Assembly: GCF_030323865.1 (NCBI RefSeq)
Contig: NZ_CP066362.1
Location: 3,224,001-3,288,000 of the forward strand
DNA: 64,000 nucleotides
DNA from: Pseudarthrobacter defluvii
GTDB taxonomy: Bacteria; Actinomycetota; Actinomycetes; Actinomycetales; Micrococcaceae
Direction of reading: 5' to 3'
Shown piece by piece: positions 1 through 64,000 of this stretch; the stretch's first letter is position 1; every line of letters starts with the position of its first letter. Made by a program: the position numbers and the translations under genes. The notes beneath the pieces are model-generated. The model made no database searches. It saw only the letters and a program-made list of their open reading frames with translations, and had not been told where the DNA came from.

Positions 1-1
1 C

Positions 2-469
2 GAACTGGAGGCGGGCATCAGTCAGATCTATTCCAGGGCAGCGGCGCGCAGGATCCGCGCCGCTATCGCCTTTGCCGATCCCGCATCTGCTTCAGCGGGC
101 GAGTCCTGGAGCCGCGCCCTGATCCACGTGGCCGGCTTCGAACCCCCGGTCCTCCAGCAGCGCTTCACGGACGCCGCCGGACTGGTGGGGTACTCGGATT
201 TCTACTGGAAGGACTCGGGGATCGTTGGTGAGTTCGACGGCGAGGAGAAGTACGTCAAACCCGAGTTCCTCAAAGGCAGGACCACATCCGAGGCGGTCCT
301 GGCTGAGAAGAATCGCGAAAACCGGCTCCGGTCTTTGGGATTCCGCGTCGAGCGGTGGGATTGGGCGGACCTCGCTGCGGCCGGAACGCTGGAACGGAAG
401 CTTGCGGCGGCAGGTGTGGCCCGGCGTCGTACGCGTTCCGCTGTTTTCGACGCGCAAAACCTCCCGTGA
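2..469 (+). CDS. Partial CDS (5' end outside window): AbiEi/DUF559-like C-terminal region
   Basis: The frame is open from base 2 to a TGA at 467-469, giving about 155 residues of a protein whose start lies off the window. The visible part has a nuclease-like pattern: a strand ending EFDG, then EKYVK, a charged helix, and a strand containing RVERWDW. This resembles the PD-(D/E)XK-type C-terminus (DUF559) often fused to a winged helix in actinobacterial AbiEi-like proteins, but the N-terminal domain cannot be seen, so the role is open. The last residues (FDAQNLP) and the stop codon lie inside repeat copy A, so the C-terminus appears to have been replaced or extended by that element. Confidence 0.6.
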   Translation, partial: ELEAGISQIYSRAAARRIRAAIAFADPASASAGESWSRALIHVAGFEPPVLQQRFTDAAGLVGYSDFYWKDSGIVGEFDGEEKYVKPEFLKGRTTSEAVLAEKNRENRLRSLGFRVERWDWADLAAAGTLERKLAAAGVARRRTRSAVFDAQNLP

Positions 470-522
470 CACGCCCCCTCCACGGCGCGGCACTTATTTG
501 GGTAGCGCTTAGGAATTTGCGC
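445..522 (+). repeat. Dispersed palindromic repeat, copy A
   Basis: This 78-bp element starts TTTCGACGCGCAAAAC and ends in GGAATTTGCGC. It aligns without gaps to copy B over its whole length, with identical first 16 bases and a shared CACTTAT block in the middle. Its 5' part overlaps the end of the left-edge gene, and its 3' end overlaps the last bases of the leftward gene ending at 509. Its left palindrome arm is degraded compared with copy C. Confidence 0.7.
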
Positions 523-784
523 GCCGGGCCGGAACCTGGGCAGCGGTGCGCCGGAGCCGGACCAGCCGCACCGCGTGAAAGGTGATCAACTCGGCACCTA
601 CGATCACAGAGACGACGTCATACCACTGCAGCGGGCCATTGAAGAGCCTGTACACCGAGGGCGCCATGACCAGGAGGGCCGCAACGGTACTTGCCAACGA
701 CCCGAACACCTTGTCAACGCGTTCGTCCCGTGCCACCCACGCGGCAACCCGTTCGCCGCGGTCATCCTCTGGCTCAACTCCCAT
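509..784 (-). CDS. Small membrane protein, unknown function
   Basis: This 91-residue protein starts at ATG 784. A charged N-terminus (about residues 1-25, rich in D, E and R) is followed by two hydrophobic segments at about 26-48 and 54-75 and a short Arg-rich tail, so it is probably a two-pass inner membrane protein with cytoplasmic ends. I do not recognise a family. It stands alone on the minus strand between plus-strand genes, and its final bases overlap repeat copy A. It could be a small conserved Arthrobacter-type protein. Confidence rests on the open frame, the membrane pattern and the lack of a better frame. Confidence 0.5.
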   Translation of the reverse strand: MGVEPEDDRGERVAAWVARDERVDKVFGSLASTVAALLVMAPSVYRLFNGPLQWYDVVSVIVGAELITFHAVRLVRLRRTAAQVPARRANS

Positions 785-849
785 GCGTCTGCCCCCTCAG
801 GCGTTGGTCCAACCGAGCCTACTCGGAAATACGAAATCCACGCCGACAT

Positions 850-914
850 ATTCCTTTTCGCGGCCTAAATGCTGGGCGCGAGAAGGAACATGCGCAGCGG
901 AAACAGGGATGCGC
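850..914 (+). repeat. Dispersed palindromic repeat, copy D (3' part only)
   Basis: These 65 bases align without gaps to 4001-4065 of copy C, starting ATTCCT.TTCGCGGCC and ending AGCG.AA...GATGCGC. The conserved 5' box TTTCGACGCGC is missing, so this looks like a 3' fragment including the extra module present in copy C. It lies between the leftward gene 509-784 and the alcohol dehydrogenase at 1050, where no other gene is seen. Confidence 0.6.
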
Positions 915-1049
915 GATCGCTCGGCTGGACGGGCGGCCTCGCCCAACGGAAAAATAGGCAGTAGGCTTACTATCTTGCAGCTTGAGGTATGCAGTGCCCG
1001 GTGACCAGAACCCTATTCGGCGGTTTGAACGCGTAAAAGGAGTCCCATC

Positions 1050-2261
1050 ATGAAAGCTCTTGTATGGCACGGCGAAGGCGATATCCGCCTGGACAGCGTG
1101 GACGATCCCACCATTCTCGATCCGAACGATGCCATTGTGCGCATCACCCGCAGCGCAATCTGCGGCACGGACCTGCACTTCATCCGCGGCACCATGTCCG
1201 GCATGAAGGAAGGCACCATCCTGGGGCACGAGGCTGTGGGTGAGGTGACGGCCGTAGGCAAGGCGGTGCGGCGGTTCGCGCCCGGGGACCGCGTTATTGT
1301 GTCCTCCACGATGTCCTGCGGCGTGTGCTGGCAGTGCCGCGCCGGGCATACGGCGCAGTGCGACGTTGCCAACCCGAACGGCCCGCAGGCGGGGACCTGC
1401 TTCTTCGGCGGCCCCGAGACCACTGGACCAATTAACGGGCTGCAGGCGGAGTACGCGCGGATTCCGTGGGCCTCGAACACCTTGACCAGGCTGCCGGACA
1501 ACGTCAGCGACGAGCAGGCCATCCTGCTCTCGGACATCTTCCCCACGGCCTGGTTCGGCGCGCAACTGGCCGGCATCCAGCGCGGCGACACGGTGGCCGT
1601 GTACGGCGCGGGCGTTGTGGGGCAGCTGGCGATTGCGTCAGCTTTCCGGCAGGGTGCGTCGCGGGTGTTCGCGGTGGATGGGATCGAGACCCGGCTGGTC
1701 CAAGCGCTCGACCAGAACGCGGACGTCATCAACTTCAACAGCGAAGACCCGGTGGAGGCCCTGCAGGAGGCAACGCAGGGAATCGGCGTGGACGCGGTGA
1801 TCGATGCCGTGGGCGTCGATGCGCAGCGGCCCTGGGCCGGGCCCGCAGCCGCCAAGGGCGAGGAGCAGGCGGAACAGTTCGCGCAGGAAGTGGCCGAGGT
1901 TGCCCCTTCCACGAACGTGCAGGGCGATAACTGGGTGCCGGGGAACGCGCCGTCGCAGGTTTCGCAGTGGAGCATCGAGACGGTGCGGAAGTACGGCCGG
2001 ATCGGGATCATCGGCGTGTACAGCCCGGCGATGATGACGTATCCCATTGGCCAGGCGATGAACAAGAACCTGACCATCCGGATGGGCAACTGCGACCACC
2101 GCTCGGTCACGCCGCCGCTGGTGGACCTGGTGGCGTCCGGCGTCTTCGACCCCACCACGTTCATCACCCAGCACGAACCGATCAGCGATGTGGTGGATGC
2201 CTACCTGAACTTCGACCGGCGCGAGGAAGGCTGGCTGAAGACGGTGCTGACCACCGCATAG
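1050..2261 (+). CDS. Zinc-dependent alcohol dehydrogenase (medium-chain, formaldehyde-dehydrogenase-like)
   Basis: This 403-residue enzyme oxidises an alcohol or S-hydroxymethyl adduct with NAD(P) in the cytoplasm. Catalytic zinc ligands are visible as C38-GTDLH and the H60-E61 pair in GHEAVGEV. The structural zinc lobe is complete: C90, C93, C96 and C104. The Rossmann motif GAGVVG is at 186-191, with an acidic D210 at the end of the next strand, which suggests NAD. An insertion at about 272-310 (Ala/Glu/Gln-rich, then TNVQGDNW) is typical of the glutathione-independent formaldehyde dehydrogenase branch, though the true substrate is unknown. AAAAGGAGT lies 7-8 bases before the ATG. It is a single-gene unit, followed by a hairpin at 2278-2309. 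Confidence 0.9.
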   Translation: MKALVWHGEGDIRLDSVDDPTILDPNDAIVRITRSAICGTDLHFIRGTMSGMKEGTILGHEAVGEVTAVGKAVRRFAPGDRVIVSSTMSCGVCWQCRAGHTAQCDVANPNGPQAGTCFFGGPETTGPINGLQAEYARIPWASNTLTRLPDNVSDEQAILLSDIFPTAWFGAQLAGIQRGDTVAVYGAGVVGQLAIASAFRQGASRVFAVDGIETRLVQALDQNADVINFNSEDPVEALQEATQGIGVDAVIDAVGVDAQRPWAGPAAAKGEEQAEQFAQEVAEVAPSTNVQGDNWVPGNAPSQVSQWSIETVRKYGRIGIIGVYSPAMMTYPIGQAMNKNLTIRMGNCDHRSVTPPLVDLVASGVFDPTTFITQHEPISDVVDAYLNFDRREEGWLKTVLTTA

Positions 2262-2277
2262 CCTCCCCCTGCATGAC

Positions 2278-2309
2278 CGGCGGCCCGCTCCTTTTGGTGC
2301 GGGCCGCCG
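2278..2309 (+). terminator. Stem-loop terminator after the alcohol dehydrogenase
   Basis: A perfect 11-bp GC-rich stem (CGGCGGCCCGC at 2278-2288 with its complement at 2299-2309) encloses a T-rich 10-base loop, 17 bases after the stop codon. There is no long T-tract, which is common for actinobacterial terminators. Confidence 0.6.
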
Positions 2310-2442
2310 TCGTACATTCTTGGCTGTCATTTTGGCAGCCCGAACCCGTTGCACTGACGCCCGGTTGCGGGGGACGATCTTAGGCGTCAACACATTGGCG
2401 TGTCTCCCTGGCGGGGCCCGGACAAGGCAAGGGTGGGAAACC

Positions 2443-3063
2443 GTGACGAAACAAGTGCCTGATGCAGACGGGGCACGGCCGTCGATGCTGGCTCTCGCAG
2501 AGGTTTTCAAGGCTGTTGCCCATCCGGTAAGGGCGCAGGTTTTGGACCTGCTGTCCCATGGCGAGTCGTCCATCCCGGAACTGTGCGAGGGTACCGGGGA
2601 GAAGGCCTCGCACCTGTCGCGCCACCTGGCCCAAATGCGGAGCCAGCGGCTGATCGAATGCCAGCGTTCCGAGGGGAGGCTGATGTACCGGCTGGCCTGC
2701 CCCGAGGTGGCGAACCTTCTGGCCGCCGCGCGATCTGTGCTGCAGGCACAGGTGGCGGCTGCTGTGGCGCGGACGCGCTACACACCGCGTCGGACGTATG
2801 GAACAGTCGCGCCGCAAGCTGCCCCGCGCGCTGCCGCCGCTACGGGCCCGGCAACCTTCTCCGACGAGCAGTTTGCGGAGCTGGAACACACCCTGGCCTC
2901 ACGCGCGGTGATTGCCGACGCGTGCGAAGCAATAGCTGCGCGATGCGGATGCACCCTGGACGAGGCTGCAAAGCTGCTCATCATGACGGCACACAAGTCC
3001 AACCTCACCCTTCGGGCCGCTGCCGCACGCGAGCTGCAGGACCAGCACGGGCCGCGAGCCTGA
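2443..3063 (+). CDS. ArsR-type winged-helix regulator with C-terminal ANTAR-like domain
   Basis: I start this at GTG 2443 (206 residues) because AAGGGTGGGA lies just upstream and the N-terminal helix of the fold follows; the frame is open further upstream but that part is not protein-like. Residues about 20-88 form an ArsR-type HTH (VFKAVAHPVRAQVLDLL, recognition helix around EKASHLSRHL, wing around SEGRLMYRL). No obvious metal-binding Cys cluster is present. After a Pro/Ala linker, residues about 149-198 (LASRAVIADACEAIAARCG, then A-LL, then A...N..LR..A) follow the ANTAR spacing, an RNA-binding antiterminator fold. Pairing a DNA-binding ArsR domain with ANTAR is unusual. The target is unknown, and the neighbouring ADH may be unrelated because a terminator separates them. 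Confidence 0.75.
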   Translation: MTKQVPDADGARPSMLALAEVFKAVAHPVRAQVLDLLSHGESSIPELCEGTGEKASHLSRHLAQMRSQRLIECQRSEGRLMYRLACPEVANLLAAARSVLQAQVAAAVARTRYTPRRTYGTVAPQAAPRAAAATGPATFSDEQFAELEHTLASRAVIADACEAIAARCGCTLDEAAKLLIMTAHKSNLTLRAAAARELQDQHGPRA

Positions 3064-3141
3064 TTCGGTCAAGGCAACCTGGCCCACCCGGGACTAAGGT
3101 CCCTTGACCTCTCCCCGGAGCACGGGCCACACTTCCATCAC

Positions 3142-3169
3142 AATTGACGAAAATGTCTATCCGTCAATT
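3142..3169. promoter_or_regulatory. Inverted repeat in the gap before the STAS-like gene
   Basis: The 271-base gap 3064-3335 contains no gene I can support. Within it is a perfect 8-bp inverted repeat, AATTGACG (3142-3149) and CGTCAATT (3162-3169), separated by 12 bases. It sits in an A/T-rich patch that stands out from the surrounding GC-rich DNA, so it could be an operator or a promoter element. No regulator is assigned. Confidence 0.3.
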
Positions 3170-3335
3170 TACCGTCCGACCACCCGGCCGGGGGAAGGCA
3201 CCAGGAAGCCCGGAGCAATGCTCCCCGATATTGGGGGGTTCCTGGTGCGGAGTGGATGGGGAGGGGCCAAGGCCGTCCCCTTCCCCATCCGCTTCCGGGG
3301 CCTGGTTTGCGCTGCCGTGTTGCTGTACGCCGTGA

Positions 3336-3722
3336 ATGAGCAGCAAAGTAGTAGGCATGGAAGACATCACCGGGACCATCGAGCTTTCCGGGGACCTGCT
3401 GCACCTGAAGTGGGGGCACGGGGATGTGGTCACGGAGCGCGACGCTGTGGCGCTGATGGAGCGCGCCAGGGCCCTTAGCGGCGGCCGCGCCCTGCCGATG
3501 CTGGTGGAAATAACCGGTGTGGAGTGGATTGAGCAGGGAGCCCTGAAGGCCTTCGCCGGTAGGTGGCCCCTGACACGCGCAGCCGTGGTGGGCACCTCCC
3601 CCGTGGACCATACCCTCGCCAGCTTCTACACCGGCCGGCACAAACCGGTGCACCCCACCCGATACTTCACGTCCATGGATGAGGCAATGGCGTGGCTGGC
3701 GGAGGACCCGGCGCTGCCGTAG
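3336..3722 (+). CDS. STAS/DUF7793-type small protein
   Basis: This protein has 128 residues from ATG 3336; an in-frame ATG at 3357 (MEDITGTIEL) is an equally plausible start, as neither has a strong ribosome binding site. The fold pattern is a beta-hairpin (GDLLHLKWGHGDVVT), an alpha/beta core with LPMLVEITGVEW, and a C-terminal segment SSPVDHTLASFYTG-like followed by PTRYFTSMDEAMAWL. That ending is typical of the actinobacterial STAS/SpoIIAA-like DUF7793 group. The function is unknown; related proteins are soluble and cytoplasmic. Repeat copy B begins 12 bases after the stop. Confidence 0.7.
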   Translation: MSSKVVGMEDITGTIELSGDLLHLKWGHGDVVTERDAVALMERARALSGGRALPMLVEITGVEWIEQGALKAFAGRWPLTRAAVVGTSPVDHTLASFYTGRHKPVHPTRYFTSMDEAMAWLAEDPALP

Positions 3723-3733
3723 GGGGCGGACAG

Positions 3734-3811
3734 TTTCGACGCGCAAAACTTCCGGTGACGCGCGAATTCCCTTTCGCCCCACTTATGTGAGCAGCGCCAG
3801 GGAACATGCGC
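3734..3811 (+). repeat. Dispersed palindromic repeat, copy B
   Basis: This full-length 78-bp copy begins TTTCGACGCGCAAAAC and ends GGGAACATGCGC. It aligns gap-free with copy A (445-522) and with copy C. Its 3' half can fold: GCGC and TTCCCT on the left pair with AGGGAA and GCGC on the right. It lies 12 bases downstream of the STAS-like gene and in the same orientation. Confidence 0.75.
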
Positions 3812-3968
3812 CTCGGTAACCAATATGCCACTCCGCTGATCTGGGGCGGCCTGGCTGGCCTGCTCGCCACCGGCGCGTTCCTGAGCCCGCATCTGGAAAA
3901 CCCCATGACCGACGTCAAACTCGGCGCGGTTCTTGTCCTCAGCCTCAACATGAAACCGCCGGGTCGCC
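3812..3968 (+). other. Unassigned spacer between repeat copies B and C
   Basis: This spacer holds a plus-strand frame starting at ATG 3806 inside copy B. It reads two hydrophobic stretches (LIWGGLAGLLATGAF and LGAVLVLSLN) and then runs through copy C into low-complexity sequence. There is no ribosome binding site and no family match that I recognise. It may be a gene remnant trapped between the two repeats. I do not annotate it as a gene. Confidence 0.25.
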
Positions 3969-4065
3969 TACCGACGCGCAAAGCCGCCCGTGACGCGCAG
4001 ATTCCTATTCGCGGCCCGGATTTAGGCTGCGCAAAGGAATCTGCGCAGCGAAAAGGAAGATGCGC
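3969..4065 (+). repeat. Dispersed palindromic repeat, copy C (best-preserved hairpin, extended)
   Basis: The core 3972-4046 is exactly as long as the matching parts of copies A and B and starts CGACGCGCAAA. A perfect 12-bp stem is visible: GCGCAGATTCCT (3995-4006) and AGGAATCTGCGC (4035-4046) around a 28-base loop. A further 19 bases (4047-4065) match the tail of copy D. The following bases (CTCTTCCGCGGCGCAGCGC) may be another degraded arm. It ends just before the 3' end of the XRE regulator gene. Confidence 0.75.
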
Positions 4066-4105
4066 CTCGAAAACCGCTCTTCCGCGGCGCAGCGCCGGAC
4101 GCGGC

Positions 4106-4987
4106 TCAGGTGCCCTCCTGCACCGGGACCTCAGCAACAGCCCGCTGCGTGGCGGCCCAACTGGCCAGCACCTTCAGCGCATCCTCGGACGGCGTGCCCG
4201 GCTCGGCCGTATAGATGTTGATCCGCAACCCCGGGTCCGCGGGGAGCTCCATCGCCTCGTATGTGAGGTCCAGGTCCCCCACGATGGAGTGGTGCAGGCG
4301 TTTGCGGCCGGTGCGGTGATACTTCACGTCATGCCGGGCCCAGCGGATGCGGAACTCCTCGCTGCGGGTTGAGAGCTCGCCGATCAGGTCCGAGAGGTCC
4401 TTGTCATACGGGTTCCTCCCGGCCGTGGACCGCAGCACAGCCACGATGTCGTCCGCGCTCCGTTCCCAGTCCCGGAAGAACTCCCGCGCCTTCGGGTTCA
4501 GGAACGTGAACCGTGCGCTGTTCGGCGGTGTGACCAGCTCCGCCATCATCTCCAAATACAGGGCCCGGCCCAGCTCATTGGAGGCCAGCACATCGCCGCG
4601 GTCGTTCCGGACCCAGGCCGGCGCCGTCGTAATCGCGTCGATGACCCGCTGCACGCTGGGACGCACCGTCAAGGGACTGCGCCTGCGCCGCACCCGCGGC
4701 GCCGAAGTGGACGCGCGGGCAAGGTCGAAAAGGTGGGCGGTCTCGGCGTCGTCCAACTGCAGGGCCCGCGCCAGGGCCTCCAGGACGCTGTCCGACGCGC
4801 CGGACAGGTTTCCGCGCTCCAGCCGGATGTAGTAGTCGACGCTCAGCCCGGCGAGCATCGCCACTTCCTCCCGGCGCAGCCCCGCCACCCGCCGGTTTCC
4901 GCCGTACGCGGGCAGCCCGGCATCCTCCGGGGTGAGGCGGGCGCGGCGGGAGGTGAGGAACTTCCGCACGTCATCGCTGTTGGTCAT
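4106..4987 (-). CDS. XRE-family regulator with MmyB-like ligand-binding domain
   Basis: This 293-residue protein starts at ATG 4987 (MTNSDDVRKFL). The frame continues upstream, but only this start leaves a normal divergent promoter region. The N-terminal helix-turn-helix spans about residues 5-80 (LTPEDAGLP, RRVAGLRREEVAMLAGLSVDYYIRLERG, then the dimerisation helix). Residues about 105-275 match the MmyB-like PAS-type domain: AWVRNDRGDVLASNELGRAL, then FFRDWERSADDIVAVLR and RIRWARHDV. Such regulators usually sit divergently from short-chain dehydrogenase or aldo-keto reductase genes and are thought to bind a small hydrophobic ligand. That is the arrangement here, so it probably represses the operon at 5073-7857. 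Confidence 0.9.
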   Translation of the reverse strand: MTNSDDVRKFLTSRRARLTPEDAGLPAYGGNRRVAGLRREEVAMLAGLSVDYYIRLERGNLSGASDSVLEALARALQLDDAETAHLFDLARASTSAPRVRRRRSPLTVRPSVQRVIDAITTAPAWVRNDRGDVLASNELGRALYLEMMAELVTPPNSARFTFLNPKAREFFRDWERSADDIVAVLRSTAGRNPYDKDLSDLIGELSTRSEEFRIRWARHDVKYHRTGRKRLHHSIVGDLDLTYEAMELPADPGLRINIYTAEPGTPSEDALKVLASWAATQRAVAEVPVQEGT

Positions 4988-5019
4988 GCCTCCACGGTAC
5001 GCGTGCCCCAACCTGGGAA

Positions 5020-5040
5020 GGAGGGACTGGCAAGCCCTCC
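5020..5040. promoter_or_regulatory. Putative operator between the XRE regulator and AKR operon
   Basis: In the 85-base divergent gap, an interrupted palindrome GGAGGGACT / AGCCCTCC (21 bases in all) surrounds TGGCA. Its position between two divergent starts, and the presence of similar GGGACTGGCA-type repeats at genes controlled by MmyB-like regulators, make it the likely binding site. It has not been tested. Confidence 0.4.
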
Positions 5041-5072
5041 CACAATCGCGGCCATCCACATAGCGTGATGGC

Positions 5073-5954
5073 ATGGAACTCAAACTCAACAACGGCCTCA
5101 CCATGCCAGCGCTCGGCCTGGGCGTTTTCCAAAGTCCCCCGGAAGAGACGACGGCGGCCGTCCAGACCGCGCTCGAGGTTGGCTACCGGCACATCGACAC
5201 CGCCGCCGCGTATGGCAACGAGCGCGAAGTGGGCGAAGGCATCCGGCGGTCGGCCCTGGCGCGCGACGCCGTTTTCATCGAAACCAAGGTGTGGGTCAGC
5301 GACTACGGCTACGACCAGGCGCTGCACGCGTGGGACAAGGCCGTGGGCAAGCTGGGGGTGGAGCAGCTGGACCTGCTCATCCTTCACCAGCCCGCCCCGG
5401 ATCGGTTCGAGAAGACCATCGCCGCGTACAAGGCCCTGGAAACCCTGCTCAAGGACGGACGCGTGCGGGCCATCGGCGTCAGCAACTTCATGCCGCACCA
5501 CCTGCAGCAGCTGCTGGCGGAAACGGACGTGGTCCCGGCCGTCAACCAGATCGAGCTCCACCCATATTTCCAGCAGCCGGCTGTCCAGACCATTGATGAG
5601 GACCACCGCATCCTTACCCAGGCATGGTCGCCCATCGGCGGCATCACCTTCTACCCCGGCTGGGGCGAGAACCGGAAGAACGTCATGCGGGACCCGGTGA
5701 TTGCCGGCGTCGCGGAAGCCCACGGCAAGACGCCCGCCCAGGTGATGCTGCGCTGGCACCTGCAGCAGGGCCGCTCGGCCATCCCCAAGTCCACAAATCC
5801 CACACGCATCGCCGAGAACTTCGACGTGTTCGACTTCGAGCTGTCCGCAGAGGAACTCGGCAGCATCGATGCCCTGGACTCCGGAGTCCGCAGCGGCCCG
5901 GACCCGGATGTGGCCCGCCCGGAGCGGTTCGCCATGGTCATCCCGGAAGCGTAA
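5073..5954 (+). CDS. Aldo/keto reductase (AKR5-like)
   Basis: This 293-residue NADPH-dependent carbonyl reductase resembles 2,5-diketo-gluconate reductases in length and order of motifs. The catalytic tetrad is intact: D42, Y47, K72 and H105 (in GYRHIDTAAAYGNE, ETKVW and LILHQP). The C-terminal nucleotide-binding signature IPKSTNPTRIAEN is present. It is a soluble TIM barrel in the cytoplasm. It is the first gene of a three-gene unit with a second aldo/keto reductase 9 bases downstream and an SDR after that, and it lies divergent from an MmyB-type regulator. This points to inducible detoxification or interconversion of carbonyl compounds. The substrate cannot be told. Confidence 0.92.
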   Translation: MELKLNNGLTMPALGLGVFQSPPEETTAAVQTALEVGYRHIDTAAAYGNEREVGEGIRRSALARDAVFIETKVWVSDYGYDQALHAWDKAVGKLGVEQLDLLILHQPAPDRFEKTIAAYKALETLLKDGRVRAIGVSNFMPHHLQQLLAETDVVPAVNQIELHPYFQQPAVQTIDEDHRILTQAWSPIGGITFYPGWGENRKNVMRDPVIAGVAEAHGKTPAQVMLRWHLQQGRSAIPKSTNPTRIAENFDVFDFELSAEELGSIDALDSGVRSGPDPDVARPERFAMVIPEA

Positions 5955-5963
5955 GGAGAAGCA

Positions 5964-6992
5964 ATGGAATACCGCCCGCTCGGCCGCACCGGCGTGCAGG
6001 TCAGCCCCCTCTGCCTCGGCGCCATGATGTTCGGCCCCTGGGGCAACGACGACCGTGCAGATGCCACCCGCATCATCCACCGCGCCCTGGACGCCGGCAT
6101 CAACTTCATCGACACCGCGGACGTGTACTCCGGCGGAGCCTCCGAGGAAATTGTTGGTGAGGCAATCGCAGGAAGGCGTGACGACGTCTTCCTGGCCACC
6201 AAGTTCTTCATGCCCATGGACCAGAAGGACCCCAACCAGCGCGGCGGCTCCCGGCGCTGGATCATGCGCGAGGTGGAGAACTCGCTGCACCGGCTGAACA
6301 CCGACTACATCGATCTCTACCAGGTGCACCGGCCCAGCCCGGACACGGACGTGGAGGAGACCCTGGGCGCGCTCACCGACCTGGTCCGCCAGGGCAAGAT
6401 CCGCTACATCGGTTCCTCGTCCTACTCCGGCTCCCAGATCGTGGAGGCGCAGTGGGCGTCCCGCGAGCGCAACCTGGAGCGGTTCGTCACCGAGCAGCCG
6501 CCCTACTCCATCCTGGTCCGCGGCATCGAGGAGGACGTCCTTCCCACGGTGCAGCGGCACGGGATGGGCACGCTCACGTACAGCCCGCTGGCCGGCGGCT
6601 GGCTTTCGGGCCGGTGGCGGAAGGACTCGGCGTCCCGGCCCACCTCAAACGCCCGGCCGAGTGCCCGCTTCGACATGAGCCATCCCGCCAACCAGCGCAA
6701 GCTGGACATCGTGGAGGAGCTGGCGCAGGTGGCCGAATGGGCAGGGGTCACGCTCATCGAGATGGCCATCGCGTTCGTGATCAACCACCCCGGCGTCACC
6801 TCGGCCATCGTGGGTCCGCGCACCATGGAGCAGTTGGAGTCCTACCTCCCGGCCGCGGACACCGTCCTGGCCCCCGAGGTCCTGGACCGCATCGACCAGC
6901 TCGTCGCCCCCGGCGTCACCGTCAACCCCGACGACAACAGCTACGGCGCCCACGAACTGACAGCTAACGCACGACGGCGGCACCGGGCTTAA
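5964..6992 (+). CDS. Aldo/keto reductase (Tas/YajO-like branch)
   Basis: This 342-residue second aldo/keto reductase belongs to a different branch from its neighbour: it begins MEYRPLGRTGVQVSPLCLGAMMFG, typical of the longer Tas/AKR11-13 type. The tetrad D50, Y55, K80 and H122 is complete, and a C-terminal SAIVGPRTMEQLE segment provides the NADPH phosphate site. AAGGAGAA lies 5 bases before the ATG. With the preceding AKR (9-bp gap) and the following SDR (34-bp gap with its own ribosome binding site) it forms one operon. The paired reductases may act on different carbonyls from the same compound; this is inference. Confidence 0.92.
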   Translation: MEYRPLGRTGVQVSPLCLGAMMFGPWGNDDRADATRIIHRALDAGINFIDTADVYSGGASEEIVGEAIAGRRDDVFLATKFFMPMDQKDPNQRGGSRRWIMREVENSLHRLNTDYIDLYQVHRPSPDTDVEETLGALTDLVRQGKIRYIGSSSYSGSQIVEAQWASRERNLERFVTEQPPYSILVRGIEEDVLPTVQRHGMGTLTYSPLAGGWLSGRWRKDSASRPTSNARPSARFDMSHPANQRKLDIVEELAQVAEWAGVTLIEMAIAFVINHPGVTSAIVGPRTMEQLESYLPAADTVLAPEVLDRIDQLVAPGVTVNPDDNSYGAHELTANARRRHRA

Positions 6993-7026
6993 GCGCAAGG
7001 ACGTCACCCTACGAAAGGAAATAACA

Positions 7027-7857
7027 ATGGCAACATGGCTCATCACAGGCTGCTCCACCGGACTTGGCCGCGCACTCGCCGAAGCCGTGCTCGCGTCCGG
7101 GCACAACGCCGTCGTCACCGCCCGGAACGTCGACGCGGTCCAGGACATCACCGCCGGCTTCCCGGACACCGCGCTCCCCCTGGCCCTCGACGTCACGGAC
7201 AAGGCGCAGATCGCCGCCGCGGTGAAGCAGGCGGAGGAGAAGTTCGGCAGCATCGACGTGCTGGTAAACAACGCCGGCTACGGCTACCGGGCCGCCGTTG
7301 AGGAAGCGGACGACGGCGACATCCGGCGTTTGTTCGACACGAACTTTTTCGGCGCGGTGGACATGGTCAAGGCGGTTTTGCCGGGCATGCGCACCAACAA
7401 GGCCGGCTCCATCCTGAACATCTCCTCCATCGGCGCCCGAATCACGCCGCCCGGCTCCGGCTACTACGCAGCCACCAAGGCCGCACTGGAGGGCATGTCC
7501 GGATCGCTGCGCCAGGAGTTGAAGCCGCTGGGCATCAACGTCACCGCCATCGAGCCCGGCGGCTTCCGCACCGACTTCGCCGGCCGCTCACTCACGCAGT
7601 CCGCTTCGGCGATCGATGACTACGCTGACACCGCCGGCAAGCGCCGCAAGGAACACGACACGGCGCACGGCACCCAGCCCGGCGACCCGGACAAGGCAGC
7701 CAGGGCGATCATCGCCGTCGTCGAATCCCCCAACCCGCCGGGACTGCTGGTCCTGGGCACGGACGCGTTCGGCGCTTTCGGCAAGGTGGCGGAGGCCCAG
7801 CGGGCCGAGCTGAACCAGTGGCAGGAGCTGAGCACCGGCACCGACATCACGGACTGA
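7027..7857 (+). CDS. Short-chain dehydrogenase/reductase
   Basis: This 276-residue classical SDR has the cofactor motif TGCSTGLG (8-14), the NNAG motif at 81-84, and the catalytic residues S134, Y147 and K151 in YAATK. The TxxxTxG-type start TGCSTGLGRALAE and PGGFRTDF after the active site are common in oxidoreductases found beside MmyB-type regulators. The cofactor is likely NADP(H), judging by R33 in TARN. GAAAGGAAATAA precedes the ATG. It is the last gene of the AKR-AKR-SDR operon and is followed by a strong hairpin shared with the convergent gene. Confidence 0.92.
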   Translation: MATWLITGCSTGLGRALAEAVLASGHNAVVTARNVDAVQDITAGFPDTALPLALDVTDKAQIAAAVKQAEEKFGSIDVLVNNAGYGYRAAVEEADDGDIRRLFDTNFFGAVDMVKAVLPGMRTNKAGSILNISSIGARITPPGSGYYAATKAALEGMSGSLRQELKPLGINVTAIEPGGFRTDFAGRSLTQSASAIDDYADTAGKRRKEHDTAHGTQPGDPDKAARAIIAVVESPNPPGLLVLGTDAFGAFGKVAEAQRAELNQWQELSTGTDITD

Positions 7858-7869
7858 CCGTTTGTGCGA

Positions 7870-7912
7870 CACAAGAGCGGGCTCGGCGATTTCCGCCCAG
7901 CCCGCTCTTGTG
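7870..7912. terminator. Bidirectional terminator hairpin
   Basis: A perfect 14-bp stem (CACAAGAGCGGGCT at 7870-7883 with its complement at 7899-7912) lies between the stop codons of convergent genes ending at 7857 (+) and 7954 (-). It can serve both directions. Confidence 0.8.
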
Positions 7913-7953
7913 GATGTCAGCGGCTGGCGCCCGACGTCCCGGTCAACGCCTTA

Positions 7954-10854
7954 TCAGTCGTCCTCGTGGTTGGTTGAACCGGCGGGGATACCGGGCACCT
8001 CGTCAGGACCGTAGATCTTCTCGTCGCCCGGGTAGGGGCTCTCCCATTTGTGGGTTTGGTACCAGGTCCAGCGGTTGAACAGGTTGGGGTCCGCGAAGTC
8101 TTCCTTCGCGCCGTTGCCTGTCAGGTGCTGCTTCTCGGACCAGTCGTCCCACTTTTCCGCGGTTTCCTTCATCGGGGCAGGGACAGCGGTGGCTTTGGCT
8201 GCTGCGTCATTGACTGCTGCGGCCGCAGCTCCGGTCTGGCCCAGGGCGTCCGGGCCGCAGGCGGGGGCGGTCTTGACGCCCTCGGTGAGCGGCACCTGGT
8301 TCGGGACCGCGCTGTACGGGGTGAAGTCAGCCTTGTTGGTGAATGCGTCGAACATCGGGGTGGCCGCCGCCACCTTCTGGTTCAGCGGCTGTGCACCGAG
8401 GATCTGCTCGATGGTACGGACCATGTTGATCTGGGAGTAGAACGTGCTGACCGTCTTACCGTGCACCGCGTACGGGCTGATGACCTGGACGGGGGCGCGG
8501 TGGCCGTCGATGTGGTCGGTGCCGTTCTGGCTGTCGTCCTCGGCAATGAAGATTGCGGAGTCCTTCCAGTATTCGGAGTGCGAGATCTCATCGACGATCT
8601 TGCCCACGGCCAGGTCGTTGTCGGCAACCTGGGCCTCGGGGTCGGCGGTGCCGCCGGTGTGGTCACTGGAGAGCCACGTCATTTGGAAGTTCTTCGGGCC
8701 GTTCTTCTCAAAGTCCTGCTTCCAGGTCTCGTAGCGGTAGATGTCAGGTACCGCGGTGTCGAACGGGGCCGCGTTCGGGTCCGTAATCTCATTGAGGGAC
8801 GGGATGGCGGAGCTGGCGTGCATCTGCAGGGCCGGGGTGAAGAGCTGGGCCGGGTCACCCCCGGCCATGGTGCCCGTGGCCGCGCAGTAGTACTGCTGCC
8901 AGGTGGCCCCTGCAGGCTTGCCTTCCTCGGAGTCGAACTCGCCATAGTTCCTGGCGGTGTTGCCCGCGTCCTTGATCGCGGTCCACAGGAAGCCGGAACG
9001 CTGGTGGCCCAGGACATCGTCCTCGGTATCGTAGGAGCGCTTGTACTCCCCGGCGCTGGTCTCGGTGTAGGCCGGGTTATCGCCCTGCATCATCCAGTTG
9101 TGGCCCTCGGCCGAGTTGGTGCCAATGTCGTACGTGTTGTCATAAAGGCCGAACTGGCTTGCCAGCGCGTGCTGGTTGGGCGTGACCTTCGCGCCGAACT
9201 GGGCAAGCGATGCGTCGCCGTTGCCCTGCTTCATGTCGCCGTACACCTGGTCGTAGGTGCGGTTTTCCTTCACGATCAGGAACACGTGCTTGATGCTCGA
9301 CGGCTCCCCAATCCGTTTGGGCACGGCGACCGCCGGGATCTTGGCGGCCTCAGCAGCCGTCGCTTCCTTGACCGAGCTGCCATCCCAGCCGTTCTGCTCG
9401 AACACAGTCTCGGTGTACTGCTGGATCTGCTCATCGCTGGGGAGGGTGAATTTGGTGAGCGAGGCCGTGGTGGAGTGCGTGCCGTGACCGGTCGCAGCCG
9501 TAGTGTTCGGACCCTCGTTGATGGTCACTTCCGGGCCCCGCGCATCGATGCCGCGGATATTGGTGACCACAATCTGGCCGTTCACCGCGGTGACGCTGCC
9601 AGGGTAGTAGTCCGTCGGTAGCAGGCCAATGTAGCTGGCAGGGTCCTTCGGGTCCTGCTTGTTGACCTTGTAGACCGCGATCGCGTTGGCGCGGCCGAGC
9701 GAGACCAGGAGATGGTCGCCCTGCATGCTGATGCCGGTGGGTTCGTAGCCCACCTGAGACGAGGCCCAGGGCTGGGTGGCGATGGTTTGGAGGACCTTGT
9801 TGCTGGCAGTGTCCACGACGGAGACGGTGTCGCTGTTGGTGTTCGCCACATACAGGGTGGCCCCGTCCAGGAACATCGCGGTCGGGTGCAGCTGGACGTC
9901 GAGGGAGGAAACCGGCGCAGCGGCGTTGGCGGTGTCGATGATGCTAAGGGTGCCGGTCGTGGAGGTGCCGAGGTTGGTATCGGCCGGGACGTCGGTGCCG
10001 TAGGAGTTCATGGTCGGCTCACCCGGGAGTGCCTGGCGGCCCCCTTCGTTTGAGACGTAAAGGCGGGTGCCGACGAACTTCAGCTGGCGCGGGGCAATAC
10101 CGGTGCCGAAGGTCTGCTTGATGGTTCCGGCGGCCGGGTCGATCGCGACGACCGCGTTCTGGCCGTTCACGGCCGCGTACAGGGTCGAGCCGTCGGGGGA
10201 GAACGCCATGCCGGCCGTCAGGGCCTGCTTGTCGCCCACGGTCGGAATGCTGATCTTCGTCCCGGCACCGAGTGAGCCGTCCGGATTGAAGGGGTAGCGG
10301 ACAATGCCGGTTGCGACGGGCTCAAAGAGGAACTTGCCGTCGGGCGAGAAGACCGGGCCGTCCTGGCCCACCGATCCGTCCGTGATGTGCTGGTATGCCA
10401 TGTTCGCGTAGCCTGCATTGCCTGCCGCGGCTGCAAAAGCTGTGGCCGCCTGGGTGCCGGCCGCGGCGACGGGCTTGTAGGTGGTGAGGTCAAAGACCTG
10501 GAGGTCAACCGAGCGGTCCGCGCTGGTGCCAACCAGGTATCGGCCATCGGGGCTGACGGTCGACCCCATGATTTTGCCGAAAGGGGTCATCAGGCGGTCC
10601 CCGATGGGTTTGATCACCTGGTTCGAGGCGACCTGCTCCCCCTTGTCGGTCTGGGAACCGACCTGCTGCTGGCCGAAAGGAAGCGTTGAGGCGGTCGCGA
10701 TGCCAGCGCCGCCGAGAACGGCGAGAGTGCAGCTCGCGGCCACAATTGCCAGCGGCTTGTGGCCGCGCACGAAGGCGGACACATTTCCCAGCCGCGAGGT
10801 GCTTTCCTGGTTTTCGGCGACTGATTTACGGACGGTTTTTGAGGGTGTTTTCAC
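7954..10854 (-). CDS. Secreted beta-propeller/phosphoesterase fusion (YncE-type plus acid phosphatase-like)
   Basis: This 966-residue exported or membrane-anchored protein has a single hydrophobic segment at about 34-56 after a basic N-terminus. Residues about 85-440 carry YVTN/YncE-type propeller repeats (SPDGRYLVGTS, FSPDGSTLYAAV, GATLYVANTNSDTVSVVD). From about 521 the phosphoesterase domain begins with IKHVFLIVKENRTYDQVYGD; N531-R-T is the catalytic-metal region. It continues with the GHNW and DDSQNG-x-DHIDGHR segments, the latter binding the second metal. Such proteins hydrolyse phosphate esters outside the cell, and the propeller may bind substrate or cell wall. It stands alone, with tandem repeats in the divergent gap upstream. 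Confidence 0.9.
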   Translation of the reverse strand: MKTPSKTVRKSVAENQESTSRLGNVSAFVRGHKPLAIVAASCTLAVLGGAGIATASTLPFGQQQVGSQTDKGEQVASNQVIKPIGDRLMTPFGKIMGSTVSPDGRYLVGTSADRSVDLQVFDLTTYKPVAAAGTQAATAFAAAAGNAGYANMAYQHITDGSVGQDGPVFSPDGKFLFEPVATGIVRYPFNPDGSLGAGTKISIPTVGDKQALTAGMAFSPDGSTLYAAVNGQNAVVAIDPAAGTIKQTFGTGIAPRQLKFVGTRLYVSNEGGRQALPGEPTMNSYGTDVPADTNLGTSTTGTLSIIDTANAAAPVSSLDVQLHPTAMFLDGATLYVANTNSDTVSVVDTASNKVLQTIATQPWASSQVGYEPTGISMQGDHLLVSLGRANAIAVYKVNKQDPKDPASYIGLLPTDYYPGSVTAVNGQIVVTNIRGIDARGPEVTINEGPNTTAATGHGTHSTTASLTKFTLPSDEQIQQYTETVFEQNGWDGSSVKEATAAEAAKIPAVAVPKRIGEPSSIKHVFLIVKENRTYDQVYGDMKQGNGDASLAQFGAKVTPNQHALASQFGLYDNTYDIGTNSAEGHNWMMQGDNPAYTETSAGEYKRSYDTEDDVLGHQRSGFLWTAIKDAGNTARNYGEFDSEEGKPAGATWQQYYCAATGTMAGGDPAQLFTPALQMHASSAIPSLNEITDPNAAPFDTAVPDIYRYETWKQDFEKNGPKNFQMTWLSSDHTGGTADPEAQVADNDLAVGKIVDEISHSEYWKDSAIFIAEDDSQNGTDHIDGHRAPVQVISPYAVHGKTVSTFYSQINMVRTIEQILGAQPLNQKVAAATPMFDAFTNKADFTPYSAVPNQVPLTEGVKTAPACGPDALGQTGAAAAAVNDAAAKATAVPAPMKETAEKWDDWSEKQHLTGNGAKEDFADPNLFNRWTWYQTHKWESPYPGDEKIYGPDEVPGIPAGSTNHEDD

Positions 10855-10899
10855 ACCAGAAAACTTAGGGACCCGAGCTTAAATGCACGTGACGAAATT

Positions 10900-10941
10900 G
10901 GTTATTTCGGGCAACCATTTGGTTATCCCGGGCAACCATTG
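10900..10941. repeat. Tandem 21-bp palindromic repeats in divergent promoter region
   Basis: Two head-to-tail 21-base units (10900-10920 and 10921-10941) differ at only three or four positions. Each contains GGTTAT, CGGG and CAACC, so each is itself a GGTT...AACC inverted repeat. They lie between the phosphoesterase gene (minus, start 10854) and the glycosidase-like gene (plus, start 11042). This is the classic layout of an operator for a dimeric regulator. The regulator is unknown. Confidence 0.6.
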
Positions 10942-11041
10942 ACCGCCACATGCAACGTGGGATGAACAGTTCCCGAAGGCGGGCTGAACAACGGCGTGTG
11001 GGTGCCCCCGCCGGCTCCGCACCGCCCTAGCGTGGGTAACC

Positions 11042-12712
11042 ATGATCAACCCCAATCATCGTCACCATCGCGCGGTTATCACCGCGCTGGCGGTATCCCT
11101 CCCTGTTGCCTTCCTGGCCCCGGCCGGCGCCTCCACGGCGGCACCCACCGCTCCTGTCGCGGACCAGCAGGCTGCCGCACCATCGCAGTCCGCCCATCTC
11201 GACCTCGGCGCAGCAGACCAGCCCGAGACCCGCACCGTGACCACCCTGGCCCCTGGCCTGACCCGGACCGCCATCAGCCGGGGCACTCCCAACCAGGACT
11301 TCTTCTGGACCGCCGAAGTGGCCGTCCCGTCCACATCGCCGGACCCGGATGCTCCTGCGTCCGCCCTCTCCAGCCAGGCGCAGGCCCAACTGGTTGCCGA
11401 CAAGCTCACCGCGGCCGGCGTTCCTGCACGGGTGGAGCACGTCCAGTCACCCCAGCTGGCCGACGCCGGCGGCGACCTCGGCTACCGGGTACGGGCCGGG
11501 AACTTCTCCACCAAGGCCGACGGAACCACCACTGTGGACCGGATCAAGGCGGCGGGCTACAAGTCCTCCGTGATCTACACCGGCTGGGACGGTGACGCCG
11601 GCTCCAGCGAGGATGACCGCGGCCCCTGGAACCTGCAGGTGCTCACCATCGATCCGAAGGAATTCCGGGGCAACCTGACCTCCTCGTTCGGCCCGAACCT
11701 CGAGGACCGCGAAACCACCAGCTCACTCGCTGCCGCCGCAGGTGCCCTGGCCGCGACGAACGGCGGCTACTTTGTCATGGACCCCGCCGCCGGCGCGCCG
11801 GGCGACCCTGCCGGCGCCGCAGTCCACGACGGCAAGGTCCTCAGCGAACCCGTGGGCGACCGGCCCTCCCTGGTCATCGATAAAAACAAGACGTCCGTCC
11901 AGCGCCTGCACTGGCACGGCACGGTCACCGGCGCGGGCCAGGCGGGAGAGCTTCCCCTGGACGGAATCAACCGGGTCCCCGGGCTCATCCGCAACTGCGG
12001 CGGCACCGACGACACCCCCACCAACCTGCCGCTGCACGACTTCACCTGCACGGACGCGGACGAAATCATCGCCTTCACCCCCGAATACGGCCCCACCACG
12101 CCGTCCGGGCCGGGACTCGAAGTCCTCCTGGACGCCCAGGGCACTGTCACCGCGGTCAACCATACCCGCGGCGCCACCGTCCCGGCCGGCGGCCAAACCC
12201 TCCAGGCGATTGGAGCGGATGCGGATAAGCTCGCCGCCCTGGCTGCCCCGGGTGCCAAGCTGAAGGTCAACACGGACCTGCTCGACGGGAGCGGCAAGAC
12301 CCTGCAGCCGCATGCCGGCACGGACGTGGTTAACGGCGGACCGACGCTGGTTGAAAACGGCCAGCTGAACGTCACCGCGAAGCGCGACGGCATGGCCCGC
12401 ACCAACGACAGCAACAGCTTCTTTTACGGCTGGGTCCACAAGCGCAACCCCCGCACGATCGCCGGTGTGGACGCGCAGGGCCGGACCCTGATCGTCACTG
12501 CAGACGGCCGCCAGACCACGTCGCTGGGCCTGAGCATCAAGGAAGCCGCCGACGTTGCCCGTTCCCTGGGAATGGTCAACGCCATCAATCTCGACGGCGG
12601 CGGGTCAACCACCATGGCCCAGGGCGGCCAGGTTGTGAACTCGCCGTCCGACGCCACCGGAGAGCGCCCCGTCGGCGACGCCCTCCTCGTTCTCCCTGGC
12701 CGCAAGCCCTGA
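11042..12712 (+). CDS. Secreted phosphodiester glycosidase family protein (NAGPA domain)
   Basis: This 556-residue protein has a signal peptide: a basic N-terminus (NPNHRHHR) and a hydrophobic core to about residue 30 ending APAGAST. The C-terminal half holds the phosphodiester alpha-GlcNAcase-like domain. GGYF at about 240, then near the end FFYGWVHKRNPRTIAGVD and NLDGGGSTTMA are its hallmark segments. It is predicted to cleave sugar-phosphodiester linkages, for example on wall polymers, outside the cell. Its start has only a weak GTGGG-type ribosome binding site. It shares a divergent promoter region, including tandem 21-bp repeats, with the secreted phosphoesterase at 7954-10854, suggesting joint control of extracellular phosphate release. 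Confidence 0.85.
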   Translation: MINPNHRHHRAVITALAVSLPVAFLAPAGASTAAPTAPVADQQAAAPSQSAHLDLGAADQPETRTVTTLAPGLTRTAISRGTPNQDFFWTAEVAVPSTSPDPDAPASALSSQAQAQLVADKLTAAGVPARVEHVQSPQLADAGGDLGYRVRAGNFSTKADGTTTVDRIKAAGYKSSVIYTGWDGDAGSSEDDRGPWNLQVLTIDPKEFRGNLTSSFGPNLEDRETTSSLAAAAGALAATNGGYFVMDPAAGAPGDPAGAAVHDGKVLSEPVGDRPSLVIDKNKTSVQRLHWHGTVTGAGQAGELPLDGINRVPGLIRNCGGTDDTPTNLPLHDFTCTDADEIIAFTPEYGPTTPSGPGLEVLLDAQGTVTAVNHTRGATVPAGGQTLQAIGADADKLAALAAPGAKLKVNTDLLDGSGKTLQPHAGTDVVNGGPTLVENGQLNVTAKRDGMARTNDSNSFFYGWVHKRNPRTIAGVDAQGRTLIVTADGRQTTSLGLSIKEAADVARSLGMVNAINLDGGGSTTMAQGGQVVNSPSDATGERPVGDALLVLPGRKP

Positions 12713-12771
12713 GCGGGCACAGACTTTAGCCAGCAAAGCCGCATCCAAGTACTGACAGGCACCACGAGAAG

Positions 12772-12803
12772 GGCGCGCCCAGCGAACAGGGGCGCGCCTT
12801 TTT
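12772..12803 (+). terminator. Rho-independent terminator
   Basis: A 9-bp stem (GGCGCGCCC at 12772-12780, complement at 12790-12798) is followed directly by TTTTT at 12799-12803, 59 bases after the glycosidase-like gene. Confidence 0.85.
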
Positions 12804-12873
12804 CGCGTTTCCGCGTCCGGGCGTTGCGGAGTTGCGCCCGGAACTTCCAACGGCACGGTCGTAGGCTTTCGCC

Positions 12874-13050
12874 ATGCACCCCTTGGCTGCGATCGTCCTG
12901 GTGATCCTCACCGGGCTTGCCTGGCTGGGCACCACCATCACTTTGCTGGTGTCCCTGGCGAAGGCCCGACGGCAACCGGCTGTCGCCGACGACAGAGTCC
13001 AGGGTCCGCAGGGCGGCCCCCAGGATGAGGCAGCGCGGATCCCGCTGTGA
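12874..13050 (+). CDS. Small single-pass membrane protein (58 aa)
   Basis: ATG 12874 to TGA 13048-13050 encodes 58 residues: MHPLAAIVLVILTGLAWLG and on, one hydrophobic segment at about 4-28, then a polar tail with many Arg, Gln, Asp and Gly. It lies after the terminator of the glycosidase-like gene and before a convergent DUF4259 gene, in space not covered by any other gene. The ribosome binding site is weak. No family is recognised. It is probably a genuine small membrane protein, but a chance open frame is possible. Confidence 0.45.
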   Translation: MHPLAAIVLVILTGLAWLGTTITLLVSLAKARRQPAVADDRVQGPQGGPQDEAARIPL

Positions 13051-13071
13051 CCTGCCAGCATCTGGCCGGGC

Positions 13072-13470
13072 CTACCGCAGGGCGCTTCGCAGCCGCTCCA
13101 TGAGGTCCTCGAGCGATTCGCGCCATTTGGGTTCGTCGGCGTCCTCCCACAGCTCTGCCAGTTCGGACCTCTCCCCCGCGACCCGTTCGACAGCCTCGAG
13201 AGCCATCTCCACGTCCTCGGCGGTGATTGCGGCCGCGTGGGCGGTCACCCAGTCAGTGACGTTCTCCGGCAGTTCCCCCAACGGGTTGCCCTGGCTGGCC
13301 GAAGTGACCTCGGCGGCCGCCAGCGCCACCGCCCCGTCCGGCGCTTCGACGTACCTGTCACCCGCCCTCGACAGCGCCTGGCGTACCACCTCCGCTCCGC
13401 CGCCGTCGAGCTCGTCGAGCCAGTCCAGCGCGTCGTCGTTTTCAAACGGCAAGTAGCCCCATGCGCCCAT
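13072..13470 (-). CDS. DUF4259 domain-containing protein
   Basis: This 132-residue soluble protein begins MGAWGYLPFENDDALDWLDEL, the signature opening of DUF4259. ATG 13470 is chosen over a TTG one codon upstream because GGAAGGGG lies at the right distance. The rest is helical and acidic, with RALS-x-AGDRYVEAP and AHAAAITAEDVEMALEAVERV. The function of the family is unknown; it is common in actinobacteria, often as a lone gene, as here. It converges on the small gene ending at 13050. Confidence 0.85.
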   Translation of the reverse strand: MGAWGYLPFENDDALDWLDELDGGGAEVVRQALSRAGDRYVEAPDGAVALAAAEVTSASQGNPLGELPENVTDWVTAHAAAITAEDVEMALEAVERVAGERSELAELWEDADEPKWRESLEDLMERLRSALR

Positions 13471-13671
13471 CAATCGCCCCTTCCGGTATTCCGGTCATGC
13501 ACCGGCACTGATATGCCTGACCGTAGTCATCGATCATTCCTGAAGGGACACCTCAGCGGTCAAATGCCCGGGGCCGTTCAGGCCCAAATTCGAGTAGTAA
13601 ATACTCATGACACGGCTCCTGCCCGGTGCCAGAGTGGTTTAACGCTTCATCACGTCATAAGGGGAAACACC

Positions 13672-14106
13672 ATGGCAGCAAAGAGGCGTCGCTCGGGCAG
13701 CAAGGGTGGCGGCACGATCGGGTGTGCCCCCTTCCTGGTCCTGATCGTCATAGCCCTCATCATCAAATTCTGGTGGGTCATTCTCATCAGCCTTGGCCTG
13801 GTCGCAGTGACGGCGGTGCTGGTCCGCACTGCGAAGGCCCCGGCACGCCCGGCCCCGATCCCCCCGCCCCGGCCGCAGCCCGTCGTGGCCCCGCCCCGCC
13901 CGGTTGTTGGCGGCGACGACCTCACAGCCCACATGCGGAACCAAAAACGGGCCGGACGCGAACGGGACCTGCAGGAATGGGACTACGAGTGGATCCGGTT
14001 GGCCCATCCGGGGAAGAGCCTCCGCGAAGTCAATGAGATCGCGAACGCCCATTTTGCCCGCGGCCGTTCCATCGGCATCAACTGGGGCGACCCTTCGGTT
14101 TCATAA
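13672..14106 (+). CDS. Membrane protein with cytoplasmic tail, unknown function
   Basis: This 144-residue protein starts at ATG 13672, preceded by AAGGGGAAACACC. A very basic N-terminus (MAAKRRRSGSKGG) leads into two hydrophobic stretches (about 18-33 and 34-52), a Pro-rich linker and a polar C-terminal domain (about 85-144: DLQEWDYEWIRLAHPGKS, then REVNEIANAHFARG). The tail looks folded and soluble. No family is recognised. The preceding gap 13471-13671 contains no other gene. Two hairpins follow the stop codon. Confidence 0.6.
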   Translation: MAAKRRRSGSKGGGTIGCAPFLVLIVIALIIKFWWVILISLGLVAVTAVLVRTAKAPARPAPIPPPRPQPVVAPPRPVVGGDDLTAHMRNQKRAGRERDLQEWDYEWIRLAHPGKSLREVNEIANAHFARGRSIGINWGDPSVS

Positions 14107-14183
14107 GTGGACGCCACTTATCCCCGTTTCCCGGACAAATCCCCGGTCCACGCGTGGGGGAATAGTCCGCGAGGCGGGGATTT
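14103..14183. terminator. Terminator region between convergent genes
   Basis: Two hairpins lie between the convergent genes ending at 14106 and 14217. The first is an 8-bp stem, ATAAGTGG (14103-14110) and CCACTTAT (14114-14121), overlapping the stop codon. The second is a 9-bp stem, AAATCCCCG (14137-14145) and CGGGGATTT (14175-14183), ending in T's for the plus strand and usable in both directions. Confidence 0.6.
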
Positions 14184-14216
14184 TCCGTTTGAACTGCCTC
14201 AGGACACAGGCCGCAC

Positions 14217-15581
14217 CTACCCCGAGATGGTTTCGCTGCTGCGGCCGTGCTGGAGGCCCGTGGCGAACCCGATGGTTACGGGCACAGGCGCCGGAGCCGT
14301 GCAGCAGCCATCCCCGGCATCGTCTAAGTCGTTGGGAACGCTGGTGGAGCACACACCGGTTTCCGGCAGTTCAAGTTCCACGGCGTCCGCGGCCTCGGTG
14401 TCTCCGGCGAGGGCTGCGGCGATGGAGCGGACCTGCTCATACCCGGTGGCCATGAGGAACGTGGGCGCACGCCCGTAGGACTTCATGCCCGCAAGGTAAA
14501 AATCCTTTTCCGGTTGCTCAAGGATCCGGGCGCCGTGCGCGGGAACCGTGCCGCAGCTGTGGAAGTCCGGATCGATCAGCGGGCCAAGGGCCTTGGGGGC
14601 ATCAACCGCCGGGTCCAGGTCCAGCCGGAGCTCAGACAACATGGCCAGGTCCGGCCGGAACCCGGTGGCGGGAACGACCTGGTCCGCCTCAACGCTGCGG
14701 CCATCGACGGCGTGCACGGCGACGGAGTCACCATGCACGTCGAGGGACGCCGTGTGGAAGTTGGTCAGAAGCTGGACAGACCCGCTTTGGACGGCGGTGC
14801 GGAGCCTGGCGCCGAGCTGGCCGCGGGCTGGCAGTTGGTCGGCGTCGCCGCCTCCGTAGGCCCGGGCCGGGGTGGCGGAGCGGATGGCCCAGAAAACTTC
14901 GGTCCCGGGGTTGGCGCGGGCCACCCGTGCCAGGTCCAGGACCATGTTGGCGGCCGAGTGCCCGGAACCGATGACCAGCGTGCGCCGGCCGGCAAAGCCA
15001 CCGGCGGCAACGTCCGGCAGCGGACCGGTGACCAGCCCGGCGGCACGCGCCTCTGCCTCGCCCGGAACTGCCAGCCCGGATGATCCCAGCGGCGCGGGAG
15101 TGCTCCACGTTCCGGACGTATCAACAACGGCGTGGGCCAGCACCTCGGTGACCTGGCCGCCGTCGTGCTCTATGCGCAGGAGGAACGGCGCCTGGTCTCG
15201 GCCCTGGCTGCGGCCCTTGTCCATGCCCTGCCGGGTGACGGCGACAACGCGGGAGCCGGTCCGGATCCGGTCCTTGAGCTCCGGCGTGGCGGCCAGGGGT
15301 TCCAGATACTCGGAGACGATTTGAGTGCCGTAGGGCAGTGCGGTGGGGCGGGGCGCCTCCCAGCCGTTGCGTTCCAGCAGCCGCACGGAGGCGGGGTCCA
15401 GGTTGTACTTCCAGGTGGAGAACACGCGGACGTGGCCCCATTGCCGGATGGCAGCCCCCACGGCGGGACCGGCCTCGAAGACCAGCGGCTCCAGCCCGCG
15501 TTCCAGCAGGTGCGCGGCCGCGGCCAGGCCGACGGGTCCGGCGCCGATTACGGCGACCGGCAGGGATTCCGACGATGTCAT
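14217..15581 (-). CDS. Flavin-dependent monooxygenase of an arsenic operon (ArsO-like)
   Basis: This 454-residue FAD/NADPH enzyme has the FAD motif GAGPVG (13-18) at the N-terminus, a second Rossmann motif GSGHSA for NADPH near the middle, and the ATGFRPD segment closing the FAD site. The C-terminal tail holds conserved-looking cysteines (GVCSTS and GCC). It is the last gene of the leftward cluster arsR-MIP-arsC and starts 13 bases after arsC. Monooxygenases of this type in ars operons have been called ArsO. The reaction is not settled; oxidation of an arsenic species or repair of thiols are options. Its place in the operon is the main evidence for a role in arsenic resistance. Confidence 0.8.
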   Translation of the reverse strand: MTSSESLPVAVIGAGPVGLAAAAHLLERGLEPLVFEAGPAVGAAIRQWGHVRVFSTWKYNLDPASVRLLERNGWEAPRPTALPYGTQIVSEYLEPLAATPELKDRIRTGSRVVAVTRQGMDKGRSQGRDQAPFLLRIEHDGGQVTEVLAHAVVDTSGTWSTPAPLGSSGLAVPGEAEARAAGLVTGPLPDVAAGGFAGRRTLVIGSGHSAANMVLDLARVARANPGTEVFWAIRSATPARAYGGGDADQLPARGQLGARLRTAVQSGSVQLLTNFHTASLDVHGDSVAVHAVDGRSVEADQVVPATGFRPDLAMLSELRLDLDPAVDAPKALGPLIDPDFHSCGTVPAHGARILEQPEKDFYLAGMKSYGRAPTFLMATGYEQVRSIAAALAGDTEAADAVELELPETGVCSTSVPNDLDDAGDGCCTAPAPVPVTIGFATGLQHGRSSETISG

Positions 15582-15594
15582 GGCGTGCTCCAGT

Positions 15595-16005
15595 TCAGCT
15601 CTGCGCGGGGATCAGGGAGGCGATCAGGGCTTCGACGCGGCCCTTGATCTCGTCTCGGATGGGCCGGACCGAGTCGACGCCCTTGCCGGCTGGGTCCTCC
15701 AGGACCCAGTCCTCGTAGCGCTTGCCCGGGAAGTAGGGGCACTCGTCACCGCAGCCCATGGTGATCACCACGTCGGAGTCCTGCACGGCCTCGGTGGTGA
15801 GGATCTTGGGGATCTCGGCGGACATGTCGATGCCTACCTCGGCCATGGCCTGGACGGCGGCGGGGTTGACGTTCTCCGCCGGCTGGGAGCCGGCGGAGCG
15901 GACCTCGATGGCGCCGTCCGAGAGCGACGTGAGGAACGCGGCGGCCATCTGGGAGCGGCCCGCGTTGTGGACACAGACGAACAGGACGGAGGGCTTGCGG
16001 CTCAT
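15595..16005 (-). CDS. arsC: Arsenate reductase, low-molecular-weight phosphatase type
   Basis: This 136-residue cytoplasmic enzyme reduces arsenate to arsenite. The P-loop CVHNAGR (C11-R17) contains the nucleophilic cysteine; C85 and C89 in MGCGDEC provide the shuttle thiols, and D108 in EDPAGK is the general acid. This is the thioredoxin/mycothiol-coupled family rather than the glutaredoxin type. It overlaps the upstream MIP channel gene by 4 bases (ATGA), so translation is probably coupled. In such operons the channel gives a route for arsenite to leave the cell, replacing the usual ArsB or Acr3 pump. Confidence 0.93.
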   Translation of the reverse strand: MSRKPSVLFVCVHNAGRSQMAAAFLTSLSDGAIEVRSAGSQPAENVNPAAVQAMAEVGIDMSAEIPKILTTEAVQDSDVVITMGCGDECPYFPGKRYEDWVLEDPAGKGVDSVRPIRDEIKGRVEALIASLIPAQS

Positions 16006-16694
16006 GAGAACACCTTTCGGTCAGCCGTGGCGACGGCGGAAGTTGCGAGGGTTGGGTAGAGGAAGCGGACCAGGAAGTACCCCAGCGCAGCGCCGAGCAG
16101 TTGGGCCAGGATGAAGGCAGGGGCCGACGGCGGTGCGATGCCGGCGAAGGTGTCCGTGACGGTCCGGGCGATGGTCACCGCGGGGTTGGCGAAGCTGGTG
16201 GAGCTGGTAAACCAGTACGCGGCCGTGATGTAACCGCCAACGGCGAACGCCACCCGGTCCGCCCGGCCGGAGCGTACGGTGCCGAAGATGACCAGCAGCA
16301 GCCCCACAGTGGCGATGACTTCGGCCAGCCAGAGCGAGGGCCCGGTGCGTTGGTGCGTGGACCAGGACACCGCGTCCAGCCCGAACATCAGGTTCGCGGC
16401 GACGGTGCCGGCCAGTCCGCCCAGGACCTGCCCAACGATCAGGGTCGCGGCCGTCCCGGTGTCAATCATGCCCAGCGCGCGTTCCACCAGGGTCACCACC
16501 GGATTGAACGACGCCGACACCGGCTGCAGTGCCACGATCAGCGCCACCAGCGCGGCACCTGTGGCGAGGCTGTTCTGCAGGAGCTGCAGGCCGGCGTCGT
16601 CCGGGGACAGCCTGGACGCCATCACGCCCGAGCCCACCACGGCCATGACCAGGAACGCGGTGCCGATGAATTCTGCGGCGGCGCGGCGGCGCAT
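16002..16694 (-). CDS. aqpS: MIP-family aquaglyceroporin in ars operon (AqpS-like)
   Basis: This 231-residue integral membrane protein has six hydrophobic segments plus two half-helices. Both signature motifs are present but the first is NPVV rather than NPA (SFNPVVTL), while the second is NPAV (SFANPAVTI). ATG 16694 is 5 bases beyond the arsR stop; a GTG at 16703 overlapping that stop is the alternative. Placed between arsR and arsC, it most likely lets arsenite out down its gradient after ArsC reduces arsenate, as described for AqpS of Sinorhizobium. No arsB or acr3 pump gene is seen in the window, which supports this role. Confidence 0.88.
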   Translation of the reverse strand: MRRRAAAEFIGTAFLVMAVVGSGVMASRLSPDDAGLQLLQNSLATGAALVALIVALQPVSASFNPVVTLVERALGMIDTGTAATLIVGQVLGGLAGTVAANLMFGLDAVSWSTHQRTGPSLWLAEVIATVGLLLVIFGTVRSGRADRVAFAVGGYITAAYWFTSSTSFANPAVTIARTVTDTFAGIAPPSAPAFILAQLLGAALGYFLVRFLYPTLATSAVATADRKVFS

Positions 16695-16699
16695 GACCG

Positions 16700-17050
16700 T
16701 CACTTGGCCTGCCCGCCGATCAGTGCGGCCAGGTTCTGCAAAGCCTCTGTCCGGGCGCGGTAGTAAACCCACACCCCGCGCTTTTCCCGGTCCAGCAAAC
16801 CCACCTCGTGAAGAATCTTCAGATGGTGGCTGATGGTGGGCTGGGACAGCTCGAAGGCGTCGTTCAGGTCGCAGACGCACGCTTCGCCGCCCTCATGCGA
16901 GGCAACCATGGACATCAGCCGCAGCCGGACCGGATCGGCCAGCGCCTTCAACAGCGGAGCAATTCCTTCCGCTTCCTGCTCGGACAACGGCTCCCTGGCC
17001 AGCGGCGCGCAGCAGGCGACGGCCTGGACCGGGGTCAGCTCCAAAGACAT
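16700..17050 (-). CDS. arsR: Arsenic-responsive ArsR repressor
   Basis: This 116-residue winged-helix repressor carries the arsenite site at C58-V-C60-D-L in the DNA-recognition region (ACVCDLNDAF), and an extra CC pair at 13-14 may contribute a third thiol. The HTH continues SQPTISHHLKILHEVGLL and the wing GVWVYYRAR. ATG 17050 is preferred; a GTG two codons upstream is possible. It is the first gene of the operon arsR-aqpS-arsC-arsO. A 12-bp inverted repeat covers its start codon and promoter, so autorepression is likely. Confidence 0.92.
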   Translation of the reverse strand: MSLELTPVQAVACCAPLAREPLSEQEAEGIAPLLKALADPVRLRLMSMVASHEGGEACVCDLNDAFELSQPTISHHLKILHEVGLLDREKRGVWVYYRARTEALQNLAALIGGQAK

Positions 17051-17088
17051 AGACACACATAAATATTTACACTCATCTATGTCTTTGG
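17041..17088 (-). promoter_or_regulatory. Putative ArsR operator/promoter
   Basis: A perfect 12-bp inverted repeat, CCAAAGACATAG (17041-17052) and CTATGTCTTTGG (17077-17088), spans an A/T-rich centre. The left arm contains the start codon of arsR. Promoter elements of arsR should lie in the A/T-rich middle, so binding here would block the operon. Confidence 0.6.
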
Positions 17089-17194
17089 CAATCCACACAA
17101 ATCCCGCCGCCTTCCTCCCCTCCCTTGCAATCCCCGGAGCAACGGCAAATAGGATGACCCCTAGAGCTTTTGGCCGCAGACGAAGGGCGCCGCA

Positions 17195-17968
17195 ATGATC
17201 GAAATCCTGAACCCCGCCGAAGTGGGCCGCGCACGGGAGACCGGAGCCCTGGTGGCGGACATCCTGCAGGCCATGAAGAACCGCGCCACCGTGGGCACCA
17301 ACCTGCTGGACATCGACCAGTGGACCAAGGAAATGATCACCGAGGCCGGGGCGGAGTCCTGCTACGTCGACTATGCGCCGTCGTTCGGCCGCGGGCCCTT
17401 CGGCCACTACATCTGCACGGGCGTCAACGATGCCGTGCTGCATGGGCTGCCCCACAACTACGAACTGGCCGACGGCGACCTCCTCACCCTTGACCTCGCC
17501 GTCGTCAAGAACGGGGTTGCCGCCGACGCCGCCATCAGCTTCCTGGTGGGGGACGCGCAGCCGGCCGAGAGCGTGGCGATGATCGAAACCACCGAGCGCG
17601 CCCTGGCCGCGGGGATAGCCGCCGCCGGGCCGAATGCCAAGATTGGCGACATCTCCTACGCAATCGGCCGCGTCCTTACCGACGCGGGGTACCCCATCAA
17701 CACGCAGTTCGGCGGGCACGGCATCGGATCCACCATGCACCAGGACCCGCACGTGCCCAACATGGGCCGTCCGGGCCGCGGCTTCAAGCTGCGGCCCGGG
17801 CTGCTGCTGGCGCTGGAGCCGTGGATCATGGCGGACACGGCGGAGCTGGTGACGGACGACGACGGCTGGACGCTCCGGAGCGCCACAGGCTGCCGGACGG
17901 CCCACACGGAGCACACCATCGCCATTACCGACGACGGCGCCGAGATCCTGACGCTGCCCTCACGGTAG
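17195..17968 (+). CDS. map: Type I methionine aminopeptidase
   Basis: This 257-residue enzyme removes the initiator methionine from new proteins in the cytoplasm. All pita-bread catalytic residues are seen: H83, metal ligands D100, D111, H175, E208 and E239, with the segment GGHGIGSTMHQDPHVPN around H175. The length is normal for type I without an N-terminal extension. GAAGGGCGCC lies before the ATG. It is transcribed away from arsR, stands alone, and is probably one of two or more map genes in the genome, since the main copy is usually near secY. Confidence 0.93.
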   Translation: MIEILNPAEVGRARETGALVADILQAMKNRATVGTNLLDIDQWTKEMITEAGAESCYVDYAPSFGRGPFGHYICTGVNDAVLHGLPHNYELADGDLLTLDLAVVKNGVAADAAISFLVGDAQPAESVAMIETTERALAAGIAAAGPNAKIGDISYAIGRVLTDAGYPINTQFGGHGIGSTMHQDPHVPNMGRPGRGFKLRPGLLLALEPWIMADTAELVTDDDGWTLRSATGCRTAHTEHTIAITDDGAEILTLPSR

Positions 17969-18011
17969 CTGCGGGGCAGGTTTCCCCGCTGCCGCGGCTG
18001 CTCAGGGGCCT

Positions 18012-18380
18012 TTAGTAGAGGTACACGTCCACCAGCAGGGCGGCCAGCGCGGTAAGGGCCGCCGTCCCTGCCACACTCCGGGCCGCATCGCGCCTGCAGG
18101 GCCCCGCCATCAGGGCGATGGCTGCGCCGGCGAGGGTGAACACTCCGGTTCCCGTGTCCTGCCAGCTGATGGGGAACGGCGGGAACGGCAGATCATGCGA
18201 GAACAGGCCGATCGCTCCGGTCCAATTCAGGATGGAGTTCCAGGCCATCGGCATCAGGAGGGCAGCCGCTGCTGCCGTGGCCACAACGCCCGCGCGCCGT
18301 TCCCGCCGCACCAGCAGGAGCAGGACCAGCGCCACGAGGGCGGACAGCAGGGCACCCACGAACATCGCCTGCAGGTTCAT
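18012..18380 (-). CDS. Four-helix membrane protein, unknown function
   Basis: This 122-residue protein starts at ATG 18380, with GGAGGCCCAGG directly upstream. Hydrophobic segments at about 4-25, 31-48, 72-92 and 98-119 suggest four membrane helices; the loop between helices 2 and 3 contains SHDLPFPPFPISWQDTG. No family is recognised. The longer upstream frame overlaps the GNAT region and is not protein-like. Confidence 0.65.
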   Translation of the reverse strand: MNLQAMFVGALLSALVALVLLLLVRRERRAGVVATAAAAALLMPMAWNSILNWTGAIGLFSHDLPFPPFPISWQDTGTGVFTLAGAAIALMAGPCRRDAARSVAGTAALTALAALLVDVYLY

Positions 18381-18462
18381 CCTGGGCCTCCGGGGTTCAC
18401 TACCCGCATATGTCCAGTCTAGGCACCGGCCGCACGCGCGGACCCGGCGCCGGGAGGTTCTT

Positions 18463-18981
18463 CTACTCGGTCCCGGCCACGTGGCTGCGGCGTTCCAGGA
18501 GCAGCGTGTCCTGCCAGTGGCCCGCCTTGGGGCCGTGGCTGATCCGGGCAATCCGCTCCCGCGTTCCCACCACCCGGAAGCCCAGCTTCCGGTGCAGGGC
18601 AAGGCTCGCAATGTTCTCGGGGAAGATGCTCGACTGGATGGTCCAGATGCCTGCGGCTTCCGTCGACTCCACCAGGGCGTTCAGGAGCAGCCGGCCCACG
18701 CCGCGGCCCTGTGCCTGCGGCGCGACATAAATGGAGTGCTCCACCAGGCCCCGGTACACCTCGCGCGACGAGACCCGGGAAACCGCGGCCCAGCCCAAAA
18801 CGCTCCCCGCATCCTCGGCGACGATACGGTGCGAAGGCAACCGCACGCCGTCGAACGCTTCCCAGGTGGGCGGCTCGCTCTCAAAGGTCGCCTCGCCCGT
18901 GGCGATGCCGGCGGCGTAGATCGCGTGGACGGCATCCCAGTCGTCGGGGCGCATGGGGCGGATGGTGACGGGACTGTCCAT
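18463..18981 (-). CDS. GNAT N-acetyltransferase (phosphinothricin-acetyltransferase-like)
   Basis: This 172-residue cytoplasmic acetyltransferase starts at ATG 18981 (MDSPVTIRPMRPDDWDAV). The acetyl-CoA loop Q-x-x-G-x-G/A is seen as QGRGVG in PQAQGRGVGRLLL. The order of motifs (YAAGIATGEATFE, then VEHSIYV, then KLGFRVVGTRERIARI and WQDTLLLER) matches the PAT/YncA group, which acetylates phosphinothricin, methionine sulfoximine or related amino groups. It has its own position and no clear operon partner; the gene downstream starts 82 bases away. Confidence 0.88.
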   Translation of the reverse strand: MDSPVTIRPMRPDDWDAVHAIYAAGIATGEATFESEPPTWEAFDGVRLPSHRIVAEDAGSVLGWAAVSRVSSREVYRGLVEHSIYVAPQAQGRGVGRLLLNALVESTEAAGIWTIQSSIFPENIASLALHRKLGFRVVGTRERIARISHGPKAGHWQDTLLLERRSHVAGTE

Positions 18982-19129
18982 GCGTCCCATTATGGTGCCG
19001 GGCCGAGCCCCTCCCGACCGCATCGGACGGGCGTCAAGGTTTCGTTAATAAAACGGCCTGCCCGTCCCGGTTGCGGCTTCCGGGTTCTTTGATGGAGTCA
19101 TAGGCGTTTGGTGAAGGCAGGGAGCGCAG

Positions 19130-19513
19130 ATGCGATGGGATGAAAGCCCTGAGGACCGCCGCAGGGTCAAGTTTGCTGCGACGGCCGGGTCCGTGGAGGG
19201 CTACGGCGGCCGCGGGGTGAACGGCCGCGCCCTCCACCCCGCCGGCTACCTGTTCCCCGACCAGAACGGCGAACCGTGGTGGATCATCTTCCAGCCCGCG
19301 CCCTCATCCGGCACGCCGGGACACAAAGTTCCCGGCGACATCCTGGCCTGCAACGATTCCTACGGCGACATGGTGCACGTGGTGGTGCTCGCCACCGGCG
19401 TGTGGGAGGACGACGCCGAGGCAGCCTTCCATGCGAACGTCCCGGCCACGCTGGCGGACGCCGCCCGGGTTGCGGCCACGGTCAGCCGACGTGCACCCAC
19501 GGGCGCTGGGTGA
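19130..19513 (+). CDS. Hypothetical soluble protein
   Basis: This 127-residue protein starts at ATG 19130 with CAGGGAGCGCAG just upstream. No known family is recognised. It has an aromatic and Gly/Pro-rich middle ([19 protein letters not shown]), a [11 protein letters not shown] segment with one cysteine, and an alanine-rich C-terminal helix. There is no signal peptide or membrane segment. Its last 32 bases overlap the 3' end of the convergent transporter gene. Confidence 0.6.
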
Positions 19514-21458
19514 CATCCGGGACGGCCTCGCGCAGGACTTCCCTGGTCACCGGCGCAATCTCGCCTTCGCCCAGGAACAGGAACCGCACCAGGTTGGTGA
19601 TGGGGTTGCCCTCGGTCCAACGGAAGTAGATGTGCGGCATGAGCCCGGTGACGTCCCTGATGTGGAGCAGGACGGAGGCTATGGTGTTGGGGACCACCGG
19701 CCCGTGGACTTCGAGGATGTGGTAACCGTGCCGGTTCACGCCCCGGACGTGCAGTTCGGTTTCGAAGTCGGAGGAATCATCCACCACCACCTCGAGGAAC
19801 AGGGCGTCGCCGGCCAGTGGGAGGTGGCTGACCTCGATGGCCGACTCGAGTTTGTCCCGGTAGGCCTCCGCGGTCATCCGCAGCGGCTCGTGCGCAATGA
19901 TCGCGATGGGTCCGTCCAGGGTGCTGGACATGAACTCGAGGGCCTGCTGGTCCAGGTGCACCCGGGTGGCGTGGAGTTCAAAGGAGCGGCGGACCCTGGA
20001 CAGCAGTGAGATGACAATGATGCCCAGGATGAAGATGGCGGCGATCCGGATGCCCTCGGGCCGTTCGAAGATGTTGGCCACCGTGGTATACGCGAACACC
20101 ACGGAAATGGCGCCGAAGCCCACGGAGAGGTTCCGCTGCCTGCGCCGGCGCGCGGACAGCGTGACGGCCACGGCGGCGGAGGTCATCAGCACCAGCACAC
20201 CGGTGGCGTAGGCACCACCCTGGGCATCGACGTCGGCCTTGAAGATGAAGGTGATCAGGAAGCCGACCAGGGTGAAGACGAGCACCAAAGGCCGGACGGC
20301 CTTGGCCCAGGCCGGAGCCATGCCGTACCGCGGCAGGTAGCGGGGCACGAGGTTCAGCAGGCCGGCCATCGCCGACGCACCGGCAAACCAGAGGATGGCG
20401 ATGGTGCTGATGTCATAAACGCTGCCGAACCCCACGCCGAGGTATTCGTGCGCCAGGTAGGCCAGGGCCCGGCCGTTCGCCTGGCCGCCGGGCTGGAATT
20501 CCTGTTCCGGAATCAGGACCACCGTGATGAAGCTGGTGGTCAGCAGGAAGGCGCTCATGATCACTGCCGCGGTGGTGAGCATGCGGCGGGTGCCCCGGAT
20601 GCGGCCGGCCGGGTTCTCCTCGGTGTCGTCCGCTTTGCCCCTTACCTGCGGCATCACGGCGACGCCGGTTTCGAAGCCGGACAGGCCCAAGGCAAGTTTG
20701 GGGAACACGAGCAGGGCGATGGCCACGGCCATCACCGGATTTCCGTGCGACACCCAAAGGTTGGTCCACCAGTCCCCCGCGGCTGCCGGATGCGAGAGTA
20801 CCTGCGCGAACGTAACAGCCACCACAATGGCGTTCAGGCCCAGGTAGAACACCACCAGGACGACGGCGATGCCGATGGCTTCCTTGAACCCGCGCAGGAA
20901 CACTGCTGCCAGCAAGGCCAGCAGGAAGAGCGTGACGGGAACGTTCTGACCCTGGAGCCACCCGGGAGCCACCGGGTTGCCCAGCAGGTGCGCGGTGGCA
21001 TCGGCTGCCGAAAGGGTCATGGTGATCATGAAGTCAGTGGCCGCGAACCCCAGGAGCACCAGCACCAGGAGCTTGCCGCCCCATCGCGGCAGCAGCCGCT
21101 CGAGCATGGCGATGGAGCCTTCACCGCGGGGGCTTTCACCGGCGACCCTGCGGTACACGGGCAGAGCGCCCAGCAGGGTCACCGCCACCAGCACCAGGGT
21201 GGCCAGCGGCGAGATGACCCCTGCGGCGAGGGCGGCGATGGCCGGCTGGTAGCCCAGGGTGGAGAAGTAGTCCACACCCGTCAGGCACATGACCTGCCAC
21301 CAGCTGTGCTTTTTCTCGTGCTGCGTGGGCACGCCGCCCGGTCCGGGGTGGGCTCCCTTGCTGTCCTGGAGCCCGAACAGCAGCCAGCCCTGGAATGCCT
21401 TCCTGCCGCGCACGTGGGGCGCGGAAGGATCCGCCGGGGGCCTGCTTAACGTGGTCAT
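19482..21458 (-). CDS. APC-superfamily permease with large cytoplasmic C-terminal domain
   Basis: This 658-residue inner membrane transporter has about twelve hydrophobic segments between residues 55 and 485. They start [20 protein letters not shown] and include [13 protein letters not shown], a typical APC signature. A soluble C-terminal domain follows (about 490-658: [15 protein letters not shown], then [18 protein letters not shown]). The long tail recalls the KimA-type potassium importers, where the tail senses cyclic di-AMP, but amino acids are also possible substrates. GAAAGGCAGAC precedes the ATG. Its upstream region has two direct CGTTTTGGC repeats. It is a single-gene unit. Confidence 0.82.
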
Positions 21459-21619
21459 GTCTGCCTTTCCGCGCTGCCCTTTGCACCGCGACCACCTGCG
21501 AAGCTAGCACCGGCCAAAACGCCCGGAGTGCCAAAACGGCATTTCTTAATGATTCCTTGACGCCGGGTTCACGGCGGCAGCTCCGAAATCCCGAGCAGCG
21601 ACTCCTAGGGCGCTCCCCG

Positions 21620-21645
21620 GGGGCCGGCCTCCCGTGGCCGGCCCC
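21620..21645 (+). promoter_or_regulatory. Leader hairpin upstream of the FetB-like gene
   Basis: A perfect 10-bp stem, GGGGCCGGCC (21620-21629) and its complement (21636-21645), lies 21 bases before the ATG of the permease gene at 21667. There is no gene upstream on this strand to terminate, so it belongs to the leader of the permease gene or its promoter. It may mask or space the ribosome binding site, which is not obvious. Confidence 0.4.
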
Positions 21646-21666
21646 GTGCTTCGCTAAGCTGGCGGC

Positions 21667-22413
21667 ATGCCCACCCTCGCCGCGCTGCTGCCCACCCTGG
21701 CGGCCATTGCCGTCCTGGCGGCACTCACGGTGGGCATCCTGTGGGGCGCGCGGACGCCGTCGTACCTCTCCCCTGCCCTGGCCATCCTCCGTGGCGCGGC
21801 CCAGCTGGCGGTGATCAGCCTGGTGCTGGGCGGCGTCATCACCAACCCGCTGTGGGTGGGGGCGGCCCTGTTGGTCATGTTCAGCGTGGCGTCCGTGACG
21901 GCGGCGCGGCGGCTCACCTGGTCTTGGCGGCGCTTTGCCCTGGTGGCTGCCACGATGGCCGCGGGCATCCTGGTGACGGTGGCCATCGTGTTTGGAACGG
22001 GCGCCATCGAGTTCTCGCCGCGGTATGCGCTGGCGGTGGGCGGAATCGTGATCGGCAACTCCATGACCATCGCCACCCTTGCGGGGCGCCGGTTCTTCGA
22101 GGCCGTCCTGGAGCAGTGGGACCAGGTGGAGGGCTGGCTGGCGCTGGGCGCAACGCCCCGGCAGGCCACCCTGATCCAGGCCCGGCAGGCCGTGCACTCG
22201 GCCTTGATCCCCTCCACGGACCAGACCAAGACCACAGGGCTTGTGACACTGCCCGGCGCGTTCGTGGGCGCCATCTTCGGCGGCGCCTCGCCCCTGGAGG
22301 CGGGCCGGTTCCAGGTGGTGGTGCTGGCGTCCATCATGGCGGCCGGGTCCATCACCGCCGTGGCGCTGATCCGTTCGCTGGGCAACGTGAAGGTGCGGCC
22401 CGAGCCGCTGTAA
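21667..22413 (+). CDS. FetB-like ABC permease (UPF0014 family)
   Basis: This 248-residue membrane protein has about seven hydrophobic segments. The family segments are clear: LRGAAQLAVISLVLGGV, IVIGNSMTIATLAGRRF, and LGATPRQATLIQARQAVHSALIPSTDQTKT followed by GLVTLPGAFVG. FetB works with the ATPase FetA to export iron or relieve peroxide-linked iron stress. No ATPase gene adjoins it: the upstream gene is divergent and the next gene downstream is a histidine kinase. The partner is either elsewhere or the protein works with a different ATPase. A GC-rich hairpin precedes the start. Confidence 0.88.
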   Translation: MPTLAALLPTLAAIAVLAALTVGILWGARTPSYLSPALAILRGAAQLAVISLVLGGVITNPLWVGAALLVMFSVASVTAARRLTWSWRRFALVAATMAAGILVTVAIVFGTGAIEFSPRYALAVGGIVIGNSMTIATLAGRRFFEAVLEQWDQVEGWLALGATPRQATLIQARQAVHSALIPSTDQTKTTGLVTLPGAFVGAIFGGASPLEAGRFQVVVLASIMAAGSITAVALIRSLGNVKVRPEPL

Positions 22414-22494
22414 CCGGACGCGGTTGCAGGGTGGACGCACGGGTACCGCGATCTGCCATGATGGTGCGATGTGTGCGCAAGGTTCCCGCCTGTG

Positions 22495-23706
22495 ATGGTA
22501 AGCGAGCTGGCCAGGGACGCGATCCTGGCCAGGACAGGACTCCCCGTGCCGGGGCCGGACCTGGACATCGCGGTCCCCCTCCCCTCCGAACGCCTGCAGA
22601 ACCTGGTGGAACTGGCCAGGACGGTCTGCGGGCAGCCGGTGACGGCCATCAACATCATCACCCAGGACCTGCAGTACCAGGTGGCCACTGCCGGCATGGA
22701 GCCGTACCTGTGCTCGCGGGAAGATTCGATGTGCGCCGTCGGTTTCCTCAGCGGGACTCCCACCGTGCTGGAGGACGCCTCACTTGATCCCCGCTACAAC
22801 ACCAACCCGTTCGTGGACGGCAGGCGGGGCGAAATCAGGTTCTACGCGTCCATCCCCCTGGTGGCCGAGGACGGCTTTGTCCTGGGCACGCTCTGCGCGG
22901 GCGCCCGGGAGACCGGACAGCTGAGCGACCGGCAGCTCAAAGGCCTGGAAATCCTCGCCGCCGAGGTGGTGGACGCCCTGCAGCTGGAACACCGTGCCCG
23001 GCAGCTCGCCGACGCCCTGGCCGAGGCCCACCGCAGCAATGCCCTCCTGGCTGAGTTCGCGGGCCGGATCAGCCACGACCTGCGCAACCCCCTGACCTCG
23101 GTCCTGGGATTCGTGGAACTGGCCAGGGACGAAGCAGGGGAACTTGATGACCCGGCCATCGCCGGGTACCTGGACACCGTGGCCAGCTCCGGCCAGCGCA
23201 TGTTGTCCATGGTGAAGGACGTCCTGTCCTACGCCACGATCGGCGGGGACGTCCGGCCAGCCGAGGTGTCCCTGGCGGACCTGGTGCGGGATGTGGTCCA
23301 GGACCTGGCAGCCAGCATCGAAGCATATGGCGCCTCGGTGGAGTGCGATGACCTGGCCTTCACCGCGGACGCCGTCCAGATGCGCGTGCTGCTGCAGAAC
23401 CTGGTCCACAACGCCATCACCTACAGCCGGCCGGGAATCCCGCCGGTCATCCGCGTGACCGGCGGCCGCTCCGAGGACGGGGCAACCCTGCGGGTGGTCG
23501 ACAACGGCAAGGGCATCAGCGAGGCCGACCGCAAACGCGTCCTCGATCCGCTGGTCCGCCTGTACCGGGAGGATGACCCGCCGGGCACCGGACTGGGCCT
23601 GGCCACCGCTGCCCGCATCGCCACCGCGAACGGCGGGCGGCTTGAGATCGGCCCGGTTCCCGGCGCGGGCACCATGGTCACAGTCCACCTGGGCGGGAAC
23701 AGCTAA
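22495..23706 (+). CDS. GAF-domain sensor histidine kinase
   Basis: This 403-residue soluble kinase starts at ATG 22495; a GTG at 22471 in the same frame is the alternative, and neither has a strong ribosome binding site. A GAF sensor domain covers about residues 35-165 (MCAVGFLSGTPTVLEDAS, FYASIPLVAEDGFVLGTLC). The kinase core follows with H194 in GRISHDLRNPLTS, the N-box LLQNLVHNAI, the G1 box VVDNGKGI and the G2 box GTGLGLA. No transmembrane helix is present, so it senses a cytoplasmic signal such as light, redox state or a small ligand. No response regulator gene lies beside it. Confidence 0.88.
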   Translation: MVSELARDAILARTGLPVPGPDLDIAVPLPSERLQNLVELARTVCGQPVTAINIITQDLQYQVATAGMEPYLCSREDSMCAVGFLSGTPTVLEDASLDPRYNTNPFVDGRRGEIRFYASIPLVAEDGFVLGTLCAGARETGQLSDRQLKGLEILAAEVVDALQLEHRARQLADALAEAHRSNALLAEFAGRISHDLRNPLTSVLGFVELARDEAGELDDPAIAGYLDTVASSGQRMLSMVKDVLSYATIGGDVRPAEVSLADLVRDVVQDLAASIEAYGASVECDDLAFTADAVQMRVLLQNLVHNAITYSRPGIPPVIRVTGGRSEDGATLRVVDNGKGISEADRKRVLDPLVRLYREDDPPGTGLGLATAARIATANGGRLEIGPVPGAGTMVTVHLGGNS

Positions 23707-23743
23707 GGCACGGGGCAGCCAAGAGGCGGAGACAGTTGCCGCG

Positions 23744-25411
23744 CTAGTACGTGGTGGCGTTGGCCAGGATGTGTGGCGGCAGGGGCGCCTGGTTGAAATC
23801 GAAGGCCTTGGTCAGGTCGCCCAGCAGCGGGCTGTTCTCCCGCACGTCCGGTCGCGGGTCGGGACGGCCATCGGTGGCCGGGTCCAGCCGCTGGCCGTGG
23901 AGGAAGTCGTCCTCGATGAATTTGAGGTAGGCGTCCTGGCTCAGTGTCTGGTGGTCGATGTAGCCCTGTTTGGCGTACGGACTGATGACCAGGCTTGGCA
24001 CCCGGAACCCGTAGCCGTTGGCATCCGCCGCCGGTGGTGCCACGTGATCGTAGAACCCGCCCCAGTCATCCCAGTTGAGGAAGATGGCAGTGCTGTCCCA
24101 GTCGGGTCCGCTCATGATGGCGTTGATCAGTCCCGTCACGTAGGCCTGGCCGGCGCTGATCTTTGCCGGTGCATGTTCACTGACCTTGTCCGTGGGAGCG
24201 ATCCACGTGACGGCGGGCAGCGTACCCTGCCGCGCCGCGTCATAGAAGTTTGTGAGGGGCTGGATGTTGCCCAGTTCGCCGTCCTGTTTGACGGTGTCGA
24301 AGTACAGCAGCGGGTTCCACAGGCCGGGGGTCTTCGCGTCCTGTTTGATGGGGGCGCAGGTGGCGGCGTCATTGCGGCAGTCCGGTTCGGTGCCGTTGAA
24401 CACGTAGTAGGCCCAGGGTATGTGCTGCTGGTGGAGCAGGTAGGTCAGGTCCGTCCACGCATAGTCGGGCTGTTGGAGGTGCTTGGCGGCCTGGGACAGC
24501 TGCTGCTTCAGCCCGTCCGGAACATTGGCGGCGTCGACGGCGGCCTGGCAGGCAGGGTAGGTGTCCGTAGGTTTGCAGCTGGTGCTGATGAGCTGGTCCA
24601 GTTCTGCGGCCAGCCCGGCACTGACCCCCGCACTTGCCAGGGCTTCCCTGCAGGGGGCCAGGTCCGCGGCTGCCTGGCATTTGCCGATCAGGGTGTTGTT
24701 GATGATTTCCGGGTCCGGGCCTGAGTCAGGGTTCTGGAGGGCGTTGGAGCACGACGACGGGTCCCCGGCTTTGGTGCACTTGGCGGACCATTCGGAAACC
24801 AAGTAGAGGTGGGCCGGCAGGCTCCAGGCGGATGCGGCGGCGAACATGTGGTCCTGGAGGGTGAAGTTCCTGGCGTAGTCCCAGTAGTTGGGCAGGTCCC
24901 GCTGGTCGTGGTAGCCCATCACGTCGGTTGCGGCGGTCTTGTAGCGGCAGTTGGCCTGCGTGGCCGTGCACCCGGCGAGGCCCTTTTCCGCCTGGGCCAC
25001 GAACCCGTCCATGGCCCCGTTGTTGAGGTCGGCCACTTCGTCGTTGTGGCTGTGCGGGGCACCGGCGTTGCTGTCATTTGGGTTGTAGAAGGGCTTGACG
25101 CAGCCGCCGTGGGCCGGGTCCGGAAGGCATACCGCCGGTTTCCCGTTTTGCATGGGGATGCCGTCCGCGCCGGGGAAGGTGCCAAAGTAGGTGTCGAAGG
25201 AGCGGTTCTCCTGGGTGATGATCACTACATGCTTGATTTTGCTGATTCCGGCGGCAGCGCGTTCCTCCGGACCGGCCGTGGACCCGCCTCCCGCCAGGAC
25301 GTAGGTCAGCAGCATCCCGACCACCAGCCAGGCGGCCGCGGCCGGGAGTCCCCCCACGCCAACCAGCATTGCGGCCAGCGGCCGCCACTTGGAGCCGGTA
25401 AGCCTAATCAC
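23744..25411 (-). CDS. Secreted phospholipase C / acid phosphatase family enzyme (paralogue 1)
   Basis: I use GTG 25411 (555 residues) because it gives a basic tip followed by a membrane segment (about residues 11-40). The frame stays open to a GTG at 25600, but that extension is Arg/Pro-rich and unlike a signal. The catalytic domain opens at [19 protein letters not shown]69 coordinates the metal. It later has GYHD-x-RDLPNYW and SEHAPAKIS and ends [11 protein letters not shown] cysteine-rich stretch ([26 protein letters not shown]) interrupts the domain. It is closely similar along its whole length to the enzyme at 50834-52537. Location is outside the membrane, hydrolysing phosphodiesters or phosphomonoesters. 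Confidence 0.88.
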
Positions 25412-25639
25412 TGCAGCACGGGCCGCCCGGGATCCTGTTTTCCCTGCTGGTGCGCATGGCGCCCTCCTGTCGCTCCGGCGTTCCGGACGGCGCGCACGCG
25501 GCAGATCCGCAGCCGGAAGGGCCTTCAGCGCCGATGGGTGGCTACACCCTCCCACATCGCCGCTTGGCAGTGATGGAAAGCCGGCTGGGAATTTGCCCAC
25601 AATCCGGGCGGCAGGCGCTGCGCAGGTTCATTACCGCTC

Positions 25640-25716
25640 CGCACAAACGATGCCGCTACCGATATTCCGGTAGCGGCATCGTTTGTGCGCATCGAAAGTA
25701 CTTCAGCGCGTCGAAA
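25640..25716 (-). repeat. Dispersed palindromic repeat, related copy F, with 22-bp perfect stem
   Basis: On the minus strand this 77-bp element starts TTTCGACGCGC and has a second GATGCGC box about 11 bases later, the same plan and length as copies A-C. Its 3' part is a perfect 22-bp stem (25640-25661 with 25668-25689) around a 6-base loop. The stem sequence itself differs from the other copies. It lies 25 bases after the YceI gene in the same orientation and may act as its terminator; no T-tract follows. Confidence 0.6.
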
Positions 25717-25741
25717 ATGTATTTGGGGGTCGGGGGTGCTG

Positions 25742-26287
25742 CTAGCCCTGCTTGACCAGCGCTGCTTCGAGGTTGATCTTCACCTTGTCGCTCACCAGCA
25801 CCCCGCCGGCCTCCAGGGCCGCGTTCCAGGTCAGCCCGAACTCCTTGCGGCTGATCTCGGTTTCGGCGGAGAAGCCGGCGCGGGTGGCGCCGAAGGGATC
25901 CACGGCGACGCCGGTGAACTCCACCTCAAGTTCGACGGGCCGGGTGACGCCCTTGATGGTGAGGTCCCCGGTCAGGGTGTAGTCCTCGCCGTCGCCTTCG
26001 ATGGAGGTGCCGCGGAATGTCATTTCCGGGTACTGCTCCACGTCGAAGAAGTCGGCCCCGCGCACATGTCCGTCACGGTTGGCGTCGCCGGAGTCGAAGC
26101 TGGCGGTGGAGACCGTGGCGTGCACGGACGAGTCTGCCAGGGATTCACCCACGCGAGCCTCCGCCGACGCCTCGGTGAAGCGGCCCCGGACCTTGCTGAT
26201 CCCGGCATGGCGGACGCTGAAGCCGATCTCGCTGTGGGCCATGTCCAGGGTCCACGTTCCCGGCGTAAGTTCCTTGGGAAGGGTCAT
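25742..26287 (-). CDS. YceI-family protein
   Basis: This 181-residue lipocalin-like protein begins TPGTWTLDMAHSEIGFSVRH, the family signature, followed by KVRGRF, then FDSGDANRDGHVRGADFFD and YPEMTF, and ends with a strand SDKVKINLEAALVKQG. It binds isoprenoid-type lipids such as polyprenyl chains. No signal peptide is seen, so this version is probably cytoplasmic. AAGGAGAACAGCG precedes the ATG. It is a single gene, divergent from the membrane protein at 26395, and is followed by the large palindrome of repeat copy F. Confidence 0.92.
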   Translation of the reverse strand: MTLPKELTPGTWTLDMAHSEIGFSVRHAGISKVRGRFTEASAEARVGESLADSSVHATVSTASFDSGDANRDGHVRGADFFDVEQYPEMTFRGTSIEGDGEDYTLTGDLTIKGVTRPVELEVEFTGVAVDPFGATRAGFSAETEISRKEFGLTWNAALEAGGVLVSDKVKINLEAALVKQG

Positions 26288-26394
26288 CGCTGTTCTCCTT
26301 ACTCGTAGGCGCAGGCGCAGGTGCCCGCTAAAGGCGCAATATTCCAGACGCCCCTAAATATTCCCCACAAAACCCGCAGGTATAACAGGGCCGG

Positions 26395-26859
26395 ATGAAC
26401 CTGACGCGAATTTCCGGCGTATACATAAGCGTGGCTCTACGACTATTGACCGCAATGGTGCTGTTCATCGATGCCGGCGTCCATTTCTTCCTTGCCCCGG
26501 GCTACCCGTACGCCCAGCCTGGGACCGTCAGCCAAGGCACCCTTTTCCTGCTCGAAGCGGCAGCTGCGCTGGTGGTGGGCCTGTATGTCCTGGTCCGCGG
26601 CAGCAGGGCCGCCTACGCCCTGGCGCTGGTGGTGGCACTCAGCGCATTCGCCGCCGTCGTGCTCTACCGGTATGTGGACATCCCGGCGTTCGGGCCCATC
26701 CCCGCCATGTACGACCCCGTCTGGTTCTTTTCCAAGACCCTCAGCGCCGTGGCCGAAGGCGCCGGGGCCCTGCTGGCGCTCGCCGGCTTGGTCCGGACCC
26801 GACGCAAGGCAAGGTACGACGACGGCACCAGGGTTCCGGCCGGGCGTCGCCGGCGATGA
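26395..26859 (+). CDS. Four-helix membrane protein, unknown function
   Basis: This 154-residue protein has hydrophobic segments at about 10-34, 49-68, 75-94 and 110-132, and a basic C-terminus (RTRRKARYDDG, ending RRRR). The helix spacing is DoxX-like but the motif evidence is thin. The stop codon comes just before a likely partner: a CDP-alcohol phosphatidyltransferase starts 41 bases downstream with a strong ribosome binding site. The two may form an operon acting in membrane lipid chemistry. That is inference. Confidence 0.65.
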   Translation: MNLTRISGVYISVALRLLTAMVLFIDAGVHFFLAPGYPYAQPGTVSQGTLFLLEAAAALVVGLYVLVRGSRAAYALALVVALSAFAAVVLYRYVDIPAFGPIPAMYDPVWFFSKTLSAVAEGAGALLALAGLVRTRRKARYDDGTRVPAGRRRR

Positions 26860-26900
26860 GGATCACCGCAGCCGTTGTTAGCATGCGAGGGGAGGTGCCG

Positions 26901-27626
26901 ATGAGCGCAGCTGAACGGGCAGTGCCGGACGCGCTGGCCACCCTCACCGCGTACGGGTTGGCGGCACTGTGGCTGCTCGCTTTGACCCCGTCCGGGCTGG
27001 TGGCCCAGCTGGCCGGGTTGTGCGCCGGCGCGGTGGTGGCCGGGGCCGCCGTCGGCTCCATCCTGCGGCGCCTCCCGCGCTTCTCAACCCCGGCGGACCG
27101 CGTTACCCTGTTGCGCGCCGTCCTCATTGCCCTCTGCGCCGCGCTGGCGGCGGCGCAGCTCTTTTCCGGGGCCCGCACCGATCTGCTCCTGCCCATGCTG
27201 GGTGGTGCCGCGTTCCTCCTGGATGGGGTCGATGGTGCGGTGGCCCGGCGCACCGGCACCTCGTCGGCGGAAGGGGCCCGCTTTGACGGCGCCACGGACG
27301 CTGCCCTGGTCCTGGTGCTGTCGGTAGCAGCTACCGCCGTCGTGGGTCCGTGGACGCTGGCCATCGGAGCCATGTACTACGCGTTCACGGTGGCAGGCTT
27401 CTTCCGGCCGCACCTCCGCGCCACGCTGCCGCCGAGCTTGACCCGCAAGGCGATCGGGGCGTGCCAGCCGTTTGCATTGCTGGTGGCGCTGCTCCCCGGG
27501 ATGCCTCCGGCTGCGGCAGTTGCCGCGCCGGCCCTGGCCCTCGGCCTGCTCGCCTTTTCCTTTGCCCGGGACGTGGTCCAGTTGGAAAGCCACCGCCGGG
27601 CGGTGCTGTTGGACGCCGCCCGGTAA
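26901..27626 (+). CDS. CDP-alcohol phosphatidyltransferase
   Basis: ATG 26901 is chosen because GAGGGGAGGTGCC lies just upstream; a longer frame begins at 26856 inside the preceding gene. The 241-residue inner membrane enzyme transfers a phosphatidyl or similar group from a CDP-alcohol to an acceptor alcohol. The family signature DGxxARx(8)GxxxDxxxD is complete: D111-G112, A115-R116, G125, D129, D133. About six hydrophobic helices are visible. Which head group it adds (glycerol-phosphate, inositol or other) cannot be told from the sequence. Confidence 0.88.
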   Translation: MSAAERAVPDALATLTAYGLAALWLLALTPSGLVAQLAGLCAGAVVAGAAVGSILRRLPRFSTPADRVTLLRAVLIALCAALAAAQLFSGARTDLLLPMLGGAAFLLDGVDGAVARRTGTSSAEGARFDGATDAALVLVLSVAATAVVGPWTLAIGAMYYAFTVAGFFRPHLRATLPPSLTRKAIGACQPFALLVALLPGMPPAAAVAAPALALGLLAFSFARDVVQLESHRRAVLLDAAR

Positions 27627-27653
27627 AGCTGCCGGGTGACCTGCCGCCGTTGC

Positions 27654-28031
27654 CTACAACAGACTGGCCAGGGCGAGGCCAGCCGCAGCGGCGCCCACAG
27701 CCGCTGCCGCAGTCCCGATTCCGTTGAGCAGGGCCAGGCCGGTGCGGCCGGACTGGATGAGCCGGACGGTTTCGAAACTGGCGGTGCTGAAGGTGGTGTA
27801 GCCGCCCAGGAACCCGGTTCCGGCAATGGCCTGCAGCTCCACGGGTGCGGCATGGGCGATGACGGCCCCCGCGACCAGGCCCAGGAGGAAGGACCCGGTG
27901 AGGTTGATGGCGATGGTCCCGACCGGCAGGGCGGTGCGCAGTTTGGAGCGGACAAGGCCGTCCACGACGAAGCGGGTCCCGGCGCCCAAGCCGCCGGCCA
28001 AACCCAGCAGGACAATAACCAGCGGATTCAC
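27654..28031 (-). CDS. crcB: Fluoride channel CrcB/FluC, second copy
   Basis: This 125-residue four-helix membrane protein starts at GTG 28031, overlapping the stop of the first crcB by 4 bases (GTGA). Family motifs are the N-terminal GLGAGTRF, then INLTGSFLLG with the conserved Asn, and GTGFLGGYTTFST in the third helix, which lines the ion path. FluC works as an antiparallel dimer; tandem genes usually encode the two halves of a heterodimer. It removes fluoride that enters as HF. Expression is probably under the riboswitch at 29234-29326. Confidence 0.93.
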   Translation of the reverse strand: MNPLVIVLLGLAGGLGAGTRFVVDGLVRSKLRTALPVGTIAINLTGSFLLGLVAGAVIAHAAPVELQAIAGTGFLGGYTTFSTASFETVRLIQSGRTGLALLNGIGTAAAAVGAAAAGLALASLL

Positions 28032-28630
28032 CGGCCCGCCTCCTGCCGGGCGGTCTGCCGTGTGGTTGCCCGGGCGTGGCGGCCGGCGGCCAACCAGATT
28101 CCTGCCACTGTTGCCCCGGCCCCGCCGATCAGGGTGGCAGCGAGGTAGAGCAGCCCGTCGGCGACCCGTCCGGCGCCCAGGAGGGTGTTGGTTTCCAGGG
28201 CGAGCGTGCTGTAGGTGGTGAACGCCCCCATGAACCCGGTCCCGGCGAGCAGGCGGATGATCCTGCGCGTTCCTGCATCGGGGCCGCGGCGCACCAGCGC
28301 TTCGAGCAGGGCACCGAGCAGGAGGGCCCCGGCCAGGTTGATGACGAGGGTGGGCAGCGGCCATCCGCCCGGTGCGGGCAACAGCATGCTGAGCCCGTAG
28401 CGGGCCAGGGCGCCAAACACGCCCCCGGCGATCACCACCAGCACATATCCGGGATGCAGGTGGACCGGGCGATGGGCACGGACTTCCCCGAGGGTCCCCG
28501 CATCGGGGTCGATATCCGCGGCGGATTGATCCCCCGTGCCACTGCCTGCCGGAAGTAGATCCTCCTCCCCTGCAGGTGCCTCCGGGGTGCGGGACGATGC
28601 TGGGGTCCCGGGAATGCGCGGTTCCGTCAT
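28028..28630 (-). CDS. crcB: Fluoride channel CrcB/FluC, first copy with N-terminal extension
   Basis: This 200-residue FluC homologue has the usual core (GVFGALARYGLS, VINLAGALLLG, GTGFMGAFTTYST) preceded by about 60 polar residues rich in Pro, Glu and Asp, about 75 residues longer overall than its partner. The extension is presumably cytoplasmic and its role is unknown. It overlaps the stress-protein gene upstream by 4 bases (ATGA) and the second crcB downstream by 4 bases (GTGA), so the three are translationally coupled. Together the two CrcB proteins likely form the heterodimeric fluoride exporter. Confidence 0.93.
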   Translation of the reverse strand: MTEPRIPGTPASSRTPEAPAGEEDLLPAGSGTGDQSAADIDPDAGTLGEVRAHRPVHLHPGYVLVVIAGGVFGALARYGLSMLLPAPGGWPLPTLVINLAGALLLGALLEALVRRGPDAGTRRIIRLLAGTGFMGAFTTYSTLALETNTLLGAGRVADGLLYLAATLIGGAGATVAGIWLAAGRHARATTRQTARQEAGR

Positions 28631-29178
28631 CGGCCCTCCTTCGGGTGGTGCTTGGTGTGGGGGGCGAGCGGGACCACCAGGACGGGGCGGTGCTGGCGGT
28701 GCGTGAGGTGGACGGCGACGGAGCCGACCAGGAGTTCCTCGAAGCGGGCGCCAAACCCGCGTTCGCGGGTACCGACGACGATGACCGAGGCGTCCGTGGA
28801 TTCCGCCAGCCGTCCCAGCGCCCTGGCGGGGTCCCCGGCCAGGGTCACGAAGGAGCAGTCGATCCCCGCCCCGCGAAGGGCGTCCGCGAGGTGCCCGGAG
28901 AGGCCGGCGCTGATGCCTTCGATGTCATCGTCAATACCGTCGGGGTCGATCGGCAGCGCCTCGACCCGCCCGTCGGGTTCCTCGGCGAGGTAGGTGGTGA
29001 CGTCAACGTAGGCGCAGATCAGTTTCACGCCCAGGCTGTAGGCCAGTTCCGCGGCGCGGTGTGCCACGGCCAGCGGCTGGCCCGGGACAACCCCCATCAG
29101 CACCGGCCCGCTCAGCTTCCGCGGATGGAAAGCATTGCTTTTGCTCGAAGGGTTGGACGGTGTCTCCGGGTCACTCAT
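28627..29178 (-). CDS. Universal stress protein, first gene of the fluoride operon
   Basis: This 183-residue single-domain UspA-type protein uses ATG 29178, which follows CAGGAGCGCAC; the frame runs further upstream into the riboswitch and is not coding there. The nucleotide-binding loop is visible as VVGTRERGF, then LLVGSVA and the final strand RPVLVVPL, so ATP binding is likely. A polar N-terminal tail of about 20 residues precedes the fold. It overlaps the first crcB by 4 bases. Being behind a fluoride riboswitch, it is a candidate fluoride-stress protein, an association worth noting. Confidence 0.88.
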   Translation of the reverse strand: MSDPETPSNPSSKSNAFHPRKLSGPVLMGVVPGQPLAVAHRAAELAYSLGVKLICAYVDVTTYLAEEPDGRVEALPIDPDGIDDDIEGISAGLSGHLADALRGAGIDCSFVTLAGDPARALGRLAESTDASVIVVGTRERGFGARFEELLVGSVAVHLTHRQHRPVLVVPLAPHTKHHPKEGR

Positions 29179-29233
29179 GTGCGCTCCTGTCGCATGGGGC
29201 AGGAAAACCGGGCCGGGATGCGGGCATGGCTCG

Positions 29234-29326
29234 CCTACCTTCGTATCAGCAAAGGTAGGAACCATCAGCCAGGGGGCGGTTCGAACACAGCGTCCTGCGA
29301 AGTGTTCCGGCGGGATCCATCACCGT
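29234..29326 (-). promoter_or_regulatory. Fluoride (crcB) riboswitch with overlapping hairpin
   Basis: Read on the minus strand from about 29326: GGTGATGGATCCCGCC, an inserted hairpin with GAACAC/GTGTTC, then AACCGCC, then GGCTGATGGTTCCTAC. These are the conserved blocks of the crcB RNA motif in the right order. GGATCC near the start can pair with GGTTCC near the end. The last block overlaps a perfect 8-bp stem, CCTACCTT/AAGGTAGG (29234-29241 with 29252-29259), that would compete with the aptamer helix and so can act as the switch. The downstream genes are usp, crcB and crcB. Confidence 0.85.
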
Positions 29327-29401
29327 GAACAGAGACTACAGGCACTCCGCCGGGGACCGCCAGCTGCACTTGTGGCTCCGCAGGCCCGGGCCAGGCGATA
29401 C

Positions 29402-30226
29402 CTACCGTCCCGTCGCCAGGTGCTCCACCATCGCTTTGGCAACGGCATCCGGTGAATCTTCGGTGGGGATGTGCTTGCCGTTCACCTCCACCAGGTCCGC
29501 GTTGGCGATCTCTTCCACGTACCTGCGGGCAAACCCGATCTTCTGGAAGTCGTCGTCCCGGCCCCACACCAGGCGGGTGGGGATGGCAGCTTCCTTGAGG
29601 GCCGGCACCAGGTCCAGCGTGTAGCGCGGATCGGCGGCTGCCGCCATGGCCATCCAGGAACGCGCGCGGGCCGGAGACTGCCAGGGTGAAAGGTAGTCCG
29701 CCAGTTCCTCCTCGCCCAAGGTGCGGATGGCGCAGCCCTGGGTGGACTTGCGGCGGGCGGCGAGGAGGTCCTCTTCCGTGGTGTTTGCCCGCACGTCGGG
29801 ATCCCGGAAACGCTCGACGGCGGGAACCGGCCACGAGTCGAACATGACCGCGTTCATCAGCACCATCTTCCGCACCCTCCCGCTGGTGGCCGCGAGCTGC
29901 TGGGCCACGCCGCCGCCGATGTCGTGGGCCGCAACGTCAAACCCGCCTATGCCCAGGGCATCCGCAGCCCTGAGCACGGTCCGCGCCAGTGCCGGGACTG
30001 TGGCCTGCTCTACGTCCAGTTCTCCCCCGCTCCGGCCGAAGCCCGGAAAGTCCAGCGCGTAGCAGCGGCTGTGTTCACCGAGCGCCGGCAGGACGGGCTG
30101 CCACACACGGCTCCAGAAGGTGCCGTGCAGCAGGATCAGCGGCGGGGCGGACTCATTCCCCGCGGCGAGGTAGGACAGCGGGACGCCGTCCACGTCAACG
30201 GTGCGGCGGTCAACGGGCTGGGCCAT
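29402..30226 (-). CDS. Alpha/beta hydrolase with Asp nucleophile (dehalogenase/epoxide-hydrolase type)
   Basis: This 274-residue cytoplasmic hydrolase starts at ATG 30226. The oxyanion segment LLHGTFW and the nucleophile elbow AAHDIGGG place an aspartate, D102, where serine esterases have Ser. This is the pattern of haloalkane or fluoroacetate dehalogenases and epoxide hydrolases. The acid is likely the D in GRDDDF and the base is the His of NGKHIPTEDSP. It follows a type II haloacid dehalogenase gene 55 bases upstream and an FMN reductase before that, all leftward. A two-step dehalogenation is possible, but the substrate is unknown. Confidence 0.82.
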   Translation of the reverse strand: MAQPVDRRTVDVDGVPLSYLAAGNESAPPLILLHGTFWSRVWQPVLPALGEHSRCYALDFPGFGRSGGELDVEQATVPALARTVLRAADALGIGGFDVAAHDIGGGVAQQLAATSGRVRKMVLMNAVMFDSWPVPAVERFRDPDVRANTTEEDLLAARRKSTQGCAIRTLGEEELADYLSPWQSPARARSWMAMAAAADPRYTLDLVPALKEAAIPTRLVWGRDDDFQKIGFARRYVEEIANADLVEVNGKHIPTEDSPDAVAKAMVEHLATGR

Positions 30227-30281
30227 AAGTTGGTCTCCGTTTTCTGGGGTGGGGATGACGGTAACTGCGAGGCCCTGCCGT

Positions 30282-30953
30282 TTACGCGGCGAGCACCGCG
30301 GGCAGCCCGGTGAGGGCCGGGATGGTGATGTCCGGGGACTGGAAATAGGAGGGGTAGCGGGCACCGGTCCGGTTGATCCACGCGGTCCGCATACCGGCTT
30401 TGGCTGCCCCATGGATGTCCCAGGGGTGCACGGCCACCAGCAGCATTCCCGAAGGAGCGGTTCCCGCCGCCGTTGCCGCGTAATCGTATGCGGGCCTGGC
30501 CGGCTTCCAGGCAGGGGCACCCTCCACGGAGAGAAGCTGCTCGAATTTGTCCCTGACGCCGCCGGCAACCAGCAGTTTGTCCGTGTTGGCGGCGGCGCCG
30601 TTGGTCAGGGTGACCAGCCGGTGCCCGGCTGCGGCGAGGGCGCGGATGCCGTCCGGGACGTCCGGGTGAAGGGAGAGGTTCTGCATGGCAGCCATGACGC
30701 GTTCGACAGCGGTGTCCAGGTTCCCGGAGACTCCTTCGGCTCCCAGCAGGGTGCGGAGGGCATCGGCGCCGATGGTGGCGAAGGATTCCCTGCCCCCACT
30801 GGCGGTGAGGGCGAAGCCGTCGCGCAGGAGCGTGGCGAACCAGAGTTTGGCCAATCCGCGGGGCGCACCAACCTGGGCGAATGCCTCGCCCAGCGGGGCC
30901 ATGTCGGAGAGGGTCTCGTTGACGTCAAAAACGATGACCAATGGTTCGGACAT
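30282..30953 (-). CDS. Haloacid dehalogenase, type II (L-2-haloacid dehalogenase-like)
   Basis: This 223-residue HAD enzyme has D10 in VFDVNETLSD as nucleophile. The N-E-T-L after the Asp and the following segment LWFATLLRDGFALT are typical of the L-2-haloacid dehalogenase branch rather than phosphatases. HRLVTLTNGAAAN holds the second motif, KPARPAYDYAA the lysine, and VAVHPWDIHGAAKAGM the final acidic loop. CAGGAAAGGAAC precedes the ATG. It lies between the FMN reductase and the Asp-nucleophile hydrolase, and the three look like one leftward unit with gaps of 48 and 55 bases. Confidence 0.88.
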   Translation of the reverse strand: MSEPLVIVFDVNETLSDMAPLGEAFAQVGAPRGLAKLWFATLLRDGFALTASGGRESFATIGADALRTLLGAEGVSGNLDTAVERVMAAMQNLSLHPDVPDGIRALAAAGHRLVTLTNGAAANTDKLLVAGGVRDKFEQLLSVEGAPAWKPARPAYDYAATAAGTAPSGMLLVAVHPWDIHGAAKAGMRTAWINRTGARYPSYFQSPDITIPALTGLPAVLAA

Positions 30954-31001
30954 GATGTTCCTTTCCTGTTCGGACAGGCAGCCCCAGCGCTGGGCTGCCT
31001 G

Positions 31002-31610
31002 CTACTTGGCCGGGTACTGGTTGGACCGCAGGAACCTGGCCAGGTGCACGGCATTGCGGGCAAGCCCCGCGTTGGTGGAAGCCACCGGGTCCGGCACCTT
31101 CTCAAGGTCCTTGAAGTCCACGGTCTGCATGGCCTCCCCCACCCAGTACGTGCCGCCCTGGGCCGGAAGGGTGAAGCCGACGTCGTTCAATCCCTGCATC
31201 ATGTCGGCGATGGTCTTGTGGGCCCCATCCTCGTTTCCCACCACGGCAACCGTGGCGACCTTGCCGTACATGACCGGCCGGCCGTCGTCGTCCGTTTCTG
31301 CCAGGTCGGCGTCCAGCCGCTCCATGACCTGCTGGGCAACGCTGCAGGGGTGGCCCATCCAGATGGGGGTGGAGAGGACCAGGATGTCCGCGGCCAAGAT
31401 CTTTTCGTGGATTGCGGGCCATTCGTCGCCGTTGCCCATGTCCACCTGCACGCCGCGCTTCACGTCATGGTCCACGATGCGCAGTGACTCGGTGGCGACC
31501 CCATGGCCTTCCAATTCGTCAAGGATGTGCTGGGCCATCAGTTCACTGCTGGACGGTTCCGGGGAGGGTGTGAGGGTGCAGACGAGGGCAAGAGCGGACA
31601 GGGTGGACAT
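31002..31610 (-). CDS. NAD(P)H-dependent FMN reductase / flavodoxin-like protein
   Basis: This 202-residue protein starts at ATG 31610 with AAGGGAG upstream. It has the flavodoxin-like fold: an initial strand ALALVCTLTPSPEPSSS that binds FMN phosphate, then ILVLSTPIWMGHPCSVAQQVMERLD, and TVAVVGNEDGAHKT. It would supply reduced flavin or reduce quinones or nitro groups. It is the first gene of the unit leading into the two dehalogenase-type enzymes, so it may be part of a xenobiotic response. Confidence 0.82.
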   Translation of the reverse strand: MSTLSALALVCTLTPSPEPSSSELMAQHILDELEGHGVATESLRIVDHDVKRGVQVDMGNGDEWPAIHEKILAADILVLSTPIWMGHPCSVAQQVMERLDADLAETDDDGRPVMYGKVATVAVVGNEDGAHKTIADMMQGLNDVGFTLPAQGGTYWVGEAMQTVDFKDLEKVPDPVASTNAGLARNAVHLARFLRSNQYPAK

Positions 31611-31780
31611 CAGCGGGGCTCCCTTGATTTTCGCGACCAAAATAGTCAGTCTACTTAGCAATAGATCACATGGGTACTGCCGGGACTACGGCTGGCCGCC
31701 GCTGCGAGCAGGCCTGCGCCGACCTCCCCGCGTCATTGGGCTGAGGGCTGGGAGACAGCCCACGGCTTTTAAAGCAAGAA

Positions 31781-31815
31781 ACGCTGGGCCCCGCCGTTAC
31801 GGCGGGGCCCAGCGT
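31781..31815 (-). terminator. Terminator after the DUF302 gene
   Basis: A perfect 15-bp stem (31781-31795 with 31801-31815) closes a GTTAC loop and is followed on the minus strand by a T-rich run. It sits 22 bases after the DUF302 stop codon. The rest of the gap 31611-31837 has no gene. Confidence 0.85.
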
Positions 31816-31837
31816 TGTGGCTTCAGGTGCGGAGCGC

Positions 31838-32254
31838 CTACTCCGTTGCGCCACTCAAACTGGCAAGGGCCTTGCGCAGGCGGGTGCCGGCGTCATCCGC
31901 CACTTCTTTGACGGAAGGTGCGCTGCTGAGCTGCACCATGGTCTGAGGATCGATCGCCTCCACGATGGTCGCGTCCGCCGAGCTGTTGCGTCGCACCACG
32001 ACGTTGCAGGGCAGCAGGGCACCCATTTCCGGTTCGGCGGCCAGGGCCCGGCTGGCAAGGGCCGGGTTGCAGGCACCAAGGATGACGTAATCCCCGACGG
32101 CGTCCGCGGCTTCAGCGCCAAGCTTGGCTTCGAAGGTGGACCGGACGTTGATTTCCGTCAGGATTCCGAACCCCTGCGCGGCAAGGGCTTCGCGGGTGCG
32201 TTCCACGGCTTCGGCCCAGGGAAGGGAGACGGTGGTGGCCAGGGTGTAGGTCAT
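31838..32254 (-). CDS. DUF302 domain-containing protein
   Basis: This 138-residue soluble protein starts at ATG 32254 (AAGGAGCATC upstream). It shows the DUF302 pattern: VERTREALAAQGFGILTEI, then GDYVILGACNPALASRAL, then MGALLPCNVVVRR. The conserved cysteines in GACNP and LPCN could bind a metal or carry a persulfide. It follows the CstR-type regulator by 44 bases in the same direction, so it is likely controlled with the sulfur island. DUF302 proteins often sit beside sulfur and metal genes, but their function is not known. Confidence 0.88.
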   Translation of the reverse strand: MTYTLATTVSLPWAEAVERTREALAAQGFGILTEINVRSTFEAKLGAEAADAVGDYVILGACNPALASRALAAEPEMGALLPCNVVVRRNSSADATIVEAIDPQTMVQLSSAPSVKEVADDAGTRLRKALASLSGATE

Positions 32255-32298
32255 GATGCTCCTTGAGGTTGCTGCCGGTCCGCTGATGGGGCGTTGAC

Positions 32299-32586
<288 letters not shown>

Positions 32587-32594
32587 TTAACTGT

Positions 32595-32652
32595 ATACCC
32601 CTGAGGGTGTTTTGACTACCCCCGGGGGTATCTGTAATACTCGGTGGGGTAT
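32595..32652 (+). promoter_or_regulatory. CstR operators in divergent promoter of the sulfur island
   Basis: Site 1 is ATACCCCTGAGGGTGT (32595-32610). Site 2 is the near-perfect palindrome CTACCCCCGGGGGTAT (32616-32631). A third half-site TGGGGTAT is at 32645-32652. For the plus strand, TTGACT (32612-32617) and TAATAC (32635-32640) are 17 bases apart, and site 2 fills the spacer, so a bound repressor would block RNA polymerase. Site 1 also lies where the divergent cstR promoter should be. Confidence 0.85.
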
Positions 32653-32680
32653 CCACCCGACCCCTTCCGAGAGGCCACTT

Positions 32681-33298
32681 ATGACTTCCCCTTCCAAAGC
32701 AACCGCCGTCACCGCACTCGCCCCCGAAGCACTCCAGTCCTGGATCAAGGAGCACCAGGACCTCGTGGTGATCGACGTTCGCTCTGCCGCAGAGTTCGAG
32801 TCCATGCACATCCGCGGCTCCTACAACGTTCCGCTGCCCCTGCTCTCCGAGCACACCGATGAACTCGCTGCCCGGCTGGGCAGCCGCGTTGTCCTGGTCT
32901 GCCAGTCCGGCGTCCGCGCCGAGCAGGCCCGCCAGCGCATGGCCACCGTTGGCCTGGACACCGCCTACGTCCTCACCGGCGGAGTTCCCGGCTTCGCTGC
33001 CGCCGGCGGCGACGTAGTCAAGGGCAAGGACCGCTGGGACCTGGAACGGCAGGTCCGCCTGGCCGCCGGCTCCCTGGTGATGCTTGGCCTGGCCGGCGGC
33101 AAGTTCGTCTCCCCCAAGGTCCGCATGCTGGCAGGTGCCATCGGCACCGGGCTGACCTTCTCGGCCGCGACCAACACCTGTGCCATGGGCAAGGCCCTGT
33201 CCGTCATGCCGTGGAACAAGGCCGCCAAGGAACCCACCCGCGAAAGCGCCATCCTGCAGCTTCCCGTGCAGACGGCTGAAAAGGGCGCTGCGGCATGA
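32681..33298 (+). CDS. Rhodanese fused to DUF2892 membrane domain (YgaP-like)
   Basis: This 205-residue protein starts at ATG 32681. The rhodanese domain covers about 1-120, with catalytic C74 in [13 protein letters not shown] and the substrate loop [15 protein letters not shown]. The C-terminal part is a DUF2892 region with two hydrophobic helices ([14 protein letters not shown], then [13 protein letters not shown]) and the [15 protein letters not shown] motif. YgaP-type proteins carry sulfur at the membrane face. It is the first gene after the CstR-controlled promoter and overlaps the sulfite exporter gene by 4 bases, suggesting it passes sulfur to or near the exporter. Confidence 0.9.
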
Positions 33299-34053
33299 TC
33301 GCGGCCCTGGGACTGGGGCTCGTCGTCGGCGTCGTACTGGGCGTAGTGGGCGGCGGCGGGTCAATCATCGCCGTTCCAGCGCTGGTGTACGGCGTGGGCA
33401 TGAGCCCCGCCCAGGCCATCCCGACCTCACTGCTGGTGGTGGGCATCTCCTCACTGGCGGCCCTGCTCCCCCGCCTCCGGGAGGGCCTGAACTGGCCCGT
33501 GATCGCCCTGGTGGGTGCCGCCGGCATCCCGGCTGCCTGGGCCGGGGCGGCCGTGGGCAAGCTGCTGGATCCCAACATCCTGATGCTCGCATTCGCCGTG
33601 ATCATGGTGGTGGCGGGCATCCGGATGCTCAAAAAGCCCCGGGAAACCGAGGGATCCTGCAGCGTTGGACCAAACCGGGCCTTCCGGTCCTGCGCCCCGA
33701 AGGCCGTAGGCGTCGGACTGCTGGTCGGGTTCCTCACCGGACTGCTCGGCGTGGGCGGCGGCTTCCTGATCACCCCCGCGCTCACCATCTTCCTGGGCCT
33801 GCGGATGAAGCAGGCCGTGGGAACCTCCCTGGCGATCATCGTCATCAACTCGGCCGCCGGGTTCAGCGCGCACGCGGCCGGCTACACCATCGACTGGGCT
33901 ACCACCCTGGCATTCGCGGTACCGGCCATCCTGGGTTCCGTATTCGCCGCCCGGCTGGCCCGCCGCCTGCACGACAAGCACATCCGCATCTCATTCGCGG
34001 TACTCATCTTCGCCGTCGCGGCGTGGGTCACCGCCGGCACGGTCACCGCCTGA
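33295..34053 (+). CDS. TauE/SafE-family sulfite/sulfur-compound exporter
   Basis: This 252-residue membrane protein has two homologous halves with about eight hydrophobic segments in all. Each half opens with a glycine-rich motif: [16 protein letters not shown] and [15 protein letters not shown] short charged loop with two Cys ([14 protein letters not shown]) links the halves. It likely exports sulfite, thiosulfate or another product of persulfide oxidation. Its ATG overlaps the rhodanese-DUF2892 stop, so the two are coupled. It is part of the operon running on to 35590. Confidence 0.9.
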
Positions 34054-34075
34054 CCCTTACCAACAGGAGAACACC

Positions 34076-34417
34076 ATGGGACTTCTCGACTCATTCAAGA
34101 AGGCCTTTAGCAAGCCCTACAAGACGATCTCCGTGGCGCAGGCCAAGGAACTCCTGGGCTCCGGCGCCACGCTGATCGATGTGAGGTCCGCCCAGGAGTG
34201 GCGCACCGGCCGCGCACCCCAGGCCAAACACGTTCCCCTGGATCGGCTGCAGACCAGCACTGCCGGCATCCAAAAGGCCCGCCCGGTGATTGCCGTCTGC
34301 GCCTCCGGCGTCCGCTCCGCCTCGGCAGCCAGGCTCCTGGCCGCCAAGGGATATGACGCCTACTCGGTGCGCGGCGGCATGGCCGCCTGGCGCCAGGCCG
34401 GCGAAGCCGTCCGCTAG
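34076..34417 (+). CDS. Single-domain rhodanese
   Basis: This 113-residue sulfurtransferase has catalytic C75 in VIAVCASGVRSASAAR and the loop DVRSAQEWRTGRAPQAKHVPLD. CAGGAGAACACC precedes the ATG. A short basic N-terminal stretch (FKKAFSKPYK) could contact the membrane. It carries sulfane sulfur as a cysteine persulfide between partners in the operon. It lies 22 bases after the exporter gene and 47 before the next rhodanese. Confidence 0.9.
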   Translation: MGLLDSFKKAFSKPYKTISVAQAKELLGSGATLIDVRSAQEWRTGRAPQAKHVPLDRLQTSTAGIQKARPVIAVCASGVRSASAARLLAAKGYDAYSVRGGMAAWRQAGEAVR

Positions 34418-34464
34418 TCCAACCCCACCCCACCAGCCGCAACCCATTTCAAAGGAGAACCCCC

Positions 34465-34761
34465 ATGGCTGAAATCACCATCACCGAGACCGACCAGCGC
34501 CGCTCCACGGCGCGCATCCTGGACGTCCGCGAGGACTTTGAAGTCGCCGAGGGCATGATCCCCGGCGCCCTGCACATCCCGATGGGCCAACTGCAGGCCC
34601 GCCTGGGCGAGCTTGACCCGGCCGTCCCCGTGATCGCCGTCTGCCGCAGCGGCAACCGCAGCGCCGCCGTCGCCGATGCCCTCAACGGCGTTGGCTACAA
34701 GGCAGACACCATGGCCGGCGGCATGACCGCCTGGACCCGCGCCGGACTCCCCACCACCTAG
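34465..34761 (+). CDS. Single-domain rhodanese (short)
   Basis: This 98-residue sulfurtransferase has catalytic C60 in IAVCRSGNRSAAVADAL; the active-site loop CRSGNR is the common six-residue form for sulfur (not arsenate) substrates. The fold opens directly at ILDVREDFEVAEG with almost no leader. AAAGGAGAACCCCC precedes the ATG. It lies between another rhodanese and the thioredoxin gene, in a series of small sulfur-carrier genes. Confidence 0.9.
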   Translation: MAEITITETDQRRSTARILDVREDFEVAEGMIPGALHIPMGQLQARLGELDPAVPVIAVCRSGNRSAAVADALNGVGYKADTMAGGMTAWTRAGLPTT

Positions 34762-34812
34762 GCCCCCACAGGGACACCCACCAAACTTCCGCCCGAAAGG
34801 ACACGACAGACC

Positions 34813-35175
34813 ATGGCAACCATCGACATCACCCAGCAATCCTTCGCCCAGACCCTGGAAGACAACAGCATTGTCTTCGTCGACTTCTGGGCAGCCTGGT
34901 GCGGCCCCTGCCGCATGTTCGCCCCCACCTACGGCGCCGCCGCAGAACGGCACCCGGAAATCACCTTCGCCAAGGTGGACACCGAAGCCGAACAGGCACT
35001 GGCCGCCGCGGCAAACATCACCTCGATCCCCACACTGATGGCCTTCAAGGACAAGACCCTGGTCTTCTCCCAGCCCGGAGCCCTCAACGCCACCGGCCTC
35101 GAGGAGGTCATCCAGGCTGTGAAGAACCTGGACATGGACAAGCTTCGGGCTGAAGCCGGACACCAGCACGCCTAA
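34813..35175 (+). CDS. Thioredoxin
   Basis: This 120-residue cytoplasmic thioredoxin has the active site C30-G-P-C33 in AAWCGPCRMF and the cis-proline segment SIPTLMAF. CGAAAGGACACG precedes the ATG. It would release persulfides from the rhodaneses or reduce disulfides formed during sulfur stress. It stands within the CstR-controlled operon, with a further rhodanese starting 4 bases after its stop, which ties it to persulfide handling rather than general redox balance. Confidence 0.93.
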   Translation: MATIDITQQSFAQTLEDNSIVFVDFWAAWCGPCRMFAPTYGAAAERHPEITFAKVDTEAEQALAAAANITSIPTLMAFKDKTLVFSQPGALNATGLEEVIQAVKNLDMDKLRAEAGHQHA

Positions 35176-35179
35176 GTCC

Positions 35180-35590
35180 ATGCCGGACCAGCGAACGTTT
35201 CGCAGCATCACGGCGGACGAACTCGCCGCGGTGTGGCCCCGGGCCACACTGGTGGACGTCCGGAGCCGGGAGGAGCACGCCACCGCGCACGTCCCGGGAT
35301 GCCTGAACATTCCCCTGGACGAGCTGGCCTCCCGGCTTAGCGACCTGCCAAACAACACGATCCACCTGATGTGCGGGTCAGGAAAACGCAGCAGCCAGGC
35401 CGCACGGATCCTCACCGACCGCGGATACACCGTGGTCAACGTGGCCGGCGGGATCACCGAGTGGTACCGGGCAGGCCACCCAGTCAGCTATCAACCACCC
35501 CCCGAAGATCAGCCTCCAGCACCCAAATCCGGTATGGCGGCAGGAATCCTGCACCGCTTCCGCAGGCCATTCCACAGGGAAACCACCTAG
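35180..35590 (+). CDS. Single-domain rhodanese with Pro-rich tail
   Basis: This 136-residue sulfurtransferase has catalytic C65 in LMCGSGKRSSQAAR. The core ends near residue 105, followed by a Pro-rich stretch (YQPPPEDQPPAPK) and a basic C-terminal helix (HRFRRPFHR) not seen in its neighbours. The active loop CGSGKR differs from the other copies, so the partner may differ. It starts 4 bases after the thioredoxin stop and is the last gene before a second CstR-box promoter at 35603. Confidence 0.88.
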   Translation: MPDQRTFRSITADELAAVWPRATLVDVRSREEHATAHVPGCLNIPLDELASRLSDLPNNTIHLMCGSGKRSSQAARILTDRGYTVVNVAGGITEWYRAGHPVSYQPPPEDQPPAPKSGMAAGILHRFRRPFHRETT

Positions 35591-35602
35591 GCCGCAGCCC
35601 AC

Positions 35603-35632
35603 TTGCAGTATACCCCCGGGGGTATCTATACT
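35603..35632 (+). promoter_or_regulatory. CstR operator inside the cstB promoter
   Basis: A perfect 16-bp palindrome ATACCCCCGGGGGTAT (35610-35625) lies between TTGCAG (35603-35608) and TATACT (35627-35632), an 18-base spacing. The palindrome is nearly the same as site 2 upstream of the island, so the dioxygenase gene has its own promoter under the same repressor. Confidence 0.85.
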
Positions 35633-35682
35633 GGATGCAGAACAAACCCCCAATCCCCTTTCAAACCGAAGGAGAGCACCAC

Positions 35683-37083
35683 ATGCTTATCGAGCGCATT
35701 TACGACGAAGACCTCGCCCAGGCCAGCTACCTGATCGGCTGCCAGGCCAAGGGTGAAGCGATCGTGGTGGACGGCCGCCGCGACATCGCCGTCTACCAGG
35801 ACCTGGCCGCGAAGAACGGCATGAAGATCGTGGCCGTCACCGAGACCCACATCCACGCCGACTACCTCTCCGGCACCCGCGAGCTGGCCGCCGCCACCGG
35901 TGCCAAGATCTACGTCTCCGGCGAAGGCGGCCCGGACTGGCAGTACGAGTTCGACGGCGAGCGGCTCTACAACGGCGACACCATCGCCTTGGGCAACATC
36001 AGCATCAAGGCAGTGCACACCCCGGGCCACACCCCCGAGCACCTGTCCTTCCTGGTCACCGACGGCGCGTTCAGCGACAAGCCCGGCTACCTGCTCTCCG
36101 GGGACTTTGTCTTCTCCGGCGACCTGGGGCGCCCGGACCTGCTGGATGAAGCCGCCGGCGGCGTCGACACCCGCTTCGAGGGCGCCAAGCAGCTGTTCGC
36201 CAGCCTGCGCGACAAGTTCCTCACCCTGCCGGACTACGTCCAGGTCCACCCCGCCCACGGCGCCGGCAGCGCCTGCGGCAAGGCCCTGGGTGCCATCCCG
36301 TCCTCCACCGTCGGCTACGAACGCCTCTACGCCTGGTGGGGCCCCTACCTCGCCGCCAACGACGAACAGGGCTTCATCGACGAACTCCTCGACGGCCAGC
36401 CCGACGCCCACGCCTACTTCGGTCGCATGAAGCGCGAAAACCGCGTAGGCCCCGACGTCATGGGCGAGCGTGCACCGCTGCAGGAACTGGAAACCGCCCT
36501 CGTGGCTGAAGGCCTGGCGGAAGACACCCTGACCTTCATCGACACCCGCTCCAACTCCGAGGTCCACGAAGGCACCGTCGTCGGCTCCCTGAACGTTCCG
36601 GCCGGCAAGTCCGTTGCCAGCTACGGCGCCTGGGTGGTCAACCCGGAAACGGACAAGAACCCGCTGGTGCTCCTGGCCAAGGACCAGGAGCAGGCGCAGG
36701 ACATGTGGGACCACCTGGTCCGCGTGGGCATCGACAACGTGGCAGGCTACCTGACCAGCATCGAGGGACTGCCCACCTTCACCCCCAAGCTGATCCAGCC
36801 CGAGGACCTCGAGGGCTTCGACGCCGCCATGGTCCTGGACGTCCGCAACAAGACCGAGCACAAGGCCGGGCACGTCCCGGGCTCCTACCAGCTCAGCGGC
36901 GGCCGCGTCATGTGGCACCTCGATGAGCTGCCGACCGGCGGCACCATCGTGTCCTACTGCCAGTCCGGCGTACGGAACTCCGTAGCGGCCAGCGCCCTGC
37001 GCCGTGCCGGGTACGACGTCGTGGAACTCGACGGCAGCTACGCCGCCTGGAACGCCAAGCAGAACAGCGTTCCCGCCGTCTAG
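35683..37083 (+). CDS. cstB: Persulfide dioxygenase-rhodanese fusion (CstB-like)
   Basis: This 466-residue protein starts at ATG 35683 after GAAGGAGAGCACC. The N-terminal metallo-beta-lactamase fold has THIHADYLSG (H56, H58, D60), HTPGHTPEH (H116) and SGDFVFSGDLGR (D141), so a non-heme iron site of H56, H116 and D141 is predicted. Two rhodanese-like domains follow. The first (about 265-360) has lost its cysteine (LLAKDQEQ in the loop), while the second has C426 in SYCQSGVRNS. This order equals that of CstB, which turns persulfide plus oxygen into thiosulfate. Two hairpins follow the gene. Confidence 0.92.
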   Translation: MLIERIYDEDLAQASYLIGCQAKGEAIVVDGRRDIAVYQDLAAKNGMKIVAVTETHIHADYLSGTRELAAATGAKIYVSGEGGPDWQYEFDGERLYNGDTIALGNISIKAVHTPGHTPEHLSFLVTDGAFSDKPGYLLSGDFVFSGDLGRPDLLDEAAGGVDTRFEGAKQLFASLRDKFLTLPDYVQVHPAHGAGSACGKALGAIPSSTVGYERLYAWWGPYLAANDEQGFIDELLDGQPDAHAYFGRMKRENRVGPDVMGERAPLQELETALVAEGLAEDTLTFIDTRSNSEVHEGTVVGSLNVPAGKSVASYGAWVVNPETDKNPLVLLAKDQEQAQDMWDHLVRVGIDNVAGYLTSIEGLPTFTPKLIQPEDLEGFDAAMVLDVRNKTEHKAGHVPGSYQLSGGRVMWHLDELPTGGTIVSYCQSGVRNSVAASALRRAGYDVVELDGSYAAWNAKQNSVPAV

Positions 37084-37100
37084 CCAACCCACCGAAGACC

Positions 37101-37130
37101 ACCCGGGCAGGACCCCCCTCCTGCCCGGGT
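37101..37130 (+). terminator. Hairpin after cstB (first of two)
   Basis: A perfect 12-bp stem ACCCGGGCAGGA (37101-37112) and its complement (37119-37130) enclose a C6 loop, 17 bases after the stop. There is no T-tract; a stronger terminator follows at 37166. Confidence 0.6.
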
Positions 37131-37165
37131 TCCGGTCTGGTTGCGTCCCCAGCGCATCCGGACCC

Positions 37166-37203
37166 GGCCCGGGCGTGCCCCCACACGCCCGGGCCACTTT
37201 TTT
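37166..37203 (+). terminator. Rho-independent terminator (second of two)
   Basis: A perfect 12-bp stem GGCCCGGGCGTG (37166-37177) and its complement (37184-37195) is followed by ACTTTTTT. It would end transcripts from cstB; the MFS gene starts 26 bases later and so probably needs its own promoter or readthrough. Confidence 0.85.
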
Positions 37204-37229
37204 GCCATCAACCGAACGGAGCACCCGCA

Positions 37230-38507
37230 ATGCGCGGCAGAACACCCGCCCTCCACATCCCCGGTTTGCCCGCCGCGGCGCTGGGCCTGCGGCAGAACCT
37301 GGCGCAGTTCATGCTGCTGGTGGCCGTCAACGCGCTGGTAGGCGGCACCCTGGGCCAGGAGCGCACGGTCCTGCCCCTGCTGGCCTCGCAGGAATTCCAC
37401 CTCGACCTCTACACCGGCGCGCTGACCTACATCCTGGCCTTCGGCCTGTCCAAGGCCGCGATGAACTACTTCGCCGGCACACTCTCCGACCGGTACGGCC
37501 GCAAACCGGTCCTCATCGCCGGCTGGCTGGCAGCGGTACCGGTGCCGCTCATGCTCATCTTCGGCCCGTCGTGGGGCTGGATCGTAGCGGCCAATGTGCT
37601 GCTCGGGATCAGCCAGGGCCTCACCTGGTCCACGGCAGTAATCATGAAAATGGACCTGGTGGGGCCAAAGCAGCGCGGCCTGGCCATGGGCTTCAACGAG
37701 GCCGCGGGCTACCTTGGCGTGGCCGTCACGGCATTGGCCAGCGGCTACCTGGCCACCGCTTTCGGCCTGCGCCCCGCCCCCTTCCTGCTGGGCGCCGCGT
37801 ACATTGCCCTCGGCCTGGGACTGACGGTCCTGGCCGTCAAGGAAACCCACCACCACGCCAGGACCGAGGCCTCCCAGCACGTCAGCAGCCAGGGCAATAC
37901 CCATGCCGGCCTCACCACCGGCCAGGTCTTCGCCCTCACCAGCTTCAAGGACCGCTCACTTTCCGCAGCAAGCCAGGCCGGCCTGGTGAACAACCTCAAC
38001 GACGGCCTGGCCTGGGGGCTCTTCCCTGTCCTGTTCGCAGGTGCCGGGCTGAGCCTTGGCCAGATCGGCATCCTGGCCGCCGCCTACCCCGCCGCCTGGG
38101 GCGCTGCCCAACTCGTCACCGGCGCCGCGTCCGACCGGTGGGGGCGCAAGTGGTTCATCGCCGCCGGGATGCTGGTCCAGGCCGCCGCCCTGGGGATCAT
38201 CGCCTCAGCGCACGGCTTTGGGCCCTGGCTCGCCGCCGCCGTCGTCCTTGGCCTTGGTACCGCGTTGGTCTATCCCACCCTGCTCGCCGCGATCGGCGAC
38301 GTGGCCCACCCGGCCTGGCGGGCCCGCTCCGTGGGTGTGTACCGGCTATGGCGCGACGGCGGATTCGCCGTGGGTGCCCTGCTGTCCGGTGTCCTCGCCG
38401 ACCTCTACGGCATCCCCACAGCCATCGCCGCCGTCGCGGTTCTCACCGCAGCGTCCGGCGTCGTGGTTGCCGTCCGGATGCGCGGCAACGACCACGCACT
38501 GCGGTAG
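37230..38507 (+). CDS. Major facilitator superfamily transporter
   Basis: This 425-residue protein has twelve predicted membrane helices in two halves. The MFS loop signature is clear in the first half, GTLSDRYGRKPVL, and repeated in the second as GAASDRWGRKWFI. The central loop is His/Thr-rich (ETHHHARTEASQHVSS). The substrate is unknown; position after the sulfur island suggests export of a sulfur compound or an unrelated drug-type substrate. It is separated from cstB by two hairpins. Confidence 0.88.
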   Translation: MRGRTPALHIPGLPAAALGLRQNLAQFMLLVAVNALVGGTLGQERTVLPLLASQEFHLDLYTGALTYILAFGLSKAAMNYFAGTLSDRYGRKPVLIAGWLAAVPVPLMLIFGPSWGWIVAANVLLGISQGLTWSTAVIMKMDLVGPKQRGLAMGFNEAAGYLGVAVTALASGYLATAFGLRPAPFLLGAAYIALGLGLTVLAVKETHHHARTEASQHVSSQGNTHAGLTTGQVFALTSFKDRSLSAASQAGLVNNLNDGLAWGLFPVLFAGAGLSLGQIGILAAAYPAAWGAAQLVTGAASDRWGRKWFIAAGMLVQAAALGIIASAHGFGPWLAAAVVLGLGTALVYPTLLAAIGDVAHPAWRARSVGVYRLWRDGGFAVGALLSGVLADLYGIPTAIAAVAVLTAASGVVVAVRMRGNDHALR

Positions 38508-38515
38508 GGGCAGGC

Positions 38516-39244
38516 TCAGGACTCGAAGAAGGTGCTTGTGGCAGAGCCGTCGATACCGGCAACGACCGAGCGGGCGACGTCGTACAGCTTTTCGTTGCGC
38601 CTGCTTGAGACGTCGCGGAGCAAATTGAAGGCTTCCTCTCCGGAGCAGCGGCTCTGGGCCATGATGATGCCCCGCGCCATGTCTATGGCAGTCCGGTGGC
38701 TCATTGCTGCCTCAAGGTCAACTGCCTTCAGTTCCGCCCCGGCAATCCTCAGCCCCAGCCGAAGCGCACGGGCGGCTACCTGGGCGAACTCCCCGGCATC
38801 CTTCGAGACTTCCCCGGTGAACACTCCGGCACCCGCGGCAAAGAAGTTCAAGGCTGCCGACGCTTCGCTGCCCAAATCGAGCGGAACGCCAAGGACGCTG
38901 TCAAAGCTCGTGGCTTCCAATTCCTTCCGGAAGGCCGGCCACCGTGCATCGGATGGGGCATCCAGGAGGGCAGGTTCCCCGCTCTCCAGCGCATCAGTAC
39001 ATGGCCCGTCTGCCAGGCGCTGCTCATGGCCGTCCAGCAGGATTGCCTCATCATCGCTGCCCGCGATGGTGGGGGGCCGCCTTCTCCGGTAAAGGGTGAC
39101 GGCACATTCGACCTGCGTACCCGCGGTCCTGGTCATTGCCGCCGCAGCGATACCGGTGATGCCCTCCAGGAGTCCCCTGATGTCGTCCATGTCGGCAACA
39201 AGATCGTGCAACTGCTCGAAATTACTCGCATCGTCACGTTCCAT
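38516..39244 (-). CDS. GAF and ANTAR domain regulator
   Basis: This 242-residue soluble protein has a GAF domain over about residues 25-165, with the GPCTDAL segment typical of actinobacterial GAF-ANTAR proteins. It is followed by the RNA-binding ANTAR domain (about 175-228: LEAAMSHRTAIDMARGIIMA, EEAFNLLRDVSSRRNEKL). It would sense a ligand and prevent transcription termination at paired hairpins in target leaders. It is convergent with the MFS gene (8-base gap). Its targets are not evident. Confidence 0.9.
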   Translation of the reverse strand: MERDDASNFEQLHDLVADMDDIRGLLEGITGIAAAAMTRTAGTQVECAVTLYRRRRPPTIAGSDDEAILLDGHEQRLADGPCTDALESGEPALLDAPSDARWPAFRKELEATSFDSVLGVPLDLGSEASAALNFFAAGAGVFTGEVSKDAGEFAQVAARALRLGLRIAGAELKAVDLEAAMSHRTAIDMARGIIMAQSRCSGEEAFNLLRDVSSRRNEKLYDVARSVVAGIDGSATSTFFES

Positions 39245-39315
39245 GGAGGCATTTTAAGCCACTCCTGCCCGTCGAATCAGCCCGCCGTCTGCGGTACAGG
39301 CGCAGTGGGCGTAAA

Positions 39316-40326
39316 TCAGCCCGCCGGCGCAACGAACCGCCGGATCTCCTCTGCCATCCGCTGAGCCTGCGTCCAGTGCAGGTAGTGCCCGCCTTCCAGC
39401 GGCAGGACCTGGTGCCGGGTGACATTCTTCAGCAGGTTCTCCGCGGCGGCGGTCTTGGTGGCAGTCCTGTCATTCTTTTCGTCGGCAACAAAGGCCAGGA
39501 CTGGCAGGTCGTCGGGATAGGTGACGCCCCTAAGGGCGGCGGCGTTGTTCGCGATGCGGGCAGTTTCATCCGCCACGGCAGGATTGCCGATGTTCCACAG
39601 CATCATGGTGCGCATCCGATGCAGCTCCTCATCCGTATAGGCGGTGCTGTCCGGGTCCACGAGGCCCGGGGCCACCGCTGCAACCATGCGGACCAACCCG
39701 GTGGCTGCCACCAGCTTGATCCAGTTGATGCCCGGCTGCGGCTCCGCCACGGGCCCGTCGCCGGGCTTGGGAATGGTGGCATCGATGCCCACTACCGCGG
39801 AAACCTCTGAGCGGTACCGATTGGCGTAATCCAGCAGGTAGAACCCGGCAATGGAATGGCCCGCCAGGATGTAGGGCTGCCGGACCTGGAGCTTGGCCAG
39901 CACCTCGTGCAGCTCGTTGCTGATGTGCTCGTTGGTCCGGGCACTGGCCTCCATGTCGCTGTAGCCGTACCCAAACCCTTCCACCACAATGACGTCTAAG
40001 CCCTTGAGCTCGCGGATCAAGGGCGCGAAGTCCAGTCCGGGGGCCGCGGTCCCCAGCCCACTGAGGAGGATAATGGGCTGGCCCTGGGCCGTCCCGCCGT
40101 CGTTCCCGCCCCTGACCACATTCAGGGATCCGCCGGCCACCGCCACCCGCTCGCCGTAGGGCGCCGTGGTTGCCTTCTCCCGCTGCTCCAGGAGCAGGTT
40201 GGCAACGGTGGAAACGAGGACCAGCCCAAGGACAACCAGCGCCGCGATCCCCAGGCGGCGCGGCCAGCGCCGTCGCCGCCGTGGCTTCACCGGGTCCTGC
40301 CCGCGGTCTTTCACCGGGGTTCCCAC
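39316..40326 (-). CDS. Membrane-anchored alpha/beta hydrolase, last gene of the ten-gene operon
   Basis: This 336-residue hydrolase has a basic start (KPRRRRRWPRR) and one membrane helix at about 25-46, so the catalytic domain is outside the membrane. The nucleophile is S158 in LAGHSIAGF; the base is the His of EGGHYLHW near the C-terminus. It starts 7 bases after the acyl carrier protein stop, as the final gene of the leftward operon from 49360. It could be a thioesterase or lipase-type enzyme acting on the product of the pathway; no substrate is known. Confidence 0.82.
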   Translation of the reverse strand: MGTPVKDRGQDPVKPRRRRRWPRRLGIAALVVLGLVLVSTVANLLLEQREKATTAPYGERVAVAGGSLNVVRGGNDGGTAQGQPIILLSGLGTAAPGLDFAPLIRELKGLDVIVVEGFGYGYSDMEASARTNEHISNELHEVLAKLQVRQPYILAGHSIAGFYLLDYANRYRSEVSAVVGIDATIPKPGDGPVAEPQPGINWIKLVAATGLVRMVAAVAPGLVDPDSTAYTDEELHRMRTMMLWNIGNPAVADETARIANNAAALRGVTYPDDLPVLAFVADEKNDRTATKTAAAENLLKNVTRHQVLPLEGGHYLHWTQAQRMAEEIRRFVAPAG

Positions 40327-40333
40327 CGCAGCG

Positions 40334-40576
40334 TCACCCGCGTGCAGCGACGTAGGTGACCAGCCCGTCCACGGTGGCCACCGCAGGATAGTCGGCCTCC
40401 GGAATGTCCACGCCGGTGGTTTCCGCGATGACCTCCACCAGGCGGAGGAAATCCAGCGAGTCCAGTTCCAGGTCCTGGCGCAGCCTTGCGCCGCCCTCCA
40501 GGTCTTCGGGCTCGACGTCGGGCGCTACTTTCCCGATCGCCGCCTCCACCGCCTGGCGCGCAGCCTGGTCGTTCAC
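40334..40576 (-). CDS. Stand-alone acyl carrier protein
   Basis: This 80-residue acidic helical carrier has the phosphopantetheine attachment serine S40 in LELDSLDFLRLVEVI. It is not in a fatty-acid or polyketide cluster: it lies 22 bases after a 2-oxoacid dehydrogenase E2 gene and 7 before a membrane hydrolase gene. This suggests the operon loads an acyl group, perhaps made by the dehydrogenase or the acyl-CoA ligase, on to a dedicated carrier. No ketosynthase or acyltransferase gene is present nearby. Confidence 0.9.
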   Translation of the reverse strand: MNDQAARQAVEAAIGKVAPDVEPEDLEGGARLRQDLELDSLDFLRLVEVIAETTGVDIPEADYPAVATVDGLVTYVAARG

Positions 40577-40598
40577 CGTTCCTCCTCGCTTGCAGCTT

Positions 40599-42083
40599 TC
40601 ACAGGTTTTCCGGCGCCTGCAGCAGTTCGTCGATGCGGGCCAGGAACCGGCCTCCGCGCAGCCCGTCGCTCACCCGGTGGTCAGCGGAGAGGGTGGCGAT
40701 GGCGGCGTGCCGAATGCCGAGCATCCCGTTGTGCGCCCACGGCTGCTCCAGGACTTTCCCGAACCCCACCATGGCCACCTGCGGCGGATAGATCACCCCG
40801 TACACGCTTTCGACGCCCAGATCCCCCAGGTTGGTCACCGTGATGGTGGGATCGGCCATCTCCGCCCGCTGCAGCCGGCCCGCCCTGGCCCGGCTGACCA
40901 GGTCGCGCAGCTGGTCCATGAGTTCGTCCAGGCTGAGGGTGTCGGCGTCGTGCAGGGCCGGGGCCACCAGCCCGCCGTGCCGCAACGCCACGGCGACGCC
41001 CAGGTGCACCTCACTGCTGGGATGGAACGCGCCCTTACTGAAGAAGCCGTTCATGTCCGGCACCTCCTTGGCCGCGAGCGCGGTGGCCTTTAGCAGCAGG
41101 GCGGACGGCACCAGCCGCGACGTCACCGGCCGCTGCTGGTTCGCCGCCCGCATCCAGGCCATCGCAGCCGCCAGGTCCAGCGTGGTGGACAGATAGTAGT
41201 GCGGGATCTCCTTCTTGGACCGGGACATCAGTGCGCCGACCGCCTGCCGCAGGCTCTCCGCCTTGCCGCCGGTCGCCGTCGGGCGTTTCCGCTGTGGCGC
41301 CTCTTCCGCGGCTTCGTGCGTGGGTTCCGGGAGTTGGGCTTCCGACGGCGGTGCTTCCGACGGCTTTTCCGCCATTTGTTCGCGGGGTGGCCGTCCCCTG
41401 GGCGGGACCGCGGAGAGGACGTCGTCCTCCGTCACCGCACCGCCGGGACCGGTCCCGTTGACGCCCTGCAGGTTCACGCCCAGTTCGGCCGCCAGCCGCC
41501 GCGCCAGCGGCGATGACCGGACCCTCCTGGCTTCGGCGGGCGCCGGGGCCTCCGGCACCTCAGGCGTGGGGGGTTCTTCTGGCGCCGCTGGGGTGACGGA
41601 CGCAGCCGCGGCGCGTTCGACGTCGGCCCGCACCACCTCGCCGCCGGGCCCGCTCCCGGTGATGCGTCCGACGTCGACCCCCAGCGTGTGCGCAAGGTGC
41701 CGGACCGGCGGGGCGGCCTTGGCGGCCGGCTCCGGGTGCCCGGCCTCGGTACCGGGGGGAGCGGGCGTTGGCTCCCGGGCTTCCAAAGGTGAGCGGGCGT
41801 CGGGGGAAAGGGGGCCGGAAGTGAGCGGGGGTTGCGGGAGTTCGGCGGGGGTGGCGGTGATCCGGGCGATGGGGGTGCCCACGTCCACGGTGTCGCCGAT
41901 GTCCACCAGGAATTCGGCCACCACACCTTCCTGGAAGGACTCGATGTCCATCACGGTCTTGTCCGTGTCCACCGCCGCCACCAGGTCGCCCTTGTGGACA
42001 TAGTCCCCGGGCTTGACCAGCCATTCCACCACCTTGCCGTGCTCCATGTCCGCGCCCAGGGACGGCATCCGGAACTCAGCCAC
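40599..42083 (-). CDS. 2-oxoacid dehydrogenase E2 (dihydrolipoyl acyltransferase) with two subunit-binding domains
   Basis: This protein has 494 residues from GTG 42083, overlapping the E1 beta stop by 8 bases. Its order is: a lipoyl domain at about 1-77 with lipoyl K42 in VDTDKTVMD; a Pro/Ala linker; a subunit-binding domain at about 125-158 ([19 protein letters not shown]); a second at about 189-225 ([19 protein letters not shown]); a linker; and the catalytic domain with H469 in [10 protein letters not shown]. Two binding domains are unusual, as most E2 proteins have one. It transfers the acyl group from E1 to CoA. No E3 gene is in the operon, so E3 must come from elsewhere. Confidence 0.9.
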
Positions 42084-43068
42084 CGGCGCCCACGGCCCTT
42101 CGTGCGGCCGCCATGACCCGCTCCACCGACGGCAGCGCCGCCTGCTCCAGGTGCTTGGCGTACGGGACGGGCACCTCCTCGCTGCACACCCGCTCCACCG
42201 GCGCGTCCAGGTCGAAGAACGCCTGCTCGCTGATCCGGGCGGCGATCTCCGCAGAGATGCTGCCGCTGCGCCACCCCTCGTCCACCACCACGGCCCGGTG
42301 CGTCCTGGCCACACTGTCCAGGAGGGTGTGCGTGTCCAGCGGGCGGAGGGTGCGCAGGTCCACCACGTCAGTCCCGATACCCTCGCCGGCCAGCTGGTCC
42401 GCGGCCTCCAGCACCAGGGGCAGCGTGCCGCCGTAGGTGATGAGGGTGACCGTGTCCGCGCTTCCGTCCGCCTGCCGCAGGAGCGCCGCCTTGTCGATGC
42501 CGACGGCCCCGGCGTCCTCGTCGAGCTCGCCGGCCACGTTGTACAGCGAGCCGTGCTCGAAAATCAGCACCGGGTCCGGGTCCTGCAGTGCGGTCCACAG
42601 CATGCCGCGGGCGTCCGCCAGGGTGGCCGGGGCCAGGATCCGCAGCCCGGGGATGTGCGCGTACCAGCCCTCCAGGCTGTGCGAGTGCTGGGCACCCAGC
42701 TGCCGGCCCGCGCCGGTGGTCATCCGGATGACGATGGGAACGTTGAACTGGCCGCCGGACATGTGCAGCAGGGTGGCGGCATTGTTGATGATCTGGTCCA
42801 GCGCCAGCAGGCTGAAGTTGACCGTCATGATTTCGACGACGGGCCGCATGCCGCCCAACGCCGCGCCGATGCCTGCACCCACGAACCCGGATTCGGAGAG
42901 CGGGGTATCGCGGATCCGCTCCGGTCCGAATTCCTCCAGCAGGCCCAGGCTGACGGCGAAGCTGCCGCCGTACCGGCCCACGTCCTCACCCATCAGGAAC
43001 ACGCGTTCATCGCGCTGCATCGCGTCGCGGAGGGCCGCGCGCATGGCTTCCCGGTACGTGGTTTTCAT
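42076..43068 (-). CDS. 2-oxoacid dehydrogenase E1 beta subunit
   Basis: This 330-residue transketolase-type beta subunit has the [10 protein letters not shown] motif, [20 protein letters not shown] and the [16 protein letters not shown] segment that contacts the cofactor. It forms a heterotetramer with E1 alpha, whose gene overlaps its start by 4 bases. The partner substrates could be pyruvate, acetoin or branched-chain 2-oxoacids; the sequence features visible do not settle this. It is part of the ten-gene operon. Confidence 0.92.
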
Positions 43069-44120
43069 CCTGCCGCCCCGCCTTTCCTTGACCCTTCTCC
43101 GCTTCCTGCCGTGCCGCCGTCGCTTCCGTCATCCGCCCGGTCGCTGTACACGAACCGCGCAAGCTCGGACACCGGTTCCGGCGTCCCGTTTTCGGCGAAT
43201 CCGACGGCGGTGCTGATCTCCGCGTCCACGTCCGCCTGCAGATCTGCCCACTCATCGTCCGGCAGCTGCCCGGCGGCCTGCATGGCGCCCTGCAGCAGGC
43301 TGATGGGGTCCCGTTCCATCCACTGCGCCACCTCGGACTTCTCCCGGTAGAGCTCGGGATCGAACATGGAGTGGGCGCGGAAGCGGTAGGTGCGCAGTTC
43401 CAGGAAGTGCGGGCCGCCGCCGGACCGCACCGCGTCCACCGCGCGCCGGGCGGCTTCCTCCACGGCCAGCACGTCCATGCCGTCCACCGCCCACGCCGGT
43501 ATTTCGTAGGCCGCCGCCTTGAGCGCGATGTCGGTCTGCGATTCGGAGCGCCCCAGCGCGGTTCCCATGGCGTAGAGGTTGTTTTCGCAGCAGAACAGCA
43601 CCGGCAGCTGCCACAGCGCGGCCAGGTTCATGCTCTCGTGGAACTCCCCTTCTGCAACGGCGCCCTCGCCGAAGAAGCAGACGGTAACCTGCTGGCGCCC
43701 GGCCATCCGGTCCGCGAGCGCCAGGCCGACGGCCAGCGGCAGTCCGCCGGCCACGATGGCGTTGCCGCCGTAGAAGCGGGTGGCGGCGTCGAAGAGGTGC
43801 ATGGAACCGCCGCGCCCACGGCAGCAGCCCTCGGCGTGGCCGTACATCTCGGCAAGGATGGCACCGGCGGAGACACCGCGCAGCAGGGCATGCCCGTGTT
43901 CGCGGTACGTGGCCACCACGGCGTCCTCCGGCGCCAGGGTCTCCATCACCCCGGCCGCCACGGCTTCCTCGCCGATGTAGACGTGCAGGAACCCGCGGAT
44001 CTTGGCCGCGCTGTACAGCTCGATGCATTTCTCCTCGAGGCGGCGCACCCGCAGCATCTGCCGCAGGAGGTGCATCGCGTGCCCCGCATCCGGAACGCCC
44101 TGGTTCCTGAGGGTGGTCAT
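43065..44120 (-). CDS. 2-oxoacid dehydrogenase E1 alpha subunit
   Basis: This 351-residue thiamine-diphosphate subunit starts at ATG 44120, overlapping the acyl-CoA ligase stop by 4 bases. Family segments are [36 protein letters not shown] and [10 protein letters not shown]. The cofactor motif reads [18 protein letters not shown] and ends CENN, so the usual GDG is GEG here. The tail (after about 320) is Gly/Ser-rich. It decarboxylates a 2-oxoacid and passes the acyl group to lipoyl-E2. The closeness of [10 protein letters not shown] to acetoin and pyruvate types leaves the substrate open. Confidence 0.92.
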
Positions 44121-45952
44121 GGCAGGTCCTTCAGGGTAGCTGCCGGTCCCGCCGGGGATTCCAGCGTGGACGTGTCGCCTTCCGGCAGCCCCAGTTCCCG
44201 TGCTTTCAGGAGCCGGCGCAGAATCTTGCCGCTGCGGGTCTTGGGCAAGGTGGCGGTGAAGTCCAGCAGCCTGGGCGCGACGGCGGCGCCCAGGCGTCTC
44301 CGGGCGAAGCCGATGATGTCCAGCTGCAGCTCCTCGCTGGGTTCGTGGCCGGCCCTGAGTTCCACGAAGGCCTTCACCACTTCCCCGGCCACCGGATCCG
44401 GCACGCCGATCACCCCTGCTTCTGCCACGGCCGGGTGTTCCATGAGGCAGCTTTCCACCTCGAAGGGGCCGATCAGGTGGCCGGAGGACTTGATCACGTC
44501 GTCGCCGCGGCCAACGAACCAGAAGTAGCCGTCGCCGTCGCGCTTTGCCAGGTCCCCGGTGAGGTACCAGCCGCCGGCGAAGCAGCGCCGGTACCGCTCC
44601 TCCTCGTTGAGGTAGCCGCGGAACATCGAGGGCCAGCCGGGGCGCAGCGCCAGCTCCCCCATGGTGTCCGGCTCTTCGACGAGGACGGCCTGGCCGTCCT
44701 TGATGATGGCTTTGCCGTCGGCGTCGCGGGCCACCAGGGCAGCCTCGATGCCGGGCAACGGCCTGCCCATGGAGCCGGGCCGAATGTCCATGGCCGGATA
44801 GTTGGCAATCATGATCCCGCCGGTCTCGGTCTGCCACCAGTTGTCATGCACCGGCAGGCCCAGCACATCCTGGCCCCACACCACCGCCTCCGGGTTCAGC
44901 GGCTCCCCCACACTGGCTATGAAGCGCAGTGCGGAGAGGTCATGACCGGCAGCCCGTTCGCCACCGGCCTTCATGAGCATCCGCAGGGCCGTGGGCGCGG
45001 TGTACCAGACGGTGACGTGCTGCTCCGCAAGGATCCGGTACCAGCGGTCGGCGTCCAACTCCTCCTGGTCCACGATGGCGGTGACCCCGTGCACCAGCGG
45101 CGCGATGATGCCGTAGGACATGCCGGTCACCCAGCCGGGATCCGCGGTGCACCAGTAGATATCGTCCGGGTGCAGGTCCAGCGCGAAGCGGCCGGTGGCG
45201 TAGTGGGCGGCGACGGCGTCGTGGACGTGGATGGCTCCCTTCGGCGTGCCCGTGGTGCCGCTGGTGAAGTGCAGCAGGGCCATGTCCGCGGGCTGCGTGT
45301 CCGCGATCTCCTCGATGGGGTCAACCTGGGCCAAAAGTGCGGCCAGGTCCAGGGTCCCCGGTTCCGGCCGGCCGTCCGCGTCCACCAGCAGGACGTGGCG
45401 GAGTTCGGGCAGGGCGTCCCGCACCGGCGCCACCTTTTTGCGGTACAGCGCCCTGGTGGTCACCAGTGCCCTGCCGGTACCCAAGTGCAGCCGCTGCCGC
45501 ACCGGCTCGGGGCCAAAGGCGGAAAAGAGCGGGCAAAAGACGCTGCCGTTCTTGAAGGTGCCCAGGACGGCGACATACAGATCCGGACTGCGGCCCAGCA
45601 ATGAGAAGACCCGCTCGCCGCGCCCCACGCCCAGGCCCTGCAGCACTGCAGCGAACCTTCCGGAGAGCTCCGCAAGGTGCCCGTAGCTTAAGGACCGGGT
45701 GCCGCCGTCGGCCTTGACGAAACGCAGCGCCTCCCTGTCGCCGCGGCCTTCTGCCACGTGGCGGTCCACGGCCTCGTACGCGATGTTAAGCCCCCGGCCG
45801 CCGGGCAACCCGGACAGCGCCTGGCGCGCCTGGTCCCAGGTGAAATCGTTCCGGGCGGCATCGTAATCCGGCATGTTCGGTGGCACCGGGAAGGCAGCCA
45901 CGTCCTTGGTGATGGCGGCCCAGCGCGTGGAACCTTCAACTCCGGTGGTCAT
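44117..45952 (-). CDS. Acetyl-CoA-synthetase-like acyl-CoA ligase
   Basis: This 611-residue adenylate-forming enzyme has the P-loop [12 protein letters not shown] at 228-239, then the WWQTETGG motif that shapes a small acyl pocket (acetate or propionate), the hinge [20 protein letters not shown], and the catalytic lysine K576 in [12 protein letters not shown]. It activates a carboxylate with ATP and CoA in the cytoplasm. It is coupled to the E1 alpha gene by a 4-base overlap and lies 15 bases from the erythromycin-esterase-like gene. It may recover free acid that the dehydrogenase or hydrolase releases, or load the neighbouring acyl carrier protein through CoA. Both are inference. Confidence 0.92.
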
Positions 45953-45967
45953 GCTGCTCCTTTATGG

Positions 45968-47299
45968 CTAGAACCCCGTGGGCTCGGTTTCGAGTTCGGG
46001 TTCACCGGGCTGGTACTCGTGGTGCAGCGGCCGGAGCGCCTCGGTCCGGGGATGCCAGAACAGGGCGTCGTAGCGTTCCCCCATTCGCGTGGGAACGTAA
46101 TTGCCCCGTTCCCGGTGCGGGTTGTACACCACCCCGATGGCGCGGTGTCCACGCCAGGACGTGAGCCAGGGGCCCGTCCTGTCGGCCCCGAACACCAGGA
46201 CGGACGGTTCCCCCAGCGCCTCGTTCAGGAGGTCCTCATGGCTCCCGTGCACGGCGGCCGGAACATCCATCACCCACTCCGGCGAGCCCCATGACTCCGC
46301 GGCGGTGACGGAGCCGGCGTAGGACGCGAAGCCCGCCAGCACCACTTCCCCGGGGTGCCGCTGGCGGACCAGCTGCCCAATGTTGACCATGCCGTCGTGC
46401 GCCATGTCCGTGGCCCGGGCATCACCCACGTGCGTGTTGTGCGCCCACACCAGCCCCTTGGATGCCGGTCCGTGGTGGCGCGCAACCCGGTCGATGGTGT
46501 CGCTCATGTGGTGATCCCGGATGTTCCAGGACTGCTGGTCGCCGCGCACCATGGTCCGGTAGTAGCGCTCGGCGTTGGTGGCCACGATGGCGTTTTGGAT
46601 GGCGTCGAAGGCAGCGGGATCGTCCTGCATCCGGCCCAGCGTCCGCCGCCGGACCTCAGCCAGCAGCGCTACAACGTCCGCCTCGCAGGACTGCGGCACC
46701 AGCCGGCTGCTCAAGGCATACCGCTGGGGGTCCTCGCGGTACGGGATGAAGCAGTGCCAGGCCTGCAGTGCCGCCGGGAGGGCTTCCTCGGCGTTGGCCT
46801 CCAGCCAGGTGAAGATTTCCCGGAGCGAATCCCACAGGGAGTAGACATCCAGGCCGTAGAAGCCCGTGCGCTGGTGTGCGGGAAGGTCCAGGTTCCAGTC
46901 ACGCAGCCAGGTGAGGAACCCGGCCACCTCCTGGTTGGCCCACATCCACGTGGGCCAGCGCTCAAAGCCGGACAACAGCCGGCGGGCATCCATGTCCTGG
47001 CCGGCCTCTCCCCTGACCCAGCGGTTGATCCGCCAGCAGTCCGGCCAGTCCCCTTCCACGCCGATCCACGTGAAACCGTACTCCTCGATCAGCCGCCGGC
47101 TGAGCCGCGCCCGCCAGTGGTAGTACTCCCGGGTGCCGTGCGATGCCTCGCCCAGGCACACGAACCTGGCGGGGGCAGCGAGGCGGACCAGGGGTTCAAG
47201 GTCGTCTGCTGTGGCCAGGGGGTGGGCAAGGCGGCGGATCTGGCCGGTTTCAGCCGCCCGTTCCGCCGCCCGCTCCGCCCATCGGCCGTCAGCGTTCAT
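45968..47299 (-). CDS. Erythromycin-esterase-family protein
   Basis: This 443-residue protein begins its conserved region with VCLGEASHGTREYYHWRARL (E51, H54) and WIGVEGDWPDCWRINRW. Later come WAHNTHVGDARATDM and a long helical middle with RYYRTMVRGDQQSWNIRD. These match the EreA/EreB-like hydrolase family, whose non-resistance members have unknown substrates. Mycobacterium tuberculosis Rv2030c, a dormancy-regulon protein, carries a phosphoribosyltransferase domain joined to such a domain. Here the two kinds of domain are on adjacent genes that overlap by 11 bases. A role in antibiotic resistance is not implied by the context. Confidence 0.88.
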   Translation of the reverse strand: MNADGRWAERAAERAAETGQIRRLAHPLATADDLEPLVRLAAPARFVCLGEASHGTREYYHWRARLSRRLIEEYGFTWIGVEGDWPDCWRINRWVRGEAGQDMDARRLLSGFERWPTWMWANQEVAGFLTWLRDWNLDLPAHQRTGFYGLDVYSLWDSLREIFTWLEANAEEALPAALQAWHCFIPYREDPQRYALSSRLVPQSCEADVVALLAEVRRRTLGRMQDDPAAFDAIQNAIVATNAERYYRTMVRGDQQSWNIRDHHMSDTIDRVARHHGPASKGLVWAHNTHVGDARATDMAHDGMVNIGQLVRQRHPGEVVLAGFASYAGSVTAAESWGSPEWVMDVPAAVHGSHEDLLNEALGEPSVLVFGADRTGPWLTSWRGHRAIGVVYNPHRERGNYVPTRMGERYDALFWHPRTEALRPLHHEYQPGEPELETEPTGF

Positions 47300-48644
47300 T
47301 CCTGGCCTCCGGCATGGACCGCCCCACCGGCGCGGGCAGGAGGTACTGCCGGAACCAGTCCGCGGCAAGGGTGGCGGCCATGGCCAGGGCGCCGGGCTCT
47401 TCGAACAAGTGGGTGGCGCCCGGGACGATCTCCAGCCGGGTGGGGGCCTGCATCTGGGCCATGGCCTGGCGGTTGAGGGCCAGCACCTGGGTGTCCGCAC
47501 CGCCGACGATCAGGAGGGTGGGTGCCTTCACGGCGGCCAGCCGCGGGCCGGCCAGGTCCGGCCGTCCACCCCGGGAGACCACGGCTTCAACCTGGGCCCC
47601 GGGCTCTGCGGCGGCCCACAGCGCGGCACCTGCACCGGTGCTGGCCCCGAAGTAGCCGATCCGGCCGGCGGAGCCGTCGTGCCTGGCCTCCAGCCAATGG
47701 GTTGCGGAGGAAAGTCGGTGCGCCAGCAGGCCGATGTCGAACACGTTGGCCCGGTTGACCTCTTCCTCCGGAGTCAGCAGGTCAAGGAGCAGGGTGCCCA
47801 GGCCGGCCCCGTGCAGCACGGAGGCGACGAAGCGGTTGCGAGGGCTGTGCCGGCTGCTGCCGCTGCCGTGCGCGAAGAGAACGGTCCCGTCGCACCTGGC
47901 CGGAAGGTACAGGCTGCCGCGCAGCACCACCCGTCCTGCCGGGATTTCCACATCCTGTTCCAGGCTGCCGTCCCCGCCTTCCTCGGTACGGTGGCGGGCC
48001 GGGAGGGCGGCGGCGTCCAGCAGCTGCACCACCTCGCCATCCTCCGTGGGCGAGAAGTCGTGGTAGTAGTAGCCCACGGCCTGGAAGTCCTGGGGAGAGA
48101 GCAGGCAGACGACGTCGTCCGGTTCCTTCAGCTCCACGATGGCGCGGGCGGGTGCCACCGGAACGGCAAGGATCACTTTCGCCGCGCCTAGGTGCCGGGC
48201 CACCTGGCAGGCTGCCCTGGCGGTGGACCCGGTGGCGATGCCGTCATCCACGATGATCACCGTGCGGCCGGCGAGGTTGATGCGCGGGCGTCCCTGCCGG
48301 AACCGCGCCACCCTGCTTTCCAGCAGTGCGCGTTCCTGCCGTTCCACCTGCTGCAGGTCCTCCTGGGAAACCCGTGCCATGGAAATGGTGCGTGGATCCA
48401 GGACGCGGACCCCGCCCTCCCCGATGGCCCCCATGGCCACTTCGGGCTGGAACGGAACCCCCAGCTTCCGCACCACAATGACGTCCAGCGGAGCTTCGAG
48501 GGCCTTGGCTACCTCGAACGCCACCGGGACACCGCCGCGGGGCAGGCCCAGCACCACCACGTCCCGTCCGCGCAGGCCTGCAAGCCGTTTGCCCAGCCGC
48601 CGCCCGGCGTCGGGCCTGTCATGAAACGCAACCATAGCTGTCAC
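47289..48644 (-). CDS. Phosphoribosyltransferase fused to dienelactone-hydrolase-like domain
   Basis: This 451-residue two-domain protein has a type I phosphoribosyltransferase at residues about 1-215, with the PRPP loop VDDGIATGSTA (132-142) and LGLPRGGVPVAFEVA. Residues about 225-440 form an alpha/beta hydrolase with LFAHGSGSSRHSPRN, nucleophile elbow GYFGASTGAG, and a C-terminal His in GATHLFEE. The fusion resembles Rv0571c of M. tuberculosis, also in the dormancy regulon. It overlaps both neighbours (4 bases with the Trypco1 gene, 11 with the erythromycin-esterase gene). What base or ester it uses is not known. Confidence 0.9.
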   Translation of the reverse strand: MTAMVAFHDRPDAGRRLGKRLAGLRGRDVVVLGLPRGGVPVAFEVAKALEAPLDVIVVRKLGVPFQPEVAMGAIGEGGVRVLDPRTISMARVSQEDLQQVERQERALLESRVARFRQGRPRINLAGRTVIIVDDGIATGSTARAACQVARHLGAAKVILAVPVAPARAIVELKEPDDVVCLLSPQDFQAVGYYYHDFSPTEDGEVVQLLDAAALPARHRTEEGGDGSLEQDVEIPAGRVVLRGSLYLPARCDGTVLFAHGSGSSRHSPRNRFVASVLHGAGLGTLLLDLLTPEEEVNRANVFDIGLLAHRLSSATHWLEARHDGSAGRIGYFGASTGAGAALWAAAEPGAQVEAVVSRGGRPDLAGPRLAAVKAPTLLIVGGADTQVLALNRQAMAQMQAPTRLEIVPGATHLFEEPGALAMAATLAADWFRQYLLPAPVGRSMPEARNER

Positions 48645-48988
48645 CCGCCATGCATGATTTCTTCCCCGGGCGCCGCTGCCGCGGCAGGGGCCCAGGACAT
48701 GCGGAGGACAAAGTGGGCGTCGGAACTGCTCTTGGCGATCACCGCCCCTGCGTCCCCCGCGAGTTTCACGCCGAATTCGATTTCGATCTGTTCGGGGGTA
48801 AGTTCCGCCATGGCCTCCAGTGCTGCGCGGGCGGCCGGGCGGACGCTGGCGAGTGCATCTTCCAGGCGCCTGCCCGTATCCAGGATTCCCTGCTCGTTCC
48901 GTGCCGGCCGGTCCACGCCGTAGCTGTCGTCGGCCGCTTCAACGAGCACCGTCCCGGATCCCACTTCGTACCGCAGCACCTCAGTCAT
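48641..48988 (-). CDS. Trypco1-domain protein (CU044_2847 family)
   Basis: This 115-residue protein shows the Trypco1 pattern: a first strand pair, then RRLEDALASVRPAARAALEAMAEL, IEIEFGVKLAGDAGAVIAKS and a last strand DAHFVLRMSW. Trypco1 domains usually accompany trypsin-like or effector domains in conflict or stress systems; here the domain is alone, as second gene of the ten-gene operon. No protease gene is nearby. It may be an adaptor for the enzymes encoded downstream. Confidence 0.82.
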   Translation of the reverse strand: MTEVLRYEVGSGTVLVEAADDSYGVDRPARNEQGILDTGRRLEDALASVRPAARAALEAMAELTPEQIEIEFGVKLAGDAGAVIAKSSSDAHFVLRMSWAPAAAAAPGEEIMHGG

Positions 48989-49003
48989 GGCGGATTCCTT
49001 TTA

Positions 49004-49360
49004 CTAATGCGAGACGCGGTAGGTCCGGCGGACGTCGGTGCTGGGCTTAATGGCCACCGCTGTTACCACCAGTGCCACTGCCCCTGCGATCCATGACGTC
49101 CAGGCAGCCCCCGTCGCTCCCGTGTACGTTCCGAGCCATGGCGAGAGGACCAGTCCTGCTGCGAGGATGGCCTGCACGTATTCCATGGCCGGAGTTCCCG
49201 GCATGGCCAGGTTGATGATGCCGCTGACCACCAGGAGCCCGCCAAAGACGAGCATGAGGGTGGTGGACATGCTTTGCTGCCGCGTGAACAGGACCGCCAC
49301 CGCGGTAAAGAGTCCGGCGGCAACCGTTACGTAGTCCTGCCACCGATACCACTTCTTCAC
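49004..49360 (-). CDS. SPW-repeat membrane protein, first gene of the ten-gene operon
   Basis: This 118-residue protein starts at GTG 49360 with AAAGGAAAAGTCA upstream. Four hydrophobic segments are visible; the repeat unit begins WYRWQDYVTVAAGL and ends near LVLSPWLG, the SPW signature. The family is common in actinobacteria and methylotrophs, of unknown function, and often next to stress genes. It lies 15 bases before the Trypco1 gene, so the operon 49360 to 39316 probably starts here. Confidence 0.85.
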   Translation of the reverse strand: MKKWYRWQDYVTVAAGLFTAVAVLFTRQQSMSTTLMLVFGGLLVVSGIINLAMPGTPAMEYVQAILAAGLVLSPWLGTYTGATGAAWTSWIAGAVALVVTAVAIKPSTDVRRTYRVSH

Positions 49361-49471
49361 TGACTTTTCCTTTCTGTGTGGGGCGGCTGCGCCCTGTGCG
49401 CTTCCACCCCGCGGGCCTTTGTTTCCCGCGATTTAAGTCAACGCCTGCCACTGTTCCGGGTGTAGGGCAGA

Positions 49472-49500
49472 AAGACCTAGGGCAGGGCAGGCAGGGTCTT
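49472..49500 (-). promoter_or_regulatory. Inverted repeat in the divergent region of the ten-gene operon
   Basis: The gap 49361-49614 separates the leftward operon from the lipoprotein phosphatase gene. It contains AAGACC (49472-49477) and GGTCTT (49495-49500), a 6-bp inverted repeat flanking several AGGGCAGG copies. It could be an operator for either direction. No clear -10/-35 pair was found on the minus strand, though TTGACT occurs near 49440. Confidence 0.3.
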
Positions 49501-49614
49501 CACCTCCGATTCACTGCCAACTCACAGCAATTGCCCCTGCAAAACGCGGTTCCGGTGTGCAAGAGTGGCCGCAACGCTGGGGCGCAAGTGAATAACAGAC
49601 TGCGGAGGCCGCCC

Positions 49615-50832
49615 GTGAACAGAAGATCAGTCCGTTCCTCCGCTGCCGTGCGGCGTCGTTTCCCCACCTTGCTGCCCCTGCTGGCCCTGCTCCTGTCCGC
49701 GCTGGTGGCCTGCCAGGCGCCTACGCCGGCCCCGGCTCCGCAAACCGCCACGCCGTCCGGCACTGCCACCCCCTCCGGCGCTGCCTCGCCTTCCCCAAGC
49801 GCATCGGCAACTCCCACGCTGCCCCCAAGCTCCGCTGCAAACGCCGCAAAGCCCGCCGGCACACCCCAGCACATCTTCGTGATCAACCTGGAAAACAAGG
49901 GGTATGACAGCGTCTGGGGTGACAACTCCCCCGCGCCGTACCTCTCCGGGACACTGCGGAAGAAGGGCGTGCTGCTGAAGAACTACTACGGCATAGCGCA
50001 CAACTCATTGCCCAACTACCTGGCCCAGATCTCCGGCCAGCGGCCCAACGACAGCACGGTGCTGGACTGCCATACCTACACCGAGTTCAACGCCACGGGC
50101 ACCGACCCGGACGGCACGCTGCAGGGCGACGGCTGCGTCTACCCGGAGGACACCCAGACCGTGGCCGGGCAGCTGGCCGCGCAGGGCAAAACCTGGAAGG
50201 GCTACATGGAGGACATGCAGCAGCCGTGCGAGCATCCGGTCCTGGGCGAGGGCGACAACCACATCAAGGCCACCCCGGAAGAGCAATACTCCACGCACCA
50301 CAACCCCTTCATGTACTTCCGTTCCATCACCTCCTCCCCGGACTGCGCCCGGAACGTGGTCAACTTCTCCGCCCTCAAGGACGACCTGAAATCCATCGAC
50401 ACCACCCCGAACCTTGCCTACATCACGCCCAACCTGTGCCATGACGGGCACGACGGCACCTGCGCCGACGGCTCCGAGGGCGGCCTGGGGACGGCGGACG
50501 CCTGGCTCAAGGAGCAGGTGCCGGCCATCCTGTCGTCCCCGGCGTACAAGCAGGACGGCATGATGGTGATCACCTTCGATGAGGCGGAGGGCGACTCGAC
50601 CGGACCGTCCGAACCGGCCAGCGCTGTTCCGGCCGGCGGCACGGCGGGCGGCAAGGTGGGTGCGCTGGTCCTGTCCCCGTTCGGCAAGGCTGGGGCCTCA
50701 TCGGACCGGGCCTACAACCACTACAGCCTGCTGGCCAGCATCGAGGACTTCTTCCACCTCCCCCGCCTCGGCCTTGCCGGCGACCCCGGCGTCAGGACCT
50801 TCGGCGACGACGTCTACCGGAAGGAATCCTGA
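49615..50832 (+). CDS. Lipoprotein phosphatase (alkaline phosphatase/phosphoesterase family)
   Basis: GTG 49615 (405 residues) follows GCGGAGGCC at the right distance. A basic start leads to a hydrophobic core and the lipobox L-V-A-C33, so it is a lipoprotein tethered outside the membrane; a Pro/Thr/Ser-rich spacer follows. The catalytic part opens HIFVINLENKGYDSVWG, has GIAHNSLPNYLAQISGQRP, and ends with VITFDEAEGDSTGPSEP and YNHYSLLASIEDFF, all typical of the phosphoesterase family that includes acid phosphatases. It is followed after one base by a phospholipase C-type gene, so the two are co-expressed, likely to release phosphate from outside sources. Confidence 0.88.
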   Translation: MNRRSVRSSAAVRRRFPTLLPLLALLLSALVACQAPTPAPAPQTATPSGTATPSGAASPSPSASATPTLPPSSAANAAKPAGTPQHIFVINLENKGYDSVWGDNSPAPYLSGTLRKKGVLLKNYYGIAHNSLPNYLAQISGQRPNDSTVLDCHTYTEFNATGTDPDGTLQGDGCVYPEDTQTVAGQLAAQGKTWKGYMEDMQQPCEHPVLGEGDNHIKATPEEQYSTHHNPFMYFRSITSSPDCARNVVNFSALKDDLKSIDTTPNLAYITPNLCHDGHDGTCADGSEGGLGTADAWLKEQVPAILSSPAYKQDGMMVITFDEAEGDSTGPSEPASAVPAGGTAGGKVGALVLSPFGKAGASSDRAYNHYSLLASIEDFFHLPRLGLAGDPGVRTFGDDVYRKES

Positions 50833-50833
50833 C

Positions 50834-52537
50834 GTGCGGCTTTTGCAGAACGGACGACGCCGGGCCCTGCTGGCAGGTGCCGCAGTGCTGGCTTTGGTGA
50901 TCCTCGCCGTCGTCCTTCCCACCGCGTTCCGAGGCATGGCGCCGGCGCAGGAGCCGGCCGCAAACGCGCCCGCGGCACCGCCGGCGGACCAGGCACCTGT
51001 TGGCACTCCAGCCACCGGCGCCCCCGCAGGGATCTCGAAAATCAAGCACGTGGTGATCATCACCCAGGAAAACAGGTCCTTCGATAGCTACTTCGGCACC
51101 TATCCCGGAGCCGACGGGATCCCCATGAAGGACGGCAAACCCACGGTGTGCGTCCCGGACCCCGCGGACGGCAGCTGCGCCAGGCCCTTCTACAACTCGG
51201 CGGACAGCAACGCCGGCGGCCCGCACAGCCACGCCGACGCCACCGCTGACATCAACGGCGGAGCCATGGACGGGTTCGTGGCCCAGGCGGAGAAGGGCCT
51301 GTCCGGCTGCGGCGCCACCAGCACCAAATGCCAGTACAGCAACACCATGCCCACCGACGTCATGGGCTACCACGACGGGCGGGACCTGCCCAACTACTGG
51401 GCCTATGCGCAGAATTTCACGCTCCAGGACCATCTGTTCGCCTCCGCCGCCTCCTGGAGCCTGCCGGCGCACCTGTACCTGGTCTCCGAATGGTCAGCCA
51501 AGTGCAGCAAGGCCGGGGACCCGTCGTCATGCGTAGATGCGCTGCAGGACCCGGACCCCGAACCCGAGCCGCAGATCATCAAGGACACCCTGATCGGCAA
51601 GTGCCAGGCCGGGATGGACCTGGACCCGTGCCGGGAGGCGCTGGAAGCCGCCGGCATCGACCCGGGCCTCGCCGCCCAAATTGACCAGATCATCGGCACC
51701 AGCTGCAAGCCCACCGATTCCTACGCCGTCTGCCAGGCTGCGGTGGATGCGGCCCCCGTGTCCGATGGCCTGAAGAAGAAGCTCACCGAGGCCGCCAAGA
51801 AGCTGGAACTGCCGGACTACGCCTGGACGGACCTGACATTCCTGCTGCACAAGCACCAGGTGCCCTGGGCCTACTACGTGTTCAACGGCACCGAACCCGA
51901 CTGCCGCAACGACGCCGCCACCTGCGACCCCGTGAAGCAGGACGCCAAAACCCCCGGCCTGTGGAACCCGCTGCTGTACTTCGACACCGTGAAAGAGGAC
52001 GGCGAGCAGGGCAACATCAAGCCGCTGAGCGGTTTCTACGACGCCGCCAGGAACGGCACGCTGCCCGCCGTCACCTGGGTGGCGCCCACCGACAAAGTCA
52101 GCGAGCACGCCCCGGCAAAGATCAGCACCGGGCAGGCCTACGTGGCCGGGCTGATCAATGCGGTGATGAGCGGCCCGGACTGGGACAGCACCGCCATCTT
52201 CCTCAGCTGGGATGACTGGGGCGGGTTCTATGACCACGAGACCCCGCCGGTGGTGGACAACAACGGCTACGGGCTGCGCGTCCCAGGCCTGGTGATCAGC
52301 CCCTATGCGAAGAAGGGGTTCATCGACCACCAGGTGCTCAGCCACGACGCCTACTTCAAGTTCATCGAGGACGACTTCCTGGGCGGCGAGCGCATCGACC
52401 CCGCCACGGACGGACGGCCGGACGCCAGGCCCGATGTCCGGGAGAACAACCCGCAACTGGGCGACCTTGCCAAGGCCTTCGACTTCAACCAGGCACCGCT
52501 GCCGCCGCTGATCCTGCCCAACGCGACGACGTACTGA
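50834..52537 (+). CDS. Secreted phospholipase C / acid phosphatase family enzyme (paralogue 2)
   Basis: GTG 50834 begins one base after the stop of the lipoprotein phosphatase. The 567-residue protein has a membrane segment at about 11-30, a Pro/Ala-rich spacer, and the catalytic opening [18 protein letters not shown] (N80). Further motifs are [32 protein letters not shown] and [14 protein letters not shown]. It parallels the enzyme at 23744-25411 from the catalytic start to the shared C-terminus NATTY, including the cysteine-rich insertion. The pair therefore looks like a duplication. It acts outside the membrane on phospholipids or other phosphate esters. Confidence 0.9.
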   Translation: MRLLQNGRRRALLAGAAVLALVILAVVLPTAFRGMAPAQEPAANAPAAPPADQAPVGTPATGAPAGISKIKHVVIITQENRSFDSYFGTYPGADGIPMKDGKPTVCVPDPADGSCARPFYNSADSNAGGPHSHADATADINGGAMDGFVAQAEKGLSGCGATSTKCQYSNTMPTDVMGYHDGRDLPNYWAYAQNFTLQDHLFASAASWSLPAHLYLVSEWSAKCSKAGDPSSCVDALQDPDPEPEPQIIKDTLIGKCQAGMDLDPCREALEAAGIDPGLAAQIDQIIGTSCKPTDSYAVCQAAVDAAPVSDGLKKKLTEAAKKLELPDYAWTDLTFLLHKHQVPWAYYVFNGTEPDCRNDAATCDPVKQDAKTPGLWNPLLYFDTVKEDGEQGNIKPLSGFYDAARNGTLPAVTWVAPTDKVSEHAPAKISTGQAYVAGLINAVMSGPDWDSTAIFLSWDDWGGFYDHETPPVVDNNGYGLRVPGLVISPYAKKGFIDHQVLSHDAYFKFIEDDFLGGERIDPATDGRPDARPDVRENNPQLGDLAKAFDFNQAPLPPLILPNATTY

Positions 52538-52555
52538 CTGCTTCTCCGGCCTTGG

Positions 52556-53701
52556 CTAGGACGTGGAAACGGTGCAGTTGGCAGCGTCCTCCACCACGCG
52601 TTCCAGGTCCCCGGTGCGGTGCAACACCTCCTTCTGGCGGACCGCGCCGGTGCCCTCGGCAAGCAGCCGGTCCACCAGGTCCTCCACCCGGTGCAGGTCC
52701 CCCATGTCCTTCAGCGCCCCATGAATGTGGTGCAGCAGGGAATTCACGACGCCGAGTGCGGGCGCCGGGCGGTGCGTGTGCGGATCCAGCAGCTCACCCC
52801 GGAGGCCCCACCGGCTGGCTTTCCAGGCCGCCAGCCGGAGCAGCGCCGACGGGACGGCCACGGGCTCGATCCCCTCCCGCCATTCCCGTGCGGCGGTTTC
52901 CACCAGCGCCCTGGCCAGGCCGGCGAGGAGGACGGTGTTCCCCGGCCGGAGGCACACATCGGCCAGGCGGATCTCCACCGTGGGATAGTGCCGCGAGAGG
53001 CGGGCGTCGAAGTAGATCATGCCCTCGTCCAGGGCCACGCCGGTGCTCACCATGTCATGCACCAGCTGGTGGTAAGCGTCCGGGCTGCCCAGGATTTCCA
53101 GCGGCCCAGCGGACGGCCAGCGGTTCCACACCTGCGAGCGGTAGCTGGCGTAACCGGTGTCTACCCCATGCCAGAACGGGGAGTTGGCGCTGAGCGCGAT
53201 GAGTACCGGCAGCCAGTTGCGCATCCGGTCCAGCACGGCCACGGCTTCCTCGGGTGACTCCACCGAGACGTGGATGTGGCATCCGCAGGTGAGCTGTTCC
53301 CTGGCCGTCAGCCCGTACTCCTCGGCCATGGCCCGGAATCTCCGGAGCTGCACCGGATGCGGGTCGGCGGGCAGCGGCGAGGTGCCCAGCGCAGCCACCC
53401 TGACACCGACGTCCTCGGCGGCCTGGCGGGCGATGGCCCGGCCGGCGATGATGTCCTGCTCGAGGCTTGCCAGGGTGGCGTGCGGCGGCGTGACCACCTC
53501 GATCATTTCCTGCTGGAATTCGGCTGTCAGGACGGGCCCGGACGCAACCTCCAGCGGACGCACGTACAGGTCCAGGAGGGCGCCCGCCAGCGGTACGGCT
53601 TCCCCGGTGCCGGGGTCTACCAGCAGCAGCTCTTCTTCGATCCCGAACGTCCGCCTGCCCGCGCCCGCACCGCCGGTGCCGTCATTGCCGTAAGTGTCCA
53701 T
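52556..53701 (-). CDS. YbdK-type carboxylate-amine ligase (glutamate-cysteine ligase family 2)
   Basis: This 381-residue ATP-dependent ligase begins TFGIEEELLLVDPGTGE, the GCS2 family signature, with later motifs CGCHIHVSVESPEEAVAV, PFWHGVDTGYASYRSQVW and YFDARLSRHYPTVEIRLADV. The YbdK branch has weak glutamate-cysteine ligase activity; its true role is unclear, since actinobacteria use mycothiol rather than glutathione. Its start overlaps the end of the M20 peptidase gene by 20 bases, so the two are expressed together. A link between making and cutting a peptide-like bond is possible. Confidence 0.9.
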   Translation of the reverse strand: MDTYGNDGTGGAGAGRRTFGIEEELLLVDPGTGEAVPLAGALLDLYVRPLEVASGPVLTAEFQQEMIEVVTPPHATLASLEQDIIAGRAIARQAAEDVGVRVAALGTSPLPADPHPVQLRRFRAMAEEYGLTAREQLTCGCHIHVSVESPEEAVAVLDRMRNWLPVLIALSANSPFWHGVDTGYASYRSQVWNRWPSAGPLEILGSPDAYHQLVHDMVSTGVALDEGMIYFDARLSRHYPTVEIRLADVCLRPGNTVLLAGLARALVETAAREWREGIEPVAVPSALLRLAAWKASRWGLRGELLDPHTHRPAPALGVVNSLLHHIHGALKDMGDLHRVEDLVDRLLAEGTGAVRQKEVLHRTGDLERVVEDAANCTVSTS

Positions 53702-55208
53702 CGTCGTCGTCCCCTATCCCTTGCTTCGTTGCAAGTGCCTCCCAGAAGCAGGCCAGCGTGACTGCCCCGTTCATCAGGACGTCAAGGCCGGCGCTCTCGT
53801 CGCTGTCGTGCCAGTGATCCTCCACCAGGCCGGTGCCAAAGAACAGCACCGGTGCGGCCAGGGTCCGGCTGAGCAGTTCGGCGGGGCCGCCGCCGGCGTT
53901 GCCCATGCGGCCGGTCCGGTCGGCTCGGAAGCCCGCCGCCATGGCCTTTTCAAGCGCGGCGACGGCGGGGTGGTCCGGCGTGCGGTAGGGTTCCTGGGCT
54001 GTTTCCAGGTCCGGGATCAGGCTGAAGCTGTAGGCGTCCCCGATGGTGGCGGCCACCCACTCCTGCAGCTGCCCGGCGATTTTCTCCGCCCGCTGGCCGG
54101 GAACCGTGCGGAAACTGAGGTCCGCGGAGGCAACGGCCGGGACGGCGGCACGGGATACGCCCAGCGGGTCCCCGGCAATGATGGAGGTGACCTCGACGGC
54201 GGGCCGCAGCCACAGCCGCTCCAGCACCGTATACCCCTTCTCACCGGTGATGGCACCGGTTTCGGAGCGGGCCAGCCAGTCCTCCTCGCTGAAGGGCAGG
54301 TCCTTGAGGGCGTTGCGGAGGTCGGCGGGAAGGGGCGCCACGTCGTCATAGAATCCGGGGACGGCAACCCTGCCGTCCTGGTCGTGCATGAGTCCCAGCA
54401 GCCGGCCGAGCTCGAAAGCGGGGTTGGGTGCATTCCCGGACACGGCGCCACTGTGCACGTCGCGCTCCGGCCCGTACACCTCCAGGTGCGCGCTCAACAT
54501 GCCGCGCAGGCTCACGCAGACGGCGGGATGCGCGGCGTCCCAGAGGAGAGTGTCGGAGAACAGGACCAGGTCCGCGGCGAACCGGTCCACGTGGTCCTCC
54601 AGCAGTTTGGCCAGGTTCGGCGAGCCGCCTTCCTCCTCCCCCTCCACCAGGAACTTCAGGTTGACCTTGGGGGCAGGGTCCGGGCCGGCGACCGTGTCTG
54701 GACTGGTATCGGTCCCGCCGGCGCCGGTCTCGCTGGCGGCCAGATGGGCGCGGACAGCTTCGAGATGCGCCAGGATCTGGCCCTTGGCGTCCGAACTGCC
54801 CCTGCCGTACAGCCGGCCCTCGCGGAGTACGGGTTCGAACGGTGCCGTGAGCGCCCAGTTCTCCGGCCGGACAGCCCGGACATCGTGGTGGCTGTAGACC
54901 AGCACGGTGGGTGCTCCCGGAGCCTGGCACCACTCCGCATATACCGTGTGGGACTCCCCCGTGGGCAGCACCTCCACCACGGGGAAGCCCACTTCGCGGA
55001 ATTCGCCGGCCAGCCAGTTGGCCGACCCGAGCAGGTCCTGACTGTGTTCGGCAGCGCCCAGGATGCCCGGGATCCGCACCCACTCAGCCAGCCGCCGCTC
55101 CAGCTCCGCCTCCCTGGAACGGACAAAGGCACGAAGGTCCGGGGCGCCGTCGTGACTGCCGCCGGCGCCCTGGGTGTCCTGCATGTCCCTGCCCGTTCCG
55201 CCGGTCAT
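53682..55208 (-). CDS. M20-family metallopeptidase (dipeptidase-like)
   Basis: This 508-residue zinc hydrolase has metal ligands H107 and D109 in SHHDVRAV, bridging D140 in GRGSSDAKGQ, a glutamate pair in LVEGEEEGGSPN, and a final His in the DHWHDSDES segment. The dimerisation domain lies between about 215 and 380. M20 dipeptidases of this length cut dipeptides or acyl-amino acids in the cytoplasm. ATG 55208 overlaps the stop of a possible 46-residue upstream gene by 4 bases; an internal ATG eight codons on is possible. It is followed by the YbdK ligase gene. Confidence 0.9.
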   Translation of the reverse strand: MTGGTGRDMQDTQGAGGSHDGAPDLRAFVRSREAELERRLAEWVRIPGILGAAEHSQDLLGSANWLAGEFREVGFPVVEVLPTGESHTVYAEWCQAPGAPTVLVYSHHDVRAVRPENWALTAPFEPVLREGRLYGRGSSDAKGQILAHLEAVRAHLAASETGAGGTDTSPDTVAGPDPAPKVNLKFLVEGEEEGGSPNLAKLLEDHVDRFAADLVLFSDTLLWDAAHPAVCVSLRGMLSAHLEVYGPERDVHSGAVSGNAPNPAFELGRLLGLMHDQDGRVAVPGFYDDVAPLPADLRNALKDLPFSEEDWLARSETGAITGEKGYTVLERLWLRPAVEVTSIIAGDPLGVSRAAVPAVASADLSFRTVPGQRAEKIAGQLQEWVAATIGDAYSFSLIPDLETAQEPYRTPDHPAVAALEKAMAAGFRADRTGRMGNAGGGPAELLSRTLAAPVLFFGTGLVEDHWHDSDESAGLDVLMNGAVTLACFWEALATKQGIGDDDDGHLRQ

Positions 55209-55345
55209 TTGCGGGGTTGTGCCGGGTTGGTGGGATCGCCCTGGGACGGTGGGTTCACCGGCGGTCCGGGGACGGAGGACGGCTGCCGGGTCCCCGCCCC
55301 ATGGTCGGGAAACGGCAGTTCCCTGTGCAGGAGTGAACCATTCAT
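55205..55345 (-). CDS. Possible small upstream gene coupled to the M20 peptidase (46 aa)
   Basis: ATG 55345 follows GGAGAACAACGA and the frame ends at 55205 in an ATGA overlap with the peptidase start. The 46-residue product is hydrophilic, with many Pro, Gly and Ser residues (GPPVNPPSQGDPTNP) and no known family. The good ribosome binding site and overlap favour real translation, perhaps only to couple peptidase translation. The composition gives no functional hint. Confidence 0.4.
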   Translation of the reverse strand: MNGSLLHRELPFPDHGAGTRQPSSVPGPPVNPPSQGDPTNPAQPRK

Positions 55346-55382
55346 TCGTTGTTCTCCATATCTGCCGTCGAAAGGAAACAAT

Positions 55383-55475
55383 ATGATAAGCAGCCTTATC
55401 AATCCGTGGGAAGGGGTGCAGCTGTGCTGCCCGGCTGTACTTCCTCCCTACCCGCGCGTAGATTGGAAACTGTGA
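55383..55475 (+). CDS. Possible 30-residue leader ORF
   Basis: ATG 55383 is preceded by CGAAAGGAAACAAT, a strong ribosome binding site, and the frame ends at TGA 55473-55475. The product starts MISSLINPWEG and has a CC pair. A TGATAAG/CTTATCA inverted repeat (55384-55390, 55395-55401) lies inside it. It may be a leader peptide or chance. The rest of the gap 55346-55577 contains nothing else I can support. Confidence 0.3.
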   Translation: MISSLINPWEGVQLCCPAVLPPYPRVDWKL

Positions 55476-55577
55476 CGGGAATCATGGCCCGTTCTCCCCG
55501 GATCTTCTGCAAAGCCCGGTAAGAGCAGCTGCTGTAGTCCACCGGTGGCATTTATGCAGAAGCGGAAAAGAAACGCA

Positions 55578-55835
55578 ATGGCGTCCTCGCAGTTCCAGCA
55601 ATTCCTCCACGAAGCAACCACCTCCGAACCCTCCAGTGACCGCCCCTTGGGTCCCGACTGCCTCTATGGCCTGTACGTTAGCTGGGCAGCGCTGCACGGC
55701 CTGACGCGGAAGCCGGACCAGGCTTTCCGCGCCGGAATGCTGCGCTGCGGCGTGGATGTCCGGAACTCCCGGTTGCGGATGACCGGCCCCGCGGCGGCCG
55801 ATTACATCCTCAGCAGCTACCCCGCCGTCGCCTGA
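55578..55835 (+). CDS. Hypothetical soluble protein (85 aa)
   Basis: ATG 55578 follows GGAAAAGAAACGC. The protein has a short polar N-terminus, then GPDCLYGLYVSWAALHGL, PDQAFRAGMLRCGVD and a C-terminal segment MTGPAAADYILSSYP, suggesting a small winged-helix-like or helical fold with two cysteines. No family is recognised. It shares a TGATG stop/start overlap with the next small gene, so they are a pair. Confidence 0.65.
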   Translation: MASSQFQQFLHEATTSEPSSDRPLGPDCLYGLYVSWAALHGLTRKPDQAFRAGMLRCGVDVRNSRLRMTGPAAADYILSSYPAVA

Positions 55836-56065
55836 TGGGCGTCCATTCCGGGCGCCGGCGCGCCCCCGACGTCCTGGTCCGCGGCGGCCACTACATCCAT
55901 TGCGGCCAGGTCATGGCTGCCAGCGGCGCCGAAATGCGCACCATCCACGGCACCTCTGGCCAACTGCCGGAAGCCCTTGGCGTGTACCTGGCCACCAGGG
56001 TGCTGCGCTGCGCCTGCGGGTTCCAGATCGAGGTACCGGACCAGGACGCTCCTGAACCGGCCTGA
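55835..56065 (+). CDS. Hypothetical Cys-containing small protein (76 aa)
   Basis: The start overlaps the upstream stop by one base (TGATG). The protein is basic at its N-terminus (GVHSGRRRAP), with cysteines in YIHCGQVM and RCACGFQIEV; the spacing could bind a metal, as in short zinc-ribbon proteins. The C-terminus is acidic (PDQDAPEPA). No family is recognised. A hairpin follows. Confidence 0.6.
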   Translation: MGVHSGRRRAPDVLVRGGHYIHCGQVMAASGAEMRTIHGTSGQLPEALGVYLATRVLRCACGFQIEVPDQDAPEPA

Positions 56066-56083
56066 GCCGGCGCCGCTGAAAGC

Positions 56084-56106
56084 ACCGCGGTCCCGGGCCG
56101 CGGTTT
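56084..56106 (+). terminator. Hairpin after the small-gene pair
   Basis: A 7-bp stem ACCGCGG (56084-56090) with CCGCGGT (56098-56104), followed by TT, lies 18 bases after the stop at 56065. Confidence 0.5.
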
Positions 56107-56241
56107 AGTGCAGGAAAACGGGTACCTCATCCCCGGCTGGCAGCTGGTGCTGCTGCTGACCAGCGCCCTGCTGGCACGCCACGCGGTTAGGGGATGCAAA
56201 CCTTCGTGGCGTGGGCTTCCGTGCAGTGCTTTACTGCCAGC

Positions 56242-56961
56242 ATGTCTGAAACTCTCAAGCTGAGCCGCGAACCCCACGACAGCAGCGTGGCAGCACGCCT
56301 CAACTGGCTGCGCGCCGGCGTCCTCGGTGCCAATGACGGCATCGTCTCCGTCGCCGCAACAGTGGTGGGCGTCGCGGGCGTCACCAACGACCTTGCGCCC
56401 ATCCTGGTGGCAGGCACTGCCGCGGTGGTGGGCGGTGCGGTGTCCATGGCCCTGGGCGAATACGTTTCCGTGAGCAGCCAGAGTGACAGCCAGCGGGCGC
56501 TGATTGAAAAGGAACGCCAGGAGCTGCGGGACGATCCCGAAGGCGAACTGGAAGAACTTGCCGGGATCTACCAGGCCAAGGGACTCAGCGAGGCCACGGC
56601 CCGCACGGTTGCCGAGGAGCTGACGGCAAAGGACCCGCTGAAGGCCCACCTGGCCGCCGAGCTGAACATTGACGAAGAGGAAGTGGTGAGCCCCTGGCAC
56701 GCCGCCTTCGCCTCCGCAATCGCCTTCACCGTCGGCGCGATCCTGCCGATGCTGGCCATCATCTTCCCGCCTGAACAGGCGCGCATCCCGGTCACCTTCG
56801 TTGCCGTGATCCTGGCACTGGCCCTGACCGGCACCATCAGCGCCAAGATCGGCGGAAGCTCCAAGCGCAAGGCCACTATCCGTCTGGTGGTGGGCGGCGC
56901 GCTCGCCATGGCTTTCACGTTTGCCGTGGGCAGCCTGCTGGGCACCACCGGGATCGCCTGA
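56242..56961 (+). CDS. VIT1/CCC1-family iron/manganese transporter
   Basis: This 239-residue membrane protein starts at ATG 56242 (MSETLKLSREPHDSS). The family pattern is clear: LNWLRAGVLGANDGIVSVAATVVGV in the first helix, GGAVSMALGEYVSVSSQSD in the second, a long charged loop with EKERQELRDDPEGELEEL and LTAKDPLKAHLAAELNIDEEE that binds metal, and three more helices. It moves ferrous iron or manganese out of the cytoplasm. It is followed with a one-base overlap (TGATG) by a DUF2231 gene. Confidence 0.92.
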   Translation: MSETLKLSREPHDSSVAARLNWLRAGVLGANDGIVSVAATVVGVAGVTNDLAPILVAGTAAVVGGAVSMALGEYVSVSSQSDSQRALIEKERQELRDDPEGELEELAGIYQAKGLSEATARTVAEELTAKDPLKAHLAAELNIDEEEVVSPWHAAFASAIAFTVGAILPMLAIIFPPEQARIPVTFVAVILALALTGTISAKIGGSSKRKATIRLVVGGALAMAFTFAVGSLLGTTGIA

Positions 56962-57446
56962 TGGAGATCGCAGGCCTTCCCGCCCACATCCTGCTGATCC
57001 ACGGCGTGGTGGTCCTGGCGCCGCTGGCCGGGCTCGCAGCCGTAGTCTTCGCGCTGCTCCGGCGCTCCAGGCGCTACCTGGCCTGGCCGCTGGGGATCCT
57101 GGCCCTGGTCCTGGTCCCGCTCTCCGTCCTTACGGCGGAAGCCGGGGAACAGCTGGAGAAGGCACAGCCGGTCTCAGAACTGATCCAGGAGCACGCCGAA
57201 CAGGGAAGCTTCCTGCGCTTCGTCGCCGCGTTTTTCCTGGTGGTGGTGGCTGCACAAATCGTGGCAGCCTTCCCAGGGATCCTGACCCGCCGCCCCGCCT
57301 TCCATGGCCTCCGCGGTCTCCTGGAAGCGCGGTGGCTGCTTCCCGCCACCTCGGTGCTGGGCGTCCTGGCGGGATTCTTCCTGGTGTACCAAAGCATCGC
57401 AACAGGCCACTCCGGGGCAGCATCGGTCTGGGCGGGCAGCCGGTAA
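56961..57446 (+). CDS. DUF2231-type membrane protein
   Basis: This 161-residue protein has four hydrophobic helices (about 8-33, 40-58, 84-105 and 125-146). It begins GLPAHILLIHGVVVLAPLAGL, the DUF2231 opening with a conserved H-x-x-x-x-H pattern that may bind heme or a metal, and ends with ATGHSGAASVW. Coupling to the VIT-type transporter by TGATG suggests joint expression. The function of the family is not known. Confidence 0.85.
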   Translation: MEIAGLPAHILLIHGVVVLAPLAGLAAVVFALLRRSRRYLAWPLGILALVLVPLSVLTAEAGEQLEKAQPVSELIQEHAEQGSFLRFVAAFFLVVVAAQIVAAFPGILTRRPAFHGLRGLLEARWLLPATSVLGVLAGFFLVYQSIATGHSGAASVWAGSR

Positions 57447-57492
57447 CTTTCGCCGGCAGCCGCGCGTCCGGCTCGCTCAGCGCCCGGTTCGC

Positions 57493-57651
57493 TCAACGCT
57501 TTGCGTCAGGGAGAGGTACGACGGCGTAGCGGCGGTTTTCGAGCACCGGCACCTGCGCGCGCACCCGGGCCAGCCGGTCCCGGCTTAGGCGTGCCACAAT
57601 CAGTCCCGGCTCCTCGCCCGCGTTGGCCGACGCAGTCCGAACCCTTCCCAT
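57493..57651 (-). CDS. Possible small basic protein (52 aa)
   Basis: ATG 57651 lies 6 bases after GGGGAGG; a longer frame starts at 57684. The product begins MGRVRTASANAGEEPGLIV and is Arg-rich with a strand-like ending ENRRYAVVPLPD. No family is recognised. It is the only supportable gene in the gap between the DUF2231 and ctaC genes (57447-57755), which otherwise shows nothing. Confidence 0.4.
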   Translation of the reverse strand: MGRVRTASANAGEEPGLIVARLSRDRLARVRAQVPVLENRRYAVVPLPDAKR

Positions 57652-57755
57652 CAGCATCCTCCCCGCGTAGGGTTGGGCACACAACCCACCGGGCTTTTTG
57701 CTGGTGCGGTGGGCTCATGCAGTTGGGCTTCTGGAACGTGCCGGAGGGACCACAA

Positions 57756-58643
57756 GTGGGTAAAAAAACGTTCACGAACCAGAGAACGCGGCGCTTCGCA
57801 GGACTGGCCGCGGGCCTCTTGACCCTGCCGGCACTGGCCTCCTGCTCCGCCGAAGTCACCCGCGGCTTCCTTCCAGGCCCCCGGGACACCACAGACAAGA
57901 CGCCGCTCATCACTGACCTGTGGGTTAACTCCTGGATCGCCGCGCTGATCGTGGGCATCATTACCTGGGGCCTGATGATCTGGGTCATCGTGGCGTACCG
58001 GCGCAGGAAGAACACAGTGGGCTTCCCGGCCCAGCTGAGCTACAACCTTCCGCTCGAGGTGTTCTACCTCGCGGTTCCGCTGATTGTCATCGGCGTCCTG
58101 TTCGTGTTCACGGACCGGGACCAGCGCGCCATTGATGCACGCTACCCCGACCCGGATGTGGTGATCGACGTCTTCGGCAAGCAGTGGTCGTGGGATTTCA
58201 ACTACGTCAAGGAACAGGTCCACGAGGACGCCGGACAGCAGGCCCACCTGAACGGCGACTACGGCGCCCCGGACCGGCTGCCCACGCTGTACCTGCCCGT
58301 CGGCAAGAAGGTGGAGCTGCACCTCCAGTCACGTGATGTGCAGCATTCCTTCTGGGTGGTGGACTTCCTGCAGAAGCGCGACCTTTACCCGGGCCACGAA
58401 CAGTACAACCCCTATATCAGCATCACCCCCACCCGCACGGGCGAATACATGGGCAAGTGCGCGGAGCTGTGCGGTGAATACCACTCCGAGATGCTCTTCA
58501 AGGTCCGGGTGGTGAGCCAGCAGGAGTATGACACCCACATGGCCGACCTGAAGGCCAAGGGCAACACCGGAAGCCTGGGCAACGATTTTGACCGGCAGCC
58601 ACAATCGGCACCGGCACCGCAGGCTTTGGAACCAGCAGAGTAA
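57756..58643 (+). CDS. ctaC: Cytochrome c oxidase subunit II
   Basis: GTG 57756 is preferred because CCGGAGGGACC lies just before it; ATG 57717 is possible. The 295-residue protein has a lipoprotein-type signal ending L-A-S-C30 and two membrane helices (about 55-78 and 95-117). Its outer cupredoxin domain has the binuclear copper site: QHSFWV, then [12 protein letters not shown] with the His and Met. KQWSWDFNY is the electron-entry aromatic patch. It is followed after 14 bases by ctaD. It accepts electrons from cytochrome c or the bc1 complex. Confidence 0.93.
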
Positions 58644-58657
58644 AGGACGGCACCGTA

Positions 58658-60412
58658 ATGACCACCACAGGCCAGAGAATGGGTGGAACGGCCGCCACGG
58701 CGGCGCCGGCTGTGGTCCGGCGCCCCAAAGGCACCATTGTGGTCAACTGGATCACCTCCACTGACCACAAGACCATCGGCTACATGTACCTGATCTCGTC
58801 CTTCGTGTTCTTCTGTGCGGGCGGCGTGATGGCACTGCTGATCCGCGCCGAACTGTTCGAGCCCGGCATGCAGATCCTGCAGACCAAAGAGCAGTACAAC
58901 CAGCTGTTCACCATGCACGGCACCATCATGCTGCTGATGTTCGCCACCCCGCTGTTCGCCGGATTCGCCAACGTCATCATGCCGCTGCAGATCGGCGCCC
59001 CTGACGTTGCCTTCCCGCGCCTGAACGCCCTGGCGTTCTGGTTCTTCCTGTTCGGCTCCACCATTGCCGTTTCCGGCTTCATCACACCGCAGGGCGCGGC
59101 GTCCTTCGGCTGGTTCGCCTACGCGCCGCTGTCCAACACCACGTTCACCCCCGGCATCGGCGGTGACCTGTGGGTCTTCGGCCTGGCGCTGTCCGGCTTC
59201 GGCACCATCCTGGGCTCGGTCAACTTCATCACCACCATCATCTGCATGCGGGCGCCGGGCCTGACCATGTGGCGGATGCCCATCTTCACGTGGAACACGC
59301 TGGTCACGGCCATCCTCGTGCTCATGGCTTTCCCGCCGCTGGCCGCCGCACTGTTCGCCCTGGGCGCGGACCGCAAGTTCGGCGCGCACATTTTCGATCC
59401 CGCCAACGGCGGCGCCATCCTGTGGCAGCACCTGTTCTGGTTCTTCGGCCACCCCGAGGTGTACATCATCGCGCTGCCGTTCTTTGGGATCGTCTCGGAA
59501 ATCTTCCCGGTCTTCAGCCGCAAACCGCTGTTCGGCTACAAGGGCATCGTGTACGCCACGATCGCCATCGCCGCCCTGTCGGTGACCGTGTGGGCGCACC
59601 ATATGTACGTCACAGGTGCCATCTTCCTGCCGTTCTTCGCCTTCATGACCATGCTCATCGCAGTGCCCACCGGCGTGAAGTTCTTCAACTGGATCGGCAC
59701 CATGTGGGGCGGATCGCTGACGTTCGAGACGCCCATGCTGTGGAGCATGGGGTTCCTGGCCACATTCCTCTTCGGCGGCCTGACCGGCATCATCCTGGCG
59801 TCCCCGCCGCTGGACTTCCACGTATCGGACACCTACTTCGTGGTGGCGCATTTCCACTACGTGGTGTTCGGCACGGTGGTGTTCGCCATGTTCGCCGGGT
59901 TCTACTTCTGGTGGCCCAAGTTCACCGGCACCATGCTCAACGAACGCCTGGGCAAGATCCACTTCTGGATGCTCTTCCTTGGCTTCCACGCCACGTTCCT
60001 GATCCAGCACTGGCTGGGTGTCCTGGGCATGCCCCGGCGGTACGCGGACTACATGCCGGAGGACAACTTCACCTTCATGAACCAGTTCTCCACCATCGGT
60101 TCCTACCTGCTGGGCGCCTCCCTGATCCCGTTCTTCTGGAATGTGTTCATCACCTGGCGTGCGGGAAAGAAGGTCACGGTGGACGACCCCTGGGGCTTCG
60201 GCGCTTCGCTGGAATGGGCCACGTCCTGCCCGCCGCCGCGCCACAACTTCAGCTCGCTCCCCCGGATCCGTTCGGAGCGTCCCGCCCTGGACCTGCACCA
60301 CCCCGAGCTGAGCGTCCGGCTGCATCCGTCGGAGAACGCCCCGGCGGAAGGCCTCCTGGGCGCCGCCGATATCGGCGAGCATGACCTCCACGATCCCAAC
60401 CCGAACAAGTAG
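58658..60412 (+). CDS. ctaD: Cytochrome c oxidase subunit I
   Basis: This 584-residue twelve-helix heme-copper oxidase core shows heme and copper ligands at [26 protein letters not shown] (Tyr-His pair), [10 protein letters not shown] and [11 protein letters not shown]. The D-channel region around NVIMP and the K-channel segment [14 protein letters not shown] are present, so proton pumping is expected. The C-terminal tail is polar with [22 protein letters not shown]. Only ctaC lies beside it; no ctaE (subunit III) or ctaF gene follows, so the other subunits must be elsewhere or this is an extra oxidase copy. A terminator follows. Confidence 0.95.
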
Positions 60413-60429
60413 GCCCCTGGCCACCCATC

Positions 60430-60473
60430 AAAGAACGGCACCGGCACCCGACAGGGAGTTGGCGCCGTTCTTT
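60430..60473 (+). terminator. Terminator after ctaD
   Basis: A 10-bp stem AAAGAACGGC (60430-60439) and GCCGTTCTTT (60464-60473), with further CC/GG pairs after one mismatch, ends in T's, 17 bases after the ctaD stop. Confidence 0.8.
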
Positions 60474-60491
60474 GTCGTCGCGGCAATTTCT

Positions 60492-60577
60492 TTTCGACGC
60501 GCCAATTACTTCCCGAGGCACATAGGCATCGGCGCTGTCCAAATCCGGGCAGCGGAGATGTTTTTGCGCAGCGCAGG
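60492..60577 (+). repeat. Dispersed palindromic repeat, diverged copy E
   Basis: It starts TTTCGACGCGCCAATTACTTCC and ends TTTTTGCGCAGCGCAGG. The 5' box TTTCGACGCGC and the terminal TTGCGC agree with copy A, with a slightly longer, diverged middle. It lies just after the ctaD terminator, in the same orientation as ctaD. Confidence 0.5.
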
Positions 60578-60604
60578 CCAGCTTCCGCGTCGCGGATCAA
60601 GGGC

Positions 60605-60790
60605 AAGGGTGGAAGGTGCAGCCTGGCGACAGGGTTCCGTTCCTCCGGGCCCGGATGGCCAGGACCGGCGCCGCAGCCATCAGCACCCATATGCCGTCAT
60701 GGAACACGCCATCGGCCAGGGTGTTCAGTTCCAGCCCGGCAACGGTCCTGGCGCTCCCGGCCTCAGTATGCTTGGGGCGGCCGCAGTGCT
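60605..60790 (-). pseudogene. Possible remnant of a DUF2243 membrane protein
   Basis: One minus-strand frame reads SARTVAGLELNTLADGVFHD, then GIWVLMAAAPVLAIRARRN, resembling the C-terminal half of DUF2243 proteins (TVAGLE-N...DG-FH followed by a hydrophobic helix). No start codon, N-terminal half or ribosome binding site is seen upstream. It lies between repeat copy E and the iron promoter region. The rest of the gap 60413-60993 holds the terminator, copy E and the IdeR-like box only. Confidence 0.35.
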
Positions 60791-60891
60791 GCGGGCCCTG
60801 CGCAGCCGGCGCTGACCCAGGGAATTACGTCACGCCACAGTTTCGTAATTGATGTGAACCTCGTCACTTAAAGCGCCTTTCGGCTTGGAGC

Positions 60892-60910
60892 TTAGGTTTG
60901 CCTACCCTAC
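60892..60910 (+). promoter_or_regulatory. IdeR/DtxR-type iron box
   Basis: TTAGGTTTGCCTACCCTAC agrees with the IdeR/DtxR consensus TTAGGTTAGSCTAACCTAA at 16 of 19 positions. It lies 84 bases before the start of the iron-binding lipoprotein gene. A further TTAGGTT half-site is near 60952. Iron-loaded IdeR would repress the transporter. Confidence 0.8.
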
Positions 60911-60993
60911 AGTTTTCAGACATAGGCAACATTCATGTTTCCTAATAGGACTTTAGGTTCAAGCAGACTTTTTCCCCACCGAAAGCAGCCTCA

Positions 60994-62046
60994 ATGAAGA
61001 TCCGCAACAGCGCGCTGGCAGGAATCGCACTCGCCGCCACCGCAGCTCTTGGCCTGACCGCCTGCGGCGGCGGCACCCCCGCAGGCAACGGCTCCTCCGC
61101 CTCCGGCGGCGCACCCTCCGGCGAGATCACTGTCTACAACGCCCAGCACGAAAGCCTCACCAAGGAATGGGTGGACGCCTTCACCGCCGAAACCGGCATC
61201 AAGGTGACCCTCCGCCAGGGCGATGACACGGAAATGTCCAACCAGATCATCCAGGAAGGCCAGGCCTCCCCCGCGGATGTGTTCCTGACCGAGAACTCCC
61301 CCGCGATGACGCAGGTGGAGAACGCCGGCCTGTTCGCCGATGTCAACAAGGACACCCTGGACCAGGTCCCTGCCGAGTTCTCCCCGTCCACCGGGAAGTG
61401 GACGGGCATCGCGGCCCGCTCCACCGTGCTGGTCTACAACAAGTCCAAGGTCACCGAGGACAAGCTGCCCAAGTCCATGCTTGACCTGGCCAGCCCGGAG
61501 TGGAAGGGCCGCTGGGCTGCCTCGCCCACCGGCGCCGACTTCCAGGCCATCGTCTCGGCCCTGCTGGAACTCAAGGGCGAATCCGCCACGGAGGATTGGC
61601 TGAAGGCCATGAAGGACAACTCCAAGGCCTATAAAGGCAACAGCACGGCCATGAAGGCCGTCAACGCCGGTGAAGTGGATGCCGCCCTGATCTACCACTA
61701 CTACTACTACGGAGACCAGGCCAAGACCGGCGAGAACTCCAACAACGTCACGCCGTACTACTTCAAGAATCAGGACCCGGGCGCGTTCCTGTCAGTCTCC
61801 GGCGGCGGCGTGCTCAAGTCCTCCAAGAATGCTGCCGCTGCGCAGGCGTTCCTGAAGTTCATCACGGGCAAGAAGGGCCAGGAAGTCCTGAAGAACGGTA
61901 CGTCCTTCGAGTACGCCATCGGCTCCGACGTGCCCGCCAACGACAAGCTGGTTCCCATCAAGGACCTGCAGGCCCCCAAGGTGGACGCCGCAAAGCTCAA
62001 CTCCCAGAAGGTCAGCGATCTGATGACCCAGGCCGGACTACTCTAA
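60994..62046 (+). CDS. Ferric iron ABC transporter substrate-binding lipoprotein
   Basis: This 350-residue lipoprotein starts at ATG 60994, with signal peptide and lipobox L-T-A-C24, then a Gly/Ser-rich spacer. The periplasmic-binding fold follows, with EITVYNAQHESLTKEWVDAF as its first strand and helix, TENSPAMTQVENAGLF, and the IYHYYYYGD tyrosine cluster typical of FbpA-type ferric iron binding. It faces outward, anchored to the membrane. The permease gene starts 4 bases after its stop and the ATPase overlaps the permease, giving a full FbpABC-like importer under an IdeR-type box. Confidence 0.92.
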   Translation: MKIRNSALAGIALAATAALGLTACGGGTPAGNGSSASGGAPSGEITVYNAQHESLTKEWVDAFTAETGIKVTLRQGDDTEMSNQIIQEGQASPADVFLTENSPAMTQVENAGLFADVNKDTLDQVPAEFSPSTGKWTGIAARSTVLVYNKSKVTEDKLPKSMLDLASPEWKGRWAASPTGADFQAIVSALLELKGESATEDWLKAMKDNSKAYKGNSTAMKAVNAGEVDAALIYHYYYYGDQAKTGENSNNVTPYYFKNQDPGAFLSVSGGGVLKSSKNAAAAQAFLKFITGKKGQEVLKNGTSFEYAIGSDVPANDKLVPIKDLQAPKVDAAKLNSQKVSDLMTQAGLL

Positions 62047-62050
62047 TTCC

Positions 62051-63640
62051 GTGACCTCCGATCTATCGGCTCCCCCCAGGCGGAGCACGACGACGGCGGG
62101 CCGGGGCAACAGCCCCCGCCCGCCTTTCGGCGTTTCCGCAGTGTCCGTCCTGGCGGTGCTGATCGCCCTCTTCTCCCTCGTCCCGCTGGGGTACGTGGCC
62201 TACATGACGGTGGCAACCGGGTGGGACACCGCCGTCGGCCTCATCCTGCGGCCCCGCGTGGGCGAACTGCTCATGAACACTCTGCTCCTCATGGCCGCCA
62301 CCATCCCGCTGTGCCTGCTGCTTGGTGTGGCGGGGGCGTGGCTGGTGGAACGGACCAACCTCCGCGGGCGCCGGATCTGGGCGGTCCTGCTGGCCGCGCC
62401 ACTGGCCGTCCCGGCGTTCGTGAACAGCTACGCGTGGGTGTCTGCCATCCCGTCGCTGGGCGGCCTGGGCTCGGGGATCCTGATCTCCACCCTGTCCTAC
62501 TTCCCGCTGGTGTACATTCCGGCGGCCGCGACCCTCAGCCGGCTGGACCCGGCCATCGAACAGTCCGCAGCCGCATTGGGGCTGGGCGCCTGGCGCGCCT
62601 TCTTCCGGGTGGTGCTCCCCCAGTTGCGGATCGCCCTCACGGGCGGCGCGCTGCTGGTGGGGCTGCACCTGCTCGCCGAATACGGCGCGTTCGCCATGAT
62701 CCGCTTCGATACCTTCACCACGGCGATCATGACCCAGTACCGGTCCACGTTCAACGGCGCCGCCGGGAACATGCTGGCCAGCGTGCTGGTGTTCTTCTGC
62801 CTGCTCCTGCTGCTGGCGGAGGTCCGCAGCCGCGGCACCGCCCGGTACGCCAGGATCGGCTCCGGCGTGCAGGCCAGGGCGCTGCGCCTCCCCCTGCACG
62901 CCTACCAGGTCCCGGGCCAGGTCTTCCTGCTGGCACTCACGGCGCTGGCGTTCGGCCTCCCCCTGTACTACGTGCTCAAGTGGATCGTGGCCGGCGGCGC
63001 CGACGTATGGACCGCCGCCGAGTTCCTTCCCGCGCTTTTTGCCACCTTCGGGTACGGGCTGGCCGGCGCCGCGGCCACCATCGTGGTTGCCTTCCCCATG
63101 GCCTACCTGGCGGTCCGGAAGCCCGGCTGGTTCAGCAAGTCCCTGGAACTGTCCAACTACGTCACCAGTTCCATGCCCGGCATCGTGGTGGCCCTGGCCT
63201 TCGTGACCGTCAGCATCCGTCTGGTGCCCGGGATCTACCAGACGGCCGGCGTGCTGGTGGCAGCCTACGTGCTCCTGTTCCTCCCGCGCGCCTTGGTGAA
63301 CCTGCGGGCGGGACTGGCGCAGGCTCCCAAGGAACTCGATGAGGCAGCCCAGGCGCTGGGCAAGCCGCCGCTTCTGGCGTTCATCCGCGTCACCCTGCGG
63401 CTCACCGCGCCGGCCGCCGCCGGCGGGGCTGCCCTGGTGTTCCTTGCCATTGCCAACGAACTCACCGCCACCTTGCTCCTCTCCCCTAACGGGACAAAGA
63501 CGCTTGCCACGGAGTTTTGGAGCAAGAGCAGCGAAATCGACTACGCCGGCGCCGCGCCTTACGCGCTGTTGATGATCCTGCTTTCCGCCCCCATGACCTA
63601 TCTCCTCTTCCAACAGTCCAAGAAAGTAGCCGGACAGTGA
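62051..63640 (+). CDS. Ferric iron ABC transporter permease (fused two-module type)
   Basis: GTG 62051 starts a 529-residue membrane protein with about twelve helices. It holds two permease modules, each with an EAA-type loop: first [19 protein letters not shown], second [20 protein letters not shown]. This doubled form is the FbpB/SfuB type. It forms the channel that takes iron from the lipoprotein at 60994. Its stop overlaps the start of the ATPase gene by 4 bases (GTGA). Confidence 0.92.
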
Positions 63641-64000
63641 CAGCACCATCAACCCGCAGGCTGCCAGAGCCTCGGGTGGCCCCTTCGGTGGCAGCCACCA
63701 CCAACAGCCACCTGCAGATCACGGACGTCACCAAGAACTTCGGATCCCAGGCGGTCCTCAGGGGCGTCAACCTGTCCGTGGCCAAGGGCGGGACCACCGC
63801 GATCGTGGGTCCGTCCGGTTCCGGCAAGACCACCCTCCTGCGCCTGATCGCAGGGTTCGAGCACCCGGACACGGGCACCATCTCGCTCAACGGCACCACC
63901 GTGGCCGGCGACGGCGCGTGGCTTCCGGCGCATAAGCGGCAGATCGGCTACGTGGCGCAGGACGGCGCCCTGTTCCCGCACCTGAACGTCGGCCAGAACA
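63637..64000 (+). CDS. ABC transporter ATP-binding protein (3' end outside window)
   Basis: GTG 63637 overlaps the permease stop by 4 bases. The first 121 residues are visible: a polar leader of about 28 residues, [19 protein letters not shown], the Walker A motif GPSGSGKTT and the Q-loop [13 protein letters not shown]; the window ends before the signature and Walker B motifs. The FPHLNV segment is typical of the iron (FbpC-like) and other inorganic-ion importers. It powers the importer encoded by the two preceding genes. Confidence 0.92.

Follow-up and report, generated by a model that had tools for sequence, protein, structure and literature searches.

The window analysed here is a stretch of 64,000 nucleotides from Pseudarthrobacter defluvii, and it contains a ten-gene operon that is two things joined. 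A conserved core, in the order acsA-E1alpha-E1beta-E2-acp, is accompanied by a variable set of passengers, namely the SPW, Trypco1, phosphoribosyltransferase (PRTase)-hydrolase, erythromycin-esterase (Ere)-like and membrane hydrolase genes. From its sequence, the operon is predicted to be of the DevR/DosR type and to be switched on at low oxygen. We tentatively propose, at somewhat less than even chances, that the core of this low-oxygen operon forms an additional pyruvate dehydrogenase (PDH) of a specialised kind, which uses its own acyl carrier protein (ACP) and an acetyl-to-acetate route, with dormancy-type genes as passengers. The point of interest is a PDH clade tied to its own ACP and acetate ligase, conserved across phyla and predicted to be under low-oxygen control.

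Operon layout and conservation of the core

The ten open reading frames (ORFs) all lie on the minus strand, have start codons and contain no internal stops (Table 1). From SPW to the membrane hydrolase, the intergenic gaps are 15, 5, -11, 15, -4, -4, -8, 22, and 7 bases; the tightly packed leftward operon described in an earlier, sequence-only reading is thus borne out by measured gaps of -11 to +22 bases. A sigma-70 promoter scan gave no promoter-like site, and the four terminator-like sites equal the number in shuffled controls. The GAF-ANTAR regulator downstream is possibly co-transcribed with the operon; a homologue lies divergent from acsA in five other loci (L036, L037, L038, L041, and L058). 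As the sequence-only reading had stated, the operon is without an E3 gene: a Pfam scan found no E3 domain in the ten genes or in 20 flanking proteins of the window. An E3 gene is also absent from many known PDH operons.

Table 1. Features of the operon and its surroundings, in window positions.
Feature	Position	Strand	Evidence or remark
DosR/DevR-like box (predicted) AGGTCTTTCTGCCCT	49464..49478	-	103 bases before SPW start codon
SPW-repeat membrane protein, 118 aa, first gene	49004..49360	-	PF03779 43.9 bits
Trypco1 domain protein, 115 aa	48641..48988	-	PF19493 81.8 bits; NF041216
Phosphoribosyltransferase + dienelactone-type hydrolase (DLH), 448 aa	47289..48635	-	PF00156, PF01738
Erythromycin-esterase-like protein, 443 aa	45968..47299	-	PF05139 377 bits
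AcsA-type AMP-forming acetate-CoA ligase, 611 aa, core	44117..45952	-	PRK04319; Pfam AMP-binding
Pyruvate dehydrogenase E1 alpha, 351 aa, core	43065..44120	-	TIGR03182; Pfam E1_dh
Pyruvate dehydrogenase E1 beta, 330 aa, core	42076..43068	-	PRK09212; Pfam Transket_pyr/C
E2, 494 aa, core	40599..42083	-	Lipoyl PF00364, E3-binding PF02817 x2, acyltransferase PF00198
Dedicated acyl carrier protein, 80 aa, core	40334..40576	-	PF00550
Membrane-anchored alpha/beta hydrolase, 336 aa, optional	39316..40326	-	PF12697/PF00561
GAF-ANTAR regulator	38516..39244	-	PF03861, PF13185; 71 bases downstream of operon

All ten families occur in order in five of the nine relatives within the genus whose locus begins with SPW (L027, L029, L032, L034, and L035), with two flaws: L029 gives only a partial hydrolase match (86 bits), and in L032 Ere is broken into two ORFs. 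The ten genes are no mere accidental series of ORFs. The membrane hydrolase is matched in six of the nine, one match being partial. The core travels much farther. Its order recurs in Actinomycetota, in Alpha-, Beta-, and Gammaproteobacteria, in Bdellovibrio-like bacteria, and in one planctomycete, and on a single strand it is kept in 18/19 relatives' loci, 41/47 genome-contig loci, and 23/28 out-of-sample loci. In eight of the 12 exceptions the locus is truncated where its contig stops (L039, L059, L062, L067, L214, L217, L219, and L221). The genuinely different loci are L068, which retains E2 and ACP only and lacks acsA and E1; L077, where a partial acsA match is located after the ACP; L211, with acsA, E1, and E2 present and no ACP seen; and L091. 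Beyond the close relatives, the complete complement of stress-type genes does not accompany the core in most loci. Conservation of gene order across genomes, which the sequence-only reading had set as a check, therefore holds for the core; of its claim that the ten genes form one operon, the packing stands and the equal standing of the parts does not, the five-gene core being the conserved unit.

Among the passengers, the Ere-like protein scores 54.9, 27.0, and 21.4 bits against the EreB, EreA, and EreD models, whose cut-offs are 750-800 bits (EreB 750). Macrolide inactivation was rejected as the role of the operon because these scores are far under the cut-offs and the Ere-like gene is absent in 3/9 SPW-first relatives. 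The domain content of Rv2030c, as given in the available part of PMC4410610, is in line with the PRTase and Ere domains and agrees with what had been claimed for that protein.

The dehydrogenase, the ligase and the carrier protein

Both E1 subunits exceed the cut-offs of NCBIfam pyruvate dehydrogenase models (E1 alpha, TIGR03182, 443.6 bits vs 393.85; E1 beta, PRK09212, 396.9 bits vs 321). E2 falls below all NCBIfam E2 cut-offs, reaching at best 263.5 of 445 bits, and scores 79.7 bits against the acetoin dehydrogenase E2 model NF011457 (cut-off 307). Acetoin, branched-chain, and 2-oxoglutarate dehydrogenase identities are ruled out, since E1 passes the pyruvate models and E2 fails the cut-offs of the others; the model scores also agree with the earlier view that the cluster differs from the standard ones for pyruvate, acetoin, or branched-chain substrates. 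In a tree, the module E2s form a clade of 61 rows (support 100/100, stem 1.51) separate from 26 housekeeping E2s, and the only retrieved E2 outside it belongs to L091, a locus without an ACP.

The key E2 residues are retained across 67 aligned rows (lipoyl Lys42 96%, Thr417 90%, His469 100%, Asp473 96%). At the catalytic His, Asp, and Ser/Thr positions it has the usual residues, those of E2s that use CoA, and it is therefore possible that CoA remains the acceptor. The available part of PMC8421416 names the catalytic residues of E. coli E2 and two channel sides; no list of residues for the ADP part of CoA was found in that part. Two other leads were dropped. The motif IPHYYL distinguishes the E2 from 28 housekeeping rows, yet it is common to the best solved E2 matches and so does not mark the clade; and a fused, QncL-like E2 suspected in an 820-aa frame of G042 was set aside, as the locus, judged by its ORF list alone, resembles the ordinary separate arrangement.

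AcsA scores 916 bits against PRK04319 (cut-off 729), and at least 95% of 57 aligned AcsA rows carry WWQTETG, which we take to be the acetate-pocket motif. In the ATP-forming direction AcsA requires PPi, a point counted against the acetate/ATP reading.

The pantetheine-attachment motif Asp39-Ser40-x-Asp42 is present in 66/66 aligned ACPs. The operon ACP falls below the model for ACPs of fatty-acid synthesis (TIGR00517, 34.7 bits, cut-off 70.45), and the genome encodes a separate, stronger PP-binding protein (51.7 bits vs 31.0 for the operon ACP), presumably the fatty-acid ACP, which fits the earlier description of the operon ACP as private. An ACP gene follows E2 in 19/19 relatives' loci, in 46/47 genome-contig loci, and in 27/28 out-of-sample loci, the last retrieved through E2 alone. 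No ACP match was found beside 28 other E2-type loci (one query, short flanks); the ACP thus appears to be tied to this E2 clade rather than to lipoylated enzymes in general.

Predicted low-oxygen control

The DosR-like box does not vary across all 20 upstream regions that were aligned, among which 17 are distinct. It fits 9/12 of the positions fixed in the stringent DosR consensus, a fit reached by 296 of 200000 random 15-mers, and 8/9 of the weak consensus. Neither the strict DevR palindrome GGGAC-N4-GTCCC (at most one mismatch) nor its 20-base version (at most four mismatches) was found at 67 upstream regions; the box was detected only through footprinting. A relaxed form of the pattern also precedes three universal-stress-protein (USP) genes in the same genome, where it has eight sites vs four for a reversed control, the pattern having been relaxed after some sites were known; half of these sites may therefore be due to chance. 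Most other actinobacterial loci lack the box. Related boxes lie upstream of acsA in L036, in L040 and L057 (one genome, twice), and in L043 (two mismatches), and upstream of Trypco1 in L063.

The best solved match of the genome's DevR is M. tuberculosis DevR (223 vs 126 bits), and its DevS carries, by sequence match, the heme GAF domain of DosT/DevS. DevS is found in 20/20 module genomes vs 14/39 others, as raw counts that ignore kinship. In the other phyla, perfect FNR boxes precede acsA in 11/39 loci (6/26 + 5/13) and no perfect box was found in the remaining 28. A sigma-54 scan gave one site with one mismatch, in L065. By their sequences, the box, the DevRS pair, and the FNR boxes point the same way as the hypoxia or stress link suggested earlier and support a predicted link of the operon to hypoxia.

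Proposed function and relation to known systems

In the proposed pathway E1, judged by its family, would decarboxylate pyruvate and acetylate the lipoyl arm of E2, whose catalytic domain may then load the acetyl group on the pantetheine carried by the dedicated ACP, either in place of CoA or in addition to it. A precedent for transfer from an E2 to a free ACP is found in QncL/QncM and SclQ1-4, according to the available part of PMC6335953. Because the operon is without E3, the arm would probably be reoxidised by a housekeeping E3. AcsA could interconvert the acetyl thioester and acetate; the direction that yields ATP (acetyl-S-carrier + AMP + PPi -> acetate + ATP) is the most plausible one, and this step is the weakest of the scheme. 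An oxygen-short cell might in this way convert pyruvate to acetate, saving energy without tying up CoA, and the five variable genes would be co-regulated, dormancy-type passengers. The sequence-only reading had an unspecified acyl group made or salvaged; an acyl group is retained, and the pyruvate- and acetate-type enzymes make an acetyl thioester the better reading. Put more boldly, this would be an undescribed, widespread PDH branch in which a dedicated ACP replaces CoA. Together with AcsA, this branch would take pyruvate via acetyl-ACP to acetate and ATP at low oxygen, as a route complete in itself, with regulation of the DosR type in Actinomycetota and of the FNR type in Proteobacteria; in that form we consider the proposal doubtful.

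The core could instead be a plain stress-induced PDH, its E2 using CoA and its ACP supplying octanoyl or lipoyl precursors (via LipB) or acting as a regulatory or structural subunit. Lipoyl assembly on E2 does begin with octanoyl-ACP, and the standard catalytic residues suit this account, which we nevertheless judge rather unlikely given the 28 other E2-type loci with no ACP match beside them (one query, short flanks) and a genome that already has another, stronger PP-binding protein. A supply of acetyl-ACP, loaded by PDH and AcsA, which in dormant cells would prime a pathway for fatty acids, PHB, or acetylation, seems improbable: FabI-like matches occur in 5/47 loci, a Sulfitobacter island has fabI, pta-type, and acetate kinase genes, and two Rhodococcus islands have GNAT genes, but the conserved core is without a ketosynthase or any fixed consumer of acetyl-ACP, and short-chain dehydrogenases of another kind may account for the FabI-like matches.

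There is little to recommend a role in secondary metabolism, with E1, E2, and ACP making a C2 unit as the quinocarcin, naphthyridinomycin, and scleric acid pathways do. The logic of an E1-like enzyme, a lipoyl/acyltransferase protein, and a free ACP is the same in the available parts of PMC6335953 and PMC7570522, against which stand E1 scores above the pyruvate dehydrogenase cut-offs, an acetate-CoA ligase in the core, and 20 scanned flanking proteins in which no NRPS or PKS domain was found. Scarcely credible is a chance or decaying operon of genes without shared function; differing passengers and the reduced L068 locus would fit it, and a core order conserved across phyla and out of sample contradicts it.

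PDH belongs to the textbook picture of central metabolism, in which its acetyl group is accepted by CoA. If the specialised-PDH proposal is true, primary metabolism would have a second carrier for acetyl units and dormant aerobes an unrecognised survival route, and a vague list of 'dormancy genes' would give way to one specific reaction, open to assay with a few purified proteins. A literature search, whose reach largely stopped short of subscription journals, found no published description of an acsA-PDH-ACP module.

The DosR/DevR regulon, the Streptomyces OsdR regulon, and the Burkholderia cenocepacia lxa locus resemble the operon in gene types (USP, Hsp20, PfkB, phosphate acetyltransferase, and the PRTase/Ere protein Rv2030c) and in low-oxygen control, as far as their available descriptions go, and no acsA-PDH-ACP block was found in those descriptions. 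In the available part of PMC6127331, a table of example lxa proteins has phosphate acetyltransferase and PfkB and is without PDH and ACP; no mention of pyruvate dehydrogenase or an acyl carrier was found in the OsdR regulon paper. With the canonical PDH complex the operon shares E1 families above cut-off and the lipoyl and catalytic residues, whereas its E2 lies in a separate clade, E3 is missing, and ACP and AcsA are included.

QncN-QncL-QncM, SclQ1-4, and NapB/C/D combine a TPP-dependent E1-like enzyme, a lipoyl/acyltransferase protein, and a separate ACP (SclQ1 and DinT being ACPs of 76 aa) on which a C2 acyl unit ends, according to the available parts of PMC6335953 and PMC7570522. Compared by these descriptions, they differ in the proposed use of a ketose phosphate and the proposed feeding of an NRPS, whereas the Pseudarthrobacter operon has a pyruvate-type E1, an acetate-CoA ligase, and a predicted low-oxygen regulon setting. 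For the ligase, the available part of PMC4992975 describes PPi-dependent ATP formation from acetyl-CoA in Syntrophus aciditrophicus, a precedent for an ATP-forming AMP-dependent synthetase. The likeness is an AMP-forming synthetase working towards acetate and ATP; the Syntrophus system is CoA-based, whereas the Pseudarthrobacter ligase is linked to a dedicated ACP and a PDH.

The window operon and its five-gene core

The core acsA-E1a-E1b-E2-acp is a more interesting object than the ten-gene operon that contains it. Judged from its sequence, the core is a pyruvate dehydrogenase clade tied to its own ACP and acetate ligase, and it is predicted to work like a 2-oxoacid dehydrogenase. No description of an acsA-PDH-ACP core was found in the literature searched.

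All ten ORFs that the sequence-only reading had joined into one operon are present on the minus strand, with gaps of 15, 5, -11, 15, -4, -4, -8, 22, and 7 bases. The gene names it gave agree with Pfam and NCBIfam, and profile searches make them more precise (see table). Pfam assigns to E2 a lipoyl domain, two E3-binding stretches, and a catalytic domain, and in the NCBIfam search neither the window E2 nor the ACP reached any listed cut-off. One peripheral E3-binding domain is the usual number in most bacterial E2s. The window corresponds to G000:C1:3224001-3288000, and its genome measures 4.5 Mb. The nearest named relatives of the window's genome are Arthrobacter and Pseudarthrobacter.

Features in the window and elsewhere in its genome (G000; contigs C1 and C2)
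Feature	Position	Strand	Observation
Acetate-CoA ligase	core	-	PRK04319, 916 bits vs cut-off 729 (NCBIfam)
Pyruvate dehydrogenase E1 alpha	core	-	TIGR03182, 443.6 bits vs cut-off 393.85 (NCBIfam)
E1 beta	core	-	PRK09212, 396.9 bits vs cut-off 321 (NCBIfam)
E2	window 40599-42083	-	two consecutive peripheral E3-binding domain matches
PF04185 phosphoesterase-family gene	window 23747-25600
PF04185 phosphoesterase-family genes	window 49621-50829, 50579-52534		immediately upstream of operon, divergent from it
USP gene	window 28030-29265	-	overlaps CrcB-like gene; operon about 10 kb away
GAF-ANTAR protein	window 38516-39244	-	same strand as operon, 71 bases past its end
NKGNCTTTCNGCCCT sites before USP genes	C1:2249754, C1:2270395, C2:65449
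USP gene on 175-kb second contig (locus L187)	G000:C2:58000-72000		DosR-like box GGGACTTTCTGCCCT 79 bases upstream of Usp domain
DevS-like kinase, one of two (locus L185)	G000:C1:2245000-2264999
Second DevS-like kinase	G000:C1:1117174-1120799		64% identical; near another GerE-type regulator
Pair of box-like sites near second kinase	1120732, 1120785

Conservation of the core and its ACP

Relatives were sought with E2 as query in 59 genomes, and 19 loci were read. Nine genus relatives have the operon starting with SPW; five of these keep all ten families in order, among them L029 with a partial hydrolase and L032 with a split Ere. The core occurs in seven further loci (L039, on a short contig, is without acsA; in L040 and L042, Trypco1 or PRTase-hydrolase adjoins it) and in three order relatives. 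E2 is followed by ACP in all 19.

An E2 scan of genome contigs gave 47 loci, four of them from genomes already in the first set. All but one have an ACP match; the exception, a Vermiphilus MAG (L091), is also without acsA. Acs, E1, E2, and ACP share one strand and keep this order at 41 of the 47, for example in Streptomyces, Catelliglobosispora, Noviherbaspirillum, Vibrio, Marinobacterium, and Rhodobacteraceae, as well as in Bdellovibrio relatives and the planctomycete Uabimicrobium. Outside the 41, three loci (L059, L062, L067) are interrupted by contig ends. In an acidobacterial MAG (L077), the ACP is followed by a partial acsA. In Arthrobacter sp. ISL-72 (L068), E2 and ACP are present and acsA and E1 are not detectable upstream; this copy is perhaps decaying. 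Nine annotated plasmid loci, chosen partly by annotation from 40 listed of 666 matching records and thus not a count, carry the same genes. In two alphaproteobacterial plasmid islands (L099, L100) a single 2-kb gene, consistent with an E1 alpha-E1 beta fusion, replaces the separate E1 genes.

An E2-only search (E 1e-60) of evenly drawn genomes, G000, G037, and G063 included, found matches in 17 of 396 Actinomycetota and 14 of 398 Pseudomonadota. Therefore, the module is rare and patchy, at about 4% as a lower bound. None of the 28 new loci read is nearly identical to any earlier locus. ACP follows E2 in 27 (25 by phmmer, L213 and L225 by reading frames), and neither approach revealed one after E2 in L211. 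The complete core order is found in 23 (21 by automated check, plus L213 and L225); contig ends interrupt it in L214, L217, L219, and L221.

A maximum-likelihood tree was built from 88 E2 catalytic domains: 62 with the module label and 26 housekeeping ones, the latter taken from the window's genome and nine more. Rows >93% identical were thinned, and the poorly aligned L006 and L128 were left out. In this tree, 61 module E2s form a single clade (support 100/100, stem 1.51). The remaining one, from the ACP-less L091, groups with housekeeping E2s. The clade arises partly by construction because module rows were gathered by similarity to the window E2; its link to ACP, unlike the clade itself, does not. 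No ACP was found in 28 other E2-type loci with the window ACP as query and flanks of at most about 1.5 kb per side. Conserved E2 residues among 67 aligned rows are the lipoyl Lys42 (96%), Thr417 (90%), His469 (100%), and Asp473 (96%), and the ACP Asp39, Ser40, and Asp42 are present in 66/66 aligned sequences. The E. coli E2 equivalents are Ser551, His603, and Asp607 (passages of PMC8421416).

Among neighbours in the 47 loci, matches (those in Arthrobacter or Pseudarthrobacter in brackets) number 20 (12) for PRTase-hydrolase, 10 (6) for Ere-like, 9 (4) for USP, 8 (1) for PpsA, and 5 (0) for Hsp20. Thus PRTase-hydrolase and Ere recur, differently arranged, in Bdellovibrio-like and acidobacterial loci. 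Phosphoenolpyruvate synthase matches lie near the core in L076, L080, L083, L086, L087, L089, L212, and L230, which include Vibrio, Bdellovibrio-like, and other loci.

Two types of putative oxygen-regulator box

The hypoxia link proposed from the sequence alone is well supported by sequence. The box AGGTCTTTCTGCCCT, which in the window lies 103 bases ahead of the SPW start, is unchanged across 20 aligned upstream regions, of which 17 are distinct (each of three pairs comes from a single genome). It matches the stringent DosR consensus applied to M. smegmatis, GGGACTTNNGNCCCT (part of PMC6448022), at 9/12 fixed positions, an agreement attained by 296 of 200000 random 15-mers. Beyond the SPW-first group, most loci of Actinobacteria lack such a box. 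The pattern NKGNCTTTCNGCCCT, relaxed after the two chromosomal USP sites were seen, has eight sites in the window's genome vs four for the reversed pattern: the operon, three directly before USP genes, and four others. The plasmid-contig USP site comes from the first search (six sites, at most two mismatches).

The window's genome encodes a DevR whose best solved match is M. tuberculosis DevR (223 bits; next 126) and a DevS that best matches the DosT/DevS heme GAF domains and retains HPPMRTFLGVPVR, inside an island alongside Hsp20, PpsA, DUF4389, and six USP ORFs. Kinship ignored, DevS-like kinases (E 1e-60, 59 genomes) occur in 20/20 genomes with the module vs 14/39 without (Fisher 6e-7), and in the genus alone in 17/17 vs 9/20 (2e-4). 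A GAF-ANTAR homologue is divergent from acsA in L036, L037, L038, L041, and L058, an arrangement that suggests a module-associated RNA-binding antiterminator.

Perfect FNR boxes (TTGAYNNNNRTCAA) were sought in a stretch of about 410 bases spanning the start of acsA. They occur in 6 of 26 loci from outside the Actinobacteria (7 in 10440 bases vs 24 in 502658 elsewhere; Poisson 1e-6) and in 5 of 13 new Pseudomonadota loci (6 in 5330 vs 10 in 241683; 1e-7), a contrast somewhat flattered because intergenic DNA may exceed genes in such sites. With DosR-like boxes in Actinobacteria and FNR boxes in other phyla, the same module thus appears to be served by two unrelated oxygen regulators.

Proposed mechanism and known systems

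Which genes are present, their order and families, the residues kept, the boxes, and the co-occurrence are direct observations. By family, pyruvate would be the substrate, with acetyl loaded on lipoyl, and the ligase step would be of the acetate type. By analogy, acetyl may pass from E2 to the dedicated ACP; QncL/QncM is a described case of such a transfer and SclQ1-4 a proposed one (passages of PMC6335953). In the E. coli complex, CoA comes in from the inner cavity, with openings of 30-40 Å (passages of PMC8421416), which by estimate would in principle be wide enough for a 9-kDa ACP. AcsA running in the ATP-forming direction is the least certain step, for which Syntrophus provides a precedent (part of PMC4992975). 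One plasmid island has pta-type and acetate kinase genes, and these, with the recurring PpsA, are compatible with energy conservation starting from PEP and pyruvate.

Taken together, the plasmid islands contain USP, Hsp20, FtsH, PfkB, PpsA, nicotinate PRTase, and Crp/Fnr genes, as well as a response regulator with its GAF kinase. This content resembles the lxa example-protein table (PMC6127331) and the OsdR regulon (PMC5069765).
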